DNA of 64,000 nt from Undaria pinnatifida (taxonomy: Eukaryota > Sar > Phaeophyceae > Laminariales > Alariaceae): the NCBI GenBank assembly GCA_012845835.1, contig JABAKD010000026.1:11098334-11162333 (forward strand). Direction: 5' to 3'. Shown in pieces: positions 1-64,000 of this stretch. Under the pieces are notes generated by a model. That model did not search any database and had not been told where the DNA came from. It saw only the letters and a list, made by a program, of their open reading frames with translations. How positions within the stretch are numbered: the stretch's first letter is position 1; each line of letters opens with the position of its first letter. The position numbers were made by a program, and so were the translations under genes.

Positions 1-660
1 TGTGTCCTCATTAAGGATATAGGTCGGCGACTCCCCTTACAACTACAGTGTAGCTATCAGGGTCAACAGGATGATTTTAGTCAGTCTGTGCGCGGAAACT
101 ATAAAACCCGTTTTTGAGGGGGACAAAATCTGACAGCTGTGAAGGGAAATGTATCCTTTTATCAAGTGAATCTTGTAAGTCGAATAACCGGCGAGGGGGG
201 TGGGGCGGAGTTTTGAAGGACGTGGGGGCCTGGTTTTGATCAAAAGCGAGCGGGTTTGGAGGGGGGGGGGGGGGGGGGGGAAGGGGGCAATTTGTGCATG
301 TAAGCTATAAATCCTTTCGCGGGGATAAATCTGACGGTTTTGGCACCAGTATATTATTGGGGGCGGGGGGGGGGGGGGGGGGACCGTGTGGGGCAGCTCA
401 ATATGTGCCTGGAAACTATACATTATCTTGACGGGATAAATGTGACGGTTTTGGAAATAATACATCAGTTTATCATGTATATCCTGGGGTAAGTCGTACA
501 ATCAGTGAGTAAAGAGAGGGTGGAGTGTTCGAGGGGGTGGGGTTGGGATGGGTTCGGGGGGAGGTGGGGGGTGTGGGGGCGGGGGGGGGGGGGGGGCGGG
601 GGGGGGGGGTGGGGGGGAACAATATAAATTGTATCATATGGAGATAACTATTTAGTGCGA
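1..660 (+). repeat. R1 G-run repeat, copy 1 (5' part outside window)
   Basis: Begins with tgtgtcctcattaaggatat, the same words found at 10969 and, reversed, near 4210. It contains three internal subunits of the form aaactata...gggataaat-tgacggtttt (about 90-130, 305-345 and 410-455) separated by pure G-runs of up to about 20 nt at 258, 365 and 583. The reverse complement of this copy is at 3481-4240 and a direct copy at 10960-11700. Open frames on the C-rich strand are polyproline noise and are not genes. No transposase is seen; the family is defined here only by internal comparison. Confidence 0.8.
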
Positions 661-715
661 TCAACTATTGTTGTAAACAATAATGAGAGAACGCGTACAT
701 GATAGCTGTAGTTAA

Positions 716-790
716 TATGTTGTGGGTGACAGAGTATCAATTCAGAACGGTGGGTTCGAGGCTCACCGACTCCCGTCTTTTCTTATTTTT
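716..790 (+). repeat. tRNA-like pol III B-box fragment at R1 edge
   Basis: The words gtgacag and ggtgggttcgaggctcacc resemble a D-arm remnant and a T-arm with B box, followed by a T-rich stretch. A related sequence is on the minus strand at 3421-3480, next to the inverted R1 copy, so a tRNA-derived tail sits at the same edge of two R1 copies. No matching acceptor stem is present, so this is not a tRNA gene. Confidence 0.4.
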
Positions 791-1567
791 TTCTAATGGT
801 GGAACTTTTACATGTTATCTACTAGATCACTACTACTAGTAGTATTGTCTTCGTACTCCCGATGTATACCAAAACCCGCCACTGTAGTGCAAAAAAACAA
901 AATAGTAAGACCACCCCCAGGTGGAGAAAACTTACTTACGCACTACTTGACCACAACTACCAACAACCCTGACCAAGCCATCCATCCGCAAACCATCTGC
1001 CATACGTATGGTAGAGCATTACGAGTATAGTGGAAACCACATAAATAAATTAGAACAATAATATAGATAGACTATATGATGTTAGAGCTACTTCAAAATT
1101 CCCCGCCTAGCGAGCACCGGGAGTAAAAACACCAACACCAATCATTGTAGTGGAGAAAAACATTTTTTATTCGAGCGAAGCGTCTTTCTAATCTACACCT
1201 GGGCCTCGCAATATTGGCTCCCATGAAGAAAAAATAGTTTGCGTGCGTGTCTTTGACCAAACTTGATTTTAGTGTGGGATCATTTGATTTTAGACCGCAG
1301 GTGTAGGCAGACCACCACGGAGCAACACAACACACATAGCAGACCACACGGGCAAAAACAGCAGCACACACCGCTCACACAGCCGGCACACAGCGCTCAT
1401 ACAGCGGGCAGCACACAGACAACGGGCGCAGCGGGCGACAATAATGGCCAGCGGAGAGCGGGCATGGAGAGTGTGTGCCCGCTTGGGGTGTGTCCGCTGA
1501 GTGTATCTACTGCTGTCTCGTGGTGAGAGTAGGTCATCATGGAGAGACGTCCGTTGGGTGCGATTGA
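791..1567. other. no gene recognised
   Basis: AT-rich then CA-rich sequence between R1 and the helicase remnant. Short open frames on both strands show no recognisable motif. It may be decayed upstream sequence of the helicase element. Confidence 0.4.
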
Positions 1568-2206
1568 CCCAAACTCGGTCCGTGCGACAACGCCAGAAGG
1601 GCGACAGCAGACACGGCGGAGGGGCTTGAGAGGGACCTCTACCTAGCTAAGGGAGCCAAGGTCATGCTCACGAAGGACCTGTACCAACAAGTTGGACTCG
1701 TGAACGGCATTCGAGGCCAAGTCGTCGAGTTGGTGTTTGCAGACGACGCGCCCCCGCCGAACCTCCCCCTTTACGTTGTCGTCAAGTTCAGAGGGTACTC
1801 AGGGGGGGAATGGTCGTCTCAGGAGAGATATAGAGGGTGTGTGCCGATTTCTCCCGTAGACACTACTTGGCAGTACGGGGGAACGCAAGTCAGGACGCAA
1901 CTGCCGTTGAGGCTCTGCTGGGCCATCACTCTGCACAAATCACAGGGGCAGACGTTAGAGAAGGCCGTCATAGACTTGGGGCCGAAGGAGGCCTGCACGG
2001 GGCTTACTTTCGTCTTTCTCAGTAGGGCTAAAAGACTAGCGGACCTCATGGTAGAGCCAATGAGTTTCGACAGGATAGGCAAGCTTGGAAACTCCGACAC
2101 CACGAAGGCTAGGTTGCGGGAAGAGGTTAGGCTGGTGAACACAGCACAAAGCACGCGGGGTAGGTACACAGGCATGGGCGTCTTCAACGCCGTCGCGGCC
2201 AACTAA
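1568..2206 (+). pseudogene. Pif1-family helicase C-terminal remnant, Helitron type
   Basis: The frame is open from about 1568, just after an in-frame stop; the ATG at 1664 lies inside the domain and is not the true start. In order it shows LERDLYLAKGAKVMLTKDLY, GLVNGIRGQVVEL, a beta-rich middle, then LCWAITLHKSQGQTLEKAVI and FVFLSRAKRLADLMV. These are the last conserved blocks of Pif1/Rrm3-like superfamily 1 helicases; the LHKSQGQT block is the usual motif of the C-terminal half. About 210 codons remain, whereas a full Helitron Rep-helicase exceeds 1,000 residues. Walker A, Walker B and the Rep nuclease are absent upstream. A stand-alone Pif1 pseudogene is possible, but a decayed Helitron is favoured by the repeat setting and the hairpin 120 bp downstream. 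Confidence 0.8.
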
Positions 2207-2327
2207 TGACCACATCAAATGCAATACAACAAACGTCACATCGGCTCTATTCCACCTGTGGTGCCCCTCGCAATCACACGAACCAATGGCCCGTGGACGC
2301 ACACGTCTGACGACAGTTACATCTATC

Positions 2328-2353
2328 AGCTGTCGCTCGTTTTAGCGACAGCT
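2328..2353 (+). other. perfect 10-bp hairpin downstream of helicase remnant
   Basis: Stem agctgtcgct / agcgacagct with loop cgtttt. Helitrons carry a subterminal 3' hairpin a short distance after the helicase gene, and the position fits. However, no CTRR end follows within about 12 nt, so the assignment as a Helitron end (or a Helitron2-type end) is inference. Confidence 0.55.
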
Positions 2354-2371
2354 TTTGTAACTTTTATATCA

Positions 2372-2646
2372 TAGTAAAAAACGTCAGGTGTGAGTACGAC
2401 CTGAGACGTATGCACCGGCCTGGACCTGGCACATCGTAGACTGACTCCCGATTTCACTTTTATATGTTTCTGGTGGAGGCATGAATTGCGTCAGCTGTGA
2501 TATATGCGTGTACCACCTTGGGTTGTGTGTGTGTTTTCCCTGGGGTATTCCTCAGCTCCAGAGTGACTGGAGCCTGTCCTGTGACCACGGACTTGATTAT
2601 GCGAGTTAATGTGAGAACAACAACAACAACAACAACAACAACAACG
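2372..2646 (-). repeat. LTR-like dispersed repeat, copy 1
   Basis: The reverse complement matches 37633-37870 over about 240 bp with few differences. Read on the minus strand it starts in a GTT run (seen as acaaca repeats at 2619-2645) and includes a TATA-box word (atataaaag) about 140 nt further on, which suggests an LTR or other promoter-bearing repeat. No polymerase belongs to it here. Confidence 0.65.
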
Positions 2647-2869
2647 ACCGATTGAATAGATGAAACTAAACTTTGCAAGCTGCGTGGTACATCTTATGTT
2701 TCGCTAATATACAGTATTACTGCTGTAGTTGCACAAAACTTTGCGGAAGGTCGTTCGCGCGTGCAATGTGTTTGATCCTCGTGAAAGAATTAGGTCGGTG
2801 ACTCCCGTGGATGTTGTCAGGGCCAACAGGACGATTTTCCAAAACAATAATTCTGTAAACTAAGACAAT

Positions 2870-3130
2870 ATACGCGCGATCGGAGTATCACGCACAGCTT
2901 GCAAAGATGAGTTTCGACAAAATATTCGATCTCACAGCTGGAGTGTATTTTGATTTTTATAATATAAAACCCAATAATAAACTAATTATGTAGGGATGGT
3001 TCCGCCGCAAGTTTTAATTTTTTTAAAAATAGTTCAAGGACGTCAGCCGTGAGTTCGACGAATTTCGGGTCAATACTCATCTTTGCAAGCTGCGTTGTTG
3101 GTACTTGTGATATACTATGTGGGTGAGTTT
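2870..3130. mobile_element. MITE-like foldback element, copy 1
   Basis: Bounded by cagcttgcaaagatgagt at about 2897 and its exact inverse actcatctttgcaagctg ending about 3113. The imperfect inversion extends inward for roughly 50 bp. There is no coding capacity. One-sided pieces of the same head occur at 10870-10960, 12711-12800, 13455-13540, 17885-17940 and 20636-20695, usually abutting R1. Confidence 0.65.
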
Positions 3131-3420
3131 TTTATTGGGAGGGGTCCTGTTTTTTGCCCACTACAATGAATGGTAATTGTTGGTATTTTTACTTCAGGTG
3201 GGCAAGTTTGAGCTAGATCTAACATCATATCTATTTTATAGATGTATTATCGTAGTTTCCACTTTTCTGCTTTATCATATGTATGGTATGGGGTTTATTT
3301 TGTTTTTCTGCCCCGCTTGAAAATCGGGAGAAGTACGAATACAGAGTATTATTAGTTATCTAATATCTTAATTTTAATACAGCATTCGAGAATAAAAGTC
3401 GGCTGCTCCCCAAAAAATCT

Positions 3421-4240
3421 TTGTGGGACACGAACCCACGGTTCCAAGTTGGCACGCTGTCACTCTACCATTTTATAGAAATCTCATTATCTTTCGAGAG
3501 CCATCCATGCCGCTGTTTCCCCCCTCCCCCCCGCCTCGAACGCCCCCTTCTTCCCCATCACCCGCACCATCGCCTAGACCTAGCACCACACGTATAACAA
3601 ACCCCTCACCTGAAACCCTTCCTTCCCCCCCCCGCCCCCCCCGCCCCCCCCGCCCCCCCCCCAAACCCCCCCAACCCATCCCAACCCCACCCCCTCGAAC
3701 ACTCCACCCTCTCTCTACTCACTGGTTGTACGACTTACCCCAGGATATACATGATAAACTGATGCATTATTTCCAAAACCGTCACGTTTATCCCCTCAAA
3801 ACAATGTATAGTTTCCGCGCACATATTGAGCTGCCCCCCCCGCCCCCCCCCCCCGCCCCAACCCCCCCCCCTCCCAATAATAAACTGGTGCCAAAACCGT
3901 CAGATTTATCCCCTTGAAAGGATCTATAGCTTACATGCACAAATGGCCTCCCCCCCCCCCCCCCCCCCCTCCAAACCCGCTCGCTTTTGATCAAAACCAG
4001 GCCCCCACGTCCTTCAAAACTCCGCCCTCCCCTCACCGGTTATTCGACTTACAGGATTCACTTGATAAACGGATACATTTCCCTCCACAGCTGTCAGATT
4101 ATGTCCCCCTCAGAAACGGGTTTTATAGTTTCCGCGCACAGACTGACTAACATCACCCTGTTGACCCTGATAGCTACACTGTAGTTGCAAGGGGAGTCGC
4201 CGACCTATATCCTTAACGAGGACACACAACTCGTAATGCG
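3421..4240 (-). repeat. R1 G-run repeat, copy 2 (inverted)
   Basis: Reverse-complement copy of the R1 family. The C-runs at 3625-3665, 3834-3875 and 3950-3970 correspond to the G-runs of copy 1, and the end gagtcgccgacctatatcct mirrors the start of copy 1. The outer edge at 3421-3480 (minus strand) is a tRNA-like segment with tggtagagtgacag and gtgggttcgtgtcccac, resembling A and B boxes. The long proline-rich frame across it is repeat translation, not a protein. Confidence 0.75.
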
Positions 4241-4425
4241 CGCGATCGGAGTATCACACACAGCTTGCAAAGATGAGTTTCGACGAAATCTTCGATCTCA
4301 CAGCTGGAGTGTATTTTCATTTTTTATAAAATATTTTCAGGACGTCAGGTGTGAGTTCGACGAATTTCGGGTCAGTGCTCAAATTTTCAAGCTGATTGTT
4401 GGTACTTGTAATATACGACTACGTG
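4235..4425. mobile_element. MITE-like foldback element, copy 2
   Basis: Left end cagcttgcaaagatgagttt at 4261 is identical to copy 1. The right end is degenerate (gctcaaattttcaagctg near 4378-4395). Internal words gtgagttcgacgaatttcgg are shared with copy 1. It lies directly against the inner end of inverted R1 copy 2. Confidence 0.6.
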
Positions 4426-4825
4426 GGTAAATTATTCTCAAGAGGGATCCTATTCTTTTATTAAATAATTATTGACCGCACTTCAGCATGATGCTCAAAC
4501 TCGACGGGTGTAGCACCGATTGCCGTGACAGTCGGCACAGCGGTATACCTGGTAGGAAATAACCGTAGGACAATAGCGACGCCGCGGAAGGCAGCTCCAC
4601 AGCAGGACAATAATACGCACACCAGCCTACGGTTTTAACATTCCCAAGCGTAGGTATCACGTTCTAAGGCGCTGCCGAGCACGAACTGTCATACGAGTGT
4701 GTTCTGTGCGTTTAGTGCGCAGCGGCCGGGACGGTCTAGTGGTAGCGTAGCGTTCTGAGCTTTTGAGGCTTGTTCACTACAAGTGGCGATATCGTCGAAC
4801 ACGTGAGCGGCGTTGGTACATGCGC
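4426..4825. other. no gene; weak tRNA-like A-box segment
   Basis: No coding region recognised. At 4729-4790 ggtctagtggtagcgtagc looks like a tRNA D-arm/A box, but no T-arm follows, so it is at most a SINE head fragment for the repeat that begins at 4826. Confidence 0.3.
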
Positions 4826-5137
4826 TATTGGAGTACCTTGTACGCGAGGTTGCCTAGATCATCTTGTGATGGATCACGTCCAGGTGGGAGCTGTCGATGG
4901 GCCCTCGGAAGCAGTCGTAAAAAAGGCAAAAAGTATGTGTATTATTATCGTTGTCTCCGCCGAAGAAGGGAGGGCACCTACACGGCTACAAATTCACAAT
5001 AAATATATCTGACATGCCAAAAAAACATATTGCAACTACTCCGTGAACACGAATTTCATATTTTGATCTTCGTAGGTACTTGACAGCTTAAACGTTACAT
5101 ATATCAGATATTGGTACGAGCAAATAGTCAATCCTAC
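4826..5137 (+). repeat. dispersed direct repeat D, copy 1
   Basis: About 310 bp matching 12092-12386 in the same orientation. It starts at attggagtaccttgtacgcg and ends near aaatagtcaatcctac. Identity by eye is high, with small indels. No coding sense. Confidence 0.75.
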
Positions 5138-5525
5138 ACCCCACCAGCTCGTGACAACTGTCATGATAATGATCACGCCATCCTACATTCCTTCAAACTC
5201 AAAAGTACCATCTTCAAATTCAAACAAAGTGTAAGAGGTTCGCCTTCAACTAAAAAATAGAATAAGCTATGATATAACCCCCCCCTCACTCCGGGGTCAA
5301 ACTCCCCCGCTCCGGAGTCAAGCCACTATATGCCACATTTTGTCCAACCAGTTTCGTTCTGGTTTTGTCCATACCAAGCTCTCAACACGCGTTGACACCT
5401 TGATTAGGACATACATGTGTTCTTTCAACTATCTATGGAAGCCAGCATTCATCATACCTATGTACCTTCTCTACCTGTTCAAAGAATTCAAGCATCCGTT
5501 CTCAAATTGAATTTTCAAACTAGCT
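5114..5525 (+). repeat. inverted repeat flank, left
   Basis: Pairs in inverse orientation with 9630-10034. Landmarks common to both are tcaagccacattttgtccaa-like words, ccataccaagctctcaacac and ccagcattcatcatacct. The arms are clearly diverged, and the right arm has a duplicated ctccggagt box. Together they enclose the copia remnant and a SINE. Confidence 0.7.
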
Positions 5526-5919
5526 CGCAAAAAAATACGTCGTTAGCCTCCTGCAGATTCAACCATCAAAAAGCCGCAAATATATATCCAAAAAATGTCT
5601 TCCTGCTCATAATACACGTCATATCGTCCATCATCAGGTATTACACTGAAATAAAGATGAGAAACTTGAACATCGTTAGCATAAGTTTAAAAATCTAAAA
5701 ATATTGGTGAAATGAAGAAGAAAAATATTCAAGTCTTAACATCAAAAACTCCCAAAAATAACCAAGAATTTGTCCCATGTTTTATTTACTCTACATGTAA
5801 GTAAGTCCGCCTTCAATCCAATTTTAATACAGAAATCATGACAAAAACAAAAAATCCCAAATTTCAATACGAAAATTCCCAAAAGCAACCAATAATAATC
5901 CATCTTCCCACAAAGTCAT
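5526..5919. other. AT-rich spacer, no gene
   Basis: AT-rich sequence between the inverted repeat flank and the copia remnant. No motif recognised. Confidence 0.4.
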
Positions 5920-7432
5920 CGCAAGGTTACGGTGGAACTCAAAGAGTCCCGGGCTTTTGCTTCGGTCAGAAAATCGGCATGCTGAAACTGGGACGGCACG
6001 TGGATGATCGCTACATCTTTCTTCTTCGACCAGCTCCTTGAGGAAGTGGTGCCGTACGTCAATGTGCTTGGAGTTGGAGTTAGTAATGGGGTTCTGCGCA
6101 AGTTGCACAGCCCCCTCATTGTTCTCGAACACCGGTATGCGTGGCATGCCGGCAGCAGGCAACATGAAACGTCAAACTTGCCTCGGAAATTAACTAGGAC
6201 TTCCTTCATGACATCTGCAAGCGCCACGTACTCTGCCCCTGTTGTAGACAGCGTGACGCACAATCTGTGTCCTAGAAAACCATGATACACAAGCACCCCC
6301 GCACATTACTAGTCCCCCCGAAACTGACCTCCCTATCAGCTGCCACACTCGCGCAGTCCGCGTCAGCAAACGCCTGCAAGCTCAAACCTCGTACGCTACC
6401 TCTCTGAAAAGCAATACCAAATCCGCTCGTTCGTCTCACATGTCCCAAGATACCCAATATTGCTGCCCTCCAGTGCACATACTTGGGAGCGGAACAGTAC
6501 CTAGCTACTGCTCTCACTGCATTGGAGTTGTCCGGCCGAGTCTGCGTTGCCAGCCACATCATCAGTGAGCCTACCAACGCGCGAAATGGCCAGCCCCCTG
6601 GTGCTTCATTTATGTCAAACTTCGCACGTTTTGCGCCAACGGGGAGCGGGACACTCTTACCATACTCTACCCCGTATTCGCTCGCCAACTGTTCAGCAAA
6701 TGTCTGCTGGGAAATTATCAACATCCGCTTCTCCCAATCCCTCTCGTAGAAACACCCGGAATACCAACCTAGCTCTCCAAGGTTTTTGACCGGAACCATC
6801 TTGTTCATATCTCTCACAAATTGATCACACCTTGTCTTTTCTCCAACTGCGAATATGTCATCCACATGCACCACTACGGTCATCACTTCTCTCTCATCTT
6901 CCATCAACCGGAAAACGCATGCGTCTGCCAGACGCTGCAAGAATCCCAAAGTCAACAAACATCTAGTAAGATGGGCATGCCATTGCCTCGATGCCTGCTT
7001 CAAGCCATAAAGACTCTTGTTTAGCCTCACTATCTTCCCCGACAACCGCCCGCAACCCTGAGGCAAACGCATGAACACGTTTTCCTCCAGATCAGATTGC
7101 ACGACCGCCTGCTCAATGTCAACGTACGACAAGACAACTTGTGCATTCGGACGTAGATTGCTCTGAGGAGCTCGGGACGAGCATAATTGTTGACGGCAGC
7201 GGCTTTTGCCGAGGCTACGGTCGAAATGGAGGGGAGCCAATTTTCTGGGAAGGTTACTCAGTCTCCGAGGACCACAAGATCGAGACCCAAGACGCTCAAC
7301 TGACAGGCGAATGGCTTGGTTTGCTGCATTACAAGTACAGGATCTTGCCAAGACAATCCTCCGTGGAGAGGAGCCAGTCGAATCGAGGAACGGACAGACG
7401 CCCAAGGGAACGCTGCATTCCCGACGCCTCAA
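5920..7432 (-). pseudogene. Ty1/copia Pol remnant: reverse transcriptase and RNase H
   Basis: Minus strand. The longest frame (7432 down to 6272) contains, in order, VDIEQAVVQSDLEENVFMRL with PQGCG, KSLYGLKQASRQWHAHL, the catalytic block VVVHVDDIFAVG (copia YVDD with His for Tyr), ATQTRPDNSNAVRAVARY and ADADCASVAADREVSFGG. RNase H continues only after frame changes: LSTTGAEYVALADVMKEVL, then PVFENNEGAVQLAQNPITNS and KHIDVRHHFLKELVEE, then HVPSQFQHADFLTEAKARD, ending near 5930. At least three frame breaks make it non-functional. Integrase, protease and gag are not recognisable on this strand, and the first 90 codons upstream of the RT block are unrecognisable. It lies inside a diverged inverted repeat pair rather than between direct LTRs, so the element is rearranged or inserted into another element. 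Confidence 0.9.
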
Positions 7433-8203
7433 GAATTACTAGAGGGAATTCTCCTCGAGGCCATCGGCCAGTTGAAATGGCAACGAAGGCATGGATTCCA
7501 TGAGTAGCAGCAAGAGCTATTCAAAGTAATGGCTTCAGTGGTAATGGCGTGGACGTTGGAGGAGAAGCGATCGGAGGAAATTAGAAAACACAAACCCGAG
7601 TCGGGAAGGTTGGAAGAGGACGCTGAAGCGGCAGAGTAAACAAAACCACCGCAACCGCCAGAGCCGCTACCGCCGCAGCAGTCGCTGGCAGCGCAGCGGC
7701 TGGCCCTCCTGTCGCCACCGGAAGAAGTTGGCGGAGATGAGCACGAAGGGGTGATGGTATCTGAGAACATGGTTAAGGTTGGAGGAGTGATGGCGTGTGA
7801 TGGGGAAAAAGGGGTGGAGTCTATGCAGATGGACAAGGAGGAAGAGCTGCTCCAGCAGCAGCCGAACCAGCAGCAGCCACAGCTACCTGGTGCTGCCGAC
7901 CCAGACCTGTGGCCACCCCAATGGCAGCAGGTCTTGATGAGAGCAAGAGCGATTGGGAAATTGGAAGCCATGATTTTCAGGTTTTTGTTTGGGGGGGCAG
8001 AGCAACAGCAGGGTCGTTTGCGTTTGGAAAGTGCGAACCGAAGGGAGGCCAGAGCGATCGCCAGCAGGAGAGCGATTGGAAGCGAGAAAGCGTTGGCACC
8101 GGTTGGTCCTTCAGCATCTTCGGGGGTTGGGGGCAGGAGACGCCTCGTCGGCGCCTTACCCGTCCGCGGCGAACACGCGTACTTTGTACGCGAAAAGAGG
8201 TGA
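7316..8203 (+). pseudogene. ORF with two in-frame stops, Glu/Gln-rich, unidentified
   Basis: One plus-strand frame runs from about 7316 to 8203, interrupted only by TAG (7505-7507, in the context FHE*QQELF) and TAA (7637-7639, EAAE*TKPP). The sense frame reads ELLEGILLEAIGQLKWQRR, then VMAWTLEEKRSEEIRKHKPE, a proline/glutamine-rich linker (PPQPPEPLPPQQ) and PDLWPPQWQQVLMRARAI, followed by an Arg/Ala-rich end. Charged helical and PQ-rich composition recalls retroelement gag-like proteins or host low-complexity proteins, but no family is recognised. It is oriented opposite to the neighbouring copia Pol and overlaps its 5' edge, so it is not the gag of that element. Either a decayed gene or a second element. 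Confidence 0.45.
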
Positions 8204-8789
8204 CGTCACTACCGGGTGTCGAGATCAAAAGGCACGTACTATTTTCAAGTACCACAGCTATTGTATTAATAGTTTGAAAACATGCTCGTTCGCCGAATGA
8301 TGATATACTGCAACTGGTATGATTAGCGGTTCATAGCGACTACAATCTTTTTGGTTGGCATAGGTAGGGTCAGTCGAATGATACGACACTACAACTGGTA
8401 TATTTAGCGGTTGATACTCTGCTTATCAAGCGCAACTACGAACTGAAATGCTGGATTATTTTTAGGGATGAGCGATTGCTCTTCAAAGTACTGATGTTTG
8501 TCGGGAAATGATACATAGCGCTTTCCTATGATAGCCAAACTTTCTGTCGCATATGATATGAGTTGGCACTTGGGTTCATTTTTTCATTCAACCATATTCC
8601 CTCAGTTCCAAAGAGTCAAGCAAAAATGGTTACTTCCGAAAGCATTACTTTTGATCCTGGTCGTTGGAAAAGATCACGGCATTGTTGGTGTATTAGCACT
8701 CTAGTCTATACTATTGATACATGGTACGACCTGGTACGCGGTCGTGGTGGTACATTTTTTTTGGTTGGCCGGGACAAGTTCACATATAT
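8204..8789. other. no gene recognised
   Basis: AT-rich spacer with a short direct duplication: atgatgatatactgcaactgg near 8297 and atgatacgacactacaactgg near 8379, each followed by tattagcggtt-like sequence. Nothing else supported. Confidence 0.35.
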
Positions 8790-8798
8790 ATGATCGTA

Positions 8799-9110
8799 GG
8801 ATAGCCGGTCGCCCCGGTGGCGTATCAGGTTATCTTCGAGCCTGGTATAGGTCAGTTTCGTGAGTTCGAGCCCCGCCGAGTGCATACGCGTATGAATTCG
8901 TTGGGACTTTTTCTTATGCACAAATTGACTTACGGAAAGCGCGAGAGCGTGAGTTAGCCACACTCGATGAAAAATCGACGAGCAGTGGGATTGCTGGACC
9001 CTATGCGCGATAAAAATTGAAGGCAAGAACCGGGGGGGAAAAGGGACGACACCTGTGACCACGGCTTGTCCAGAAGCTGGAAAGTAAAAGTGTGAGAAAA
9101 AAAAAAAAAA
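8799..9110 (+). mobile_element. tRNA-derived SINE, complete copy with poly-A and 9-bp TSD
   Basis: The body starts ggatagccgg. A pol III A-box-like word tggcgtatcagg (8818-8829) is followed by B-box gagttcgagccc (8862-8873). A tRNA-unrelated body includes gaaagcgcgagag and ends ctgtgaccacggcttgtcc before a 15-A tail at 9097-9111. The host word atgatcgta occurs immediately before (8790-8798) and immediately after (9111-9119), a 9-bp target site duplication. A second copy is at 50388-50650 and a tail fragment (ctgaccacggcttgt) at about 20092. Confidence 0.9.
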
Positions 9111-9119
9111 ATGATCGTA

Positions 9120-9629
9120 TACGTATGCATTCGTGCTTAAGTTTTTTGTTGCAACAACGAGAGGTGATGGATAGGGTGGTTGCGTTTTAAACACGCAACT
9201 GAATTTTCGACATTGATTGCCTGGTGTTGTGTCTGCATTAATACAGCACCTGTGATATCAGGCATGAGAATCGTAGTTTATTGACGTATTTTCTGGGCAA
9301 TAGAGCATAAGAGGATTCTGTTCACCCCCCCCCTCCCCCAATGCCGTACAAAACCGAGTGATCAGGGGGGAAGGGTAGATAGATATAAGGCTTATACTAT
9401 CCACAAGTGATCACACGTCATGTACGAACGAACGCACAGCAACAGTAGAATACGAGCAAAGTATTTGTTGTTTACGTGGAGCGTTTGACAAGGAAATTTG
9501 ATATTTTATCTTTGAGCTGGTGAGGCGGAAAGAGATGTCGATCGTCCACGTGACAGATTATTTTCAGCTCGCGGAGACATCACCACCGCCGCAGTCTTGC
9601 GATGAATTCCTGGTGATATGAATTGGAGG
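9120..9629. other. no gene recognised
   Basis: Unassigned sequence between the SINE and the right inverted repeat flank, including a short C-run at 9325. No motif. Confidence 0.35.
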
Positions 9630-10034
9630 TCGAGCTGGCAGGATGCTTGATTTAGTTGAACAGGGAGAGTAGGTAGGTATGATGAATGCTGGCTTCCTAT
9701 GTACTTAGTTGAAAGAGCACATGTATTGTATGCCCTATTCAAAGTGTCCCGTAATACCAACGCGTGTTGAGAGCTTGGTATGGACTAAACCAGAGCGGAA
9801 CTGGTTGGACAAAATGTGGCTTGACTCCGGAGTGGGGGAGTTGGACTCCGGAGTGGGGGAGTTTATCTTAGCTCATATTTTGGGTAATGAAATAATAGTT
9901 AAGGCGATGTTCTTACATTTTTGTTTGAATTTGAAGCTGGCACTTTTGAGTTTGCAGGAATGTAGGATGGCGTGAGCATTATCGTGACTGTTGTCACGAG
10001 CAAGAGGAATGTACAATTGACAATTTGCTCGTAT
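9630..10034 (-). repeat. inverted repeat flank, right
   Basis: Inverse partner of 5114-5525. A local duplication of gactccggagtgggggagtt at 9830-9862 is seen only once and degenerately in the left arm. Confidence 0.7.
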
Positions 10035-10869
10035 CAATGTTCGAGAATCAAACTCGGGTCTGCGTTGATACTAATAGCTTCACTATTTTTAATTTCGCCT
10101 GGGGCATGTTAAAATCGGGAGTCCACCAGATTTTTGCTTGATCGAAGGTTTGGAAGCATACTATTATGGGGGAACAGTATTGGTTGTTTTCGAGTAGTGG
10201 AAGACGAACTTTGATACCTAGTCCTGGTACTTTTTTCTTGATTTCAGCATTGAATTTGCTTGATCGAAGACTTGGGGGCATGATAATTTGAGGTGAGATA
10301 TTGGTGCTTTCGGGGTTATTTTAAGCTGATTTATTGAACCACAATCGAGAGTTTTTCTTTCTGGTCTTGCACGGACTAATCCTACTGCACTCTTGATCAC
10401 CCATGTTTTTACCAGCGATTTCCGTTACGATTACTGCGGTTCAATTCCGCTAGCTACGACGTTGGATATCAACATTCGGGTTTTTGGAGCAGAGGCAGTA
10501 TTGTCTTGAAATTGAAATTGGATGTTTTGGGCATTTATGTATCTTGTTTGAATAGGCAAAGTTCGGATGGTGCGCTTTGGATGAACGTTATCATGACGTG
10601 CACACAGGCAGGGGGGATGTTAATTTATGTGTTGGCTTATGCCTGCGCACAAGTCTGATGTGTGATGTGTATGACTGCATAGAATCTACGGAGATGGTAG
10701 AGTAGAACTATTGATATGATTGGCGGTCCCAATCTTCGATGTGTTCGAGTTGAGCCCCCTTTGGCGCAGTGTACTAGTGCTACTGTTGTTACTCAGTCTA
10801 CTATTTTGTTCTCTTCGGGGGTGCATGTTCAGAGTGGCCTCCGGGACTCCGGTATTATAATATATTATA
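10035..10869. other. no gene; internal 125-bp duplication
   Basis: The word tttgcttgatcgaag occurs at about 10131 and 10256, each followed by related sequence (ggaagcatactattatg and gggggcatgataatttg), so a degenerate 125-bp tandem pair is present. No coding region is supported. Confidence 0.4.
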
Positions 10870-11262
10870 AAAATTAAAATACACTCCAGCTGTGAGATCG
10901 AAGATTTCGTCGAAACTCATCTTTGCAAGCTGTGTGTGATACTCCGATCGCGCGCATTACGAGTTGTGTGTCCTCATTAAGCATATAGGTCGGCGACTCC
11001 CCTTACAGCTACAGTGTAGCTACCAGGGTCAACAGGATGATTTTAGTCAGTCTGTGCGCGGAAACTATAAAACCCGTTTCTGAGGGGGACAAAAACTGAC
11101 AGCTGTGAAGGGAAAGGGGGGGAATGGTTTTGATCAAAAGCGAGCGGGTTTGGAGGGGGGCGGGGGGGGGGGGGGGGGAAAGGGGCAATTTGTGCATGTA
11201 AGCTATAAATCCTTTCGAGGGGATAAATCTGACGGTTTTGGCACCAGTGTATTATTGGGGGC

Positions 11263-11294
<32 letters not shown>

Positions 11295-11700
11295 CTCGAT
11301 ATGTGCCTGGAAACTATACATTATTTCGAGGGGATAAATGTGACATTTTTGGAAATAATACATCAGTTTATCGTGTATATCCCGGGGTAAGTCGTACAAT
11401 CAGTGAGTAAAGAGAGGGTGGAGTGTTCGAGGGGGTGGGGTTGGGATGGGTTGGGGGGGGAGGGTGGGGGGTGGGGGGTGGGGGGGGGCGGGGGGCGGGG
11501 GGCGGGGGGGAGGGGGGGGGGGGGGGGAAAGGGCTTTAGGTGAGGGGTTTGTTATACGTGTGGTGCTAGGTCTAGGCGAAGGTGCGGGTGATGGGGAAGA
11601 AAGGGGCGTTCGAGGCGGGGGGGGGGGGGGGGGGGGGGGGGGGGAAACACAGCGGCATGGATGGCTCTCGAAAGATAATGAGGTGATATCCTGTGCGTGA
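10870..11700 (+). repeat. R1 G-run repeat, copy 3 with MITE head
   Basis: Starts with the inverse MITE head (cactccagctgtgagatcga to caagctgtgtgtgat), then tgtgtcctcattaagcatat and the same three aaactata subunits as copy 1. G-runs of 20-32 nt lie at about 11155, 11262, 11455-11527 and 11619-11644. It ends at gcatggatggctctcgaaag, the common R1 end also seen near 3500 (inverted), 11955 and 13290. Confidence 0.8.
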
Positions 11701-12000
11701 AGTGTTTATTAATGTGGCGGATTTCGATATTTGATGGGGCGTTTGAGTAAGGGAGAGCAAGAGGGGGGGGGGGGGGGGGAAGATTTTTTAGGAGGTTTAG
11801 GTCACAAATAATATTCAAATACACTTCGGCTGTGAGATCAAAGATATGTATCAGCTTGTTATACGCGTGGTGCTAGGTCTAGGCGATCGTGCAGGTGGTC
11901 GGGAAAGAGGGGGCGTTGGAGGGGGGGGGGGGGGGGGGGGAAACACAGCGGCATGGATGGCTCTCGAAAGATAATATATATGTTCTTTATCTTATTATCT
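11701..12000 (+). repeat. R1-derived fragments
   Basis: Two truncated R1 pieces: 11760-11850 with a G-run and a degenerate MITE head, and 11855-11975 starting at gttatacgcgtggtgctagg and ending in the same gcatggatggctctcg word. This is internal deletion or shuffling of the family. Confidence 0.65.
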
Positions 12001-12091
12001 TCTACGCCTGATGGTCCCTCGTCGGGTACCAAGAGCAATCTCCCCGTGAGCCACCCTACGCCGGTCATACAGATTGTCGATTACGCTCGCG

Positions 12092-12386
12092 TATTGGAGT
12101 ACCTTGTACGCGAGGTTGCCTAGGTCACCTTGTGATGGATCATGTCGAGGTGGGAGCCGTCAATGGGCCCTCGGAAGCGGTCGTAAAAAAGGCAAAAAGT
12201 ATGTATATTATCGTTGTCTCCGCCGAAGAAGGAAGGGCACCTAAACGGCTGCAAATTCGCAATCCATCTGACATGCCGAATACAAATATTGCAACTCCCT
12301 GAATACGATTTTCATATTTTCATCTTCGTAGATACTTTACAGTTACATATATCAGACATTGGTAGGAGCAAATAGTCAATCCTACA
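12092..12386 (+). repeat. dispersed direct repeat D, copy 2
   Basis: Same-orientation copy of 4826-5137, 7.3 kb away, with small deletions (for example one attatt missing near 12208). Confidence 0.75.
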
Positions 12387-12710
12387 TGCGCATCGTCCAT
12401 TTCTAGGTTGAGCCGCTTGCTGTACTGGGCCGGTCTAATGCTCTTGATCGAGGGACAGAAAGGATTGGATATCATGTTTAGGTTTTTCAATAATAGACTC
12501 TCTATGCATGCAGCAGTACGGCTACGGCTCCACCCGTAACGCCAGATCTGCGCTACCCGTAGAGGTAGAGCAGGGGGGTTGGTAGTACTCATCATAGTGT
12601 TTGGTGTGATCCACCGCTCTCTGCATCGTGGTATAACGATAACGGTTCTCTCACCAAGCAAGGTCTGCCTTTTGAGTGCGTTCATGCAGGCGTATCCAGA
12701 TCACAATATT
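12387..12710. other. no gene recognised
   Basis: Unassigned sequence between repeat D and the next R1 copy; short frames only. Confidence 0.3.
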
Positions 12711-14010
12711 AAAAAAATTAAAATACACTCCAGCTGTGAGATCGAAGATTTTGTCGAAACTCATCTTTGCAAGCTGTGTGTAATACTCCGATCGCGCATA
12801 ATACGGGTTGTGTGTCCTCATTAAGGATTTAGGTCGGCGATTCCCCTTGCAACTACAATGTAGCTATCAGGGTCAACAGGGTGATGTTAAGCAGTCTGTG
12901 CGCGAACCTATAAAACCCGTTTCTGAAGGGGACAAAATCTGACAGCTGTGGAAGGAAATGCATCAGTTCATCAAGTGAAGCCTGTACGTCGAAAAACCGG
13001 CGAGGGGAGGGCGGAGTTTTGTAAGGACTTGGGGGGCTGATTTTGATCAAAAGGGGGGCGGGAGGGGGAGAGGAGGAGAGGGACAGGTTGGGCAGCTCAA
13101 TTTGTGCGTGGAAACTATGAATCCTTCTTGTGGGGAATGGAGGGGGAATGTGGCGGGGCGGGGGGAGGGCTTTATGTCGCAAAGATGTAGGGGTTTGCTA
13201 TACGCGTGGTGCTAGGTCTAGGTGATGGTGCGGGTGGTGGGGAAGGAGGGGGCGTTGGGGACGAGAGGGGGTGGGAATTGCAGCAGCGGTATGGATGGCT
13301 CTAAAACGATAATGAGGCGATATCCAGGGCGTGAACGTGTTTATTACTTTGACGGATTTCGACATTGGGTGGGGCGTTTGAGCAAGAGAGAGGGAGGTAA
13401 AAAAAAAAAAGGGAGGGGGGGGGAGGGTTTTCAAGAGGTTTAGGTCACATATAATATTAAAATACACTCCAGCTATGAGATCAAGGATATGGTCGACACT
13501 GATCTTCGCAACATTGTGCGTGATCCTCCGATCGCGCGTATTGATCATATATGTAGGGGCTTGCTATACGCGCGGTGCTGGGTCTAGGCGATCGTGCGGG
13601 GTGTGGGGAAGGAAGGGGCGTTGGAGGGGGGAAAGGGGGATGAATGACAGCTATGTCGTGGATGGCTAGAAAGATAATGACGTGATATCAATTGCTTAGA
13701 AGTGTTCACTACTCTGGCCGATTTCGATTGTAAGTGGGGCGTTTGAACGAACTTGACGGGGAACAAAAGGGGGGCGGGCGGGGGGGGGGGAGGGCGGAGA
13801 TGAGTTGGAGTTACGGCATGGATGGCTAGAAGGATAATGAGATTATATCAGCTGGCTGGTAGTGTGTACTACTCTGGTAGATTTTGATTTTAGGTGGGGC
13901 GTTTGAACAAGAGGGATCGGGGAGGGGGGTGGAGGGGGGGGGCATTTCAATATGTGCGCGGAAACTATAAACCCTTATAGGGGACGAATCTGACGGTTTT
14001 AGCAAGAAGA
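12711..14010 (+). repeat. R1 copies 4-6, tandem and truncated
   Basis: A MITE head at 12715-12800 is followed by R1 from tgtgtcctcattaaggattt to the atggatggctctaaaacg word near 13290, with a large internal deletion. Shorter units follow, each beginning near cacgtgg/cgcggtgctaggtctaggcg (13205, 13570) and ending with atggatggctagaaagataa (13660, 13815), then a last subunit near 13960 (gcgcggaaactataaaccct). G-runs are shorter than in the other copies. Confidence 0.65.
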
Positions 14011-17000
14011 CACCCCTTTATATCACCCGCTGGCAATGTTTATTATTCTAGAAAAGGTTTGATGTTACACGTAGTATGCAACCCAGTTCTTACGTGTAGT
14101 AAAAAACACAATATATTGTATTTAATATTGGGTATGACGTCTTCCATCGAGCCTACTTGCGCAAAATCCAACACCGACATCACCTTTCCCGTACCACACA
14201 TTTGCTCCAGTTGCCGGCCTGTTCGCCCACTCTTTTGGACGAGGGAAGCCTCTGCTGCAGCTGCTGTGGAATCCTCTCACACAGGATAAAATTGCGCGAA
14301 ATTTCAAAGGATTCCAGGAACCCCTGCTTCCCGTTTGAAACGCTTTCCTAGGTACAATGTTTCTTATAACCAACTCCACTCCGCGTGCAATGCTAAATTG
14401 TGGCCACGGCAGGAGGCATTTTGAGCTCCCCTTTTTTCAGCAGCTCGGGGCCTTTCCCTCGAGTGTACACCAATATCACTCACTAGCCGCGTGTTTTTGG
14501 ACATTTTCGTTTTGCGATATGCACGGCATTGAATGTTTCGTTTCGCTCATTTTCTTGGTCCAACTGTCGGGCCGCTAGCGCTGTCGGTCTACATCCAATG
14601 GTGAGAATTGTTCATTGACCCCCCTACCGTAGCTAAAGTCACTACTCTTGGTAGCATGTTCAAGCTAATAAAAACGCCTGCAAAGGCTTATGAAAACCTC
14701 TGCAGCTCGTACTGATCATAACAGTTCAGACCCAAGCCTATATTCGATAAGAGGAGGGGCGAGGTGGTAGTACAGTAGCGCGCCCGTCGCATCGCCCTCC
14801 GACAACCGGAAACACCGGATCAAGTGTAAACATACATAATGCGTCTCATACATCCCGGTGACGGATTCGTGCCCCATGAAGCCCCGTTGTGACCGGTTCA
14901 CGCTCACATTTTCCCGTGAAAAATATCGTAGGGATTAACTCATGCTGGAACGTTTCATGTGGGGACCAGCTCCAACACAACACTCTCCGGCAATTCCTCC
15001 CGTCGGGGCTCATTTCCGCCAGAGTGTTTCCCTCTGGTGATCGGAACGTGTAGTAAAAGGAGCCAGTATGGACCTAGGGACTGACTACTGCTATGCAGAC
15101 ATGTGTCAGGTTTCTGTTGTATGATGGGGCAGTACGAACAGAGGGACCGATTACTGCTATGCAGGGGTGCCTCTGACTCAACGGGTCACTCACGCGAAGC
15201 TTGCTCGGATGTTGTACCTGTTGCACTGATTGCTTTCCATCCACCCAGACGCTTCTGTCTGGCAGAACGTGAGGGTAGAGCCGTTGGTTCAGGCAGGCGA
15301 CAACTCGCCTGCCAGATAAAAAAGGGGAAAACATATCTATAACATACCGCCGTAACGGGGAAGAAGAGTGGATACCAAAACAATTCCACCCCACATTTAT
15401 TTCCGTTTGAATTCCCGTGGTGGCTAGTTTGCTGGGAAAACTTTCCCAAGGCTATATCTCGGTCCCGAGTACTGGCGTAACAACAACCTCGAACTTTCGG
15501 CGAACCATTGTGTGCCCCCCTTCCTTGTGCAATTAAATATTTATTTGGCTAAACGGAAGTAATTTTTTCAAACAACTTTTAATTTTCTGTAAACTTACGA
15601 AAAACAAGTATTACGTTTACGCTTACTTTTTTGTTGTTCCTCTAAAGCGCCCTTTAGCACTTTATCCATGTTTTCGGGCACGCCCCAGAGCGTAGAAGTT
15701 TTATAGGATAAAGGTTTGGAATTCTGTTCCGAAAGACGCGTGCTGCGGTAGAGGTATCATATATATTTCGTCTGAAGAAAAGCTTTCTGAACGACGGGGC
15801 ATAACCCAACATCGTCGGAAGCTGATCATTTTTCTTGCATGGATATATCGTTGCATGTACCTAGGCCATACGGCGTTTTTCATCCGGTAGCAGTTCTATT
15901 TTTCTTCAAATCAGTTTTTGGGAGGGATATGCCTTAAGCTCCCAAATTGAGGAACCCCAGAAAAAAAAGTGGTGCATCTCTATCGTAGCATACATCGAAA
16001 ACCAAAATGTGCTTTCAATGGCATTCAACGGGCATAATAAGACTAAAGTATCTCCTGAAAAAATGTGACGTTTCAGCTGCGGCCTGTTACTCGTAGATTA
16101 TTTCTAGCAGTAGTGTAATCGAGGAGACACTTTGACTAGAAAACACCCTTTACGAAAACGGGAATACCATCTGCATGAAGAGCCTCGAGCCCACCCGCAC
16201 ACTGTACTTTCGAAGAAAGCTTGTATCTGCCCCAGTGTTTGGGCCAACAGACCGCTCCAACACATTGTTCCGTCTCAACACCTCACAGAAATCGACGAAC
16301 TCCGCTGGCACTCACCCATCTAGCAGTCTCGTGCGACGTTTCGGGCGCCACCTTGCTTTGAAACATCTCGTCAACAATGCCAACGACTACCAATCATACC
16401 AACGGGCTGAAGCCACTAATAGAGCAACGAATTTCATACAGGGCATCCGAAACGCCACGCGAGACACCACGTAGGTGTTAACTAGGATACGGTTATCATT
16501 CTCGCCTGGATGAAAACAAAACATTGGACACTACTATGAAGTTAACTTGTTTCGCGGTTTGTGCATTGTCCTTCAAACATTCTAGTGATAGCATGATTGG
16601 GCTAGAAAAAAGGGTTTCGTTCAAGCGAGATGCCGCGCGTACTAATAGTATGTATTTTGATGTTTTCCATGAGGCGTGTCTCACATGTCTAAATGCTCTG
16701 ATACCCGAAGTTATTCTCAAAAATATAAAATACACTACTACAAGGGCCTTAGTCTACCCAACAAGCTTTTTTTTCTGAGTATAAGCTTGATATATTATAT
16801 AAGTTTTTTTTTCTTAGCGGGCATAGGCTTTAAAACTGGAAATAAGCTCGCGATTTATGCCAGTTTTGCACGGATAAGCTCGACTTATGCTCGCGTTTTA
16901 TTCCATCTTTAGCTTGACTTTTGTTCGATAAAAGCGTGTCTGCTCGTATAACACTCGTTGGGCATCCTTGCTTGTCGTCGATATGCTCGCGAAACGTGGG

Positions 17001-17884
17001 TTTTTCGGCTATTTGTTCTTTTTTCTACAAGCCACATGGCAGGTGCAAGTGTGTCAGTGCTGAAAAAGTAAAATGTATACGATTCGTATGCGATATATGC
17101 TCCTATCTATATACTTGGAAAGTGTATACTCGTCTATTTATTTACGTATATCATACTACTGATTGATGTTGTTGCGTGTTATTGTGTTGTGTCCATATAC
17201 AGCACAGTTCGCACAGCAGTGCCTTGCTGCCTTTTCCATACCACCGCTCACCATGAACTGCCCACCATGTCAATTGGAAAACTTGCTTGAACTCTATGCT
17301 CGAAACTCGACAGCAAAAACAGAGCTAGCGACCTAGCCAAACACAGCAGACTACCCAGTACCCCCGCACCCCGCACGACGCAATGCTACTTTCCCCGCCC
17401 CCTGTCGTACTTGATAAGAGTGGTTGCCATCGCTGCAAAATCGGAACATCGGAAGATCGGCTGCGTCCCTTGCGCTCTCCGCTTTCTTTGTGCTCGCGTG
17501 GGCGCGTGGGCGCGCGCGCTTGCGTGTGTGTGCGTTTTTGAGTGTTCTCATGTAGAATCGTCCAATATCGCGATAAACAAAGCCGACAGTGGGTGTAATG
17601 AAGCCTCGAGAATTGCATTATTGCCGTGCGCCCACCCATTTGGCGTCTCCACCGTGCTACCAGACAACCAGACGAACATATACATCTGAAATGGAGGCGG
17701 GCATAACCACCTTTTATGCTCGACTTCCCTTGTTACGCTCTCACATACATACGCTATTTATTTGGCATGGTGGCTATGCTCGGTTGGACATGAGCTTTTC
17801 CATAATAAGCTCAAAAAGCCAATATAGCTAAAAGATATGCTACCTTATTGGGTAAGGCCCTAACTACTACATCCGTAACAAGGA
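14011..17884. other. 3.9 kb without recognisable gene
   Basis: Only short frames. The longest tidy one (16132-16474, plus) has no motif. AT-rich at 16700-16830 (including a T-run at 16770 and 16805) and 17080-17170. No mobile element ends were found. Confidence 0.35.
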
Positions 17885-18115
17885 GTCCGTCGAAGCCCAT
17901 CTTTGCAAGCTGTGTGTGACACTTCGATCTCGCGTGGTGCACGGTGTACATTTTCTCACGAAGGATAAGCGTCAGCGATTCCCTTTACACGAAGTGCTAG
18001 TTAGTGCCATGGTCAACAGGGTGACACCAAGATATTCGGTCGTTATCACTCTGCGCACGAAAGCTACAAAAAAAGCCGTTTCGGTGGGGGACAAAACTGA
18101 CGGCTGTGCAACGCA
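17885..18115 (+). repeat. diverged R1 fragment with MITE head
   Basis: cccatctttgcaagctgtgtgtgac, then the analogue of tcctcattaaggat, cagcgattccctttacacg, ggtcaacagggtgacacc and gggggacaaaactgacggct, all in the R1 order but with many substitutions. This is an old copy. Confidence 0.6.
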
Positions 18116-18945
18116 CCAACTGTTTGTTAATATGACTTGAAAAATGGGGAGGCCGGGGGTTGCCAAGCGACTTTTAAATCGCATAATGAATAGGAACTTA
18201 CTGCACGAACGGTGCCAGATCAACTAATTGGTGTTGTTTTTTATGGAAATATTCGGGATACAAGATGCTGCCTCTGTCGTAGGATGCTTCGTTTTGTGTC
18301 AACAAAAAGGGTGTAAGGTTTCGTTATAAGCTCAGTTATTTGCTAAGGGCCCAGATCAACGAAGAGCGCCGAAAATCGCACTTCGATTTTGTTCTTAGAA
18401 TTTCATGAACAATTCCCAAAAAAAAACGACTCTGCTTCTTATCAAGGAACGGCGTAGTGCGTTCTAGAATTACAAAACGCAAAAGGGTCAACGAACACCG
18501 GTCGGCCACGACCGAGGCGAGTGATGGCTCGCGTCCCCCCCAGAGCGCCGCGGCTAGCGGCAGATTGTTTTTGCCGGCAGCGACTAGGAGGCTATGTCTC
18601 CAGGCGTCTCTTGGATGGATTGGCGCCGCCCCGTCGCCCCACACGGGCAGCAGCGACCGGGATACAATGGTCGAACTTCTGAGCGAAGTCGTGACGTGTT
18701 AGTTGGTCGTGTATCGTTCGAGGTTCCGGGCGACGAAAAACTGGGTTTGCGGCGGTCTCGTTGTTTTAGAGGCATCGCAGACGGTCTTGGCTGTGCTAAG
18801 GGCCTTCGGAGGCCGCGCTGCGGCTGCTCTGGTGGTCCTACCTCTCGCCATGGTGGCTTTTCGCCTATCAATCAACCGACGACATGGCACCAATTCGCGT
18901 GGCCGGTATCGGTTACTCGGAACATGCCATGCCTAGGTGCCCTAA
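18116..18945. other. no gene recognised
   Basis: Open frames on both strands at 18336-18940 are GC-rich overlaps without motifs. Confidence 0.3.
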
Positions 18946-19646
18946 GGGCCGTTCTTGTCGGAGACGTGAATTTCCTAAAATTCCTCTTTTTTTGCCAGGA
19001 TTTCCATCGAAAAACGTCTGCATTATTATCGAGCGCGGGGTTGTTTGTCTTTTTATCCTGATTTTTGAACGCCGAGCCATAACGCAAGACCGCCACCATC
19101 CACACCAGCAGTCACGCGCGCCGTCAAACGGCAAGCTTGAGCGAACATCCCGGAAGACCGCAGAGGAAAGCACCCAGGCCAAGTAGATTCGTGCATTCCG
19201 GCGACAGCAGCCCCTGGTGTCAGAAACATGCCGAGCACGACGAGGATACCAGCGGTAGCCTTCTTCATGTTTCTGCGCCTCGTGTCTGGAAAATTAAGAA
19301 GGCTGAATCGTTGTTTCGTCCGACTCGAGGATGAGTCCTCCGGAACCCAGGCCGCTTCCTTCCATCGGCCACAATGTTGGACCCTGGTCAACGTTTAAAG
19401 CTACCCGATGGTCCCAGCGTTAAGCCACGGCGCTTATCGGAGCACTGCCTTCGAAATATGGAAATCGACGACAGGATTTTTTAATTTGTGATTGTTAACT
19501 TCTCCATAATTAATTTCTGGGGCTGGCTGAAGAATTTGCAAATAATGAAAGAACGCCTCCGTATTTTAACACGCATTTCACAAATATGGAAATTTAGGAA
19601 ATTTAGGAAATTTAAGACAGAAACATGTCTCCGATAAGAACGGCCC
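18946..19646. mobile_element. PIF/Harbinger-like TIR element, non-autonomous, 701 bp
   Basis: Left end gggccgttcttgtcggagac and the inverse of the right end gggccgttcttatcggagac match at 19 of 20 positions, and a ggaaatttaggaa-type word follows inside both ends. Both ends are flanked by TAA (18943-18945 and 19647-19649). A 3-bp TAA target duplication with a GGG/GGC TIR start is the PIF/Harbinger pattern. No transposase is encoded. A lone TIR-like word (ggcccgttcttatcga) lies at 19934. Confidence 0.75.
19053..19268 (-). CDS. possible signal-peptide exon inside the TIR element
   Basis: The ATG at 19268 opens a minus-strand frame starting MKKATAGILVVLGMF and followed by LTPGAAVAGMHE. This is a basic start, a hydrophobic core of about 14 residues and an A-V-A-G cleavage-like site, i.e. 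a textbook secretory signal. The frame runs 71 codons to a stop at 19053, and a gtgtgg possible donor occurs near 19108. No downstream exon was identified. It lies wholly inside the Harbinger-like element, so it may be captured host sequence or a chance hydrophobic frame. Confidence 0.3.
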   Translation of the reverse strand: MKKATAGILVVLGMFLTPGAAVAGMHESTWPGCFPLRSSGMFAQACRLTARVTAGVDGGGLALWLGVQKSG

Positions 19647-21349
19647 TAACTCCCCAAATTGAATTTCGATCATCGACAAAATTGGACCAAAAAAGTGTTT
19701 GTTTTAATTGTTTGTTGGATTTAAAGTTTCGTGATAATTCTGAGAATGCCTGATAGGGGATTGACTTTTCAACCAATCAGATGCAATTAATTTTCAGTTC
19801 TAAAAAACAATTTCGAATCTCGGTTTAGCAAGTTCCTTGTTAATCTAGGCCCTAATAATGGTACTCATGGTATGCATTTGTAGCACAATAAGTCTAGATT
19901 ATTCGATAGATAATAATGTCCATTTACAGGCCCGTTCTTATCGAAGAATCGCATTTCCCTTTTTTTTACATAGTGGTCACGTATTTGCGACAAAACTATT
20001 CCGTCATTAACTACGAGGACGGGTTACTTGTCACTATTTTTGGGAATATCAAGCGTTTTATCATTGTTTGGAAGACGGCGTCCTGTCGCTCCTGACCACG
20101 GCTTGTTGTCCCTACCGCGGTAGCGCTCACTGGCGAAGGCACGTAAACATCATGAGCGAAGTCGACGGCAGATTACACCCAGGCCAAATAATTGACCATT
20201 ATTAATTGTTACAAGTAGCAGTATCATTATTACTGTTGACAGGGCTTTATTACTGCTGCTGTGTTGTATTGTCAAATATGTTGCTAATACAACTGACTCG
20301 TCGAGTCATAATGACTTACCATACATCTTGGGAAAACATACTCAAAATGATACGAGCAACTACCATTCATTATGGTTAGTGCCGCCGTTCGTTGCTATAA
20401 TACTGATGAGGTTTTATTACTACTGACTGCTGATAATAACTGCTGCTGTATGTGTTTAACATGTTGTTATCGACGCTGACGAATCCAAACAACTTATCTG
20501 GTGCTGCCGAGGACGAAATACGTATATATACGTAGCAGCTACCGATTGGTTGTTAATATTGATCAGATAACGTTTTTGTTGATGTTCACCCTAACAACAT
20601 CCACAGGATTCATATGAAGATGCATTCAAAGGAGGTCACACAGCTTGCAAAGATGGGTATCACGCAGCTTGCCAAGATGATTATCGACCCTTGAATGCAT
20701 CTCACATCTGACGTGTTCCGATATTATATAAAAAATAGATTCGCGCAACCTTGCGAGAGCAGGACCACGACTGGCCTGCGGATTTGCTTGGGTTTTCAAC
20801 AGGAAAACTCAGGCCTGGAGATCAACACCTCATGCCAAGGGACACGGAGAGCGGGCATCATCACTGTGACTCTTTTGCAGTAAAGATTGAGTGATAAAAA
20901 ATGGACGACATGTGGATTCTCAACCGTCCAAACAAAACTGTAGGGTTTCTCCAGTCGCTGATAGAGACATGTCGTCTCTCATGGAGCATCAGCGCCTAAA
21001 TCCACTGCTATTTCGTCCATTATTCATTGCAGTTGTTTCAGTCAAACTCCACACAACCAGTGCCTCACGCCCATCGTAATTTTCCTTTGTGCAAAACGCT
21101 TGGAGTGTACGACGGCACCATAACGGCACGGATCACACGTCGGCTATTATTTCGGCTCCGGTGTTCAACCCTCGATGCCTCATGGTCCACACCCGCATGC
21201 CCCATGTTCGCAAACACCAAGCATGCGGAGCGTAACCTCGCACTATCGGGGGAAGGGGCAGCTCATCTGGCATAATCTGGGATTGACAAGTTTGACAATA
21301 ATACGGGGGAAAGGGGGATAATGTTACTCCCGCCATTTAATCACCCGTG
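19647..21349. other. no gene; repeat fragments
   Basis: AT-rich. Contains the TIR-like fragment at 19934, the SINE tail fragment at about 20092, and a doubled MITE head at 20636-20695 (cagcttgcaaagatgggtatcacg then cagcttgccaagatgatt). No coding evidence. Confidence 0.4.
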
Positions 21350-22600
21350 TACCCTGCTCTCTACGAGAAGCGCCAACGACAACAAACGGCGGGGAAGAGG
21401 AGAGTAATAACGGAGACGGAACCATTTCTCCTCACAAGGTGGGCAATGCCTTGCACTCCATTGCATTTAGAGCGAAAGCCAGGATTAGATGGGTAGACTA
21501 CTCTTGCCGTCGTCGTGTCTTTAAACAACTACAGATACCCCTAAAAAATTCATCAAACTGCGAGCAAAACAATCGGACGAGAAACAGCATTCAAGGTTCA
21601 CAACCGCGCGAACCTGGTACACTCTGTGAAAAAGGAAGCCAACCCGAAAAGGGGGCGGGGGGCGGGTCTGACGACGCGCATCGTCCTTTGGTTGTGTAAA
21701 AATATTACCTCCCGCACTCCATGAAGATCAAACCATCAGCAAAAAAAGCAGAGGGGCGAGGGGAGAGGGAGCAATAGGAAAGCGTTCTCTGTTAGCGAAA
21801 TATAATTACACCTTGTACTCTATCAAGCCCAAACTGTAATGGAAACAAAAAGAAGGGAAGGGACAGCTCTGCGTGACATCCTCTTTGAATATAAAGAAAT
21901 GCACCCTGTACTCGATCAGACTCAAGCTGCACGAAAATCAACGAACCGGGGGGGCAAACCCTGTGCTTTATCCAGCTCAATCTGCAAGTCAAAACAAACG
22001 GAGGCGTAGGATCATTATTACGCCGTGCTCTCTCGCTAAGTAATTGTAACTGCACCCTGCACCATATAATAATCAAGTTCAAACTGCAATCGAACGCTAA
22101 AGGAGAGGGAGGGCGTGCCAAACCTTGGTCTTTCTCGTTATAGAGCAGAAACACACCCTGCACACTCTATCCAACTAAAAGAGAAAAAAACTAGAGCTGT
22201 TCCAGAAGGGGTAGCCAAGCCGACGTACTTTCCCGATGCAGAGCAAGAAATACAGCCTGTGCACTCTGTTCAACTCACGCTGTAAGCGAAACAAAAATGA
22301 GAGGGGGGGAAACAGCTAGCTATGCGTGGCGCCCTCTGGTTGAGACAACAAAAAAAAAACAAGGGAGGGGCAGCGAAGGAGGGCTGGGTGCCAAACCATT
22401 GTACGTTTTTTTATTGAACTCAAACTACACCCTGCCCTCTGTCAAGCTACAATCTTTACGCGCAACCCGAACTATGGAGTAGCATGGGGGTAGCTGTGCG
22501 TGGCGGCTTACGGTCATAAGAGGCCAAATACCGCCTGCCCTTTATCAAGCCCAAGCTGCAACCGAAAACAAAAGGAGAGAGACGATGGGCGGCGAACACT
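21350..22600 (+). repeat. degenerate ~97-bp minisatellite
   Basis: The core word caccctg-actctatcaagcccaaactgcaa recurs degenerately at about 21811, 21902, 21958, 22055, 22153, 22253, 22430 and 22527; several intervals are 91-100 bp and one is 177. Between cores, gaaaacaaaaggagaggg and gctatgcgtggcg words recur. Copies differ strongly, so it is old. Open frames across it are not conserved between units. Confidence 0.65.
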
Positions 22601-23389
22601 GTGCTGTTCGCAGCGCCAAACCTCGCCGCGTCATCCAGGTAGGAACCCCCAGCAAGCATTCGCAGGCCTATCGCCAATTACAATTTTCACCTCGATAACG
22701 CCATTTGTCGAGCAAAGCAGTCCTAGACCTGGATGAAAGAATACTCGGAAGCGGGGGGGGAAAAGATGTTAGCGCCGACACACCGCCGACACCATCAATC
22801 CCGCTAGTATGCCTGATGGCACTGCTGTTAGCCTTTCGAGACCCATCGATGCATCGACCAATCAATGAAACGACGATTTCGATGTTACCGTCAGTTTAGA
22901 AAGAGCATGCAGCAGTTCGGGGATCAACAAGCGGGATGAATGTAGGACAGTCCTTTCCATTGCAGTAGTTTCCTAACCCCCCCCACAGTATGCTATGTAT
23001 GGACGATACTGAAACCGTCGTTTTTTTTCTGCGATGTCCGTACCCTGATCTCTGTTCGGTTCCTGATACACAGGGACCTGTTACCCTCGATCTTACGTGG
23101 TATATACCGGTATCGTGTACTCCTGTGCGTAGCATCAGCAGTAGCTGGACGGCGGTAGTATACACCTATACAGCTGTATTGATACCAGATGCTGCTGGTA
23201 CGTGGTACAAGTACTGCTGTTCCAGGTGTATATATTTTTTAATTTTTCGGGGGTAATCGTATTTGCAGCGCCCTGGTACCTAGACGATACGCAAGGTTCA
23301 GTTCCGTCCTTCTTGGCAGAGATTAGGCTATATGACAGATGCCCAAAGCTGATGTCGACCAAGCATCTGTATCTGGGTAAGTGTTAAGG
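22601..23389. other. no gene recognised
   Basis: Unassigned. ggtatataccggtatcg near 23100 is a short inverted repeat. No coding support. Confidence 0.3.
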
Positions 23390-24070
23390 TGTTAGTGGGG
23401 CATTAGTTCGTTTGACCAATTGCAAAATGTCAACCAATAGCTTACCCAAACTAAGCCTTATAACACTTTCCCCCTGAAGCGGCGGGATAGCAGGTCGGCC
23501 GGATATACGGGCAGACCTGTCAACATCAAAGCGGTTTCATTTCCTGGGTATACCGGGGAGATAGTTTTTTCAAGTTCGACATGTATGTGCAAAATCTGAA
23601 AATGTTTATTATGGTGGATGTGGGATTCAAACCCACGACCCAAAAAACGCATATGGTTTGTCGACGACGCCATTTGTGACGGTATTAGTGGGGTATTTAG
23701 TCTAGTCTGTTTGACCACTTGAAAAAGGTTAACCAATAGCTTACCCAAACTAAGCCCAATAACACTCTTCCCCCCTGGAACGGCGGGATATCAGGTCGGC
23801 CGGATATACCGGCATGCCTGTCAATATCGAAGCGGTTTCATTTCCTGGGGATGCCAGGGAGATTATTAGTATTTTTCATGTTCGACATGGGGAAAGTCTG
23901 GAAAGGTTTATTATTGTGGATGGCGGGATTTGAACCCGCGACCCAAAAAACCATGGTCTGTCGACGACGCCGTTTATTAAGGTATTAGTGGGGTATTAAT
24001 CCGCTTGACCACTTGCAAAAGGTTAACCAATAGCTTAGTCTTCGTCTACCCAAACTAAGCCTTATAACAT
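23390..24070 (-). repeat. tandem ~305-bp unit with tRNA-like promoter
   Basis: Two full units and flanking partial ones. The words cttacccaaactaagcc (23443, 23739, 24049) and ggcgggatagcaggtcggcc (23482, 23782) repeat in phase. On the minus strand each unit carries a T-arm with B box (gtgggtttgaatcccac at about 23630; gcgggttcaaatcccgc at about 23933) followed by catccac, and an A-box-like gtggtcaagcgg (about 24000). The 5' sequence does not pair with catccac as an acceptor stem would require, so these are tRNA-derived SINE-like units rather than tRNA genes. Confidence 0.7.
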
Positions 24071-24792
24071 AAAGCATGCAAGCAAAGGCGGCGCCGACGC
24101 CCTCGTGCCCTTGAATCGCAAACGCCAAAGACGTGCGAGAGCAAGTGGCATAATCACTTCCAATATTTCCACCTGCCAAAGTGCCAGTTTTTCCGGGGGT
24201 GAGTTTTTGGACTTTTCCCGCAATTTCGGGTAATAGCGAAACTTTCAGTAAAAATGGAAGTAATGCTGCCGTAGCTTCGTTAGGAACGACCCTAAGGGGG
24301 GGGGGGGGGTGTAGACTAATTGGGGGCGAGTGTACCCTGGGCGGCGTGTCAGTCGCGTATGATTTTTGGAAGAGGATGTGCGGAGCGGGCGCAGGATGCC
24401 GGCGGTGGGGGTATATACACCCCCTCCTACCCCCCTCGCGTTTTTACCGCTCCGCGCGAAGAGAGATTTTAATACGAGCAAATTTCGGGAATCGGGGACC
24501 AAACGAGCGGGTTATTTTTAGCCGCACATTTATTTTAAGTATGTTTTTGACGCATACCAGGTGCCTGGTATCTGTTTTTGCAAAACGGCCTCCGGCGGCT
24601 GCGCGCACCATGAGCGGGACACCTATTTCACGCCCTCTCCTATGAGAATGCCCCTACAGCGCCACCAGTTAGTTGCCAGGTGTGTCAACAGCTGTGGGGT
24701 TGTTTCGACATATACCCAACTTTGCAAGCGACACAAGCACCAGATGTAGTCTAACGGTCGCGCGTTTCTTTGCCCCTTGTGAAGGATGTACA
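24071..24792. other. no gene recognised
   Basis: A plus-strand frame at 24181-24645 (154 codons) has no recognisable motif and crosses a G-run; it is not supported as a gene. Confidence 0.35.
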
Positions 24793-25161
24793 GCAAGTGT
24801 TGTTCTTTTAAGATGCACCGCGTTTTTTATCAGATTTCATTATCAGCCCCTGTAGAAAACATGCCTCAAAAACAAATTGAAACCAATCAAAACCAATGGA
24901 GAAACGGGTTCTTACGAGACGACGCTGGCCAGAGCTTTTGAGATGTCGAAGAACCCCGCCAAAACGGATCGAACGTGACACGTCGTCGAGAGGGGGTGCT
25001 GACGGGAGCATACTTGTGGAGGTGAGCACGTTGTTAGGTGATGTTATTGACAGGACAGCAGTTAATCAGTGGCCAGCTTAGAGCTTTGTTGTGTAGTCTA
25101 CAAACCACGCACAAGTACTCGTAGATAGGTACGATACTGCAACACAACAAGCAGCAAGCAA

Positions 25162-26610
25162 GACGTCGTAACACGTGACCATTCTCGCGCTTTGAGATGC
25201 TTTGCGCATCGATGGCGCCAAGCAACCTATGCTAGGTACAGGCAGCAGGCAGGTACAATACACATGTTAAGCGAGCCGAGGCTGTACCTATGGCGGGTTC
25301 CGAGGTAAAGCCGGATATTTTTCACGAGATTTCAGAACGCGGCAACCACGAGGATTTGAGCTCTGAAAAATTGCACAAACTTCCGCTAGGTTATGGGGAT
25401 TACGAAGATATACTTTTTTTTCGATTTGGCCCTCGTGATGGTAAGTTACTCGCGAATAATTGGCTAAAATTGAGGTAAAATAGCGTCCGCGGGCACCCCG
25501 AGAAAATTTCAAACGCCTCCGAATCTTATAAAATTTTCAGGTTATGGTAATTTTGGGGTGTAGATCACGAACCCGTCGTTAGATTTTTGATCGGGATCGA
25601 TTTGACCTTGATACAGCTGCGCAAAGATACGTGCAAAAAGAGGGCATAACCTGGGATTTACTAGGGATTAGACTGAAAAACTCCCACCCGTGGAAAACGA
25701 TCCACACGTTGATTAGAGCTCTGTGAAACTTCTATTTGAGGTGATTTTAGGGTGGGGAACACGAAGATATCAATGGATTGTCCTAGTTATGCTTTTGGAA
25801 TCGACTTACGGCTGCCCAAAAGCTGACCTTAGTTGAGCAATTTCAAATTTCCTGGGATTTTTTATTCTCGGTTCCGGGCTCGAGTTTTTGTCTGAACAAC
25901 TTTCTGAGTGGCTCTACCCCCCCTATTTCGACCAAGCGGAAGCGATTGCCGCCGAGTCCGAGAAAAAAAAAGTTCGGCAATGCGGAGAAGAAAAAAAAAA
26001 TATCCGGAGGGCAACTTTTTTTTTTTGGGACATTTTTTTTAACATCGTATTTGGCCGTTTAAAAGCGAACCACGAAGTCGATTTTTTTTTTTTTTCTTAT
26101 TCCGAGCTCGGAAGAGCAGTCCGGCCTTAGGTCGGAACCCGCCCTATGCCAGACTGCAGATGCGACGCTTGCACACACGATCTATACACATTGTACAGCA
26201 GAACACTCGTTCGTTCGTAATTTTTTTTTCCTCCGCACTTTCATGTCCTATACTATTTCCAAATAGTTTGTCAAAGTAGGAAGAAGACGCAAGGAGGTGA
26301 GATGGTCTTGCTCGGAAGATGAGACGTCGTAACACTGACCATTCTCTGTCTCGCGATTTGATATGCTCTGCGCATCGATGGCGCGGTGCAACCTTTGCTA
26401 GGTACAGTTATAATACCCATGTCAAGCGAGCCAAGGCTGAACCTATGCCAGACTGCAGATGCGACGCTTGCACACACGATCTATACACATTGTACAGCAG
26501 AACACTCGTTCGCACGTATTTTTTTTTCTCCGATCTTTCATACCTATACTATTTCCAAGTATTTTGTCAAAGTAGGACAGGAAGGAAGACGTATCTTCCG
26601 AACAAGGCGT
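25162..26610 (+). repeat. ~300-bp tandem repeat in left arm, interrupted by TIR element
   Basis: Units begin at gacgtcgtaacac (25162, 26323) and aggcgtcgtatcac (26606). Each includes gcgcatcgatggcgc, gcgagccgaggctg and gccagactgcagatgcgacg. Removing the 850-bp insertion and one TSD gives a 305-bp first unit; the second is 284 bp. The mirror array is at 36985-37600. Confidence 0.75.
25293..26142. mobile_element. 850-bp TIR element inserted in left arm only
   Basis: The ends gcgggttccga and tcggaacccgc are exact inverses, and the imperfect inversion continues through about 23 bp (ggtaaagccgg versus cctaaggccgg). cctatg is duplicated on both sides (25287-25292 and 26143-26148). The homologous site in the right arm (37452-37457) has one cctatg equivalent and no element, so an empty site is directly visible. 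The interior is AT-rich with no transposase; a non-autonomous DNA element of unassigned superfamily. Confidence 0.88.
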
Positions 26611-27392
26611 CGTATCACATCACCTTGAAACTACTACAAACTGCAAACACACAAACGCGACGACGCCAGCATTGGTGTCTTCCTCGCTGTTTACGTCCGC
26701 CCTACCCCTTCAATCACAATGAATGCAGCTCAAAGATGAACGCAGCTTTTTCTGCCTGGAGGACGAGGACTCAAAGAGGCCTGCTCTTTGGCGTCAGGCT
26801 TTGTTACTGTAGAAATCTGTGTGTTTTGCAGTACACATGGTATGGCGTAGAAGTCGGTGTGTTTTCCAACCTGTAACGCGGTAGGTGTACTCTACAGGCA
26901 AACGTAGCCTAGTGGGACTCCGTGTGACATCAATGACTACTGTAACACTTTAATTTGGAGGGCCTTTTCGACACACGGCGCGCAATAGCGTCGTGGTTTC
27001 AAGCGTGTGTTGCGCTAACCGGCGAGGGTGCGCGGTGTTCGTCGCGACTGCCGGGAGATAATTTATTTTGGAGATGATATGCTGATGCATAAACAAAACT
27101 AACAGCGGTGCCGATGCCAACAGCGGCATGGGGCGTTGTGTGGCTCGTATATTCTTCCTATAAATATATCCATACTCTGTACTGTCGTCTATTCGCCTCA
27201 TCGGCGAGCAGGGATGGAAACTGACATAAATTAATACCCAGCCCTTCAGGATTTATCACCGCAACCGAGGGACGTCGCTATCATGCGCCGAACATCGATT
27301 ATTATTACGTGCATGCTAACCCTGACCCCTACACCAAGCAAACGCCAACGGTTGCTTTGTCCCCTGCATTCCAAACGCCCCAATGCACCAGT

Positions 27393-30051
27393 CTAAACCG
27401 CGAAAAAAAAAGACTGCACAGTAGGTGTCCCATCAGCACAACTCCGGCGCCAAACAAACCACGCCTCCGGTGAATTGCACGGCCTCCCGCGGTACGTTGC
27501 CCGCGGGAGTGCAACAACCGCACTAGGCGGATTTTCCTTGAACCAGTTACCGCGCGCCTTTGTGGGTTCGAGGAATGTCAGCCTCAGCTTGAATGCCACT
27601 CCTACCCGCGCAATCCGCCAAGCAATACTCAAAATTTCGAAGGCGTTCTTGTACGGGGGGCTAGTAACTATCCAGTCTACAAGGCTTGATTCGTCGGTGA
27701 AGGCCTTGAAGCACGCCTCTGAGGATGCGTCGTAGTGCGTGTCCGCCTGCAAACTGGACGAAGCGAGGCACGCGCACATTTGGGGGGGTTGGGGGGCGGG
27801 GGGGGGGGGGCGGGGGTTTGTTAACCGGTATGCACACAAGTCACAGACTCCACAATCAGCCGCCGTTTTGAAGCATTGCCCACAATTCATGTACACAACA
27901 AGTGGCCCAAAATCCAAACGAGTTTTGTACCACGGACTGGGGTATTTCCAATATTATGACTCTGTAAAGCGAGTTTCTAGTTTACGGTGGCGCCCGAAAA
28001 GTAGGGACCAAGGAGCTCTACGACACGCGCGGAGCATTGCGGTACTCGTACTGCTGTACACTCATCCTGGACGCTTGTTAAGATCGCACACATTGTTTGT
28101 TTGGCGCATGGGCCCCAAAATGGTTAAGGGGTGTTACCTTTGTTAAAACTAGTGGTACGACCGCTGCTTACGCCAGCGGGGCCTGTACGGCAACGGCCCA
28201 CCCACCCACATACACCCATAGACCCACACACCCACCCCACACAACCACCCACCCACTCATTCAACCACACACGCACTCACCAACAACCCACCCATCCACC
28301 CACCCACAATAATACGTACAGAGAAGGAAGAAAAAAAAACAGGCGCCTCTTCTTTCAACGGGGACATCGAGGGCTGCCGTGCGGGGTGGGCTTGGAACGG
28401 CTGTGGTGCCGGCTGGGGTCCGGTGGCGGTCGGGAGAAGCCGGTTTCCCGCAGGGTATAATAAAAAGCAATACACTGTGAAGATCCAAAAACACGTCACG
28501 ACGCTATCGTATTATATTATAAGGATGTTTGCAAGTGTAATGTAATATAGAACAAAAACGTCATCTGAGAGATCAAGGATTTGCACACATCGGACAGATC
28601 AGATCCCCATTCATGATCTGTGCCGTTCAGGGTAGACAGATCTCTGGTATATATGGTCTGCATGGCCTAGATCATGTTGCCGAGCGTGGAGCCGTGTGGT
28701 CTGCATGATCTAGCATATGTTTCCTGGGTTGGATCTGTGTTACGCAGATCCTGCACAACATATCAGAACGACAGATAGATGTTATAGATCATCTGGATCG
28801 TGATCTGTGCGACGTGTGAAGTATTTGGCCAAAATCATTTGTGCAAGCAAAATCCTGTACTGCCTTGCACACACAGCAGAGTTTTCATATATTGGTTGCA
28901 CGTAATAATACTAAATAATAAGGGGGGCGGGGGGGGAGGGGCGGGGGGGGGTACTATTTAATGCTCTTCTGTTTTGATATATTGGTTACATCTGTGTTGC
29001 AGACAGCACGAAAACAACTCTTTTTGGCCAAAACTATACTCAAATCGACAACTGAGAAGCACCTCTACTTCCGTTTTTTTCCTGCTGTAAAAAGGACCAG
29101 TACGTGCGTAAAACTTTTTTTGCAGCTCATACAGCAGCAAAGCTATCCAGCAGCAGCAACCGTCCCTCACCATCGGTTCAAGTCGTTCGTAGTGACGCGC
29201 AGGCCTTGCTCTGTCAGCACCATTGCCACAGCGTCCCCCTTCGCGCCGCAGATGTCAAGCACCTTTCCCGTAACCTCCACCCTCTCCAAAAGAGCTCGCA
29301 CCTGCCGCAATCGAAGCGACGTCGAGCGATATAAGGTTAAGCCAGTGAGAAACGTTGCTATCTGACACATCGGATGTCGGCCTCATGAACAGCTCTGCTG
29401 CACAACACTCGCGTACGTACATACTGGTATCTCATACCATACCCCTTTGTTTTTAGAAGCAACGTACAACATGAGGCAGGGCCGTATAATATGAACAATG
29501 TGTTTATGTTTGCGACACAGCAGTACTTGATCTCAGTGAGTGCGGTCAGTCGCTGCTTGTAAAAACAGCGGAACATATGTGGGCCTGCTCTATGGTCGTA
29601 CAGGCTACACACCACATACGCATGATCATGCGACGTACAGTCTATCAGGTATACATCATGGGGAGCATGCGACGTACAGTCTATCAGGTATGCATCATGG
29701 GGAGCTTCACACCTGAAATGAGGTCGAGGGGTATCGACCAAGAGGGGAGGCTTGACCCGTAGCCATGGTTCCCAACGAACACTTCTCCGCTTTCTGCTGC
29801 TGCGCGATGAACTTCTTGTACATAGAGACTACACAGTCCGTGCGGCAACATGCGCATTCACCAGCCACAAAACGCTTCTCCGTAATGTCGCGAGAGTGCA
29901 CCCATGCGGCTCCAACACTAGCAGTCCTATGCTCCAGCGCCGACCAGCAAGCTCCCCACGTGCCTCCAGCCGACATTCGACCTATCCCGAGCGCCAGGCC
30001 GGCCGCACGCATAGCAGAGCGCAAGCCCTCCTTCCGGATTTGGCTTCCCAT
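27393..30051 (-). CDS. TSPPY-type SAM-dependent DNA methyltransferase, left copy
   Basis: Three exons on the minus strand: 30051-29713, 29361-29171 and 27753-27393 (stop included). Introns are 351 bp (GTGTGA...CAG) and 1,417 bp (GTGAGG...CAG). Phases agree and give 296 residues. Exon 2 holds the SAM-binding motif I VLDICGAKGDAVAMVL and, at the next strand, VTTNDL. Exon 3 holds the catalytic motif IV DWIVTSPPYKNAFEIL, then ARVGVAFKLRLTFLEPTK and a PRATYRGR block. Order I then IV and the (T)SPPY tetrad are those of amino-methyltransferases (N6-adenine or N4-cytosine); which base is modified cannot be told. Exon 1 is uncertain: ATG 30051 is one choice, but an overlapping frame starting MPRGSRGACGLAQHGKPNPE also looks protein-like. 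Transcription would start near the palindrome centre, shared with the divergent right copy. The family resembles methyltransferases carried by mobile or virus-derived DNA (inference). Confidence 0.72.
28196..28312 (+). repeat. CCCA/CCAC microsatellite in methyltransferase intron 2
   Basis: Irregular ccca, ccac and cacacaccc units. The mirror copy is at 35292-35410. The Thr-His-Pro frames are repeat translation. Confidence 0.85.
28571..28805. other. cluster of 12 GATC sites, left arm
   Basis: GATC at 28571, 28597, 28602, 28615, 28639, 28670, 28707, 28732, 28747, 28787, 28796 and 28802, often as gatctg or gatcatg. About one would be expected by chance in 235 bp. It lies in intron 2 of the left methyltransferase gene. 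Confidence 0.85.
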
Positions 30052-30500
30052 GCTGTGCCAGCCCGCAAGCTCCGCGAGACCCCCTCGGCATGTTTTGCTC
30101 AGAAAAACTGGAAAAGTACAGATTTATTCGGTCGATGTTGATCACGAATAAACGAGGATTTTCGTGATCAACATCGACCGAATAAATCTGTACTTTTCCA
30201 GTTTTTCTGAGCAAAACATGCCGAGGGGGTCTCGCGGAGCTTGCGGGCTGGCACAGCATGGGAAGCCAAATCCGGAAGGAGGGCTTGCGCTCTGCTATGC
30301 GTGCGGCCGGCCTGGCGCTCGGGATAGGTCGAATGTCGGCTGGAGGCACGTGGGGAGCGGTCCTTGCTGGTCGGCGCTGGAGCAATGGACTGCTAGTGTT
30401 GGAGCCGCATGGGTGCACTCTCGCGACATTACGGAGCAGCGTTTTGTGGCTGGTGAATGCGTATGTTGCCGCACGGACTGTGTGGTCTCTACAAGGGCTT
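29821..30500. repeat. central palindrome of the inverted repeat
   Basis: Left arm 29821-30148 and right arm 30161-30489 are inverse copies. The innermost 20 bp (cggtcgatgttgatcacgaa and its inverse) are perfect, with a 12-nt spacer at 30149-30160. The right inner arm has a 5-nt insertion near 30360 that shifts the methyltransferase exon 1 frame. The symmetrical centre would serve as a bidirectional promoter region for the two divergent genes (inference). Confidence 0.9.
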
Positions 30501-31045
30501 CGCTAGCGGGCGGCTGGGCGCCGCCCGCTACGCTTGCGGAAGGAGGAATGGACATTCAGTAGGAAGGCGGAAAAGAAGCACAAATGGCGCAACTGGCGAC
30601 TTGAAAACGCCAAGAGGTCCATATAAAGTACAACGGTACAGGATAGAGACGATTATGATTATGAGTTTGTTATTATCATCCATTCGCCCAGTCCATGATG
30701 GGCACGTCGGGGGACTTGCTTGGCATATCCTTCCACCTTCAGGTAGCACCTGTACACTTATTATTAATAATAGCTCTAAGTCGATCATCAATAATAAATT
30801 ATCGCAGTGCATAAACACCAGGCACGCGCTTGTCAAGGATAGAGACAGGAAAACTACAACTCAAGATGTAAAGGAGCGCAGTGCCAAAAAAAACATGCTG
30901 GAAGCAGGAACTTGAACGCACACACCGCAAACATGTGAAGTACATTTGTATTCCTGAAAGACGAAGAGCACGCATTTAGGCATAGTTCTCAAAAAACGAT
31001 GCTGGTATAATAAACCACAACTTAACGTTCTATAAAGAACGTGCT

Positions 31046-33474
31046 GTCAACATTGCTTCCGAAGGAGCATGCAGGCTTGCTTGGACTCTTCCTCCTCAGC
31101 GGAGGTACCCAGCACCTTGCACTCTTGTTTTTTGTCGATGATCTTGTGGATCTGTCCACAAACGTTGAAGCATGGCGGGAGGACGTCGATAAGTATGTGT
31201 AAAAAAGTATTCGTACTTCTCTCCAGCAGACGTCGTAACCATCCAAATTATTGGAGCTCCTTTCGTTGTTAGTAATTGTTGTGGTATTGTTGTACTTGTG
31301 CTTGGTACTCGGAAAAAGAGCCGCACTTCATAGACTATATCCGCACGCCATCCCCCAGTCTTGAGCAAGAGACATGGATGTCTCGACTCGTGACACACAG
31401 GACGCAAGATAAGAGTAGAACGTACCTCGATGTCGAACGCCCTCGTGGCACCGTGGGAATGGAATGCGGGATGTATATCGAGCAAGTGGTCGCCTGCCTT
31501 CTTCAGGAGGTCACCGACCTTGATGTCGCCGGTGCACTTCGTGTTTATGTCCTCGCCGACTTGGCGGCCCTCGGCGGCTGCTTCGCAGGGCTTCTGCGAA
31601 CGACAACAACGGATGGGAATACCTTGCGTTCAGTGAATGTTCAAAATAGTAAGGCCACGTAGCTGTCGTCGATTTCCAAAGTTTGAAAGGAAGTCGTACA
31701 ATTTAACACTGTTGTAATGAAAGCGGTCGTTTATGGGCAAAGCCCTGCCTGGTACAACAACGTTGCTAACTCCTATGAAACCACCACTGGGACAGGAACG
31801 AACGGGATTCACAGTCGCAACTGGTAAGCGTAAGCCCCGGTATACTGCTATATAAGGCCTACCGGCGGAATACCGACAACGAAGGGCAAGAGACAGTACC
31901 TGCTGTATATATTGTTCGGTACTACTCTATTACTGCTGCTATCAACACTATTACGACCGACGGGTACTGCGATTCCTGAAGAGGTTGCGCACCCTACTTG
32001 TACTCGTTAATACAAAGAGTTTATGTGGTTGTATGAAAAATGAGTAACAGTAGTAGTACACCGCGTCACTACACGAACAACTCGCTAACCCCAATCACGG
32101 GACTGCTCTCCAGCATCACCCAGGTTAACTTCAGCTTCTGTTTACTGCTATATATCAACCTCCAGTGTGTACTGCGACTGGTGCTGAGGTATCATGCTGC
32201 TGTGTTATTTATCACTGCATGGACCATTTTTACAACCCTGGCTGACCCCCGCGATGAGACTTGCCCGTTTTCATTGCGTCTTACATGTATAGATACCACG
32301 TAGTCGTAGTCGTACATCCAAGACGTGTGTTTATATCACAGCACAAAGCGTCACTGCATGGACCACTTGTCCAACCCCCGCTTACCCCGATGACGGGACT
32401 GCCCCGTACTCGTAGTCGTACATACATGAAGTGTGTTTGGCTGTACGTATGAAGAAGAAATCGCATCACACAGCGTCACTGCATAGGTCTACTCGTAGAC
32501 CTGAGTGCTTGTACAATTCCCGCTTATACCCCGATGACGGGACTGCCCCGTACACGTACTCGTACATGCAAAAGTGTGTTTGTACGCATGAAAAAGAAAT
32601 CACAGCACACAACTGCGTAGACAACTAGTACAACATGCTTACCCCGACGACGGGACTGCCCTCCGTGACCACCAAGGCGAACTTGAGTTTGTTCAGGCTA
32701 CGCGTCCCCAAGCACAGCTTCCACACCATGTGGTAGTTCGACCACGCTGGTGTAGCACACACATGCTACAGCAGACGTTGCAGACAGGCACACAAGGTCA
32801 AACAATGTAAATTTCAATGTGCATCATTATTGGAAACAGGATTCGCTTGAGTTCACCAACACCCAAAACCACATACTGGTAGTCTATTGCGCACAACTTG
32901 CAGCACACTCAGCCAACACTCAACGCAGCACTACCGAAAATACAGGGTGTTGACATCTGGTGTCTTACCTATGTCGCACGGCGCTGAACACACTGACAAC
33001 GGGAACAAACTCTCAACATCATCAGTAGTATAGTAGCTGACAGCAAACATCAAATTCCAACAACACGAAGAAATGAAACTCACGTTTCGTCAAGCTCTCA
33101 GCTCCTTCGTTAGGGACGCCGATCGAAGGTGAATCACAGGTGTCCGCGTCACACTAGTCACACACACGAGGGTTGTCGCCGCTTCCCCAGTGCTTCTTGT
33201 TAAGGTTATGAAAAGCTTGGCACGTGGAAGGCTCGTCACTCCTGCAGGTGTCGCAGACAGCGTACTGGGAACTCCTGTTTTTCCTATTTCGTGCGATGAG
33301 GAAGCCGTCACAACCCTTGCTCGGGCACGGCCAATCAGGATTTCCAGAAGAAGCTGAGTCCCGTTCTTGCCCGACCAGCTTCCACACGCCTGATCCTGAA
33401 CCTCCACCACCCCCACTGTTGGCGGAGCCTCCTCCCGCACTAGCCTCGGTCCGCTTCGCAAATTTCAACTTCAA
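31046..33474 (-). CDS. unidentified multi-exon gene fragment within the insertion
   Basis: Four minus-strand exon-like blocks. A: 33474-33154 (non-ATG open frame), a Gly/Ser linker then WPCPSKGCDGFLIARN and QYAVCDTCRSDE, a CP-x-x-x-C...C-x-x-C zinc-ribbon-like pattern, ending at a TAG. B: 32765-32643 (41 codons, phase 0-0), HVCATPAWSNYHMVWKLCLG then KLKFALVVTEGSPVVG, donor GTAAGC. E: 31593-31426 (56 codons, phase 0-0), KPCEAAAEGRQVGEDINTKC and KAGDHLLDIHPAFHSHG, donor GTACGT. F: 31220-31046, LIDVLPPCFNVCGQIHKI ending ACMLLRKQC and stop. B, E and F share phase and could join; A does not fit phase cleanly. No family is recognised; Cys-rich. Other exons may lie at 31650-31812. Confidence 0.45.
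32084..32660 (-). repeat. ~140-bp tandem array carrying exon B splice-donor segment
   Basis: Minus-strand words gggcagtcccgtcatcgggg followed by taag-type donors recur at about 32638 (the exon B donor), 32525, 32381, 32241 (degenerate) and 32084. The last unit keeps 16 codons similar to the end of exon B (KLKLTWVMLESSPVIG, 32137-32090) with a gttagc donor. Units also share gcgtcactgcatggacc and actcgtagtcgtacat words. Confidence 0.65.
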
Positions 33475-34798
33475 ATTGTTATTGCCGATCCGGCAAATTT
33501 CAAATTCAAATTTTTTGCAGCCGTCAACGGCAATTCCCTCTCAACAGCCAGCAATTGGCCAACTTCAAAAGTAAAAGTACAAAAAAGAAGTTGCTGAAAA
33601 AGCAAAATAAAAATATCAGAGAGCAAGCAGTAAAGATCAGAGAATGAGAGCTAAGTAAGAATGAGACTAGGGAAAGCAAGGAAGGCAAGGAACTTCGGGA
33701 CGGTTCTTTTCCCCAGCAACTAATTTTCTTTTCGGCAATTACGGGCTGAGAAGGGCTGAGAGGGGGGAGGATATGCCGAGCGAGACCTCCGAGGGGGTCG
33801 AGGTCTAGGTATTAAAGTTAATGTACAAGAAGTTCATCGCGCAGCAGCAGAAAGCGGAGAAGGGTTCGTTGGGAACCATGGCTACGGGTCAAGCCTCCCC
33901 TCTTGGTCGATACCCCTCGACCTCATTTCAGGTGTGAAGCTCCCCATGATGTATACCTGATAGACTGTACGTCGCATGATCATGCGTATGTGGTGTGTAG
34001 CCTGTACGACCATAGAGCAGGCCCACATATGTTCCGCTGTTTTTACAAGCAGCGACTGACCGCACTCACTGAGATCAAGTACTGCTGTGTCGCAAACATA
34101 AACACATTGTTCATATTATACGGCCCTGCCTCATGTTGTACGTTGCTTCTAAAAACAAAGGGGTATGGTATGAGATACCAGTATGTACGTACGCGAGTGT
34201 TGTGCAGCAGAGCTGTTCATGAGGCCGACATCCGATGTGTCAGATAGCAACGTTTCTCGCTGGCTTAACCTTACATCGCTCGACGTCGCTTCGATTGCGG
34301 CAGGTGCGAGCTCTTTTGGAGCAAGTGGAGGTTACGGGAAAGGTGCTTGACATCTGCGGCGCGAAGGGGGATGCTGTGGCAATGGTGCTGACAGAGCAAG
34401 GCCTGCGCGTCACTACGAACGACTTGAACCGATGGTGAGGGACGGTTGCTGCTGCTGGATAGCTTTGCTGCTGTATGAGCTGCAAAAAAAGTTTTACGCA
34501 CGTACTGGTCCTTTTTACAGCAGGAAAAAAACGGAAGTAGAGGTGCTTTTCAGTTGTCGATTTGAGTGCAGTTTTGGCCAAAAAGAGTTGTTTTCGTGCT
34601 GTCTGCAACACAGATGTAACCAATATATCAAAACAGAAGAGCATTAAATAGTACCCCCCCCCCGCCCCTCCCCCCCGCCCCCCTTATTATTAGTATTATT
34701 ACGTGCAACCAATATATGAAAACTCTGCTGTGTGTGCAAGGCAGTACAGGATTTTGCTTGCACAAATGATTTTGGCCAAATACTTCACACGTCGGACA

Positions 34799-35033
34799 GA
34801 TCACGATCCAGATGATCTATAACATCTATCTGTCGTTCTGATATGTTGTGCAGGATCTGCGTAACACAGATCCAACCTAGGAAACATATGCTAGATCATG
34901 CAGACCACACGGCTCCACGCTCGGCAACATGATCTAGGCCATGCAGACCATATATACCAGAGATCTGTCTACCCTGAACGGCACAGATCATGAATGGGGA
35001 TCTGATCTGTCCGATGTGTGCAAATCCTTGATC
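34799..35033. other. cluster of 12 GATC sites, right arm
   Basis: GATC at 34799, 34805, 34814, 34854, 34869, 34894, 34931, 34962, 34986, 34999, 35004 and 35030: the mirror of the left cluster, inside intron 2 of the right methyltransferase copy. Confidence 0.85.
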
Positions 35034-35291
35034 TCTCAGATGACGTTTTTGTTCTATATTACATTACACTTGCAAACATCCTTATAATATAATACGATAG
35101 CGTCGTGACGTTATTTTGGATCTTCACAGTGTATTGCTTTTTATTATACCCTGCGGGAAACCGGCTTCTCCCGACCGCCACCGGACCCCAGCCGGCACCA
35201 CAGCCGTTCCAAGCCCACCCCGCACGGCAGCCCTCGGTGTCCCCGGTGAAAGAAGAGGCGCCTGTTTTTTTTTCTTCCTTCTCTGTACGTA

Positions 35292-35410
35292 TTATTGTGG
35301 GTGGGTGGATGGGTGGGTTGTTGGTGAGTGCGTGTGTGGTTGAATGAGTGGGTGGGTGGTTGTGTGGGGTGGGTGTGTGGGTCTATGGGTGTATGTGGGT
35401 GGGTGGGCCG
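35292..35410 (+). repeat. GGGTGGGTG microsatellite, right arm
   Basis: Mirror of 28196-28312. Confidence 0.85.
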
Positions 35411-36984
35411 TTGCCGTACAGGCCCCGCTGGCGTAAGCAGCGGTCGTACCACTAGTTTTAATAAAGGTAACACCCCTTAACCATTTTGGGGCCCATGCGC
35501 CAAACAAACAATGTGTGCGATCTTAACAAGCGTCCAGGATGAGTGTACAGCAGTACGAGTACCGCAATGCTCCGCGCGTGTCGTAGAGCTCCTTGGTCCC
35601 TACTTTTCGGGCGCCACCGTAAACTAGAAACTCGCTTTGCAGAGTCATAATATTGGAAATACCCCAGTCCGTGGTACAAAACTCGTTTGGATTTTGGGCC
35701 ACTTGTTGTGTACATGAATTGTGGGCAATGCTTCAAAACGGCGGCTGATTGTGGAGTCTGTGACTTGTGTGCATACCGGTTAACAAACCCCCGCCCCCCC
35801 CCCCCCGCCCCCCAACCCCCCCAAATGTGCGCGTGCCTCGCTTCGTCCAGTTTGCAGGCGGACACGCACTACGACGCATCCTCAGAGGCGTGCTTCAAGG
35901 CCTTCACCGACGAATCAAGCCTTGTAGACTGGATAGTTACTAGCCCCCCGTACAAGAACGCCTTCGAAATTTTGAGTATTGCTTGGCGGATTGCGCGGGT
36001 AGGCGTGGCATTCAAGCTGAGGCTGACATTCCTCGAACCCACAAAGGCGCGCGGTAACTGGTTCAAGGAAAATCCGCCTAGTGCGGTTGTTGCACTCCCG
36101 CGGGCAACGTACCGCGGGAGGCCGTGCAATTCACCGGAGGCGTGGTTTGTTTGGCGCCGGAGTTGTGCTGATGGGACACCTACTGTGCAGTCTTTTTTTT
36201 TCGCGGTTTAGACTGGTGCATTGGGGCGTTTGGAATGCAGGGGACAAAGCAACCGTTGGCGTTTGCTTGGTGTAGGGGTCAGGGTTAGCATGCACGTAAT
36301 AATAATCGATGTTCGGCGTATGATAGCGACGTCCCTCGGTTGCGGTGATAAATCCTGAAGGGCTGGGTATTAATTTATGTCAGTTTCCATCCCTGCTCGC
36401 CGATGAGGCGAATAGACGACAGTACAGAGTATGGATATATTTATAGGAAGAATATACGAGCCACACAACGCCCCATGCCGCTGTTGGCATCGGCACCGCT
36501 GTTAGTTTTGTCTATGCATCAGCATATCATCTCCAAAATAAATTATCTCCCGGCAGTCGCGACGAACACCGCGCACCCTCGCCGGTTAGCGCAACACACG
36601 CTTGAAACCACGACGCTAGTGCGCGCCGTGTGTCGAAAAGGCCCTCCAAATTAAAGTGTTACAGTAGTCATTGATGTCACACGGAGTCCCACTAGGCTAC
36701 GTTTGCCTGTAGAGTACACCTACCGCGTTACAGGTTGGAAAACACACCGACTTCTACGCCATACCATGTGTACTGCAAAACACACAGATTTCTACAGTAA
36801 CAAAGCCTGACGCCAAAGAGCAGGCCTCTTTGAGTCCTCGTCCTCCAGGCAGAAAAAGCTGCGTTCATCTTTGAGCTGCATTCATCGTGATTGAAGGGGT
36901 AGGGCGGACGTAAACAGCGAGGAAGACACCAATGCTGGCGTCGTCGCGTTTGTGTGTTTGCAGTTTGTAGTAGTTTCAAGGTGA

Positions 36985-37600
36985 TGTGTTACGACGCCTT
37001 GTTCGGAAGATACGTCTTCCTTCCTGTCCTACTTTGACAAAATACTTGGAAATAGTATAGGTATGAAAGATCGGAGAAAAAAAAAAGTACGTGCGAACGA
37101 GTGTTCTGCTGTACAATGTGTATAGATCGTGTGTGCAAGCGTCGCATCTGCAGTCTGGCATAGGTTCAGCCTCGGCTCGCTTGACATGGTTATTATACCT
37201 GTAACTAGCAAAGGTTGCACCGCGCCATCGATGCGCAGAGCATATCAAATCGCGAGACAGAGAATGGTCAGTGTTACGACGTCTCATCTTCCGAGCAAGA
37301 CCATCTCACCTCCTTGCGTCTTCTTCCTACTTTGACAAACTATTTGGAAATAGTATAGGACATGAAAGTGCGGAGGAAAAAGAAATTACGAAAGAACGAG
37401 TGTTCTGCTGCTGTACAGATCGTGTGTGCAAGCGTCGCATCTGCAGTCTGGCATAGGTACAGCCTCGGCTCGCTTGGCATGTGTAGTGTACCTGCCTGCT
37501 GCCTGTACCTAGCATAGGTTGCTTGGCGCCATCGATGCGCAAAGCATCTCAAAGCGCGAGAATGGTCATGTGTTACGACGTCTTGCTTGCTGCTTGTTGT
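36985..37600 (-). repeat. ~300-bp tandem repeat in right arm
   Basis: Inverse counterpart of 25162-26610 without the 850-bp element. Two units, each with cgtcgcatctgcagtctggc and gcgccatcgatgcgc words. Confidence 0.75.
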
Positions 37601-37627
37601 GTTGCAGTATCGTACCTACCTACAAGT

Positions 37628-38394
37628 TGTAGTTGTTGTTCTCACATTAACTCGTATAATCAAGTCCGTGGTCACAGGACAGGCTCCAGTCACTCTGGAG
37701 CTGAGGAATACCCCAGGGAAAACACACACAACCCAAGGTGGTACACGCATATATCACAGCTGACGCAATTCATGCCTCCACCAGAAACATATAAAAGTGA
37801 AATCGGGAGTCAGTCTACGATGTGCCAGGTCCAGGCCGGTTCATACGTCTCACTACTCACGCCTGGAGAAACCAAATATTCCGATTGCCACCCAAGGAAG
37901 ACTACCACGTATATATTACACGTAGTATCTATCACTACGCATACGCACGACAGGCTTAAGTCAACTGGAGAAAAAGAAACAAAGAAAAGAAAAGAAGATA
38001 AAGGAAAGGAAAGAAAAGAAAAGAGAAGAAAAAACGAAACAAGACGAAAAAGGCAAGCAAAGAGAAGAAAAAGACAAGAAAAGCAAGAAAAGACAAGACA
38101 GGAAAGCAAGGAAAGAAGAGAAAAAAAGAAAAAAGAAATAGAAAAAGAAAAGAAAGAAAAATGTCATACTAGCAGACCCTAGGAACTGGCTAAGGATGGC
38201 ATTGGGCTAACAGAGGGTATCACGTCCATCATCAATGGCACCTGGGAGAGAACGCAACATGGCGAAGAAGTCAGGGCGGTCTTATGCTCTCTTGTGACGG
38301 CCATTAGAAATCCCACAACTTTCAATACGATGATGGCCAAACCCAGACTTCAGTCTCTTGGGCATGACGCTCCCCCTTCCGCCCCTCCCCCCTT
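37628..38394. mobile_element. 767-bp insertion in right arm with LTR-like segment
   Basis: cctacaagt (37619-37627 and 38395-38403) flanks it as a target duplication, and the left arm shows the uninterrupted site near 25110 (inverse). The first 240 bp (37633-37870) are the LTR-like repeat also found inverted at 2372-2646, with a TATA word at 37787. A purine tract follows, then about 230 bp of unassigned sequence. No coding region. Confidence 0.8.
37965..38160 (+). repeat. purine-only GA tract, ~195 nt
   Basis: Almost pure A/G on the plus strand (gaaaagaaaagaagataaag and similar), with rare c or t. Low-complexity Lys/Glu frames or their Phe/Leu complements are artefacts. Such tracts can form triplex DNA. 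Confidence 0.85.
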
Positions 38395-38660
38395 CCTACA
38401 AGTACTTGTGCGTGGTTTGTAGACATACACAAAAAAGCTCTAAGTTGGCCACTGACTAACTGCTGTCCTGTGAATAACATCACCTAACAACGTGCTCACC
38501 TCCACAAGTATGCTCCCGTCAGCACCCCCTCTCGACGACGTGTCACGTTCGATCCGTTTTGGCGGGGTTCTTCGACATCTCAAAAGCTCTGGCCAGCGTC
38601 GTCTCGTAAGATAATGAAATCTGACAAAAAACGCGGTGCATCTTAAAAGAACAACACTGC

Positions 38661-41600
38661 AAGAGTATGGAAAGCAGAGGACCGTGCCTACTCGGTCTTC
38701 CGGACGCTTGCCCGCGTTAGAGCCAAGGGATCAGTCGAGAGGCGCTCCGAGGCACTCCTCCCAGAATATGACCGTACTTTTCGTCGACGAGTCGGAGGCC
38801 CAGAAAAGTTCGATCGCGGACGATCGCAGATAAAACACAAGGCAGGCACCACTGGCTTGATGGGCGACACCACTTACACGAAGTCTGAAGAGATTTCACG
38901 CAGACGGGCCTCTGCTATGACGACAAGTCTGTTTGGTGATGATGGGGGGGGGGGTGGTTCGGATGGGTTCCCATGAAAAAAGTGCAAAATATTATTGGAA
39001 ACCCTCAAAACCCAAGAACGGTTCTTCTCATCACCACATAATTGCTCGTGCATCAAGGCACGTCGGCGCAAGGCTCTTCTTTTTTGCTCCAGGTGCACCC
39101 CGATGCTCATGGCTACCTGGCCGTCCTGACAGCTCGAGAAGGTGCCCACTGTAGCGCGCGCACCATTGACAAACGACGTGATCTAAAAAATGCGGTGCAA
39201 GAACAACACTGTATATTCATACAGTAGGTCGGTGTGGTGAGCCGGAGGGGACAAACCGGCGACTAACCTGAACCCTGGATATAACTACACTAAAGTAGGT
39301 GGTATCAGACACCAGAGAAGGTCACAACGCCAGCCGCCAACAGCAATAGCCACCAAGGTGAAGGTCACGACAGCTCGACAGCCAGATGGTGACGAAGGCC
39401 AATAAAGGCAAAACAATACCACCAGTAGTGCCTTCTGATTGGTTGACTCGGACGGTCCCGCATATTTTCTTTTTTCGGAGTCGTGGGCTGTGGGCTGGAG
39501 ATGCAGAGCTCCGGCCTGGGGATCAACGCTGGGAGTCAGGGTTGGGGCCTGGATGACGTCGAAGGCACCTATCTCATTTGGACGTTCGTTCACAGCTGAT
39601 GGGACAGCGGTGCGGTGCCACACCCCATTCATGTTGCGCATTCAGCCCATTGGCAGCCTGAATTTTCCCGGAGATACAAAGCGTTCCCCCATAATTGGAA
39701 ACCCTGTTCAAAATCAAAGTACGTCGATCGCTGCTGCTACTGGCTGGTTCTGCAAACAGCAAACTGTGAGCACTGCTGTCACGGCGGCAGTGCACACCGC
39801 TCGCTGCAAGTGTTGTCGTACAATAACATAGGGTAGGGCTGATATGCCCCTGCGGTGCTGAATACAGGTGGTGCTCGGGCATCGGAAGCTGCAGCAAGGT
39901 GAGCTGTCCTCCTCCATCGCGGAGCCCATGCTTCGGACTTGAGGTTGCTGCCGTCGGGTGTGACAGCCCAGCACCGATGACTGCGATGCTGCAGAGCACT
40001 TGATCGCATTGATGTGAAAGAGATGCAATGAGTAGAGGACATGCGCTTTTGTGAGTTGTGATACGCTTCGGCTGTAGGTTGCCATGCTTCTTACGCTCTT
40101 GACCGAACTATGGTACGACTTGTATTAATAATCCTGCTGTGCTGGTCGGGCATTCAAGTTTCGCGTATCATGCTGCCGCTGTGCGTAGGAGGTTGTTCCG
40201 CCTGCAGTGGAGCTTGTAAACTACCGGCGCCGCTGCTGCTACGTTGCTGCAAAGCTACAACTGAAGGCTGCACTCGTATACCAGGTATTGGTGAGTACTC
40301 GTGTACTCGTTAGTTCTCGTGAATACTCGTGCACTTCTCGTATACTGCTCGAGTTCTCGAGAGTACTCGGTATACTCTTGCGCTCGTTCACTCATCGGGC
40401 TGTACGGCAGACAGCAGTAGGGGTGCTGCACAAGTATTTCGCGCACTGCTGCGAATCGTCGGAAATAGCACCGCAGCTGTCATAATAGAAAAACCTTGAA
40501 GCTCGTCAGTATTGCGCCTCACAGCATCTTCAACTCGACCCAAGAAGCTAACAGCAAAACGCAGCGGAATACCAGTAAAACCTATTTCTGGTAATTACGT
40601 ACCAACCAGGTAGCACAGCAGGAAGGCTGTCACTCTGCTTAAACCACGACAAAACATGTTCCGGGTCTCATAGTTTCCCAGTGTTTTGGTCCCAAATCGT
40701 CGACGCAGCAGTCGCAAAGTGTTCTCTTCTGCGTGCTTGTACATGGGTAGTCTCTTGTACAGACGAGTATAACGGTATACCCTGGCCTAAGAGCACGTAC
40801 GTACCTGGTACAAATAGTGGTTTACCCGTATCTACGCCAGCCGAGGTGGTGCGGAGCCACCAGCGAGCGAGCCACCAGCGAGCGGGGACTCAGAGGACAC
40901 AACCAGCCAGCGGGGTCTCCGGATACGCGTAAACAAACGTGCGTTGCCCCCCGCGAGCAGCGGCCCTCTCGCGATTCCAGTCGAAAGAACGGGTGCCGCC
41001 CTTGCGTGTACGCACAATAGACAGAAAACACGTATTAGTACGTACCACCGATCATTGTACTAATGCTGCTGTACACATTTCCGGGGACACAACGAACGCA
41101 TCCCCGTGTTTCCCGGAACACGATGAACTCATCGCCCCGGCAGAGGAGAATGATGTGTCATCCCCAAGAAAAAAGTATCAGTGCTGTACATACACATTTG
41201 AACAGTACCAGAATACGTGCGGGCTATGACAATACTGGAAATTCGTCGAACTCACCGCTGACGTCCTTAAATATTTCTATAAAATACTAGTCCAATCCTG
41301 TCAGCGCATACAGGTACCAAGTGTGTGCGTACGAATATGTACCGGCTGGCGCACCTGTAAGTCCACATGCTGCAGCAGCAGTGTTAGTTACGTACTGAAA
41401 ATATAGCCTGTCAAAATTACTCGCCAATAGTATTCCCGGGTGGGATTCGATGGCGTCTCCCAAAAGAAAAACTCCTGGAAACGAAACCCCTAAAGGAGAC
41501 AAGATCGAAACCCCTAAAAGAGACAAGGTCGGAAAATTCCCGAAAATTATACCTCCTGAAAATGTTGAGACCCTTACACCCCGTGGAAATTGAAACCCAC

Positions 41601-41868
41601 TCCTGCCTGAAAATCGATCTTCCGACGCCCCCTGATCGCCGGGGATCGCGACGGCTGCTGTGAGGGATGGGTGTGGCGCGGTCGCGCGGTCTCGGGGGGT
41701 CTTGTGGCGCTCGGATGCAGGTGGTAGTCGAATCGTATACTCTGACACGATCTAACTATATCGACTAAACGAGATCACTGCGTTAGCGTGTAATACACCC
41801 GGTAATAAGCATACGTACGTAGCTCGTCCCCGCCATTTCAGCTTGTTCTTCTCGTTGACCAAATTTTC
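38661..41868. other. 3.2 kb without recognisable gene
   Basis: Short frames only. A fragment of the arm end recurs at 39189-39210 (aatgcggtgcaagaacaacac). An actcgt-type microsatellite lies at 40296-40375, and a cgaaacccctaaaagagac duplication at 41480-41530. The promoter of the downstream AAA gene should lie near its end, but no TATA element is evident. Confidence 0.4.
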
Positions 41869-43096
41869 ATGGATCGTGATCGCAGACCTAAGCCTAATGA
41901 GTATTTGTGCTTCGCAGGGGTGGCGGCAACATATCAAGCGCAACTCATGGCTCGCCCACAAGGCTCCAGCAATGGAGGCGGACACTACCACATTCCGATG
42001 GTCCTCCTATATCCCGCACACATCCAACTTTACGGCGTCGACGCGACCCTAAACACCTTATCCCAACCGCCGATAACGGAAGCTGCCACAAATTCTCTAC
42101 CGCTTACTCCGGCCGAAACCCTGCCGGCTGCTCAAGTCGAAACCCCACCGCCGACCCCAGCCGAGGAACAGTCACGCGTCTCCAACAACGCCGATGTTTC
42201 TCTGGAAAACCACGATGCTTTCGCGCTAAGCCCCGACCTTGAACAGCCAGTAACGGGGAATGTTCGAAAGCAGCAGCCACAGCGACAGCAGCGACAGCAG
42301 CAGAGACATCAGCAAAAGCGACAGCAGAGACGGGGCTTTCCGGCAGGGTCGGGCGCAAAGCGGGAGAAACTACCATCGGCGCCGCCGGCCATGTCTGGGA
42401 GGTGCCAGATCCACCCAGCGCTGATGCCAGACTTGGGAGTCTTCCCTGGAGACCCGGTCTTGGTGCTCGCTCTTGCGGATGGGTGGCTCTCCGACCCTAC
42501 GCCATCACCTTTGCCGTTACCGGTATCGACAGGTAGTGGTGGGGGGGGTAGGGGGGCAACTGCCACTGCCGCGTCACCAGAACCGCGGCATACCGTCGAC
42601 AATCCTGGTAGACATGTCACCGCCCGGGGCTTGGGTGATGACGATGAGGGGGGCGGCGCTGGCGGCGCTACCGCCGCTGTGCCATCGCAACGGTGGCATA
42701 CCAGTATAGAGCCCAATGGGGAAGAGGCAGGCGTAGCCTTCCGGGATCGGGACGATGGTGATGATGGCAGCGGTGGCGGTGGCGCCGTGGTAAATATTCG
42801 ATCCTATATATTAGGGAGCTCCGTCTCAGAAGCACCCGAGGATCAGGCACAGCGGAAGGACCAACCTCCCTCCCAGGCACTGCAAGACCAGGGGATCGCC
42901 GTTTTGTCGGCGAGCGCGGAGCTAAGGTGCTTTCTGTGCACGGTCTGGAACAACCCGCACCTGTCTTCAACGCAGGCCGCAGTGGACGGGAGGGTAAACG
43001 TTCCGCTCGCCGACTCCGATTACCCCCCTGGTCCGATTCGGTCACCGTCGGACGTTACCGCCGCGGGAGGCCCGACAGGCCGATCGGATGACCCTG
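41869..43096 (+). CDS. AAA gene exon 1: N-domain with low-complexity inserts
   Basis: ATG at 41869 opens the frame; an upstream start or an acceptor (cttcgcag at 41910-41917) is possible. Includes a Gln/Arg tract ([19 protein letters not shown]) at about residues 134-155, then the beta-barrel-like [16 protein letters not shown] at 42391 and [13 protein letters not shown] near 42930. The donor CTG|GTGAGG at 43097 leaves phase 1. The frame stays open to 43752, so the donor choice is inferred from the phase of exon 2. Confidence 0.65.
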
Positions 43097-46000
43097 GTGA
43101 GGAGAAGGTAGGCACGACGAAAAGGGAGCCTATTCACGGCAGCGCGGACTCGATCACGTCGTATTTCATGACGGCCGCTGTCTGCCGACACCAAGCTTCA
43201 CTAGCCGCCCTGGTGCCCGCTTCGAGAGAGCGGATGGATAGTGGAGGTGCTGTTGTGGGGATCATCCCGCTCCACAGCGCGAACGGTGGACTCCCGACGG
43301 TGGCGTCGGTTAGGGGGGCTGGCGGCGTTGCAGCTGGTCTTTGTGGTGCTCCACGTCTGGCGAGTAGGGTTTCAGCACGGGTATTACGGCCGGCTGCACG
43401 AATACCGCGTAAAGCGTCGGGCGTCAAAGGTTCCGCCGCATTTGGCGGTAGCGCTGGAAAACGTGGTCCGGCGGCGGCAGCAAGGCCGGTTAGGGCCAGC
43501 GACACCGATCGAAGGTTGGCCTCCACTACGTCTACTGACCAAGAAATCCCGAGAAAACGGGAGAACCCATCGACAATTTCCGCCAACATTCTTGCTACTA
43601 AAAAATATAATGAGGGGGGAGGGGGAGGGGGGGGGGGGGGGTGGTCCGGTTGGCACGGAAAATCGGCGTGCACACCCCCTCCGATATTTTCCCTTCCCTC
43701 CAGAGTACACGTCCTTGGTAAAGCGCTCCCTCCGGCACCTCGTCGTGTCTAGCGGATGCGATGTTGCAGTACCCGCCTGCCCAGACCTGTCCGTAGATGC
43801 TGCGGCCGGGATGGGTGGACCGGGCGACGTAAGCGGGAGCGGAGGAGTGGAGGGGGGGGCAAGCCGCCGACGACCCGCGGACGGCACCGCGCTTGTCCGC
43901 ATCGGTTCGTTCTCGACTGTCGGCGGTGGCGGTAGTAGCGAGGTTTCGCACTTTGACGGTGTAGCTCTCAACGGCGTCGGCACCAGCGGTATCGGTGCTA
44001 ACCGTAGCACCGGTAGCGGCAGTGGTACAGGTGCTGCTAGCCCTACAGGGGCCTTGCTTGCGCCGTTCGGTTCTCCATTTTCTCCCCCCAGATCGGCGAT
44101 GGCTGGCAGCCGGGATCTCCCTCGAGAGGGGGCGCTGACGGCGTTGCTGAGAGGCATGGTGTGCGTCATCGGGCAAGATTCAATCGTTCTCGTGGAAGGA
44201 GAAGACGGCGCTGGTGCGGCGGATGCTGTAGGGGTCTCAGCACCCCGTGCAGATTGTACACCAGGAAAAAAGACCGGAGTCGGAGATAGCGGTGACGTCG
44301 GTAATGACGGCGGTGGTGCGATGAGGGCTGATGCGGGCCAGAAAGGTAAGGGCGGGCGGGCGGGGGTAGGGAATTAACGGGGCTTTTCAAAGGGACTGTG
44401 GTGGTACGGCGCGGCAGGAAACAGTGATGGCGGGTGCCGGCCAAACGCAAACCACCATCACGCTTGAGTTGGTGCTCTGCTTCTCTCTCAGTCATTATTA
44501 CCCGCTCCATGTTGATTCGCGGCAGATTTGTATTCTTGCCGTCCAGCACGTGCCCATGCTTCGACCACTGCTCGCTCTACGGCGTCGCGAGAGCCGACGT
44601 CAAACCTATCGCGACTGTCGTTATATTCGACGCCGTCGTCGCCCCTGCTGCTGCTGTTGGCGCTTGTGCTGTTGCTGCTGCTCGTGTCGCTGCTTCTCTT
44701 GCTTCTGCTCTTGATTATTCAGTGGGGAAAATACACGAGGAGAGGAAGGGACGCGGAGGGGCGAGAAAAGCTCCGATGTCTCCGACGGACGCCCTAGTGG
44801 AGCTGATGCTGCTGCCCATGACCGCATCGAAACCTTCTCGGGAGGGTAAGAGCGCTCCCCACGCCACGCGGACAGCCTCTCTCGAGTGCTCGAGGCATTT
44901 AACCATTTTGTAATCGCACTCACGCGTGGGGGACAGTATTGCAGCTTTGCAGTTAGACTAGGACATGAGCCCACGCTGGTGATGCCCAGCCCCCCTTCCC
45001 CCGGCGCGCGCCTGGTACTGTTACGCTGCACTCATATTTCGCTGGAGCGCTGCAATACGTTCTTTGGGGTAGGATACGACCCCCCCACCCCGTAATTACA
45101 CCAGCGCGGGAAGGACGGACTACGCCGCAATTGCAGTTTTTGTGCGGCATCAAATATCGTGCCGACTCTAGCTGTTAGATAGACTAGAGCGGGGCAATGC
45201 ATTTGATTAACCCGTCCTCTTAATTGCGGGGCATGTAACCGTGGTGGCGTTTTTTCCTGCGTTGGATCTAGTTCTCCGTTTCCTTTTTGCGGGGCATGCA
45301 TCCATCGTGTCGGTGTGTGCCCTTTCTTCCCCGGAGGAGGGAGGGATGTGCTCAACTCCTTTAGAACTTCACTCAAGCATTCGGGGGCGAACTACGTGGA
45401 ATTAGTGTGTAATTTGTTTTTTGCAGCAATGAACGCGTTAAAGCTTTCCTCTGGGTTTCGCGAAGCATGTATCACGTCGTGCGTTTGTGTGCTTATTATT
45501 GTTTCCCCATGCACAGAATCGACACCGTTGGAGTTCCTTCTTCCCAAAGGCGTGTTGCTGACGGGGCCGCCCGGAGTAGGCAAGACGTTTGCCGTCAGGA
45601 ACGCGGTGGAAACCGTGCGAGAACTTGCATCCGAAACTGGGAAATCGCCTTTTCAGGTGCTTCTGCGGGTCCACGGTACAGTCCAGTAGTAGGTTATCTA
45701 CTATCAAGAGCAACCTTTTTTTTCGGAAGTACATGTCATAGCTTTACTCCGTCAGCCGAAATATTGGCCTTTGACCCCTGTAGAACTATGCGCGTCCGTG
45801 GACAAAATAGATCGAATTAGACACAGATAGTTCGAGGTTGTGGTTTCACGGGTGCAGCAGTAAAAGGGTTAGACGGCATTCGTGGCGGGGGTGTTCTTGT
45901 CGCGTAGCCCAAATTTACCAGAGAACATGGTATTATATACTAAACTCAAGGCGCGTCGCTCCGCGGGCGGCATCCGCCCGCTACGGTAGCCCCAAATAGA

Positions 46001-49000
46001 ACAAAACGTGAAGTGGACTCAGGTCCATGACTGGGTGCACCTTACGGCTTCCTCATGCCAAGAGCTCCACGCTTCAGGAAAACGACCCGGACGTCGCAAT
46101 CACGCATGAATCATATCATCCCCACGGAAGAGAAAGGACGCGGAGAGAGCAGTACTGTGTTACTGTAGTGTTGTATCCTAATGAGTTGGGAGTAAAGGCA
46201 AGTATTTCACGCATCATCAGCTAGCTGCTGCTGGATGGGATTGTATACGTTTTTTTGCCGGGAATAGTTCAAGGTACTCGTTCGCCTCGAAAACGCAGCA
46301 AGCTGTAGAAGACTCTTGACGACTTGATGGGTCTCGGCAACTCTTGTCTTCTTGTCCTTGTATTGTCGCGCCACACTCGGCACGTGGGACCTGTTTTGCT
46401 ACGTTGTGCTGGGCTGGTCACGCTGTGCCGTGCTGTGCCTGCAGCAGATGGTCAGTAGGTGGTAGATGACAACACATGCTAGCCAAGGGGCTGGGTGTGC
46501 TGGTTGTGTATTTGAGCAGAAACAGAAATATATACGCGTACTGTACGTAGGATTCTAAACTTGCCTCGTACTGCTACGAATAAGAAAAGGGCGCAAAAAA
46601 AGTCGGACCACGAAGCGAGGTGTAAAAGTTCGATGGCGCAAACATGGTGGACCTCGCCAACTCCGGGTATTCTTGCGTCAAACACTTGGGTTGTCGTGCA
46701 GCAGCTACTACGTGTGTTTTGATGGGGTGGGGGCTGAGTGTGTTACGCTGTGCTGCTCTGTCGTTGTGGTATTTTGTAGATGCTCGACGACAACATGCTA
46801 TTACTGCTGTAGCTCTGAAGAATTGGGGGTGAGTGTGCTTTGTGGTTCGAGCAGAAGATGCAGATGCATAGTACACGTGTAGTCTACCAACGTTAATACG
46901 CGTGTAGTCAACGACCGTGCTGCGTAGATATTATATGATACGTGTAAAATAAACGTGCACGTACGTGTTTGTACGAAGTTTTTGTAGTCGTATTATGCAG
47001 AAACCTGATAAAAACGTCCACAATATAAAAATTATCGGGAACGAATATCGGAAAAAATACCGTAAAAAATATATATCGGGAAGAAAAACGAAAACGATCT
47101 CTCAGAGCTCGAATCAGACTCGAAAGACAGTCGAAAACGAGCAAGGTATTCGAAAACACCGGGAAACCCGATTTAAAGTCACGCAAATGAGGGAGAAAAA
47201 GAAACTCAAACTAAGCAGCGCAAAAAAACACATATACAACTTGTCGAAACTCCACCCAGGATCGAAAAACAGTCAAAGCTGTGTGAGATAATCGTGAAAA
47301 ACGCAAAACAACGACGAACGGAAATGAAAATGAAGAGGAACGTGAAAGCAAAAATCCTAGGAAAGCGAAGAAAGCAAGGAACTCAAAGGAAGCGGGGGAG
47401 GTTCGCCGAGACGATTAGTCAGGCAAGCGTGGTCCGGGTGGGAGCTCTGAGAGCGCTGCAAGGTCCTCCAATCAATCGTGCCACGGACAGATTGCGTGTT
47501 GAAGTAATTGTATAGCGGATCCACATTTTTCGCGCACAGACACCGATACAGGTTTGTTTGCGCCGTCGAACTGTTCAATGACCCCGTCCACAAGCCGCCG
47601 ACCTGCCTGCCTAAATCTGGTCGAAATCCATTTTGACGCCCCCCCCCCCTTAATGTATATATATAATTGTTGGCCTCGATTGGCACTGACGCTGTAAAAC
47701 ACTCAATGTGTGTTGGGGTTAGCGCTGGTTGGCAACGACGGTGTAAAATATGCCAATCACTGCGTGAACTAGACAAACAGGGTACCATTGTTTTTTTGGT
47801 TGGCGGCCACCGTGATGGTTGTCGAGGTGGGTTATATGGTGCGGGGTGGAGAGCCCTAACTCCGCACAAGCGGAATGATCGCGTCACGTAGTGTGAATAT
47901 GCTAAGGCACCCACGAGGCGGTTGCGCAGTAATACCCATAGTGGCTACACCAGAAAACAAAGTAACTCATTGGCGCTGTCATCCATAAGCAAGAAGGTAG
48001 GCACAAGGGGCCGAAGTCCGTCTTACAAGCGGTTCTTGGAAGAATGCAGTTCGCCCTTCATGCGACTCGCCGAACATCTCACGGCGTTTCGCGCTTGGTG
48101 CAAGCAACGTCTGCTAGGTTAGTGAAAACCGGACGTGCTCCGTCCCGGCATATTAATAGTAAGGCACAAACTGAGTACACCCCCCCCCGCCCCCGCCCCC
48201 GGAAGCAGGAAAGGGACACGTTAGACAAACTGGAATAATTTATTGCATGAAAAAAGCGTAATGAGCGCCCAATACTCGGTCTCGAAAGGGGTGCGTGGCC
48301 AATGGGGCAATGACTAGGCAACAACTGAGTACCTTCCCCACTCCTGGCCGCCCCACCTACTGTGCTGCGCGTTTCGTAATGATACGATAGGTCCAACTCC
48401 CCACGCCCAACCCGAGCAACACATGAGTACGCCCCTCCCCGTCTACTCTGCTGCGTCTTTCGGAAAGTTAGGTCGAGGTCACCACACTCAACGCAAGCAA
48501 CAATTGAGTACGCCCCCCTCCCCCCAGGCCGCTCGGTCTGAAGTGCTGTTTTTTTAGTGTTAGGTTCAAAAATACTGCACTCGACGCCGGCTTCAAATAA
48601 GTACACCCCCCTTCCGCCGCCCCCGCCGGCCCCCGCGCCCTCTGTGCTGTGTTTCTCAAAATGTTGTGATAGATCCATCTCACCACGCCCAACGCGAGCA
48701 ACAAACGAGTACCCCTGTGTCCGCTGTGCTGTGCTATGTTGTGTCTTTCGGGACGTTTATGATTTATCCAACCCAGATTCAGCAGAAGCAACAAACCAGT
48801 ACCACCCCCCACCCCCCCCGCTGTGCTGTGTCTTTCGGAACGGTATGATAGGTCCAACTCACCACGCTCAACGGAGCTGAAATATTGTCGCTCGGCCAAT
48901 GGAAAGCCTGCGAAGCTCTCCGTGAGGCGTTTTCCGCGGCGGAGAATTGGAGCAGAGATTCAGCTCGGGGAGGGCGGCGCGGGTTTCCTGACGCAACCGG

Positions 49001-52000
49001 CAGGCGTTGCGCCGTCATTTTCTTGGACGAGGCGGACGGCCTCCTAGCCAGGTGAGCAAATCGTCACAACTAGTTTTTTTTCTGTTGGAGACATAGTTCG
49101 AGTATAACTGCAAGGAGCTTGGCCCTTCACTCCTTTAGCGCTTGGCCAGCTTTTTCTGCTACAAATCACTTGGTAATGGTGTGGGTTATTTTCAAGGAGC
49201 AAATCCCTCTAGGAGACATTGGCACGGGCACTGGTTGGGCCGGAGGTGGATGGGTGGAAATATCAGTTTCGTTTGAAGAACACATACGCGGAGTAACCGT
49301 TCACCACCCCCTCTGGTGCTGCGCTTGGGTTTTTTGGGGGCGAACTACTTGGCATTAATGTGGAATAGTTTTCAATTATGAAAGGGTTGACACGCGGGTG
49401 CGGTTGTAGTGATGGTAAAAAGGGAAAAAGGTATCCAACGTTTACACCACGCTTTTTTAGGTGAAGGCGATGGCCTTTGGGTGGACACCCGTATGTATCA
49501 TACCACCTTCAAGGTTTGCGTCGTATGTATAACGGGGCACTACACACCATGCACGGACAGTTTTGTCGACCAAGCAAAAACCAAAAAAAAATCTCCAACT
49601 CTCATTCTAAGGGGTTTATTCCCAATGGGAAAAACATCGAGAAAAATTGTCCAACTCGAGCTCCTCTGTTAGTTTGTAATTCTGAATGCAACCGCGTTTT
49701 GGTGACGAACAACTTAGAATGTGAATAGGACTCGAATCGTGCAACGTAACACGGGTTATGCCCATACAGGAGCTAACGCGGTGGTGCACGTGTTTGTTTT
49801 CCATTTTTTCCCCAGCAGGCGTGATCGGGACGGGGACAAGGCGGGGGGAGGGGACGGGGCGCGAGCACTGGCTCAGCTGCTGACGCTGATGGACGGCTTC
49901 CACAAGGCGGAGGGGTCGCATGTTCTTGTCTTCGGAGCCACGAACAGGTCACGAGAGATTTAAAATGCCTGGTATGTAGGTTGACGTAGATTGATGGCAC
50001 TCTTGCCCACTGGCGCAGAGCCGTCAAGGAGTAGCCCTCAAGGGAGACCCGTCAAGGAACTCCACATTAACGCTAGTATTTGAAATCTAAAGAGGCACTG
50101 ACGGGTGAAAACTAGACCGCCATCAAGCGTCCTCTTTGGTAAAAAGGGGGACCACCAGTTGATGGCACTTTTGCCCCTTGCTGGAGAAACGTTTGGCGGA
50201 GAGCCATCTGGGAATTACCCTCACTTGAATACTTCGGTTGACAGCTCTGTTTCCCTTTGACGGAGAGCCGTCAAGGGAGATCCGTCAGGGAAGTTATCAC
50301 ACTAAACTTGTATATTTGGTTGACAGCACTCTTGGCTTTGAGCCGTCAAGGAAGAACCCACACTGAGAAATGAGTATTTCGGTTGACGATAGTTTCCGGT
50401 GGTCATTACGTAAGCCGCGTAACTATTGAGATCGAGGACGTAAGTTCGAATCTAGCAAGGGACTCTTATTCTTACAAGTCGACAAGCCGAAAGCGCGAGA
50501 GCCTGAGTTGGCGAAATTCGATGCAAATCGAGCACACGTAAAAAGCTGAAAGGTGGGAACGCTGAACCCCATGCGCTATAAAAATTAAAGCAAGTTCCCG
50601 GTGGGGGAAGGAAAGACACCTCTGACCACGGCTTGTCCAGAAGGTCGCTCAGGGTAAAACATCTTACGAATTGAGACGGAGAGTAACTTTGATTACTAAA
50701 GAACTAAACAAAAGCAAATATTGATCCTTGACGGAGCCGGGGGAACGAATACATGTGGAATAGCGGGGGTAACAAGTGAGAGGCACCCGCTTCATTCGAA
50801 CCGCCATAACCGAACGGGATAAACTGAGAACTGCGGAGGGAAAAGGAAAGGTACGACCATGGAAGGACAATGCTAGTTCCACACCCGTATTAGTTCCGAG
50901 TGGCTTGGTCCCGTTTCAGAATTGCAAACCTCATCCGGCGCTAATTGTATGTACCACTCAAGGTGGAAATATCGTGAATGCTTATGTATTAATGTAGACA
51001 TAACCGGTCCTTACATTTACACCTATATGGTTAGTCCGCCGCCCGAAACGGTTGCGGTTCTGAAGCTTGTGCGTTTCCAAAGCACAAACCTCGCCTTCGT
51101 GCCATGATACTGTTTTGGATTCAAGGCTGGTTTGATGTTTTGTGTTGCTTGCCCGCTTGAATGAGCGGCCAACCTCTTGTGTAGGCCTTGCTATCTTGCG
51201 CGCGTGTTGCGGCTGCTGTTGCTGCTGCTGTTGTTGCTGCTGCTGCTGTTGCTGTTGCTGTGTTGGATTTGTTGTTGCTAGTTGTTGTTGCTGTTGTTGT
51301 TATTGTTGTTGTTGCTGTTGTTGTTATTGTTGTTGATTTTGTTGTTGCTGCTGTTGGTGTTGCTGTTGTCGGGTTTGTTGTTGCTGTTTTCGTCGTTCTT
51401 GTTATTGCTATTGCTGTTGTTGCGGTTGTTGTCGATGTTGGCGGTGGTGGTTTGGTGATGTTGTCGTTGGTGTTGTCGTTGCTGCTGTTGCTGCTGATGT
51501 TGTCGTTGTTGATGTTGATTTTTGTTTTGTTGGCGTTGTTGCTGATGCTGTTATCGACAGTGTTGTTGCTGATTCTGTCGTTGTCGACTTTGTTGCTGAG
51601 GCTGTTGTTGTCTATGTTGTTGCTGATTTTGTTGTTACTATTGTTGTCGTTTTCATATTTGCTTTCGTCGTCTCTGATGTCGATCTTATTGATGTTGCTC
51701 GTCTTACTCTTACTCTTGGTTGAACTTACAGCCACAACGCAAACCACAGGCTCAACGATCCAGAACGCCGACTTTAAAGCGTGCCGTACAGGGTTTCCGA
51801 TCGGGATGTGGTTCGCTTGAAATCCCGAGGGGGGGTCGCAAGTTGAAAAGAATGACGAAACTCTTGCGACAAACTAAAGTAGAGGCAATTAGCCACCGCG
51901 CAAGTAACCTGCGCCAAGTCTCACTTAACACCAACCAGCCCAGATGAGTTTATAGCCTAGTTTGCATGTACCTGGTAGGACTTCAGAGCGAAAGCATGTC

Positions 52001-55000
52001 TAAATTTGGGCTTAAATACACCGTCGGCCACACGAAGGGTTAACGCAGGCGTTCCTACGAGCTATGAGCTATACCAGGTTGGACCTTAATTATTCTTGAA
52101 GACTAAATGAAATGAAACTAGCCACAGCGTAAGTAACCGGACAATTAACGCCGACCCGACCAAACGGCTTTGTTTGTAGATTACTCTGTATCAAATTGTA
52201 CAGCATACCATCAGCTATTCCAATGCTTTGTTCGCGCGCCTCTCATCCCTCCGTTCTCCTTTGTCGGCCTCTCTCGGGCAGGCCGGCAGACCTGGACCCA
52301 GCTCTGCGTCGACCTGGTAGGTTTGACCGAGAGCTCGCGCTGCCCCCGCCCGACCTACGAGGAAGGGCGGACATCCTCCGACACCACCTCAAGGGTGTCA
52401 AGGTAACCGATCTTGCGGCGCGTCCTGTAGTAGGGGCAGGTCTGAGTGATCCCGTGGTAGGGGTTGCACGTTTTGGGCCATTGTACCATTGTAACAGGTT
52501 AAGCGCCTCAGCTGTGGCCCCCAGCGTGGGATGACTTCACTGTTCCGGCCAAAACTGTCGGTTAGAGTATGAAAACAAAATGTACGAGTGTAGCTGGTTC
52601 GGGACTGGCGCATAGAAATGTTCGGTCGCGTTGTTTGCGCGGACGATCGACTTCGAAGTCATGTTTCGGGTGTGATGACTGAGCTCCTAGTGTTAGGAGC
52701 TCCGACGATTCTTCGGCACCCCCAGCGTGGGATGGCTTCACTGTTCCGGCCAAAACATTTTCACACGGACGGCGGTCCTTAAATCATTTCCAGCTCCTAA
52801 AATGATCCAAATCTAACTCCAAGCGCTCTGTCCCCATGTCGCGAGTGCGGTGCTAACAGGCTTAACGGAGTAGCTCTCCAACAACGCTAGACTTTCAACT
52901 TGCTGTTTTTCAAGGTTGTCGGTTGTATGCCTAGGCGCGATGGGATTCTTCGTCGGGTTGCGCTGTTCATATTTTTCAAGGTCGTACAGTGAAATACAGA
53001 GGTTTTTGTTTTTAGTGGGGAGCCTTAGAAAGTTCAGGCGCTGCCCCTTACCGTAGCGCTTGTCTTACCGTTCGAGACGCTACACCGAGCAAGAAGTTTT
53101 TCGTTTCTGTGTTCGCCTCCCCCCCCCCCGGCCACCCCGTGAGAGCTGCGGCGGGTGTTTGACTCGTTTCGCCGAGCAATACTTCTTTTCGTATTTGTCT
53201 TCTTTTGCCCCCCCAGCTATTGAGCTGTGGGAGGTGTTGGACCTGTTTCCCTGAGATAGATTTGTTTTTCGTTTTTGTTTCCGCCCTCCCCCCCCTCCTA
53301 CAGCTGTGCACGGTGTATTAGTCCGGGAAGAATGATCGTTCTTCGAGGCGTCGTCCATGATTTCTTGGTTTTGGGTTTCATTTCATGAACACAGGTTGTT
53401 TTTTTTTGTCATTATTCCGTCATTTTGCTTTTAGGCTTTTTTGTTTTCGCTTACGTTACCCCGTCTTAATGCAAGCAATAATTGCCAAGGCTACGCCACT
53501 CTAGCTCCGAGCGATTTGTCACCAAGAAAACGTGGTTGCCGGCCCTGGGTCACAGTGAATAGGGGCGCAGCGGTACCCGCTTGTGCATTTGTGCTCGTTC
53601 GCTTTTTTGTACTTGGCATCTAACATTGTCTCACGAGGTTAACTTACCGTGCAAGTGAACACGGAGCACTGCGCCTCATCAAGCCGTCAACCCCATTGGA
53701 GCTGCACCCATATTTTGAGGAGAATGCACTTTAAACTATAGTATTAACAGTGTGGGCCGTTTACCGCAGTGGTAAAAGCGCTTCTCTCCTCCCCCCTCCC
53801 TCCCTCCCTCCCTCCCTCCCTCCCTCTCGCCCTCCTTCCCTCCCTTCCCCCCCCCCCCCCTCCCTCCCTTCCTCCCCAGGTGGCTGGAGGAGAGGGTGTG
53901 ATTGCAGCTGTGGCCTTGAAATGCGTGGGGTACGTTGGCGCCGACCTCGCCGCCCTTGCACGCCAGGCGGTGTTACATGCGGTCAGGTAAGCGTTTTGGT
54001 ATGGTATGGTATGGTATGATATGAGATACGTATATGTTAAATATTATGTTCGTTTTTTATTGGCTCGCTGCTGTCCGGCGGCCGAGTGTTTCTTCTCGCA
54101 CTTTTGGCAGCGGAGCAAGCTAGCCTGCCATGGTACATCATGAAGCATGTCTGGATATCGGCCGAGCTCCGTGGCGGCGCTCGGCGCATTATACGTCGTT
54201 TAGCTGGCTGTATTTGGCAAGGAATTGCGTTCCGCCTCCCTGAGACGAGCAGGTCATTTGGAACACCCCACATTGTGTTTCAAATGTTGATATTTAACGG
54301 TTTCGGTAAACGTTTTTTGTTTTCCAGAATGAAACTATTTCCAGAGTCAGAGGAAAAAATCGCGTCTGGTTCTGGGTTTCCCCCCCAAAATCCAGAACCA
54401 GAGGATTTTTGAGGGCTCTCGTTTTGGAAACTCAAGTTCCGGTTCAAAACCAGAACGAACCGGCCCCAAGATGTGGTGTATCAGTGTTTTAGTGTTGGAG
54501 AGCGCGCTGATGTGAATTACCCACACCACGTACCTGCAGCAGTACCTGTACCTGGATACACATCACAGACATTATTATAATAGCGCTTCAACCAACAAAC
54601 ATTTCACACCTCGTACCACCAGTAGCTAGCCGCAGCAACAGCAGCAGCAGCGAGACACGCGTGCAGTAGCGAACGCCCGCAAGGATGTGGGAGATGTGGG
54701 CCCCCTCAACGAAGGTTCGAATCGGTGCTGGCCCCCTACAATGGGCAAGGGACAGGAGAGCTGGGAGCGGGGGAGCTGGGTGCTGGTGCTGGGGAGAGAG
54801 GCTTACCAAGAGGGCCAGCTACAGCGACCGAGAGTCACAAAAGGGCTTTCGAACCTGAGGGTACCGCCGTGCACTCCCGCTGCGTGCTTTGTTGCTTTGG
54901 CAGCCTCTGCACAATCCTGTGTTTAGCACGGTCGTGGATTTCGCGAAGTAGCGTACCTGCTGCTGAAAACGTCTGGTATACCTGGCACGCGAATTGGCGC

Positions 55001-58000
55001 ACACCCACACACAGCTACGTATGTGGGAGAGTTGATTTTGATTTTGCCAACAACCACTGACACAGAGCCACTGCCTTATCTTATGTTTGAGCCGACCACG
55101 GGTACGCAGATCCTGGCCACATGCTGCTGCTACTGCTGCGTGCTTTGTCGCACACGCTGGTTATAGCTGTTTGGCTAGCCCCCTGCTGCTGACGTTCGTT
55201 CATTCCTCGGCCAGATGCACAAAGCTAAAACATAAAAAAAGAACATTTTGAAACCTCTCTGAACCCGGCCGATTTTTACACCAATCAGCACGAAACGTCA
55301 TTTGCCATTTCGTTCTGGAAAGCGAAGAAAAAACTGGTTCTGGAAATGTTTATTCTGGAAAACGAAAAATTATTTCAAAGCTGTATATATATTTTAATAA
55401 ACTTGAACAATTTTTTGTTCTTCGTTGTTTTGTTCCTAAAAAATGGCCCGCTACTCAACTAACCTCAGCAGCAGCACAGCAGCAGTAGCAGCAGCCGCCC
55501 GGACTAATTTAACCTCAGCACAACAGCAACAGTAGCAGCAACATACAGCAGTAGTAGCAGCAGTACACATGTAGATCGGATTAGTGTGGGGTTTGGGGAC
55601 GCGCCGCCCTGGGCAGTTTCGGCCTCGGATCTCGACGTGGGTGCGTAGGCATGGGTGCAGACAAGGGTAAACCGGCCTGCGCTCTCCCGCCGCGCGGGCG
55701 GCCGCTCGTCGAGGCTGGAGCGAAGGCGTCTACGGGCGTGGTTGACCCGGTGTGGTTTTCTTTCCCTTGGGGGGTAACTAGACGTGTCCGAATGTAAGGA
55801 CCGTTTTTACTTGAACAAAAACACATGTCCCGGTATTATATTTCCGGAGAGAGCGGATGCCAGCAGGAGGAGGCTGGGAGGTAGAGGCCGGGAGCAGCCG
55901 AGTGTTGGAACGAGCGCCACAGGGCACGGCTTGCATCTCTCCGCGCCGGAGACGGGGCTCACAGGGACGTAGAGGGGGGAAAGCTTGGAAGATGGCGCCG
56001 AGCGCGGCGAGGGGGGCAGGCATCGCGAGCGCAGCGTGCACGCGAGTCTCGACCAGGCCAAATATATGTTGTTTTTTTGCAGAATGGAACCATGGGTAGG
56101 ATTCAAGGATATATTACTCTGCTCATTAGCGATAGCCGAACTCAGGTTCATACACGGTGCTGCTGTGGCCAAAATCGGGTACAGTTCTATTTCAGCGCTC
56201 GCCACGCGCCCAGGACGCCATCTGATTGGCTGGGTGGATCGGTTCTAGGTAGATTCTAGGTTTGTTGCTACACATATCATACTGTACACACTACATTTCT
56301 GACCACATGCATCAAGTAGTGGCGGGTTCAGGCGAGAACGCTATCGATCTAGCTCTACTTTGTACTGGGATTAACGAGGAGTACATCGAGGTTTCGGTTC
56401 CCCTCAACCACAGCACCAAGGCGTTGAACAGTACCTCCAACTCAGGGAAAATCCTACCATGTACGCCACACATACCGAAATTGTTGCCTCCAATCAATTA
56501 ATTATTGTACACCATCCCAGAGCGACTGACATTGGCTGGTCAACCCTATCCATTACCACCGAGTGCAAAGACATGTAACGTACTATATAGCAACGAGCAC
56601 TATTCCACGTACGGTACACAGCATCCCCTGACCACTAATAAATAGGTTGCGCGTGCATAAGTACAACGTTCACCCGCCGCCATCACACTCTTCCCGCTGA
56701 GTACTACTCTTTCTTTGGAGGAATGCACTAGCTCATGCCACACGTTTCCTCTAAGAAGAGAGCACTGGGGTTTATCCATGTGAATACGCGTAACACCATT
56801 ATAGGTGGGAAAATATTTAGACGTGTGTTACCAGTGTCTCCCTTTTCGCCTTGCGACGCCCCCGAGATTTCATGTTACCCGCATCCCGAAGGGGAACCTT
56901 GTAGTATGGTGTGGTATGGTATGGTATGGTATGGTAGGTATGGTATGGTATGGTATGGTATGGTATGGTGTGGTATGGTGTGGTATGGTTTGGTATGGTG
57001 TGGTATGGTATGGTATGGTATGGTATGGTATGGTATGGTATGGTATGGTATGGCATGGCATGGTATAGTACGGTACGATATGGGGAGGCATGCTACGGCA
57101 GGTGTAGCCCTTGTGGGAAAATAAAAAAAGTAGGCTGAGGAACTTACCTATAGCGCTGGAACCCCATTTTCGGTTTTGACGTGATTGTTGGTTCATACAT
57201 ATATATGTATGCCATGGGGCATTTTTGATCGGGTTGGGCTTTGATTTTGGTGTCAGTCAGCGATTTTTGATGAGGTACAGAGCTCCTCAAATGAGAACCG
57301 TTAGAAAAATGAGGTGCTAGTCCTGCCATAGCACGCGCCTGAGCGTTATTTTCAGGCCTTCTTTACGGGTCGGGTCATTTCTCGCGGGTCGGGTCTGGCC
57401 AGGGTGACCCAACCTGGCCCGACTGACCTGGCCCGACCCGACCGGTAATATTTAATCTGACCCGACCCGACCCGACCCGACCCGACCCAACCCGTGATTT
57501 TTCGAATGCCGTCTGGGCCGACCCAATTTGCCCTCCCGCGAGATACCCTTGGATCGGGTTATGACTCGTGAACAATTCTGAACCTTGGAAAAAGCAGTGC
57601 TACTCCTGTCGTAGCACGCGCCTGAGCTTTATTTTCAGGCCTTTTTTAAGGACGAGTCGGATCATTTCTCGCGGGTCGGGTCCTGCCAGGGCGACTCGAA
57701 CCGACCCGAAAAAATTTAAGAGCCTCCTGACCCGCCCCGAGTCGACCCAATCCGCCCCTACCCGACCCAACTGGTGAGATTTCTAATACCATTTCTAATA
57801 CCGCGTGAGCCGCCCCGACTCGACCCAATCCGCCCCTAGCCGACCCAACTGGTGAGATTTCTAATACCATTTCTAATACCGCCTGACCCGACCCTAGTCG
57901 CCCGCCCCCCCGCGAGATACCCTTGGGTCGGGTCATGACCCTTGTAAAACTTATTTTTTCTTTTTCTGCCATGTGTTTACGTTTATCTCGCAGACTAAGG

Positions 58001-61000
58001 CAGCAGCTGCGTACTCGCTTGTTGGGTTTGTTTTCTACATTGATTCCCGTGTATTTCAATGTGCCGGTCCTCGATGCTATCAACCGGCACTGGACTGGCG
58101 CTGTTTACTGCGTGCAGTCGAGGGGGGGGGGGGTCCCAATAGTGCCGGTATGTCGCCAACCCAATGTACCGGCACTATTCGGGGTACCCGCACTACAGGG
58201 AAGCGGGTTGCTAGAAGGAGTTACCATGGGTGAAATCGTGCCAAGCGATTCTACCGGCACTATAAGAGAGTGGTGGCACTGTTGGGGGACACTGTATCCC
58301 CTTTTGGGGCTTGCGAGGGGGGAAGTATCGAAAACATTTAGCGATTACTTCCATCGGCTACGCAACGAATACGGCCAGGGCTGCTGGGGTAAGGCTTACA
58401 TCCCAGCTGCAGTGCGTACCTGTACAAGGAGCTGGGCGACACGCACGCGTACGTGCAGCGCGATGACAGTTATATGATACGGGCTTGCGTTTTGTGTAGA
58501 CGCTTTGATAAAGTCGCACTCGTCGTCGGCTTTGATCTCTGTACATGTCTACATGTCTACATGGACCCCCGAAATGGTTCGTGGGTTTCTCTCCGGCAGG
58601 ACGAGCCGCGCTGTCCTGAGAAGAGGGAGTCCCATTGGGGAGGGTAGGAGGATAGATTGCTGGGTGGTTAGGTGATTAGGTAAGTAGGTGGGGTGGGTGG
58701 ATGGGTAGGTGGGTGGGGTGGGTGGGTGGGTGGGTGGGTGGTTGAGTTGGTGGGTGATGGGTGGGTGGGTGGGTGGGGTGGGTGGGTGGGTGGGTGGGTG
58801 GTTGAGTGGGTGGGTGGATGGGTGGGTGGGTGGGGTGGGTGGGTGGGTGGGTGGGTGGGTGGGTGGGTGGTTGAGTGGGTGGTTGAGTGGGTGAGAGGGC
58901 GGATGGGTGTGTGTTGTGCACCAGCTATAGCTCGATAGGGAGACGCCTGCTGTTTTTGGCGCGTGGCCGGCATCCACACCACCAAACACGCACATTTCTG
59001 CGCAGTAAGCGCTTTTTATACAACCGAACTGGTGCAATCCCGTAGCCCCACGCCCGTGTCCCGCGATTCGAAACGCAGAAGGAAATGTGTTGGCTGGCCT
59101 CAACCTGGGGTTGCGGGGCGAGAAGGGAAAGACGAAGCGGCGGTGGACGCTGAGGATCTTACCGCGGCGATGGAAAAGGTAACTCGGCGTTTTGATTGCG
59201 GGGGAAGCGGGGGTTGGGTGGCGGTGGAGTGGGCGGTCTGTATCGTGGGGTTATGGTTACTGTTGTTGTTTTTTCCAGGGCTGGCATTGCATTCACTCCA
59301 TAGGTTGTCGACCGGGGGGTATTTGCGTGATGATTTCTAATCGAGATCGGGAATTTAGTTCAGTGCTTCAGTCGAACTACTTGAAGCTGGAAAAGTTAAG
59401 TTTGCGGGGCTAAACGGGTTAGGGGGTGAGCGTCGGCTTCGCTGAGTAAAGCTGGTCCGGTCGCGATTGGGCATTGGACCAGCTTTATACCAGGGACCGA
59501 CCTTATCCGGTGAGATCTGCTACTCCGCTAGGATACTATGGCTCTCCCTAGAATTTCGCGCTGATGGGTGTTTGTAACTGTTGTCAACACAACGCAACCC
59601 AACCCGACCCAATCCAACCCAACCAAACCCAACCCAGCCCAACCAACCCAACCCAGCCCAACCCAACCCAACCCAACCCAACCCAACCCAACCCAACCCA
59701 ACCCAACCCAACCCAACCCAACCCAACCCAACCCAACCCAACCCAACCCAACCCAGCCCAACCAACCCAACCCAGCCCAACCCAACCCAACCCAACCCAA
59801 CCCAACCCAACCCAACCCAACCCAACCCAACCCAACCCAACCCAACCCAACCCAACCCAACCCAACCCAACCCAACCCAACCCAACCCAACCCAACCCAA
59901 CCCAACCCAACCCAACCCAACCCAACCCAACCAACCAAACCAAACCAAACCAAACCAAACCAAACCAAACCAAACCTAACCTAACCCGGCCCAACACAAC
60001 CCAACCCAACCCTGCTGGTACAAACTGCTGCTGTGCTACTGCTATGCCGGTGCTGTTGTCTCAGTAGTCACAGAAAATCAAGTTTTTTTTATTAACTGTC
60101 TTATGAAGTAATTGGCGGTCGAGCTGAACATGCGACCGCGTGGAAAGTCGGCCGCGTGAGGGTGGACAACAGCCCCTACTGCTTGGCGCCACTCGTAAAT
60201 TCAAAGCTTCGATCGCAATAAATAGAAGTACCAAAGTTGCAACCCGACGGTCGTTCGTCTTTGAGGAATTTCCGTTCAAACTTCATCGCCTTTTTTTGTT
60301 TCCTTTTCCATTTTTTCAACTGCGGCGATTGGTGAAATCGTTTGGTATGCCATTCCGGCGTTGATTGCGGCAAACGAGCCTTGAACATCCCTCCGAATAC
60401 CCGCCCGCGCTAGTTCGCGGCACGTTCTTCCGATGGAGCACAGTTTTGGCCCTTTTTATAGCCGTAAGTAGCAGAGGGGTGCGATCGTTTTTTTTCACAT
60501 ATTTTAGTTCTTGTCGTTTTTACGCACCGCTGTGCGATAACCCCGATTCGTGCGACAACTTCCGACTCCTGTGCGTAGATCGATTAAAATCATTTGGTCC
60601 TGGTATTTTACCCCCCCCCCCCCCCCTGGTGCTCCGTCTCGAAAAGGATTCGTGGTCAATAGTCGAATGAATAAAGCAAGCAAACACATGAGTATCCCCC
60701 CCTCTCCCCCCCCCCTTGTGCGATAGCTCCGATATATGCGACGACTCGCATCCTTACGGTACCTGGCGACAAACTGGCTAGATTTAGGTAAGATTTTGGT
60801 TGATGCGTACCGCGATCGGGGGGGTGTACTGTTTTTATGCATAGCCGTAGCCTTAGGGCCATAGCCCCTTGCAGCCCGTACGATGCCGGGACGGAGCACG
60901 CCGGGTTTTCACCGACTAGGCAGACATCGCGAACAACAAGCGCGACGCAAGGCGTGAGCTGTTCGCGGAGTCGGGTGAAGGGTGAGCTGCATGCTCTACC

Positions 61001-63777
61001 GAGAACCACTTTGTGAGGCTGACTTCCGCACCTTGTGCGGCGTACTTTCTTGCGTGTTGGATGACAGCTATGACTGAGTTTACTTGTTTTCTGGTGTGGC
61101 CTCTTCCAGAGACAGCTACACGAAAGGGGAGGGGTGGGGGGTGCACTCGATGTTTATGCATGGCCGTAGTCTTATTACCATATGGTATAGTAGCTAGTGG
61201 TAGCTATTAGACCCTCGCATCCCTACAATGCCGGGACGGAGCACGTCGGGGTTTTCTCCGACCAGGCAGACATTGCTTGCACCAAGCGCGAGGCGGGGCG
61301 GGGGGGGGGGGGGGAGGCGTTCAGGACAAACGTTTTCTGTTCGACCGAGCTACTCACCCGAGGAAATATCCGAATATCGTTGTCTTCGTTTTTGCGATTA
61401 TCATCCGGTGTATACCTAGATCAAATCACATTTTTTGATCGGGCTGTACTTTCGTATGTTGTCGCAGTCCGGAGTCGTCCTCACGCTAGGGGTGCAGCAG
61501 ATTCTAAGAATTTTCTGAGCTCCTAGCATGAGAAGCTCATCAATATCTCACCAACATCACCCGAAACAATACGTCGAAGGCATCCGTTCGCGCAACCCGA
61601 CGAGCACTTCTATTCGCTACAGCAGTAGTCCTACATCGAATGAAAGCGTAAAGTTTTCATACTAGCCGATAGTTCCAAGCTTGAAGAGCTCAACCGATCA
61701 AAAACGTTAACGTTTGGCCCAACTGTGCAACCCCTACGGCACTATAGAGGGGTGACTCTCCGTTCTTGGGTTCGGTGTGGATATCCTCAATTGAAGAGCC
61801 TAACAAAATTTGGGTGCACCGCTGTTGTACTGTGGTACGCGTTGGCTGCGGTGATATTGTTAGTGTTCCCGGTGGATTCGAGGGCTGCGTAGAGGTGCCG
61901 TTAACGCATTTACAACTGGAAACCCTTTTTTTGACATATTTACTTGAAGTTAGTATAGAGAGGGATTTGGGGGCTGTAGAGGAGTTAAGGGCGTACCACC
62001 GCGCTAGTGGTCTGTCTGACTGCCGCGCTTTGGGATTTCCTTGCGGAGTATCCGCAAAAGTTTAGACATGTTGGAAGTACTTTGATAACAGTGCTGCTTT
62101 TTTAGACTTGAACAACATTGCCTACGTAAGGTTTGGGTGGGGGGAAAACAGACATATTTTAATTGCAGTATGATATTTGAAATGTAGAGCGGGCGCCGAA
62201 AATGTTTTTCTCACACTATTTTGTCTTTGGAACCGGACATATTTTGGACTTTCACGCCACAGAGAAAGAGCCCCAGCTAGAAAGAAAAAACTTACAACGT
62301 GTTTCCATCTCTTCGTCGCTTGAAATCCCCTTCTCGAAACGCTGTGGCCGTGTGCGGATCGCGGTTTGTGATCAGGTTGGGGCATCGTCTCTACGGGGAC
62401 ACCATGTTACCGTTCCCAATACTCCATGGTCTGACATTGGCGGCATGGAAGAGGTGGGTGTGGGGGGTGGGAGGTGGAGGTTGGGGGTTGAGGGTTGCGG
62501 GTTAGGGAGGGGGGAGGCGGGGGGGCGCACATACTTGATGCATGTCTTAGTATTTGGACCATTGACCATGAATCCCGTTGGAGACGGAGCACTGTTGCAG
62601 GGCGGGGTTTGGGATGGGTTGGGGGTGGAGGGTCTGGCGGTGGGGGTTGGGGATCGGTGGGGCGGGGGTTGGGGGGTGGGAGGTTGGTTGGTCGGGGATT
62701 AGGGGTAGGCTTTTGGTGTTCGTTTTGGTTCGGGGGTCTGGTTTAGTGTGAGACGAAGCGAAGCAGTCCGTTGCGCGCTATCTAGAGCTTGGAATCGTGG
62801 ACGGCATATCAGTGCTGCGAAAGCGCGGCAGGCGCCTTCAGATGCGCGGCGAATGCAACGTGCAACTACACGTATGCCTGCACGCGCACAACAGAGCCCG
62901 CCCTAATGTTTTAGGGCTGACAACCAGGTTAGTCCTTGCCCTATTGATGTTCGTTCAAGTCGTGGTGTGTGATGCCGCGCTGAGTTGTTGACAACGCGTT
63001 CTTATGTCGGACCAGGCTAAGGCGAAGCTGCGCCAGGCGGTGGAGTGGCCGGTGGCAAACAAAGAGGCCTTCGACCGGATGGGGTTAAAGCCGCCAAGGT
63101 GAGGATTGCAAACACGACCGCATGCTACCTTCTTAGTCTAGTCGGGGATATGCTTCAACTGTTAACGTCTTCTAAGCGAGATGTTTTAGGTTCGGTGAGA
63201 GGGGTACGGGCGGAATGGCTGGGCGAAGCCGGAGTCGGGGTGCAAGCCGAATGCATACAGACCTAGCGCTGCACGTAAAAGCAAGCTCTGTGGCATGCTC
63301 GAGCGACGTTACCGGGCGCGTTGAGCTTGAGCTTGTTCCAATTGTGCACGCTGAATTCCAAGAGGTTAACCTTTTCACTGCTAAAAAAAGCATCCACACT
63401 ATTTCCTACCTGGTAGTTGTTTTACTCCCAGAACGTGGGTGAAAAAATGAATCCCACTAATTCCAAGCTGTTTGTCCCCTAAAAAGTAGGCGGAGTTCCG
63501 CATGAAGCCTTGCGTAGGAGAGAGGGGGTGATCTGGGGGATACGCCAACGTGTATGGACAGATTATTTTTGTGCATCTTCCGTTCCCATTGTGGCATTCC
63601 TCCATCACCTGTATTAATATGCTTTGTTTCTGCCTCTATTCTTTTCTCATCGTGACATGTCTCCGTTGCTCTTTGACTGTAGGGGAATTCTCCTGTTCGG
63701 TCCTCCAGGTTGCAGCAAGACTACCCTCGTCAGGGCCGCCGCCACAGCTGCCGGGGCTACTTTCGTCTGCCTGTCAG
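41869..63777 (+). CDS. AFG2-type (SPATA5/SPATA5L1-like) tandem AAA+ ATPase, 3' end beyond window
   Basis: Twelve exons with compatible phases (41869-43096, 43704-44345, 44492-44845, 45517-45656, 48852-49051, 49819-49947, 52282-52402, 53880-53986, 59079-59178, 62376-62453, 63016-63098, 63683-63777) encode 1,092 codons so far. N-domain: [33 protein letters not shown] and [21 protein letters not shown]1: Walker [19 protein letters not shown], Walker [29 protein letters not shown] (sensor 1 through SRH with Arg finger) and [18 protein letters not shown]2: [44 protein letters not shown] then [15 protein letters not shown] and the EWP linker are typical of AFG2A/AFG2B, cytosolic ATPases that remodel pre-60S ribosomal particles, rather than p97/CDC48 or NVL. 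CSKT favours AFG2A, TTLVRA favours AFG2B; the choice is open. The N-terminal half is inflated by Gly/Gln/Pro-rich sequence. Confidence 0.88.
43704..44345 (+). CDS. AAA gene exon 2: N-domain second half
   Basis: Strong acceptor ttttcccttccctccag, phase 1. Contains [20 protein letters not shown], Gly/Ser-rich spacers and [20 protein letters not shown], which fits the end of the AFG2 N-domain. Donor AAAG|GTAAGG, phase 1. Minus-strand frames opposite it are GC-driven shadows. Confidence 0.65.
44492..44845 (+). CDS. AAA gene exon 3: linker to AAA1
   Basis: Acceptor cttctctctcag, donor GAGG|GTAAGA. Includes [20 protein letters not shown], an Ala-rich stretch, and [19 protein letters not shown], matching the region just before Walker A (a LxELLxLPL-type helix). 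The preceding intron is only 146 bp, the shortest here. Confidence 0.7.
45517..45656 (+). CDS. AAA gene exon 4: AAA1 Walker A
   Basis: Acceptor ccccatgcacag. [20 protein letters not shown] then [16 protein letters not shown]; Walker A intact. Ends at Gln (TTTTCAG|GTGCTT), phase 0. Confidence 0.88.
45955..45992 (+). repeat. GC-rich short inverted repeat
   Basis: gcgggcgg-catccgcccgc: an 8-bp stem flanked by cgctc and tacgg. It resembles the sequence at the left edge of the 3.3-kb insertion (30503-30540, agcgggcggctgggcgccgc), so a short palindromic repeat may be dispersed in this genome. Confidence 0.5.
48050..48245 (-). repeat. dispersed repeat R5, copy 1 (inverted)
   Basis: The inverse of gccgggacggagcacgt and of cagacgttgcttgcaccaag-type words; matches 60855-60975 and 61166-61300. 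It overlaps the start of the minisatellite. Confidence 0.6.
48170..48885 (+). repeat. 80-100 bp minisatellite containing the exon 5 acceptor
   Basis: Unit consensus: gctgtgctgtgtctttcggaa, then tgataggtccaactcaccac, gctcaacgcgagcaacaaat, gagtaccccc. The gagtac landmarks are near 48171, 48328, 48425, 48506, 48598, 48707 and 48798. The final unit at 48820-48873 is the real exon 5 acceptor (GATAG|GTCC) plus the first 22 coding nt. Other units keep the gatag acceptor (48386, 48669). Confidence 0.75.
48852..49051 (+). CDS. AAA gene exon 5: AAA1 Walker B
   Basis: Starts [20 protein letters not shown], aligned with the LINGPEI block of AAA domains, then [12 protein letters not shown] and Walker [15 protein letters not shown]. 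Acceptor tatgatag is weak (no pyrimidine tract), as expected if it is embedded in a repeat unit. Donor CCAG|GTGAGC, phase 2. Confidence 0.85.
49052..49818 (+). other. AAA gene intron 5
   Basis: 767 bp, no element recognised. Acceptor cattttttccccagcag. Confidence 0.75.
49819..49947 (+). CDS. AAA gene exon 6: AAA1 sensor 1
   Basis: [19 protein letters not shown] and HVLVFGATN; sensor 1 Asn present. Donor ACAG|GTCACG, phase 2. Confidence 0.87.
49978..50400 (+). repeat. degenerate ~100-bp tandem repeat in intron 6
   Basis: gagccgtcaagg and ggttgacagc words recur at about 50020, 50060, 50200, 50265, 50323 and 50345, with gtattt-ggttgac ends. Old and irregular. Confidence 0.5.
50388..50650 (+). 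mobile_element. tRNA-derived SINE, copy 2 (diverged, intronic)
   Basis: Same order as 8799-9110: A-box-like tggtcattacgtaag, B box aagttcgaatct (50442-50453), gaaagcgcgagagcctgagt, tgcgctataaaaatt, cctctgaccacggcttgtcc. No poly-A tail or target duplication is visible, and it has more differences, so it is an older copy. In sense orientation within intron 6. Confidence 0.8.
51190..51720 (+). repeat. TTG/TGC trinucleotide tract in intron 6
   Basis: About 530 nt of ttg, ctg and gtt triplets with interruptions. Long Val/Leu or Asn/Thr frames over it are artefacts. Confidence 0.85.
52282..52402 (+). CDS. AAA gene exon 7: AAA1 second region of homology
   Basis: [20 protein letters not shown], then [26 protein letters not shown] with both Arg-finger arginines present. 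Acceptor ctctctcgggcag, donor CAAG|GTAACC, phase 0. Confidence 0.9.
52403..53879 (+). other. AAA gene intron 7 with CCCT-repeat pyrimidine tract
   Basis: The words cccagcgtgggatg and ttcactgttccggccaaaac are duplicated (52520 and 52722). Two cccccc-rich, taccg/agctgtg-containing segments recur at 53115-53310. The last 95 nt before the acceptor (53783-53879) are a ccct/tccc microsatellite that doubles as the polypyrimidine tract. Confidence 0.7.
53880..53986 (+). CDS. AAA gene exon 8: AAA1 lid helix
   Basis: [20 protein letters not shown] then [15 protein letters not shown]. The [14 protein letters not shown] block closes AAA1. Donor TCAG|GTAAGC, phase 2, followed at once by a ggtat microsatellite (53996-54020). 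Confidence 0.9.
56905..57085 (+). repeat. TATGG pentanucleotide array
   Basis: About 35 ggtat units with interruptions (ggtgt, ggttt, ggcat). The alternating Met-Val-Trp-Tyr-Gly frames are repeat translation. Confidence 0.95.
57310..57945 (+). repeat. duplicated CCCGA-rich element
   Basis: Two copies in tandem (57310-57570 and 57590-57945). Each starts with agcacgcgcctgagc and attttcaggccttt, contains cccga pentamers, and ends in ccgcgagatacccttgg. The second copy has an internal 78-bp duplication (tcgacccaatccgcccct at 57742 and 57819). Confidence 0.8.
58138..58179 (+). other. perfect 13-bp hairpin in intron 8
   Basis: aatagtgccggta and taccggcactatt with a 16-nt loop. The half-site taccggcactat recurs at 58251, so the word is dispersed locally. 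Confidence 0.7.
58676..58905 (+). repeat. GGTGGGTG tract
   Basis: gtgggtgg units in about 230 nt; potential G-quadruplex former on the transcribed-sense strand. Long Trp-Val-Gly frames are artefacts. Confidence 0.9.
59079..59178 (+). CDS. AAA gene exon 9: AAA1-AAA2 connector
   Basis: [19 protein letters not shown], then [12 protein letters not shown], the E/DDF-xx-A block that ends AAA1 lids. Acceptor cgaaacgcag (weak pyrimidine tract), donor AAAG|GTAACT, phase 0. Joins exon 8 and exon 10 in frame. Confidence 0.75.
59590..60012 (+). repeat. CCCAA pentanucleotide array, ~420 bp
   Basis: About 70 near-perfect cccaa units with a few cccag and caacc variants, ending in aaacc units. All six frames are open, which explains several long Asn-Pro-Thr-Gln or Gly-Trp-Val-Leu frames. 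Confidence 0.97.
60855..60975 (+). repeat. dispersed repeat R5, copy 2
   Basis: gatgccgggacggagcacgc, then gactaggcagacatcgcgaa. Similar to 61166-61300 and, inverted, to 48050-48152. The three copies share this core. Confidence 0.65.
61166..61300 (+). repeat. dispersed repeat R5, copy 3
   Basis: aatgccgggacggagcacgt, then accaggcagacattgcttgc and accaagcgcgaggcg. About 300 bp after copy 2; both are preceded by atgcatagccgtag / atgcatggccgtag. Confidence 0.65.
62376..62453 (+). CDS. AAA gene exon 10: AAA2 start
   Basis: [20 protein letters not shown] then IGGMEE, the WxDIGG motif that opens the second AAA domain. Donor AGAG|GTGGGT, phase 0. Confidence 0.87.
62454..63015 (+). other. AAA gene intron 10, G-rich
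   Basis: The first 250 nt are gggtgggaggtgg-type G-rich sequence. Nothing else recognised. Confidence 0.7.
63016..63098 (+). CDS. AAA gene exon 11: AAA2 linker helix
   Basis: [20 protein letters not shown] then RMGLKPP. Typical of the K-L-x-x-x-V-E-W-P segment ahead of AAA2 Walker A in AFG2 proteins. Donor CAAG|GTGAGG, phase 2. Confidence 0.9.
63683..63777 (+). CDS. AAA gene exon 12: AAA2 Walker A
   Basis: [20 protein letters not shown] then [11 protein letters not shown]. Walker A with the CS in GPPGCSKT. Donor TCAG|GTCAGT, phase 1. The Walker B, sensor and SRH exons of AAA2 must lie beyond 64000. Confidence 0.9.
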
Positions 63778-63837
63778 GTCAGTGGAGATCAAGGCTGCGG
63801 TAGGGAACGATTAGCTCAGCAGTGAGGGCCACACTGA

Positions 63838-63905
63838 GGTTTTGGTTGGGTTGAATTGAGTTGAGTTGGGTTGACTTAGTTCTGATTATGTTGGGTTGGG
63901 CTACT
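63838..63905 (+). repeat. degenerate GGGTT-type pentanucleotide stretch
   Basis: ttgggttg, aattgagttg, agttgggttg units just after the exon 12 donor; the same unit type as the CCCAA array on the other strand. Confidence 0.6.
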
Positions 63906-64000
63906 GGTGGGTGCGTTGTTGTTTTGGGTTGAGTTTACTAGCAACACGATAGCACTGCCAATTATTGAGCTTTCTTTGCTTTCTGGTCCATTTTATAGTG

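Follow-up and report, generated by a model that had tools for sequence, protein, structure and literature searches.

Two gene copies on an inverted repeat

The window, a stretch of 64,000 nucleotides from Undaria pinnatifida, contains two divergent copies of a methyltransferase gene that is split into three exons by two predicted introns. In the left copy (minus strand), exon 1 (29713..30091; coordinates derived by exon comparison) encodes a Cys-rich N-terminal domain; exon 2 (29171..29301; placed by splice and alignment evidence) encodes SAM motif I, DICGAKGD; and exon 3 (27393..27753; placed by phase and comparison) encodes the catalytic TSPPY and has the stop codon as its 3' end. In the right copy (plus strand), an insertion of 3.3 kb (30492..33820), found in exon 1 of neither the left arm nor the single copies elA and elB elsewhere in the genome, divides exon 1 into a first part (30218..30491, 274 of the 384 nucleotides of the intact exon) and a second part (33822..33931, recognized by comparison with the intact exon) followed by the donor CAG|GTGTGA; exon 2 (34304..34434; splice and alignment evidence) and exon 3 (35851..36211, with the catalytic TSPPY; phase and homology) lie downstream. 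Exon 1 is broken in the left copy as well: compared with elA and the right copy it lacks 5 bp, and this deletion shifts the frame.

An earlier note on this DNA had joined 29361-29171 to 27753-27393 and 34244-34434 to 35851-36211, with TSPPY downstream of DICGAKGD in both copies; these pairs, their in-phase joins and the order of the motifs are borne out, both introns have GT...AG borders, and exon 1 (30091-29713 on the left, 30218-30491 plus 33822-33931 on the right) is a further exon 5' of those described. The middle exon keeps its in-phase join and loses its 5' borders, 34244 (right) and 29361 (left): a start at 34304 and 29301 is more likely because the acceptor CAG|GTGCGAG at these positions is common to the window copies and to a second family of copies (family 2), the alignment with family 2 starts only about 7 nt upstream of it, and an in-frame stop lies directly upstream of the revised start in copy L021. 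The splicing is predicted from phase, conserved borders and homology. A stretch in frame 5' of exon 3 at 35714-35770 (MNCGQCFKTAADCGVCDLC), which we take to be CXXC-like, was dropped as part of the gene because the block conserved with family 2 begins downstream of it and its open reading frame has no Pfam match.

The inverted repeat that the earlier note described is real, with a main block 98.8% identical over 3,527 bp, and self-comparison of the window extends its arms beyond those first given, out to 24796 and 38658, around a centre of 12 nt (30149..30160). The intact copy elA (C22:16.37-16.38 Mb) matches the window by BLAST in pieces that, with the ends read, define a composite (24796..39211): one transposon of family 1, on the minus strand with its 3' end at 24796 and its 5' end at 39211, containing in its leader a second copy of the same element, inverted and 5'-truncated. 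The left arm (24796..30148, minus strand) covers the 3' part of the outer copy, beginning shortly before exon 1 and running to the terminal inverted repeat at the 3' end; the right arm (30161..38658, plus strand) is a second copy that repeats this segment in inverted orientation, likewise ends in a 3' terminal inverted repeat and carries later insertions; both were delimited by self-comparison and elA. Beyond the right arm, displaced from the rest of the outer element, lies its 5' end (38668..39211, minus strand; approximately elA 1-564, with 93.9% identity over elA 20-564), including the 5' terminal inverted repeat. When the ends were read, no clear 4-bp target duplication was found at the borders of the composite. 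Comparison of the arms places a block of approximately 850 bp (25293..26142) in the left arm only and one of approximately 800 bp (37628..38425) in the right arm only. Part of the latter block matches window positions 2385-2630.

It is very unlikely that the palindrome is an assembly artefact, with a long read folded at a missed adapter, or two haplotypes joined, at a locus that is really one element. PacBio reads are the basis of the Undaria genome assembly (as reported in PMC7058681) and the centre is just 12 nt, as such an artefact would have it; against this, the arms differ by approximately 1% substitutions and by the private 3.3 kb insertion, a 39-bp duplication, the 5-bp deletion and the 850 and 800 bp blocks; the 5' end of the outer element lies beyond the 3' end of the right arm, which is not expected from simple fold-back; and the outer flanks of the palindrome do not match each other.

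Transposon families and a possible origin of the palindrome

Single copies elsewhere in the U. pinnatifida genome are non-palindromic elements of 5.7-6.4 kb with CAGTGTT... ends and short terminal inverted repeats, which read CAGTGTTGTTCCATTTAG at either end in family 2 and measure approximately 34 bp in family 1. Target duplications of 4 bp flank nine of the 11 copies with both ends readable (seven of nine in family 2, plus elA and elB), and no matching 4-bp duplication flanks the other two. Sola1 target duplications are 4 bp. Family 2 comprises 14 copies; the strict pattern by which its ends were read left an end unread in five, and the nine with both ends readable span 5,847-6,428 bp. Terminal inverted repeats and target duplications of constant length identify these elements as cut-and-paste-type TIR DNA transposons.

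The earlier note had suggested that the inverted repeat could be the terminal repeats of an undescribed element, which is ruled out by the single copies examined: these are not palindromes, and have short inverted repeats at their ends plus target duplications of 4 bp. The palindrome arose secondarily, as an inverted duplication, and is not a terminal repeat. It may have arisen when a second copy inserted in reverse into the leader of the first by aberrant self-insertion, and fold-back repair would then have sealed the event, leaving the palindrome with its 12-nt centre.

The middle exon as first delimited has 19 genomic matches, four at 97-100% and 15 at 74-77% identity, and exon matches in the genome number at least 55 for the methyltransferase and at least 36 for the N-terminal domain. 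More remote matches include one at C32:10.75 Mb (39%). A third family is represented by copy L170, which again has the Q|VRAL join and the N-terminal exon (54%); its exon 1 contains a stop, and the frame of its exon 3 is broken. The earlier note had made its gene model depend on homologues with the same exon joins; such homologues exist in diverged families, L170 included, and the model therefore holds on this point.

Comparison of elA with one family-2 copy by tblastx recovers just the exons, the leader and fragments of 8-32 aa, and families 1 and 2 can no longer be aligned in their introns and 3' halves. The open reading frames of at least 85 aa scanned in these two copies (37/39) include none with a Pfam match above cut-off: no DDE transposase was recognized among them, although short spliced exons could escape such a scan, and the absence of any match to tyrosine recombinase and reverse transcriptase or to PolB and integrase leaves the membership of DIRS or Maverick elements that the earlier note had raised without support. 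The elements are taken as non-autonomous and, since no transposase was recognized in them, would be mobilized in trans.

Selection on the gene and its relatives

Both elA and elB (C38:3.351-3.357 Mb) retain an intact frame of 291 aa, comprising the Cys-rich N-terminal domain and the methyltransferase; neither the N-terminal domain nor the whole protein has a Pfam match up to E 1. Comparison of families 1 and 2 yields dN/dS of 0.23 overall at dS 0.73 (0.20, 0.32 and 0.23 for exons 1, 2 and 3, respectively), showing that purifying selection acts on all three exons between the two families. Inside family 2, constraint is weak (ratio 0.67 in 10 of 14 copies), and in 9/14 copies the frame is interrupted by a TGA 11 codons past the likely start.

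These figures bear on two alternatives. If a non-autonomous transposon of the Pack type had captured a methyltransferase gene by chance, the protein would be without a role in the element; the weak constraint and near-start stops within family 2 agree with this, as do the lack of a recognized transposase in the frames scanned and reports of giant Ectocarpus families carrying only non-transposase genes (PMC12477816). We consider it unlikely because the three-exon gene is retained in two families at the divergence and dN/dS just given, is recognizable in the third, and has persisted although introns and 3' halves have diverged beyond alignment. It is very improbable that a host-domesticated methyltransferase gene was merely caught up in repeats: selection between families would fit, but both families with readable ends lie within transposon ends and target duplications (a reading that covered these two families), and copy number and decay within families fit a transposon gene. 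At the window locus, where the earlier note had considered domestication, nothing favours it, since both copies are broken in exon 1.

Homology, together with the transposon copies, upholds the earlier assignment of the gene to the DNA amino-methyltransferases as an intron-split form linked to mobile DNA. The spliced protein matches phrog_799 (5e-13, residues 21-171) across the splice junction; it also matches a cyanobacterial plasmid protein (pDongsha4a) by tblastn (2e-21) and BLASTP (9e-31), in an alignment that is gapless at the junction, with eight gap positions elsewhere. Because the phrog_799 match and the gapless plasmid-protein alignment cross the junction, the pairing of the exons is more than chance. 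Phage proteins match at approximately 30% (best E 2e-6), and the nearest neighbours in a tree are viral contigs (two with phage genes) and cyanobacterial plasmids; a scan of viral proteins with the single protein found no relative, and the PDB held no credible match to the spliced protein or to a profile. Homology to phrog_799-type methyltransferases of phages and cyanobacterial plasmids extends over the methyltransferase domain, at up to 41% identity (copy L062), whereas the kelp gene is split by introns and its methyltransferase is fused to an N-terminal domain that matches no Pfam family.

Motif IV is TSPPY in the kelp families; among the prokaryotic and viral homologues gathered, 115 of 115 carry N in place of this S and 114 read TNPP[FY], which suggests a possible shift from N6-adenine to N4-cytosine. 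Motif I, DICGAKGD, departs from the EPCCGEG of the phage form, so that enzyme activity is not assured. The protein has no Pfam match to MT-A70 (AMT1, METTL4) and carries TSPPY rather than a motif of the DPPW type, which is that of METTL4-like enzymes as described in PMC8885841.

A probable accessory methyltransferase of a kelp transposon

Taken together, the sequence evidence indicates that the window most probably holds a DNA transposon of the cut-and-paste type, doubled in inverted orientation and damaged, that carries an accessory, intron-containing amino-methyltransferase gene. This gene is best read as encoding an accessory methyltransferase of the transposon; the ParB-methyltransferase of an Ectocarpus Sola1 element is comparable but differently built. 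Sola1-1_Ec32 is reported to be a brown algal DNA transposon of 21.5 kb with a transposase and an accessory gene for an 1104-aa fusion of ParB with an N4C/N6A methyltransferase, and the authors propose that proteins of this type bind and modify their own transposon (PMC12477816). By comparison with that description, the kelp element is shorter (5.7-6.4 kb) with no transposase recognized, and its protein, at 291 aa, has a Cys-rich N-terminal domain without a Pfam match and no ParB-like domain (Pfam, N-terminal domain and whole protein, up to E 1). N4CMT of bdelloid rotifers, which according to its authors clusters with phage enzymes, resembles the kelp enzyme in being an amino-methyltransferase that has SPPY, derives from bacteria and occurs in a lineage described as lacking C5 methyltransferases (PMC8885841); N4CMT is a host gene with a chromodomain that marks transposons, whereas the kelp gene is multicopy and transposon-borne, and Pfam finds no chromodomain in its product.

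In the least certain step of this explanation, the Cys-rich domain would steer the enzyme to transposon DNA, where the methyl mark would aid transposition or shield the element from the host. A more specific proposal, which we regard as tentative, is that a kelp transposon lineage acquired its own N4-cytosine methyltransferase: a phage enzyme of the adenine type would have switched specificity by the N-to-S change in motif IV, the Cys-rich domain would target it to transposon DNA, and the element would write 4mC.

A methyltransferase on a transposon matters here because brown algae are reported to be without the usual DNA methylation enzymes, DNMT1, DNMT3 and DNMT5 being described as absent (PMC13076208). 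A transposon-borne SPPY amino-methyltransferase under selection between families gives the search for 4mC or 6mA a concrete target within a lineage of complex multicellular organisms, and it adds a second brown algal case, differently built, in which a transposon may place marks on its own DNA. If the tentative proposal is true, this 4mC is written in a lineage for which the loss of cytosine-5 methylation is reported.

Exon structure and homology of the methyltransferase gene

The mirror-image methyltransferase genes on the two palindrome arms in the window, flagged in the earlier note as a divergent spliced pair, have real exon pairs that join in phase and place SAM-binding motif I ahead of TSPPY. 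The border first drawn for the middle exon is probably 60 nt too early, because the acceptor CAG|GTGCGAG is common to transposon families 1 and 2. In the two single copies of family 1 (elA on contig C22 and elB on contig C38, both in fetched DNA), three exons encode an uninterrupted 291-aa protein, in which exon 1 codes for a Cys-rich domain that Pfam does not match. In the window, the left copy has lost 5 bp from exon 1, and in the right copy a 3.3 kb insertion splits that exon.

The spliced 183-aa protein matches phrog_799, annotated as DNA methyltransferase (5e-13, residues 21-171), in an alignment that spans the splice junction. Individual phage proteins align to it at about 30% (best E 2e-6), and the phage alignment is gapped at the residues flanking the junction. 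A protein encoded on a Cyanobacterium sp. Dongsha4 plasmid aligns at 35% (E 2e-21) with 8 gap positions in total and none at the junction. The sole methyltransferase match from Pfam is sub-threshold, and the full 291-aa protein has none; NCBIfam matches are far below cut-off.

Transposon families and the composite palindrome

Searches of the 511,146,479-base assembly (68 contigs) returned 19 matches to the middle exon as drawn in the earlier note, 4 at 97-100% (2 in the window) and 15 at 74-77%; one more match to exon 3, at 98%, on contig C1; and, genome-wide, at least 55 exon matches for the methyltransferase and at least 36 for the N-terminal domain, the two being co-located elsewhere too, for example at C57:8.40 Mb and C22:7.26 Mb. 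Family 1 includes the window copies, elA (5,661 bp) and elB (5,990 bp); in the fetched DNA, family 2 has 14 copies (L022-L035), and there is one further relative, L021. The ends are CAGTGTTATTTTTTTAAG in elA and elB and CAGTGTTGTTCCATTTAG in family 2, where a strict end pattern located both ends in nine of the 14 copies (5,847-6,428 bp long) and left five unreadable in that way; 4-bp target duplications flank elA, elB and seven of those nine. Self-comparison of elA, elB and two family-2 copies found them non-palindromic.

The inverted repeat reported for the window is present and extends further than first described: the left arm (24796-30148) is separated by a 12-nt centre from the right arm (30161-38658), which is split by the 3.3 kb insertion (30492-33820), and the main block common to both arms shows 98.8% identity across 3,527 bp. 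By Blast, elA maps to the window piecewise, from 607 on leftwards from 30150, from 605 on rightwards from 30157, and at 20-564 to 39199-38668; the outer element therefore extends along the minus strand from 39211 to 24796, and its leader holds an inverted copy lacking the first ~600 bp. Such a composite would have arisen by self-insertion followed by fold-back repair. Identity between the arms (98.8%) exceeds that of the arms to elA (96.9-97.3%), the pattern expected of a duplication in place or of subsequent conversion. No clear target duplication flanks the composite. The insertion contains a Cys-rich ORF (33157-33540, minus strand) whose Pfam matches are all sub-threshold.

Two family-1 copies, L038 (C22:24073) and L055 (C37:1981193), match the 5' 845 bp of elA, followed by ~630 bp of other sequence and then elA 3554-3605; they are rearranged or internally deleted. 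Exon 3 of L021 (C31:4998796-4999248) contains a segment that is antisense to the exon itself, and match positions in the genome-wide exon search place the N-terminal exon as a convergent inverted pair at C13:1499880-1500703. Inverted duplications may be a recurrent feature of this family.

The window also holds a Pif1-type helicase fragment (1568-2203; Pif1_2B, 1.5e-8), possibly from a Helitron; a Copia-type reverse transcriptase fragment (6275-7435, minus strand; RVT_2, 7.6e-21), both identified with Pfam; and probable exons of a host gene for an AAA ATPase (45207-62699), presumably AFG2/SPATA5-like, with a Walker sequence near 45.6 kb and further peptide stretches near 52.3 kb and 62.4 kb. 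For the first ORF of this candidate, Pfam reports AAA matches that fall short of the cut-off; it reports none for the other two.

Conservation between families and decay within family 2

Exons and leader are alignable between families 1 and 2, whereas introns and 3' halves are not. Comparison of elA with a family-2 majority sequence, built from the 10 of 14 copies of equal length and analysed with our own Nei-Gojobori script, gives a dN/dS of 0.23 at a dS of 0.73, with values of 0.20, 0.32 and 0.23 for exons 1, 2 and 3. In a third family, represented by L170, the N-terminal domain (at 54%), the Q|VRAL join and TSPPY are all retained, but exon 1 contains a stop and the frame of exon 3 is broken. 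Near the 5' end of the element, families 1 and 2 share a 140-bp leader block (39036-39175) with ~80% conservation, unlike their introns; this block may hold promoter or transposition signals.

Within family 2, ten of the 14 copies are free of frameshifts and early stops from CGLTKHG to the end. An in-frame TGA lies just upstream of CGLTKHG, 11 codons past the likely start MPRAPS, in nine copies, and read-through from MPRAPS occurs only in L023, L029 and L033. The ratio within the family is 0.67 (12 synonymous and 26 nonsynonymous variants among 10 copies), indicating only mild constraint; with the premature TGA in most copies, this means that decay is under way in many members of family 2. In elA and one family-2 copy, none of the 37 ORFs scanned against Pfam, out of 39 of at least 85 aa, scored above a curated cut-off, and no transposase was recognised; the other two ORFs cross the border of two fetched stretches. 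By tblastx, elA and that family-2 copy share exons, leader and 8-32 aa fragments, and nothing else.

Ancestry and motif IV

Scans with alignment A3 kept 80 of 86 loci from viral contigs and yielded 27 from prokaryotic genomes, to which 8 phage and plasmid loci were added by hand-picking from earlier homology searches. In a 106-row tree (reduced from 118 by dropping identical rows), built by a quick method with SH-aLRT support only, the three kelp families cluster (100) inside an 11-row set (99) that also contains three cyanobacterial plasmids and five viral contigs (L062, L063, L064, L065 and L067). DnaB, RusA and exonuclease genes are found on L062 and a portal gene on L064; two ORFs checked on L063 had no match.

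At the catalytic motif IV, N is present in 115 of 115 homologues (TNPP[FY] in 114, TNPTF in one), from scan patterns that permitted S or N and with near-duplicates among the loci, and the form found in the kelp families is TSPPY, apart from two individual copies of family 2 (TSPLY in L033, TSPPH in L027). Literature coverage, mostly without subscription papers and preprints, gave no title or abstract on this Undaria element. DNMT1/3/5 are described as absent from brown algae in passages of PMC13076208. Passages of PMC8885841 describe SPPY as common to most bacterial N4C enzymes, report that bdelloid N4CMT produced 4mC, and state that 6mA or 4mC specificity evolved repeatedly in this domain; for this reason, production of 4mC by the kelp enzyme is a prediction only.
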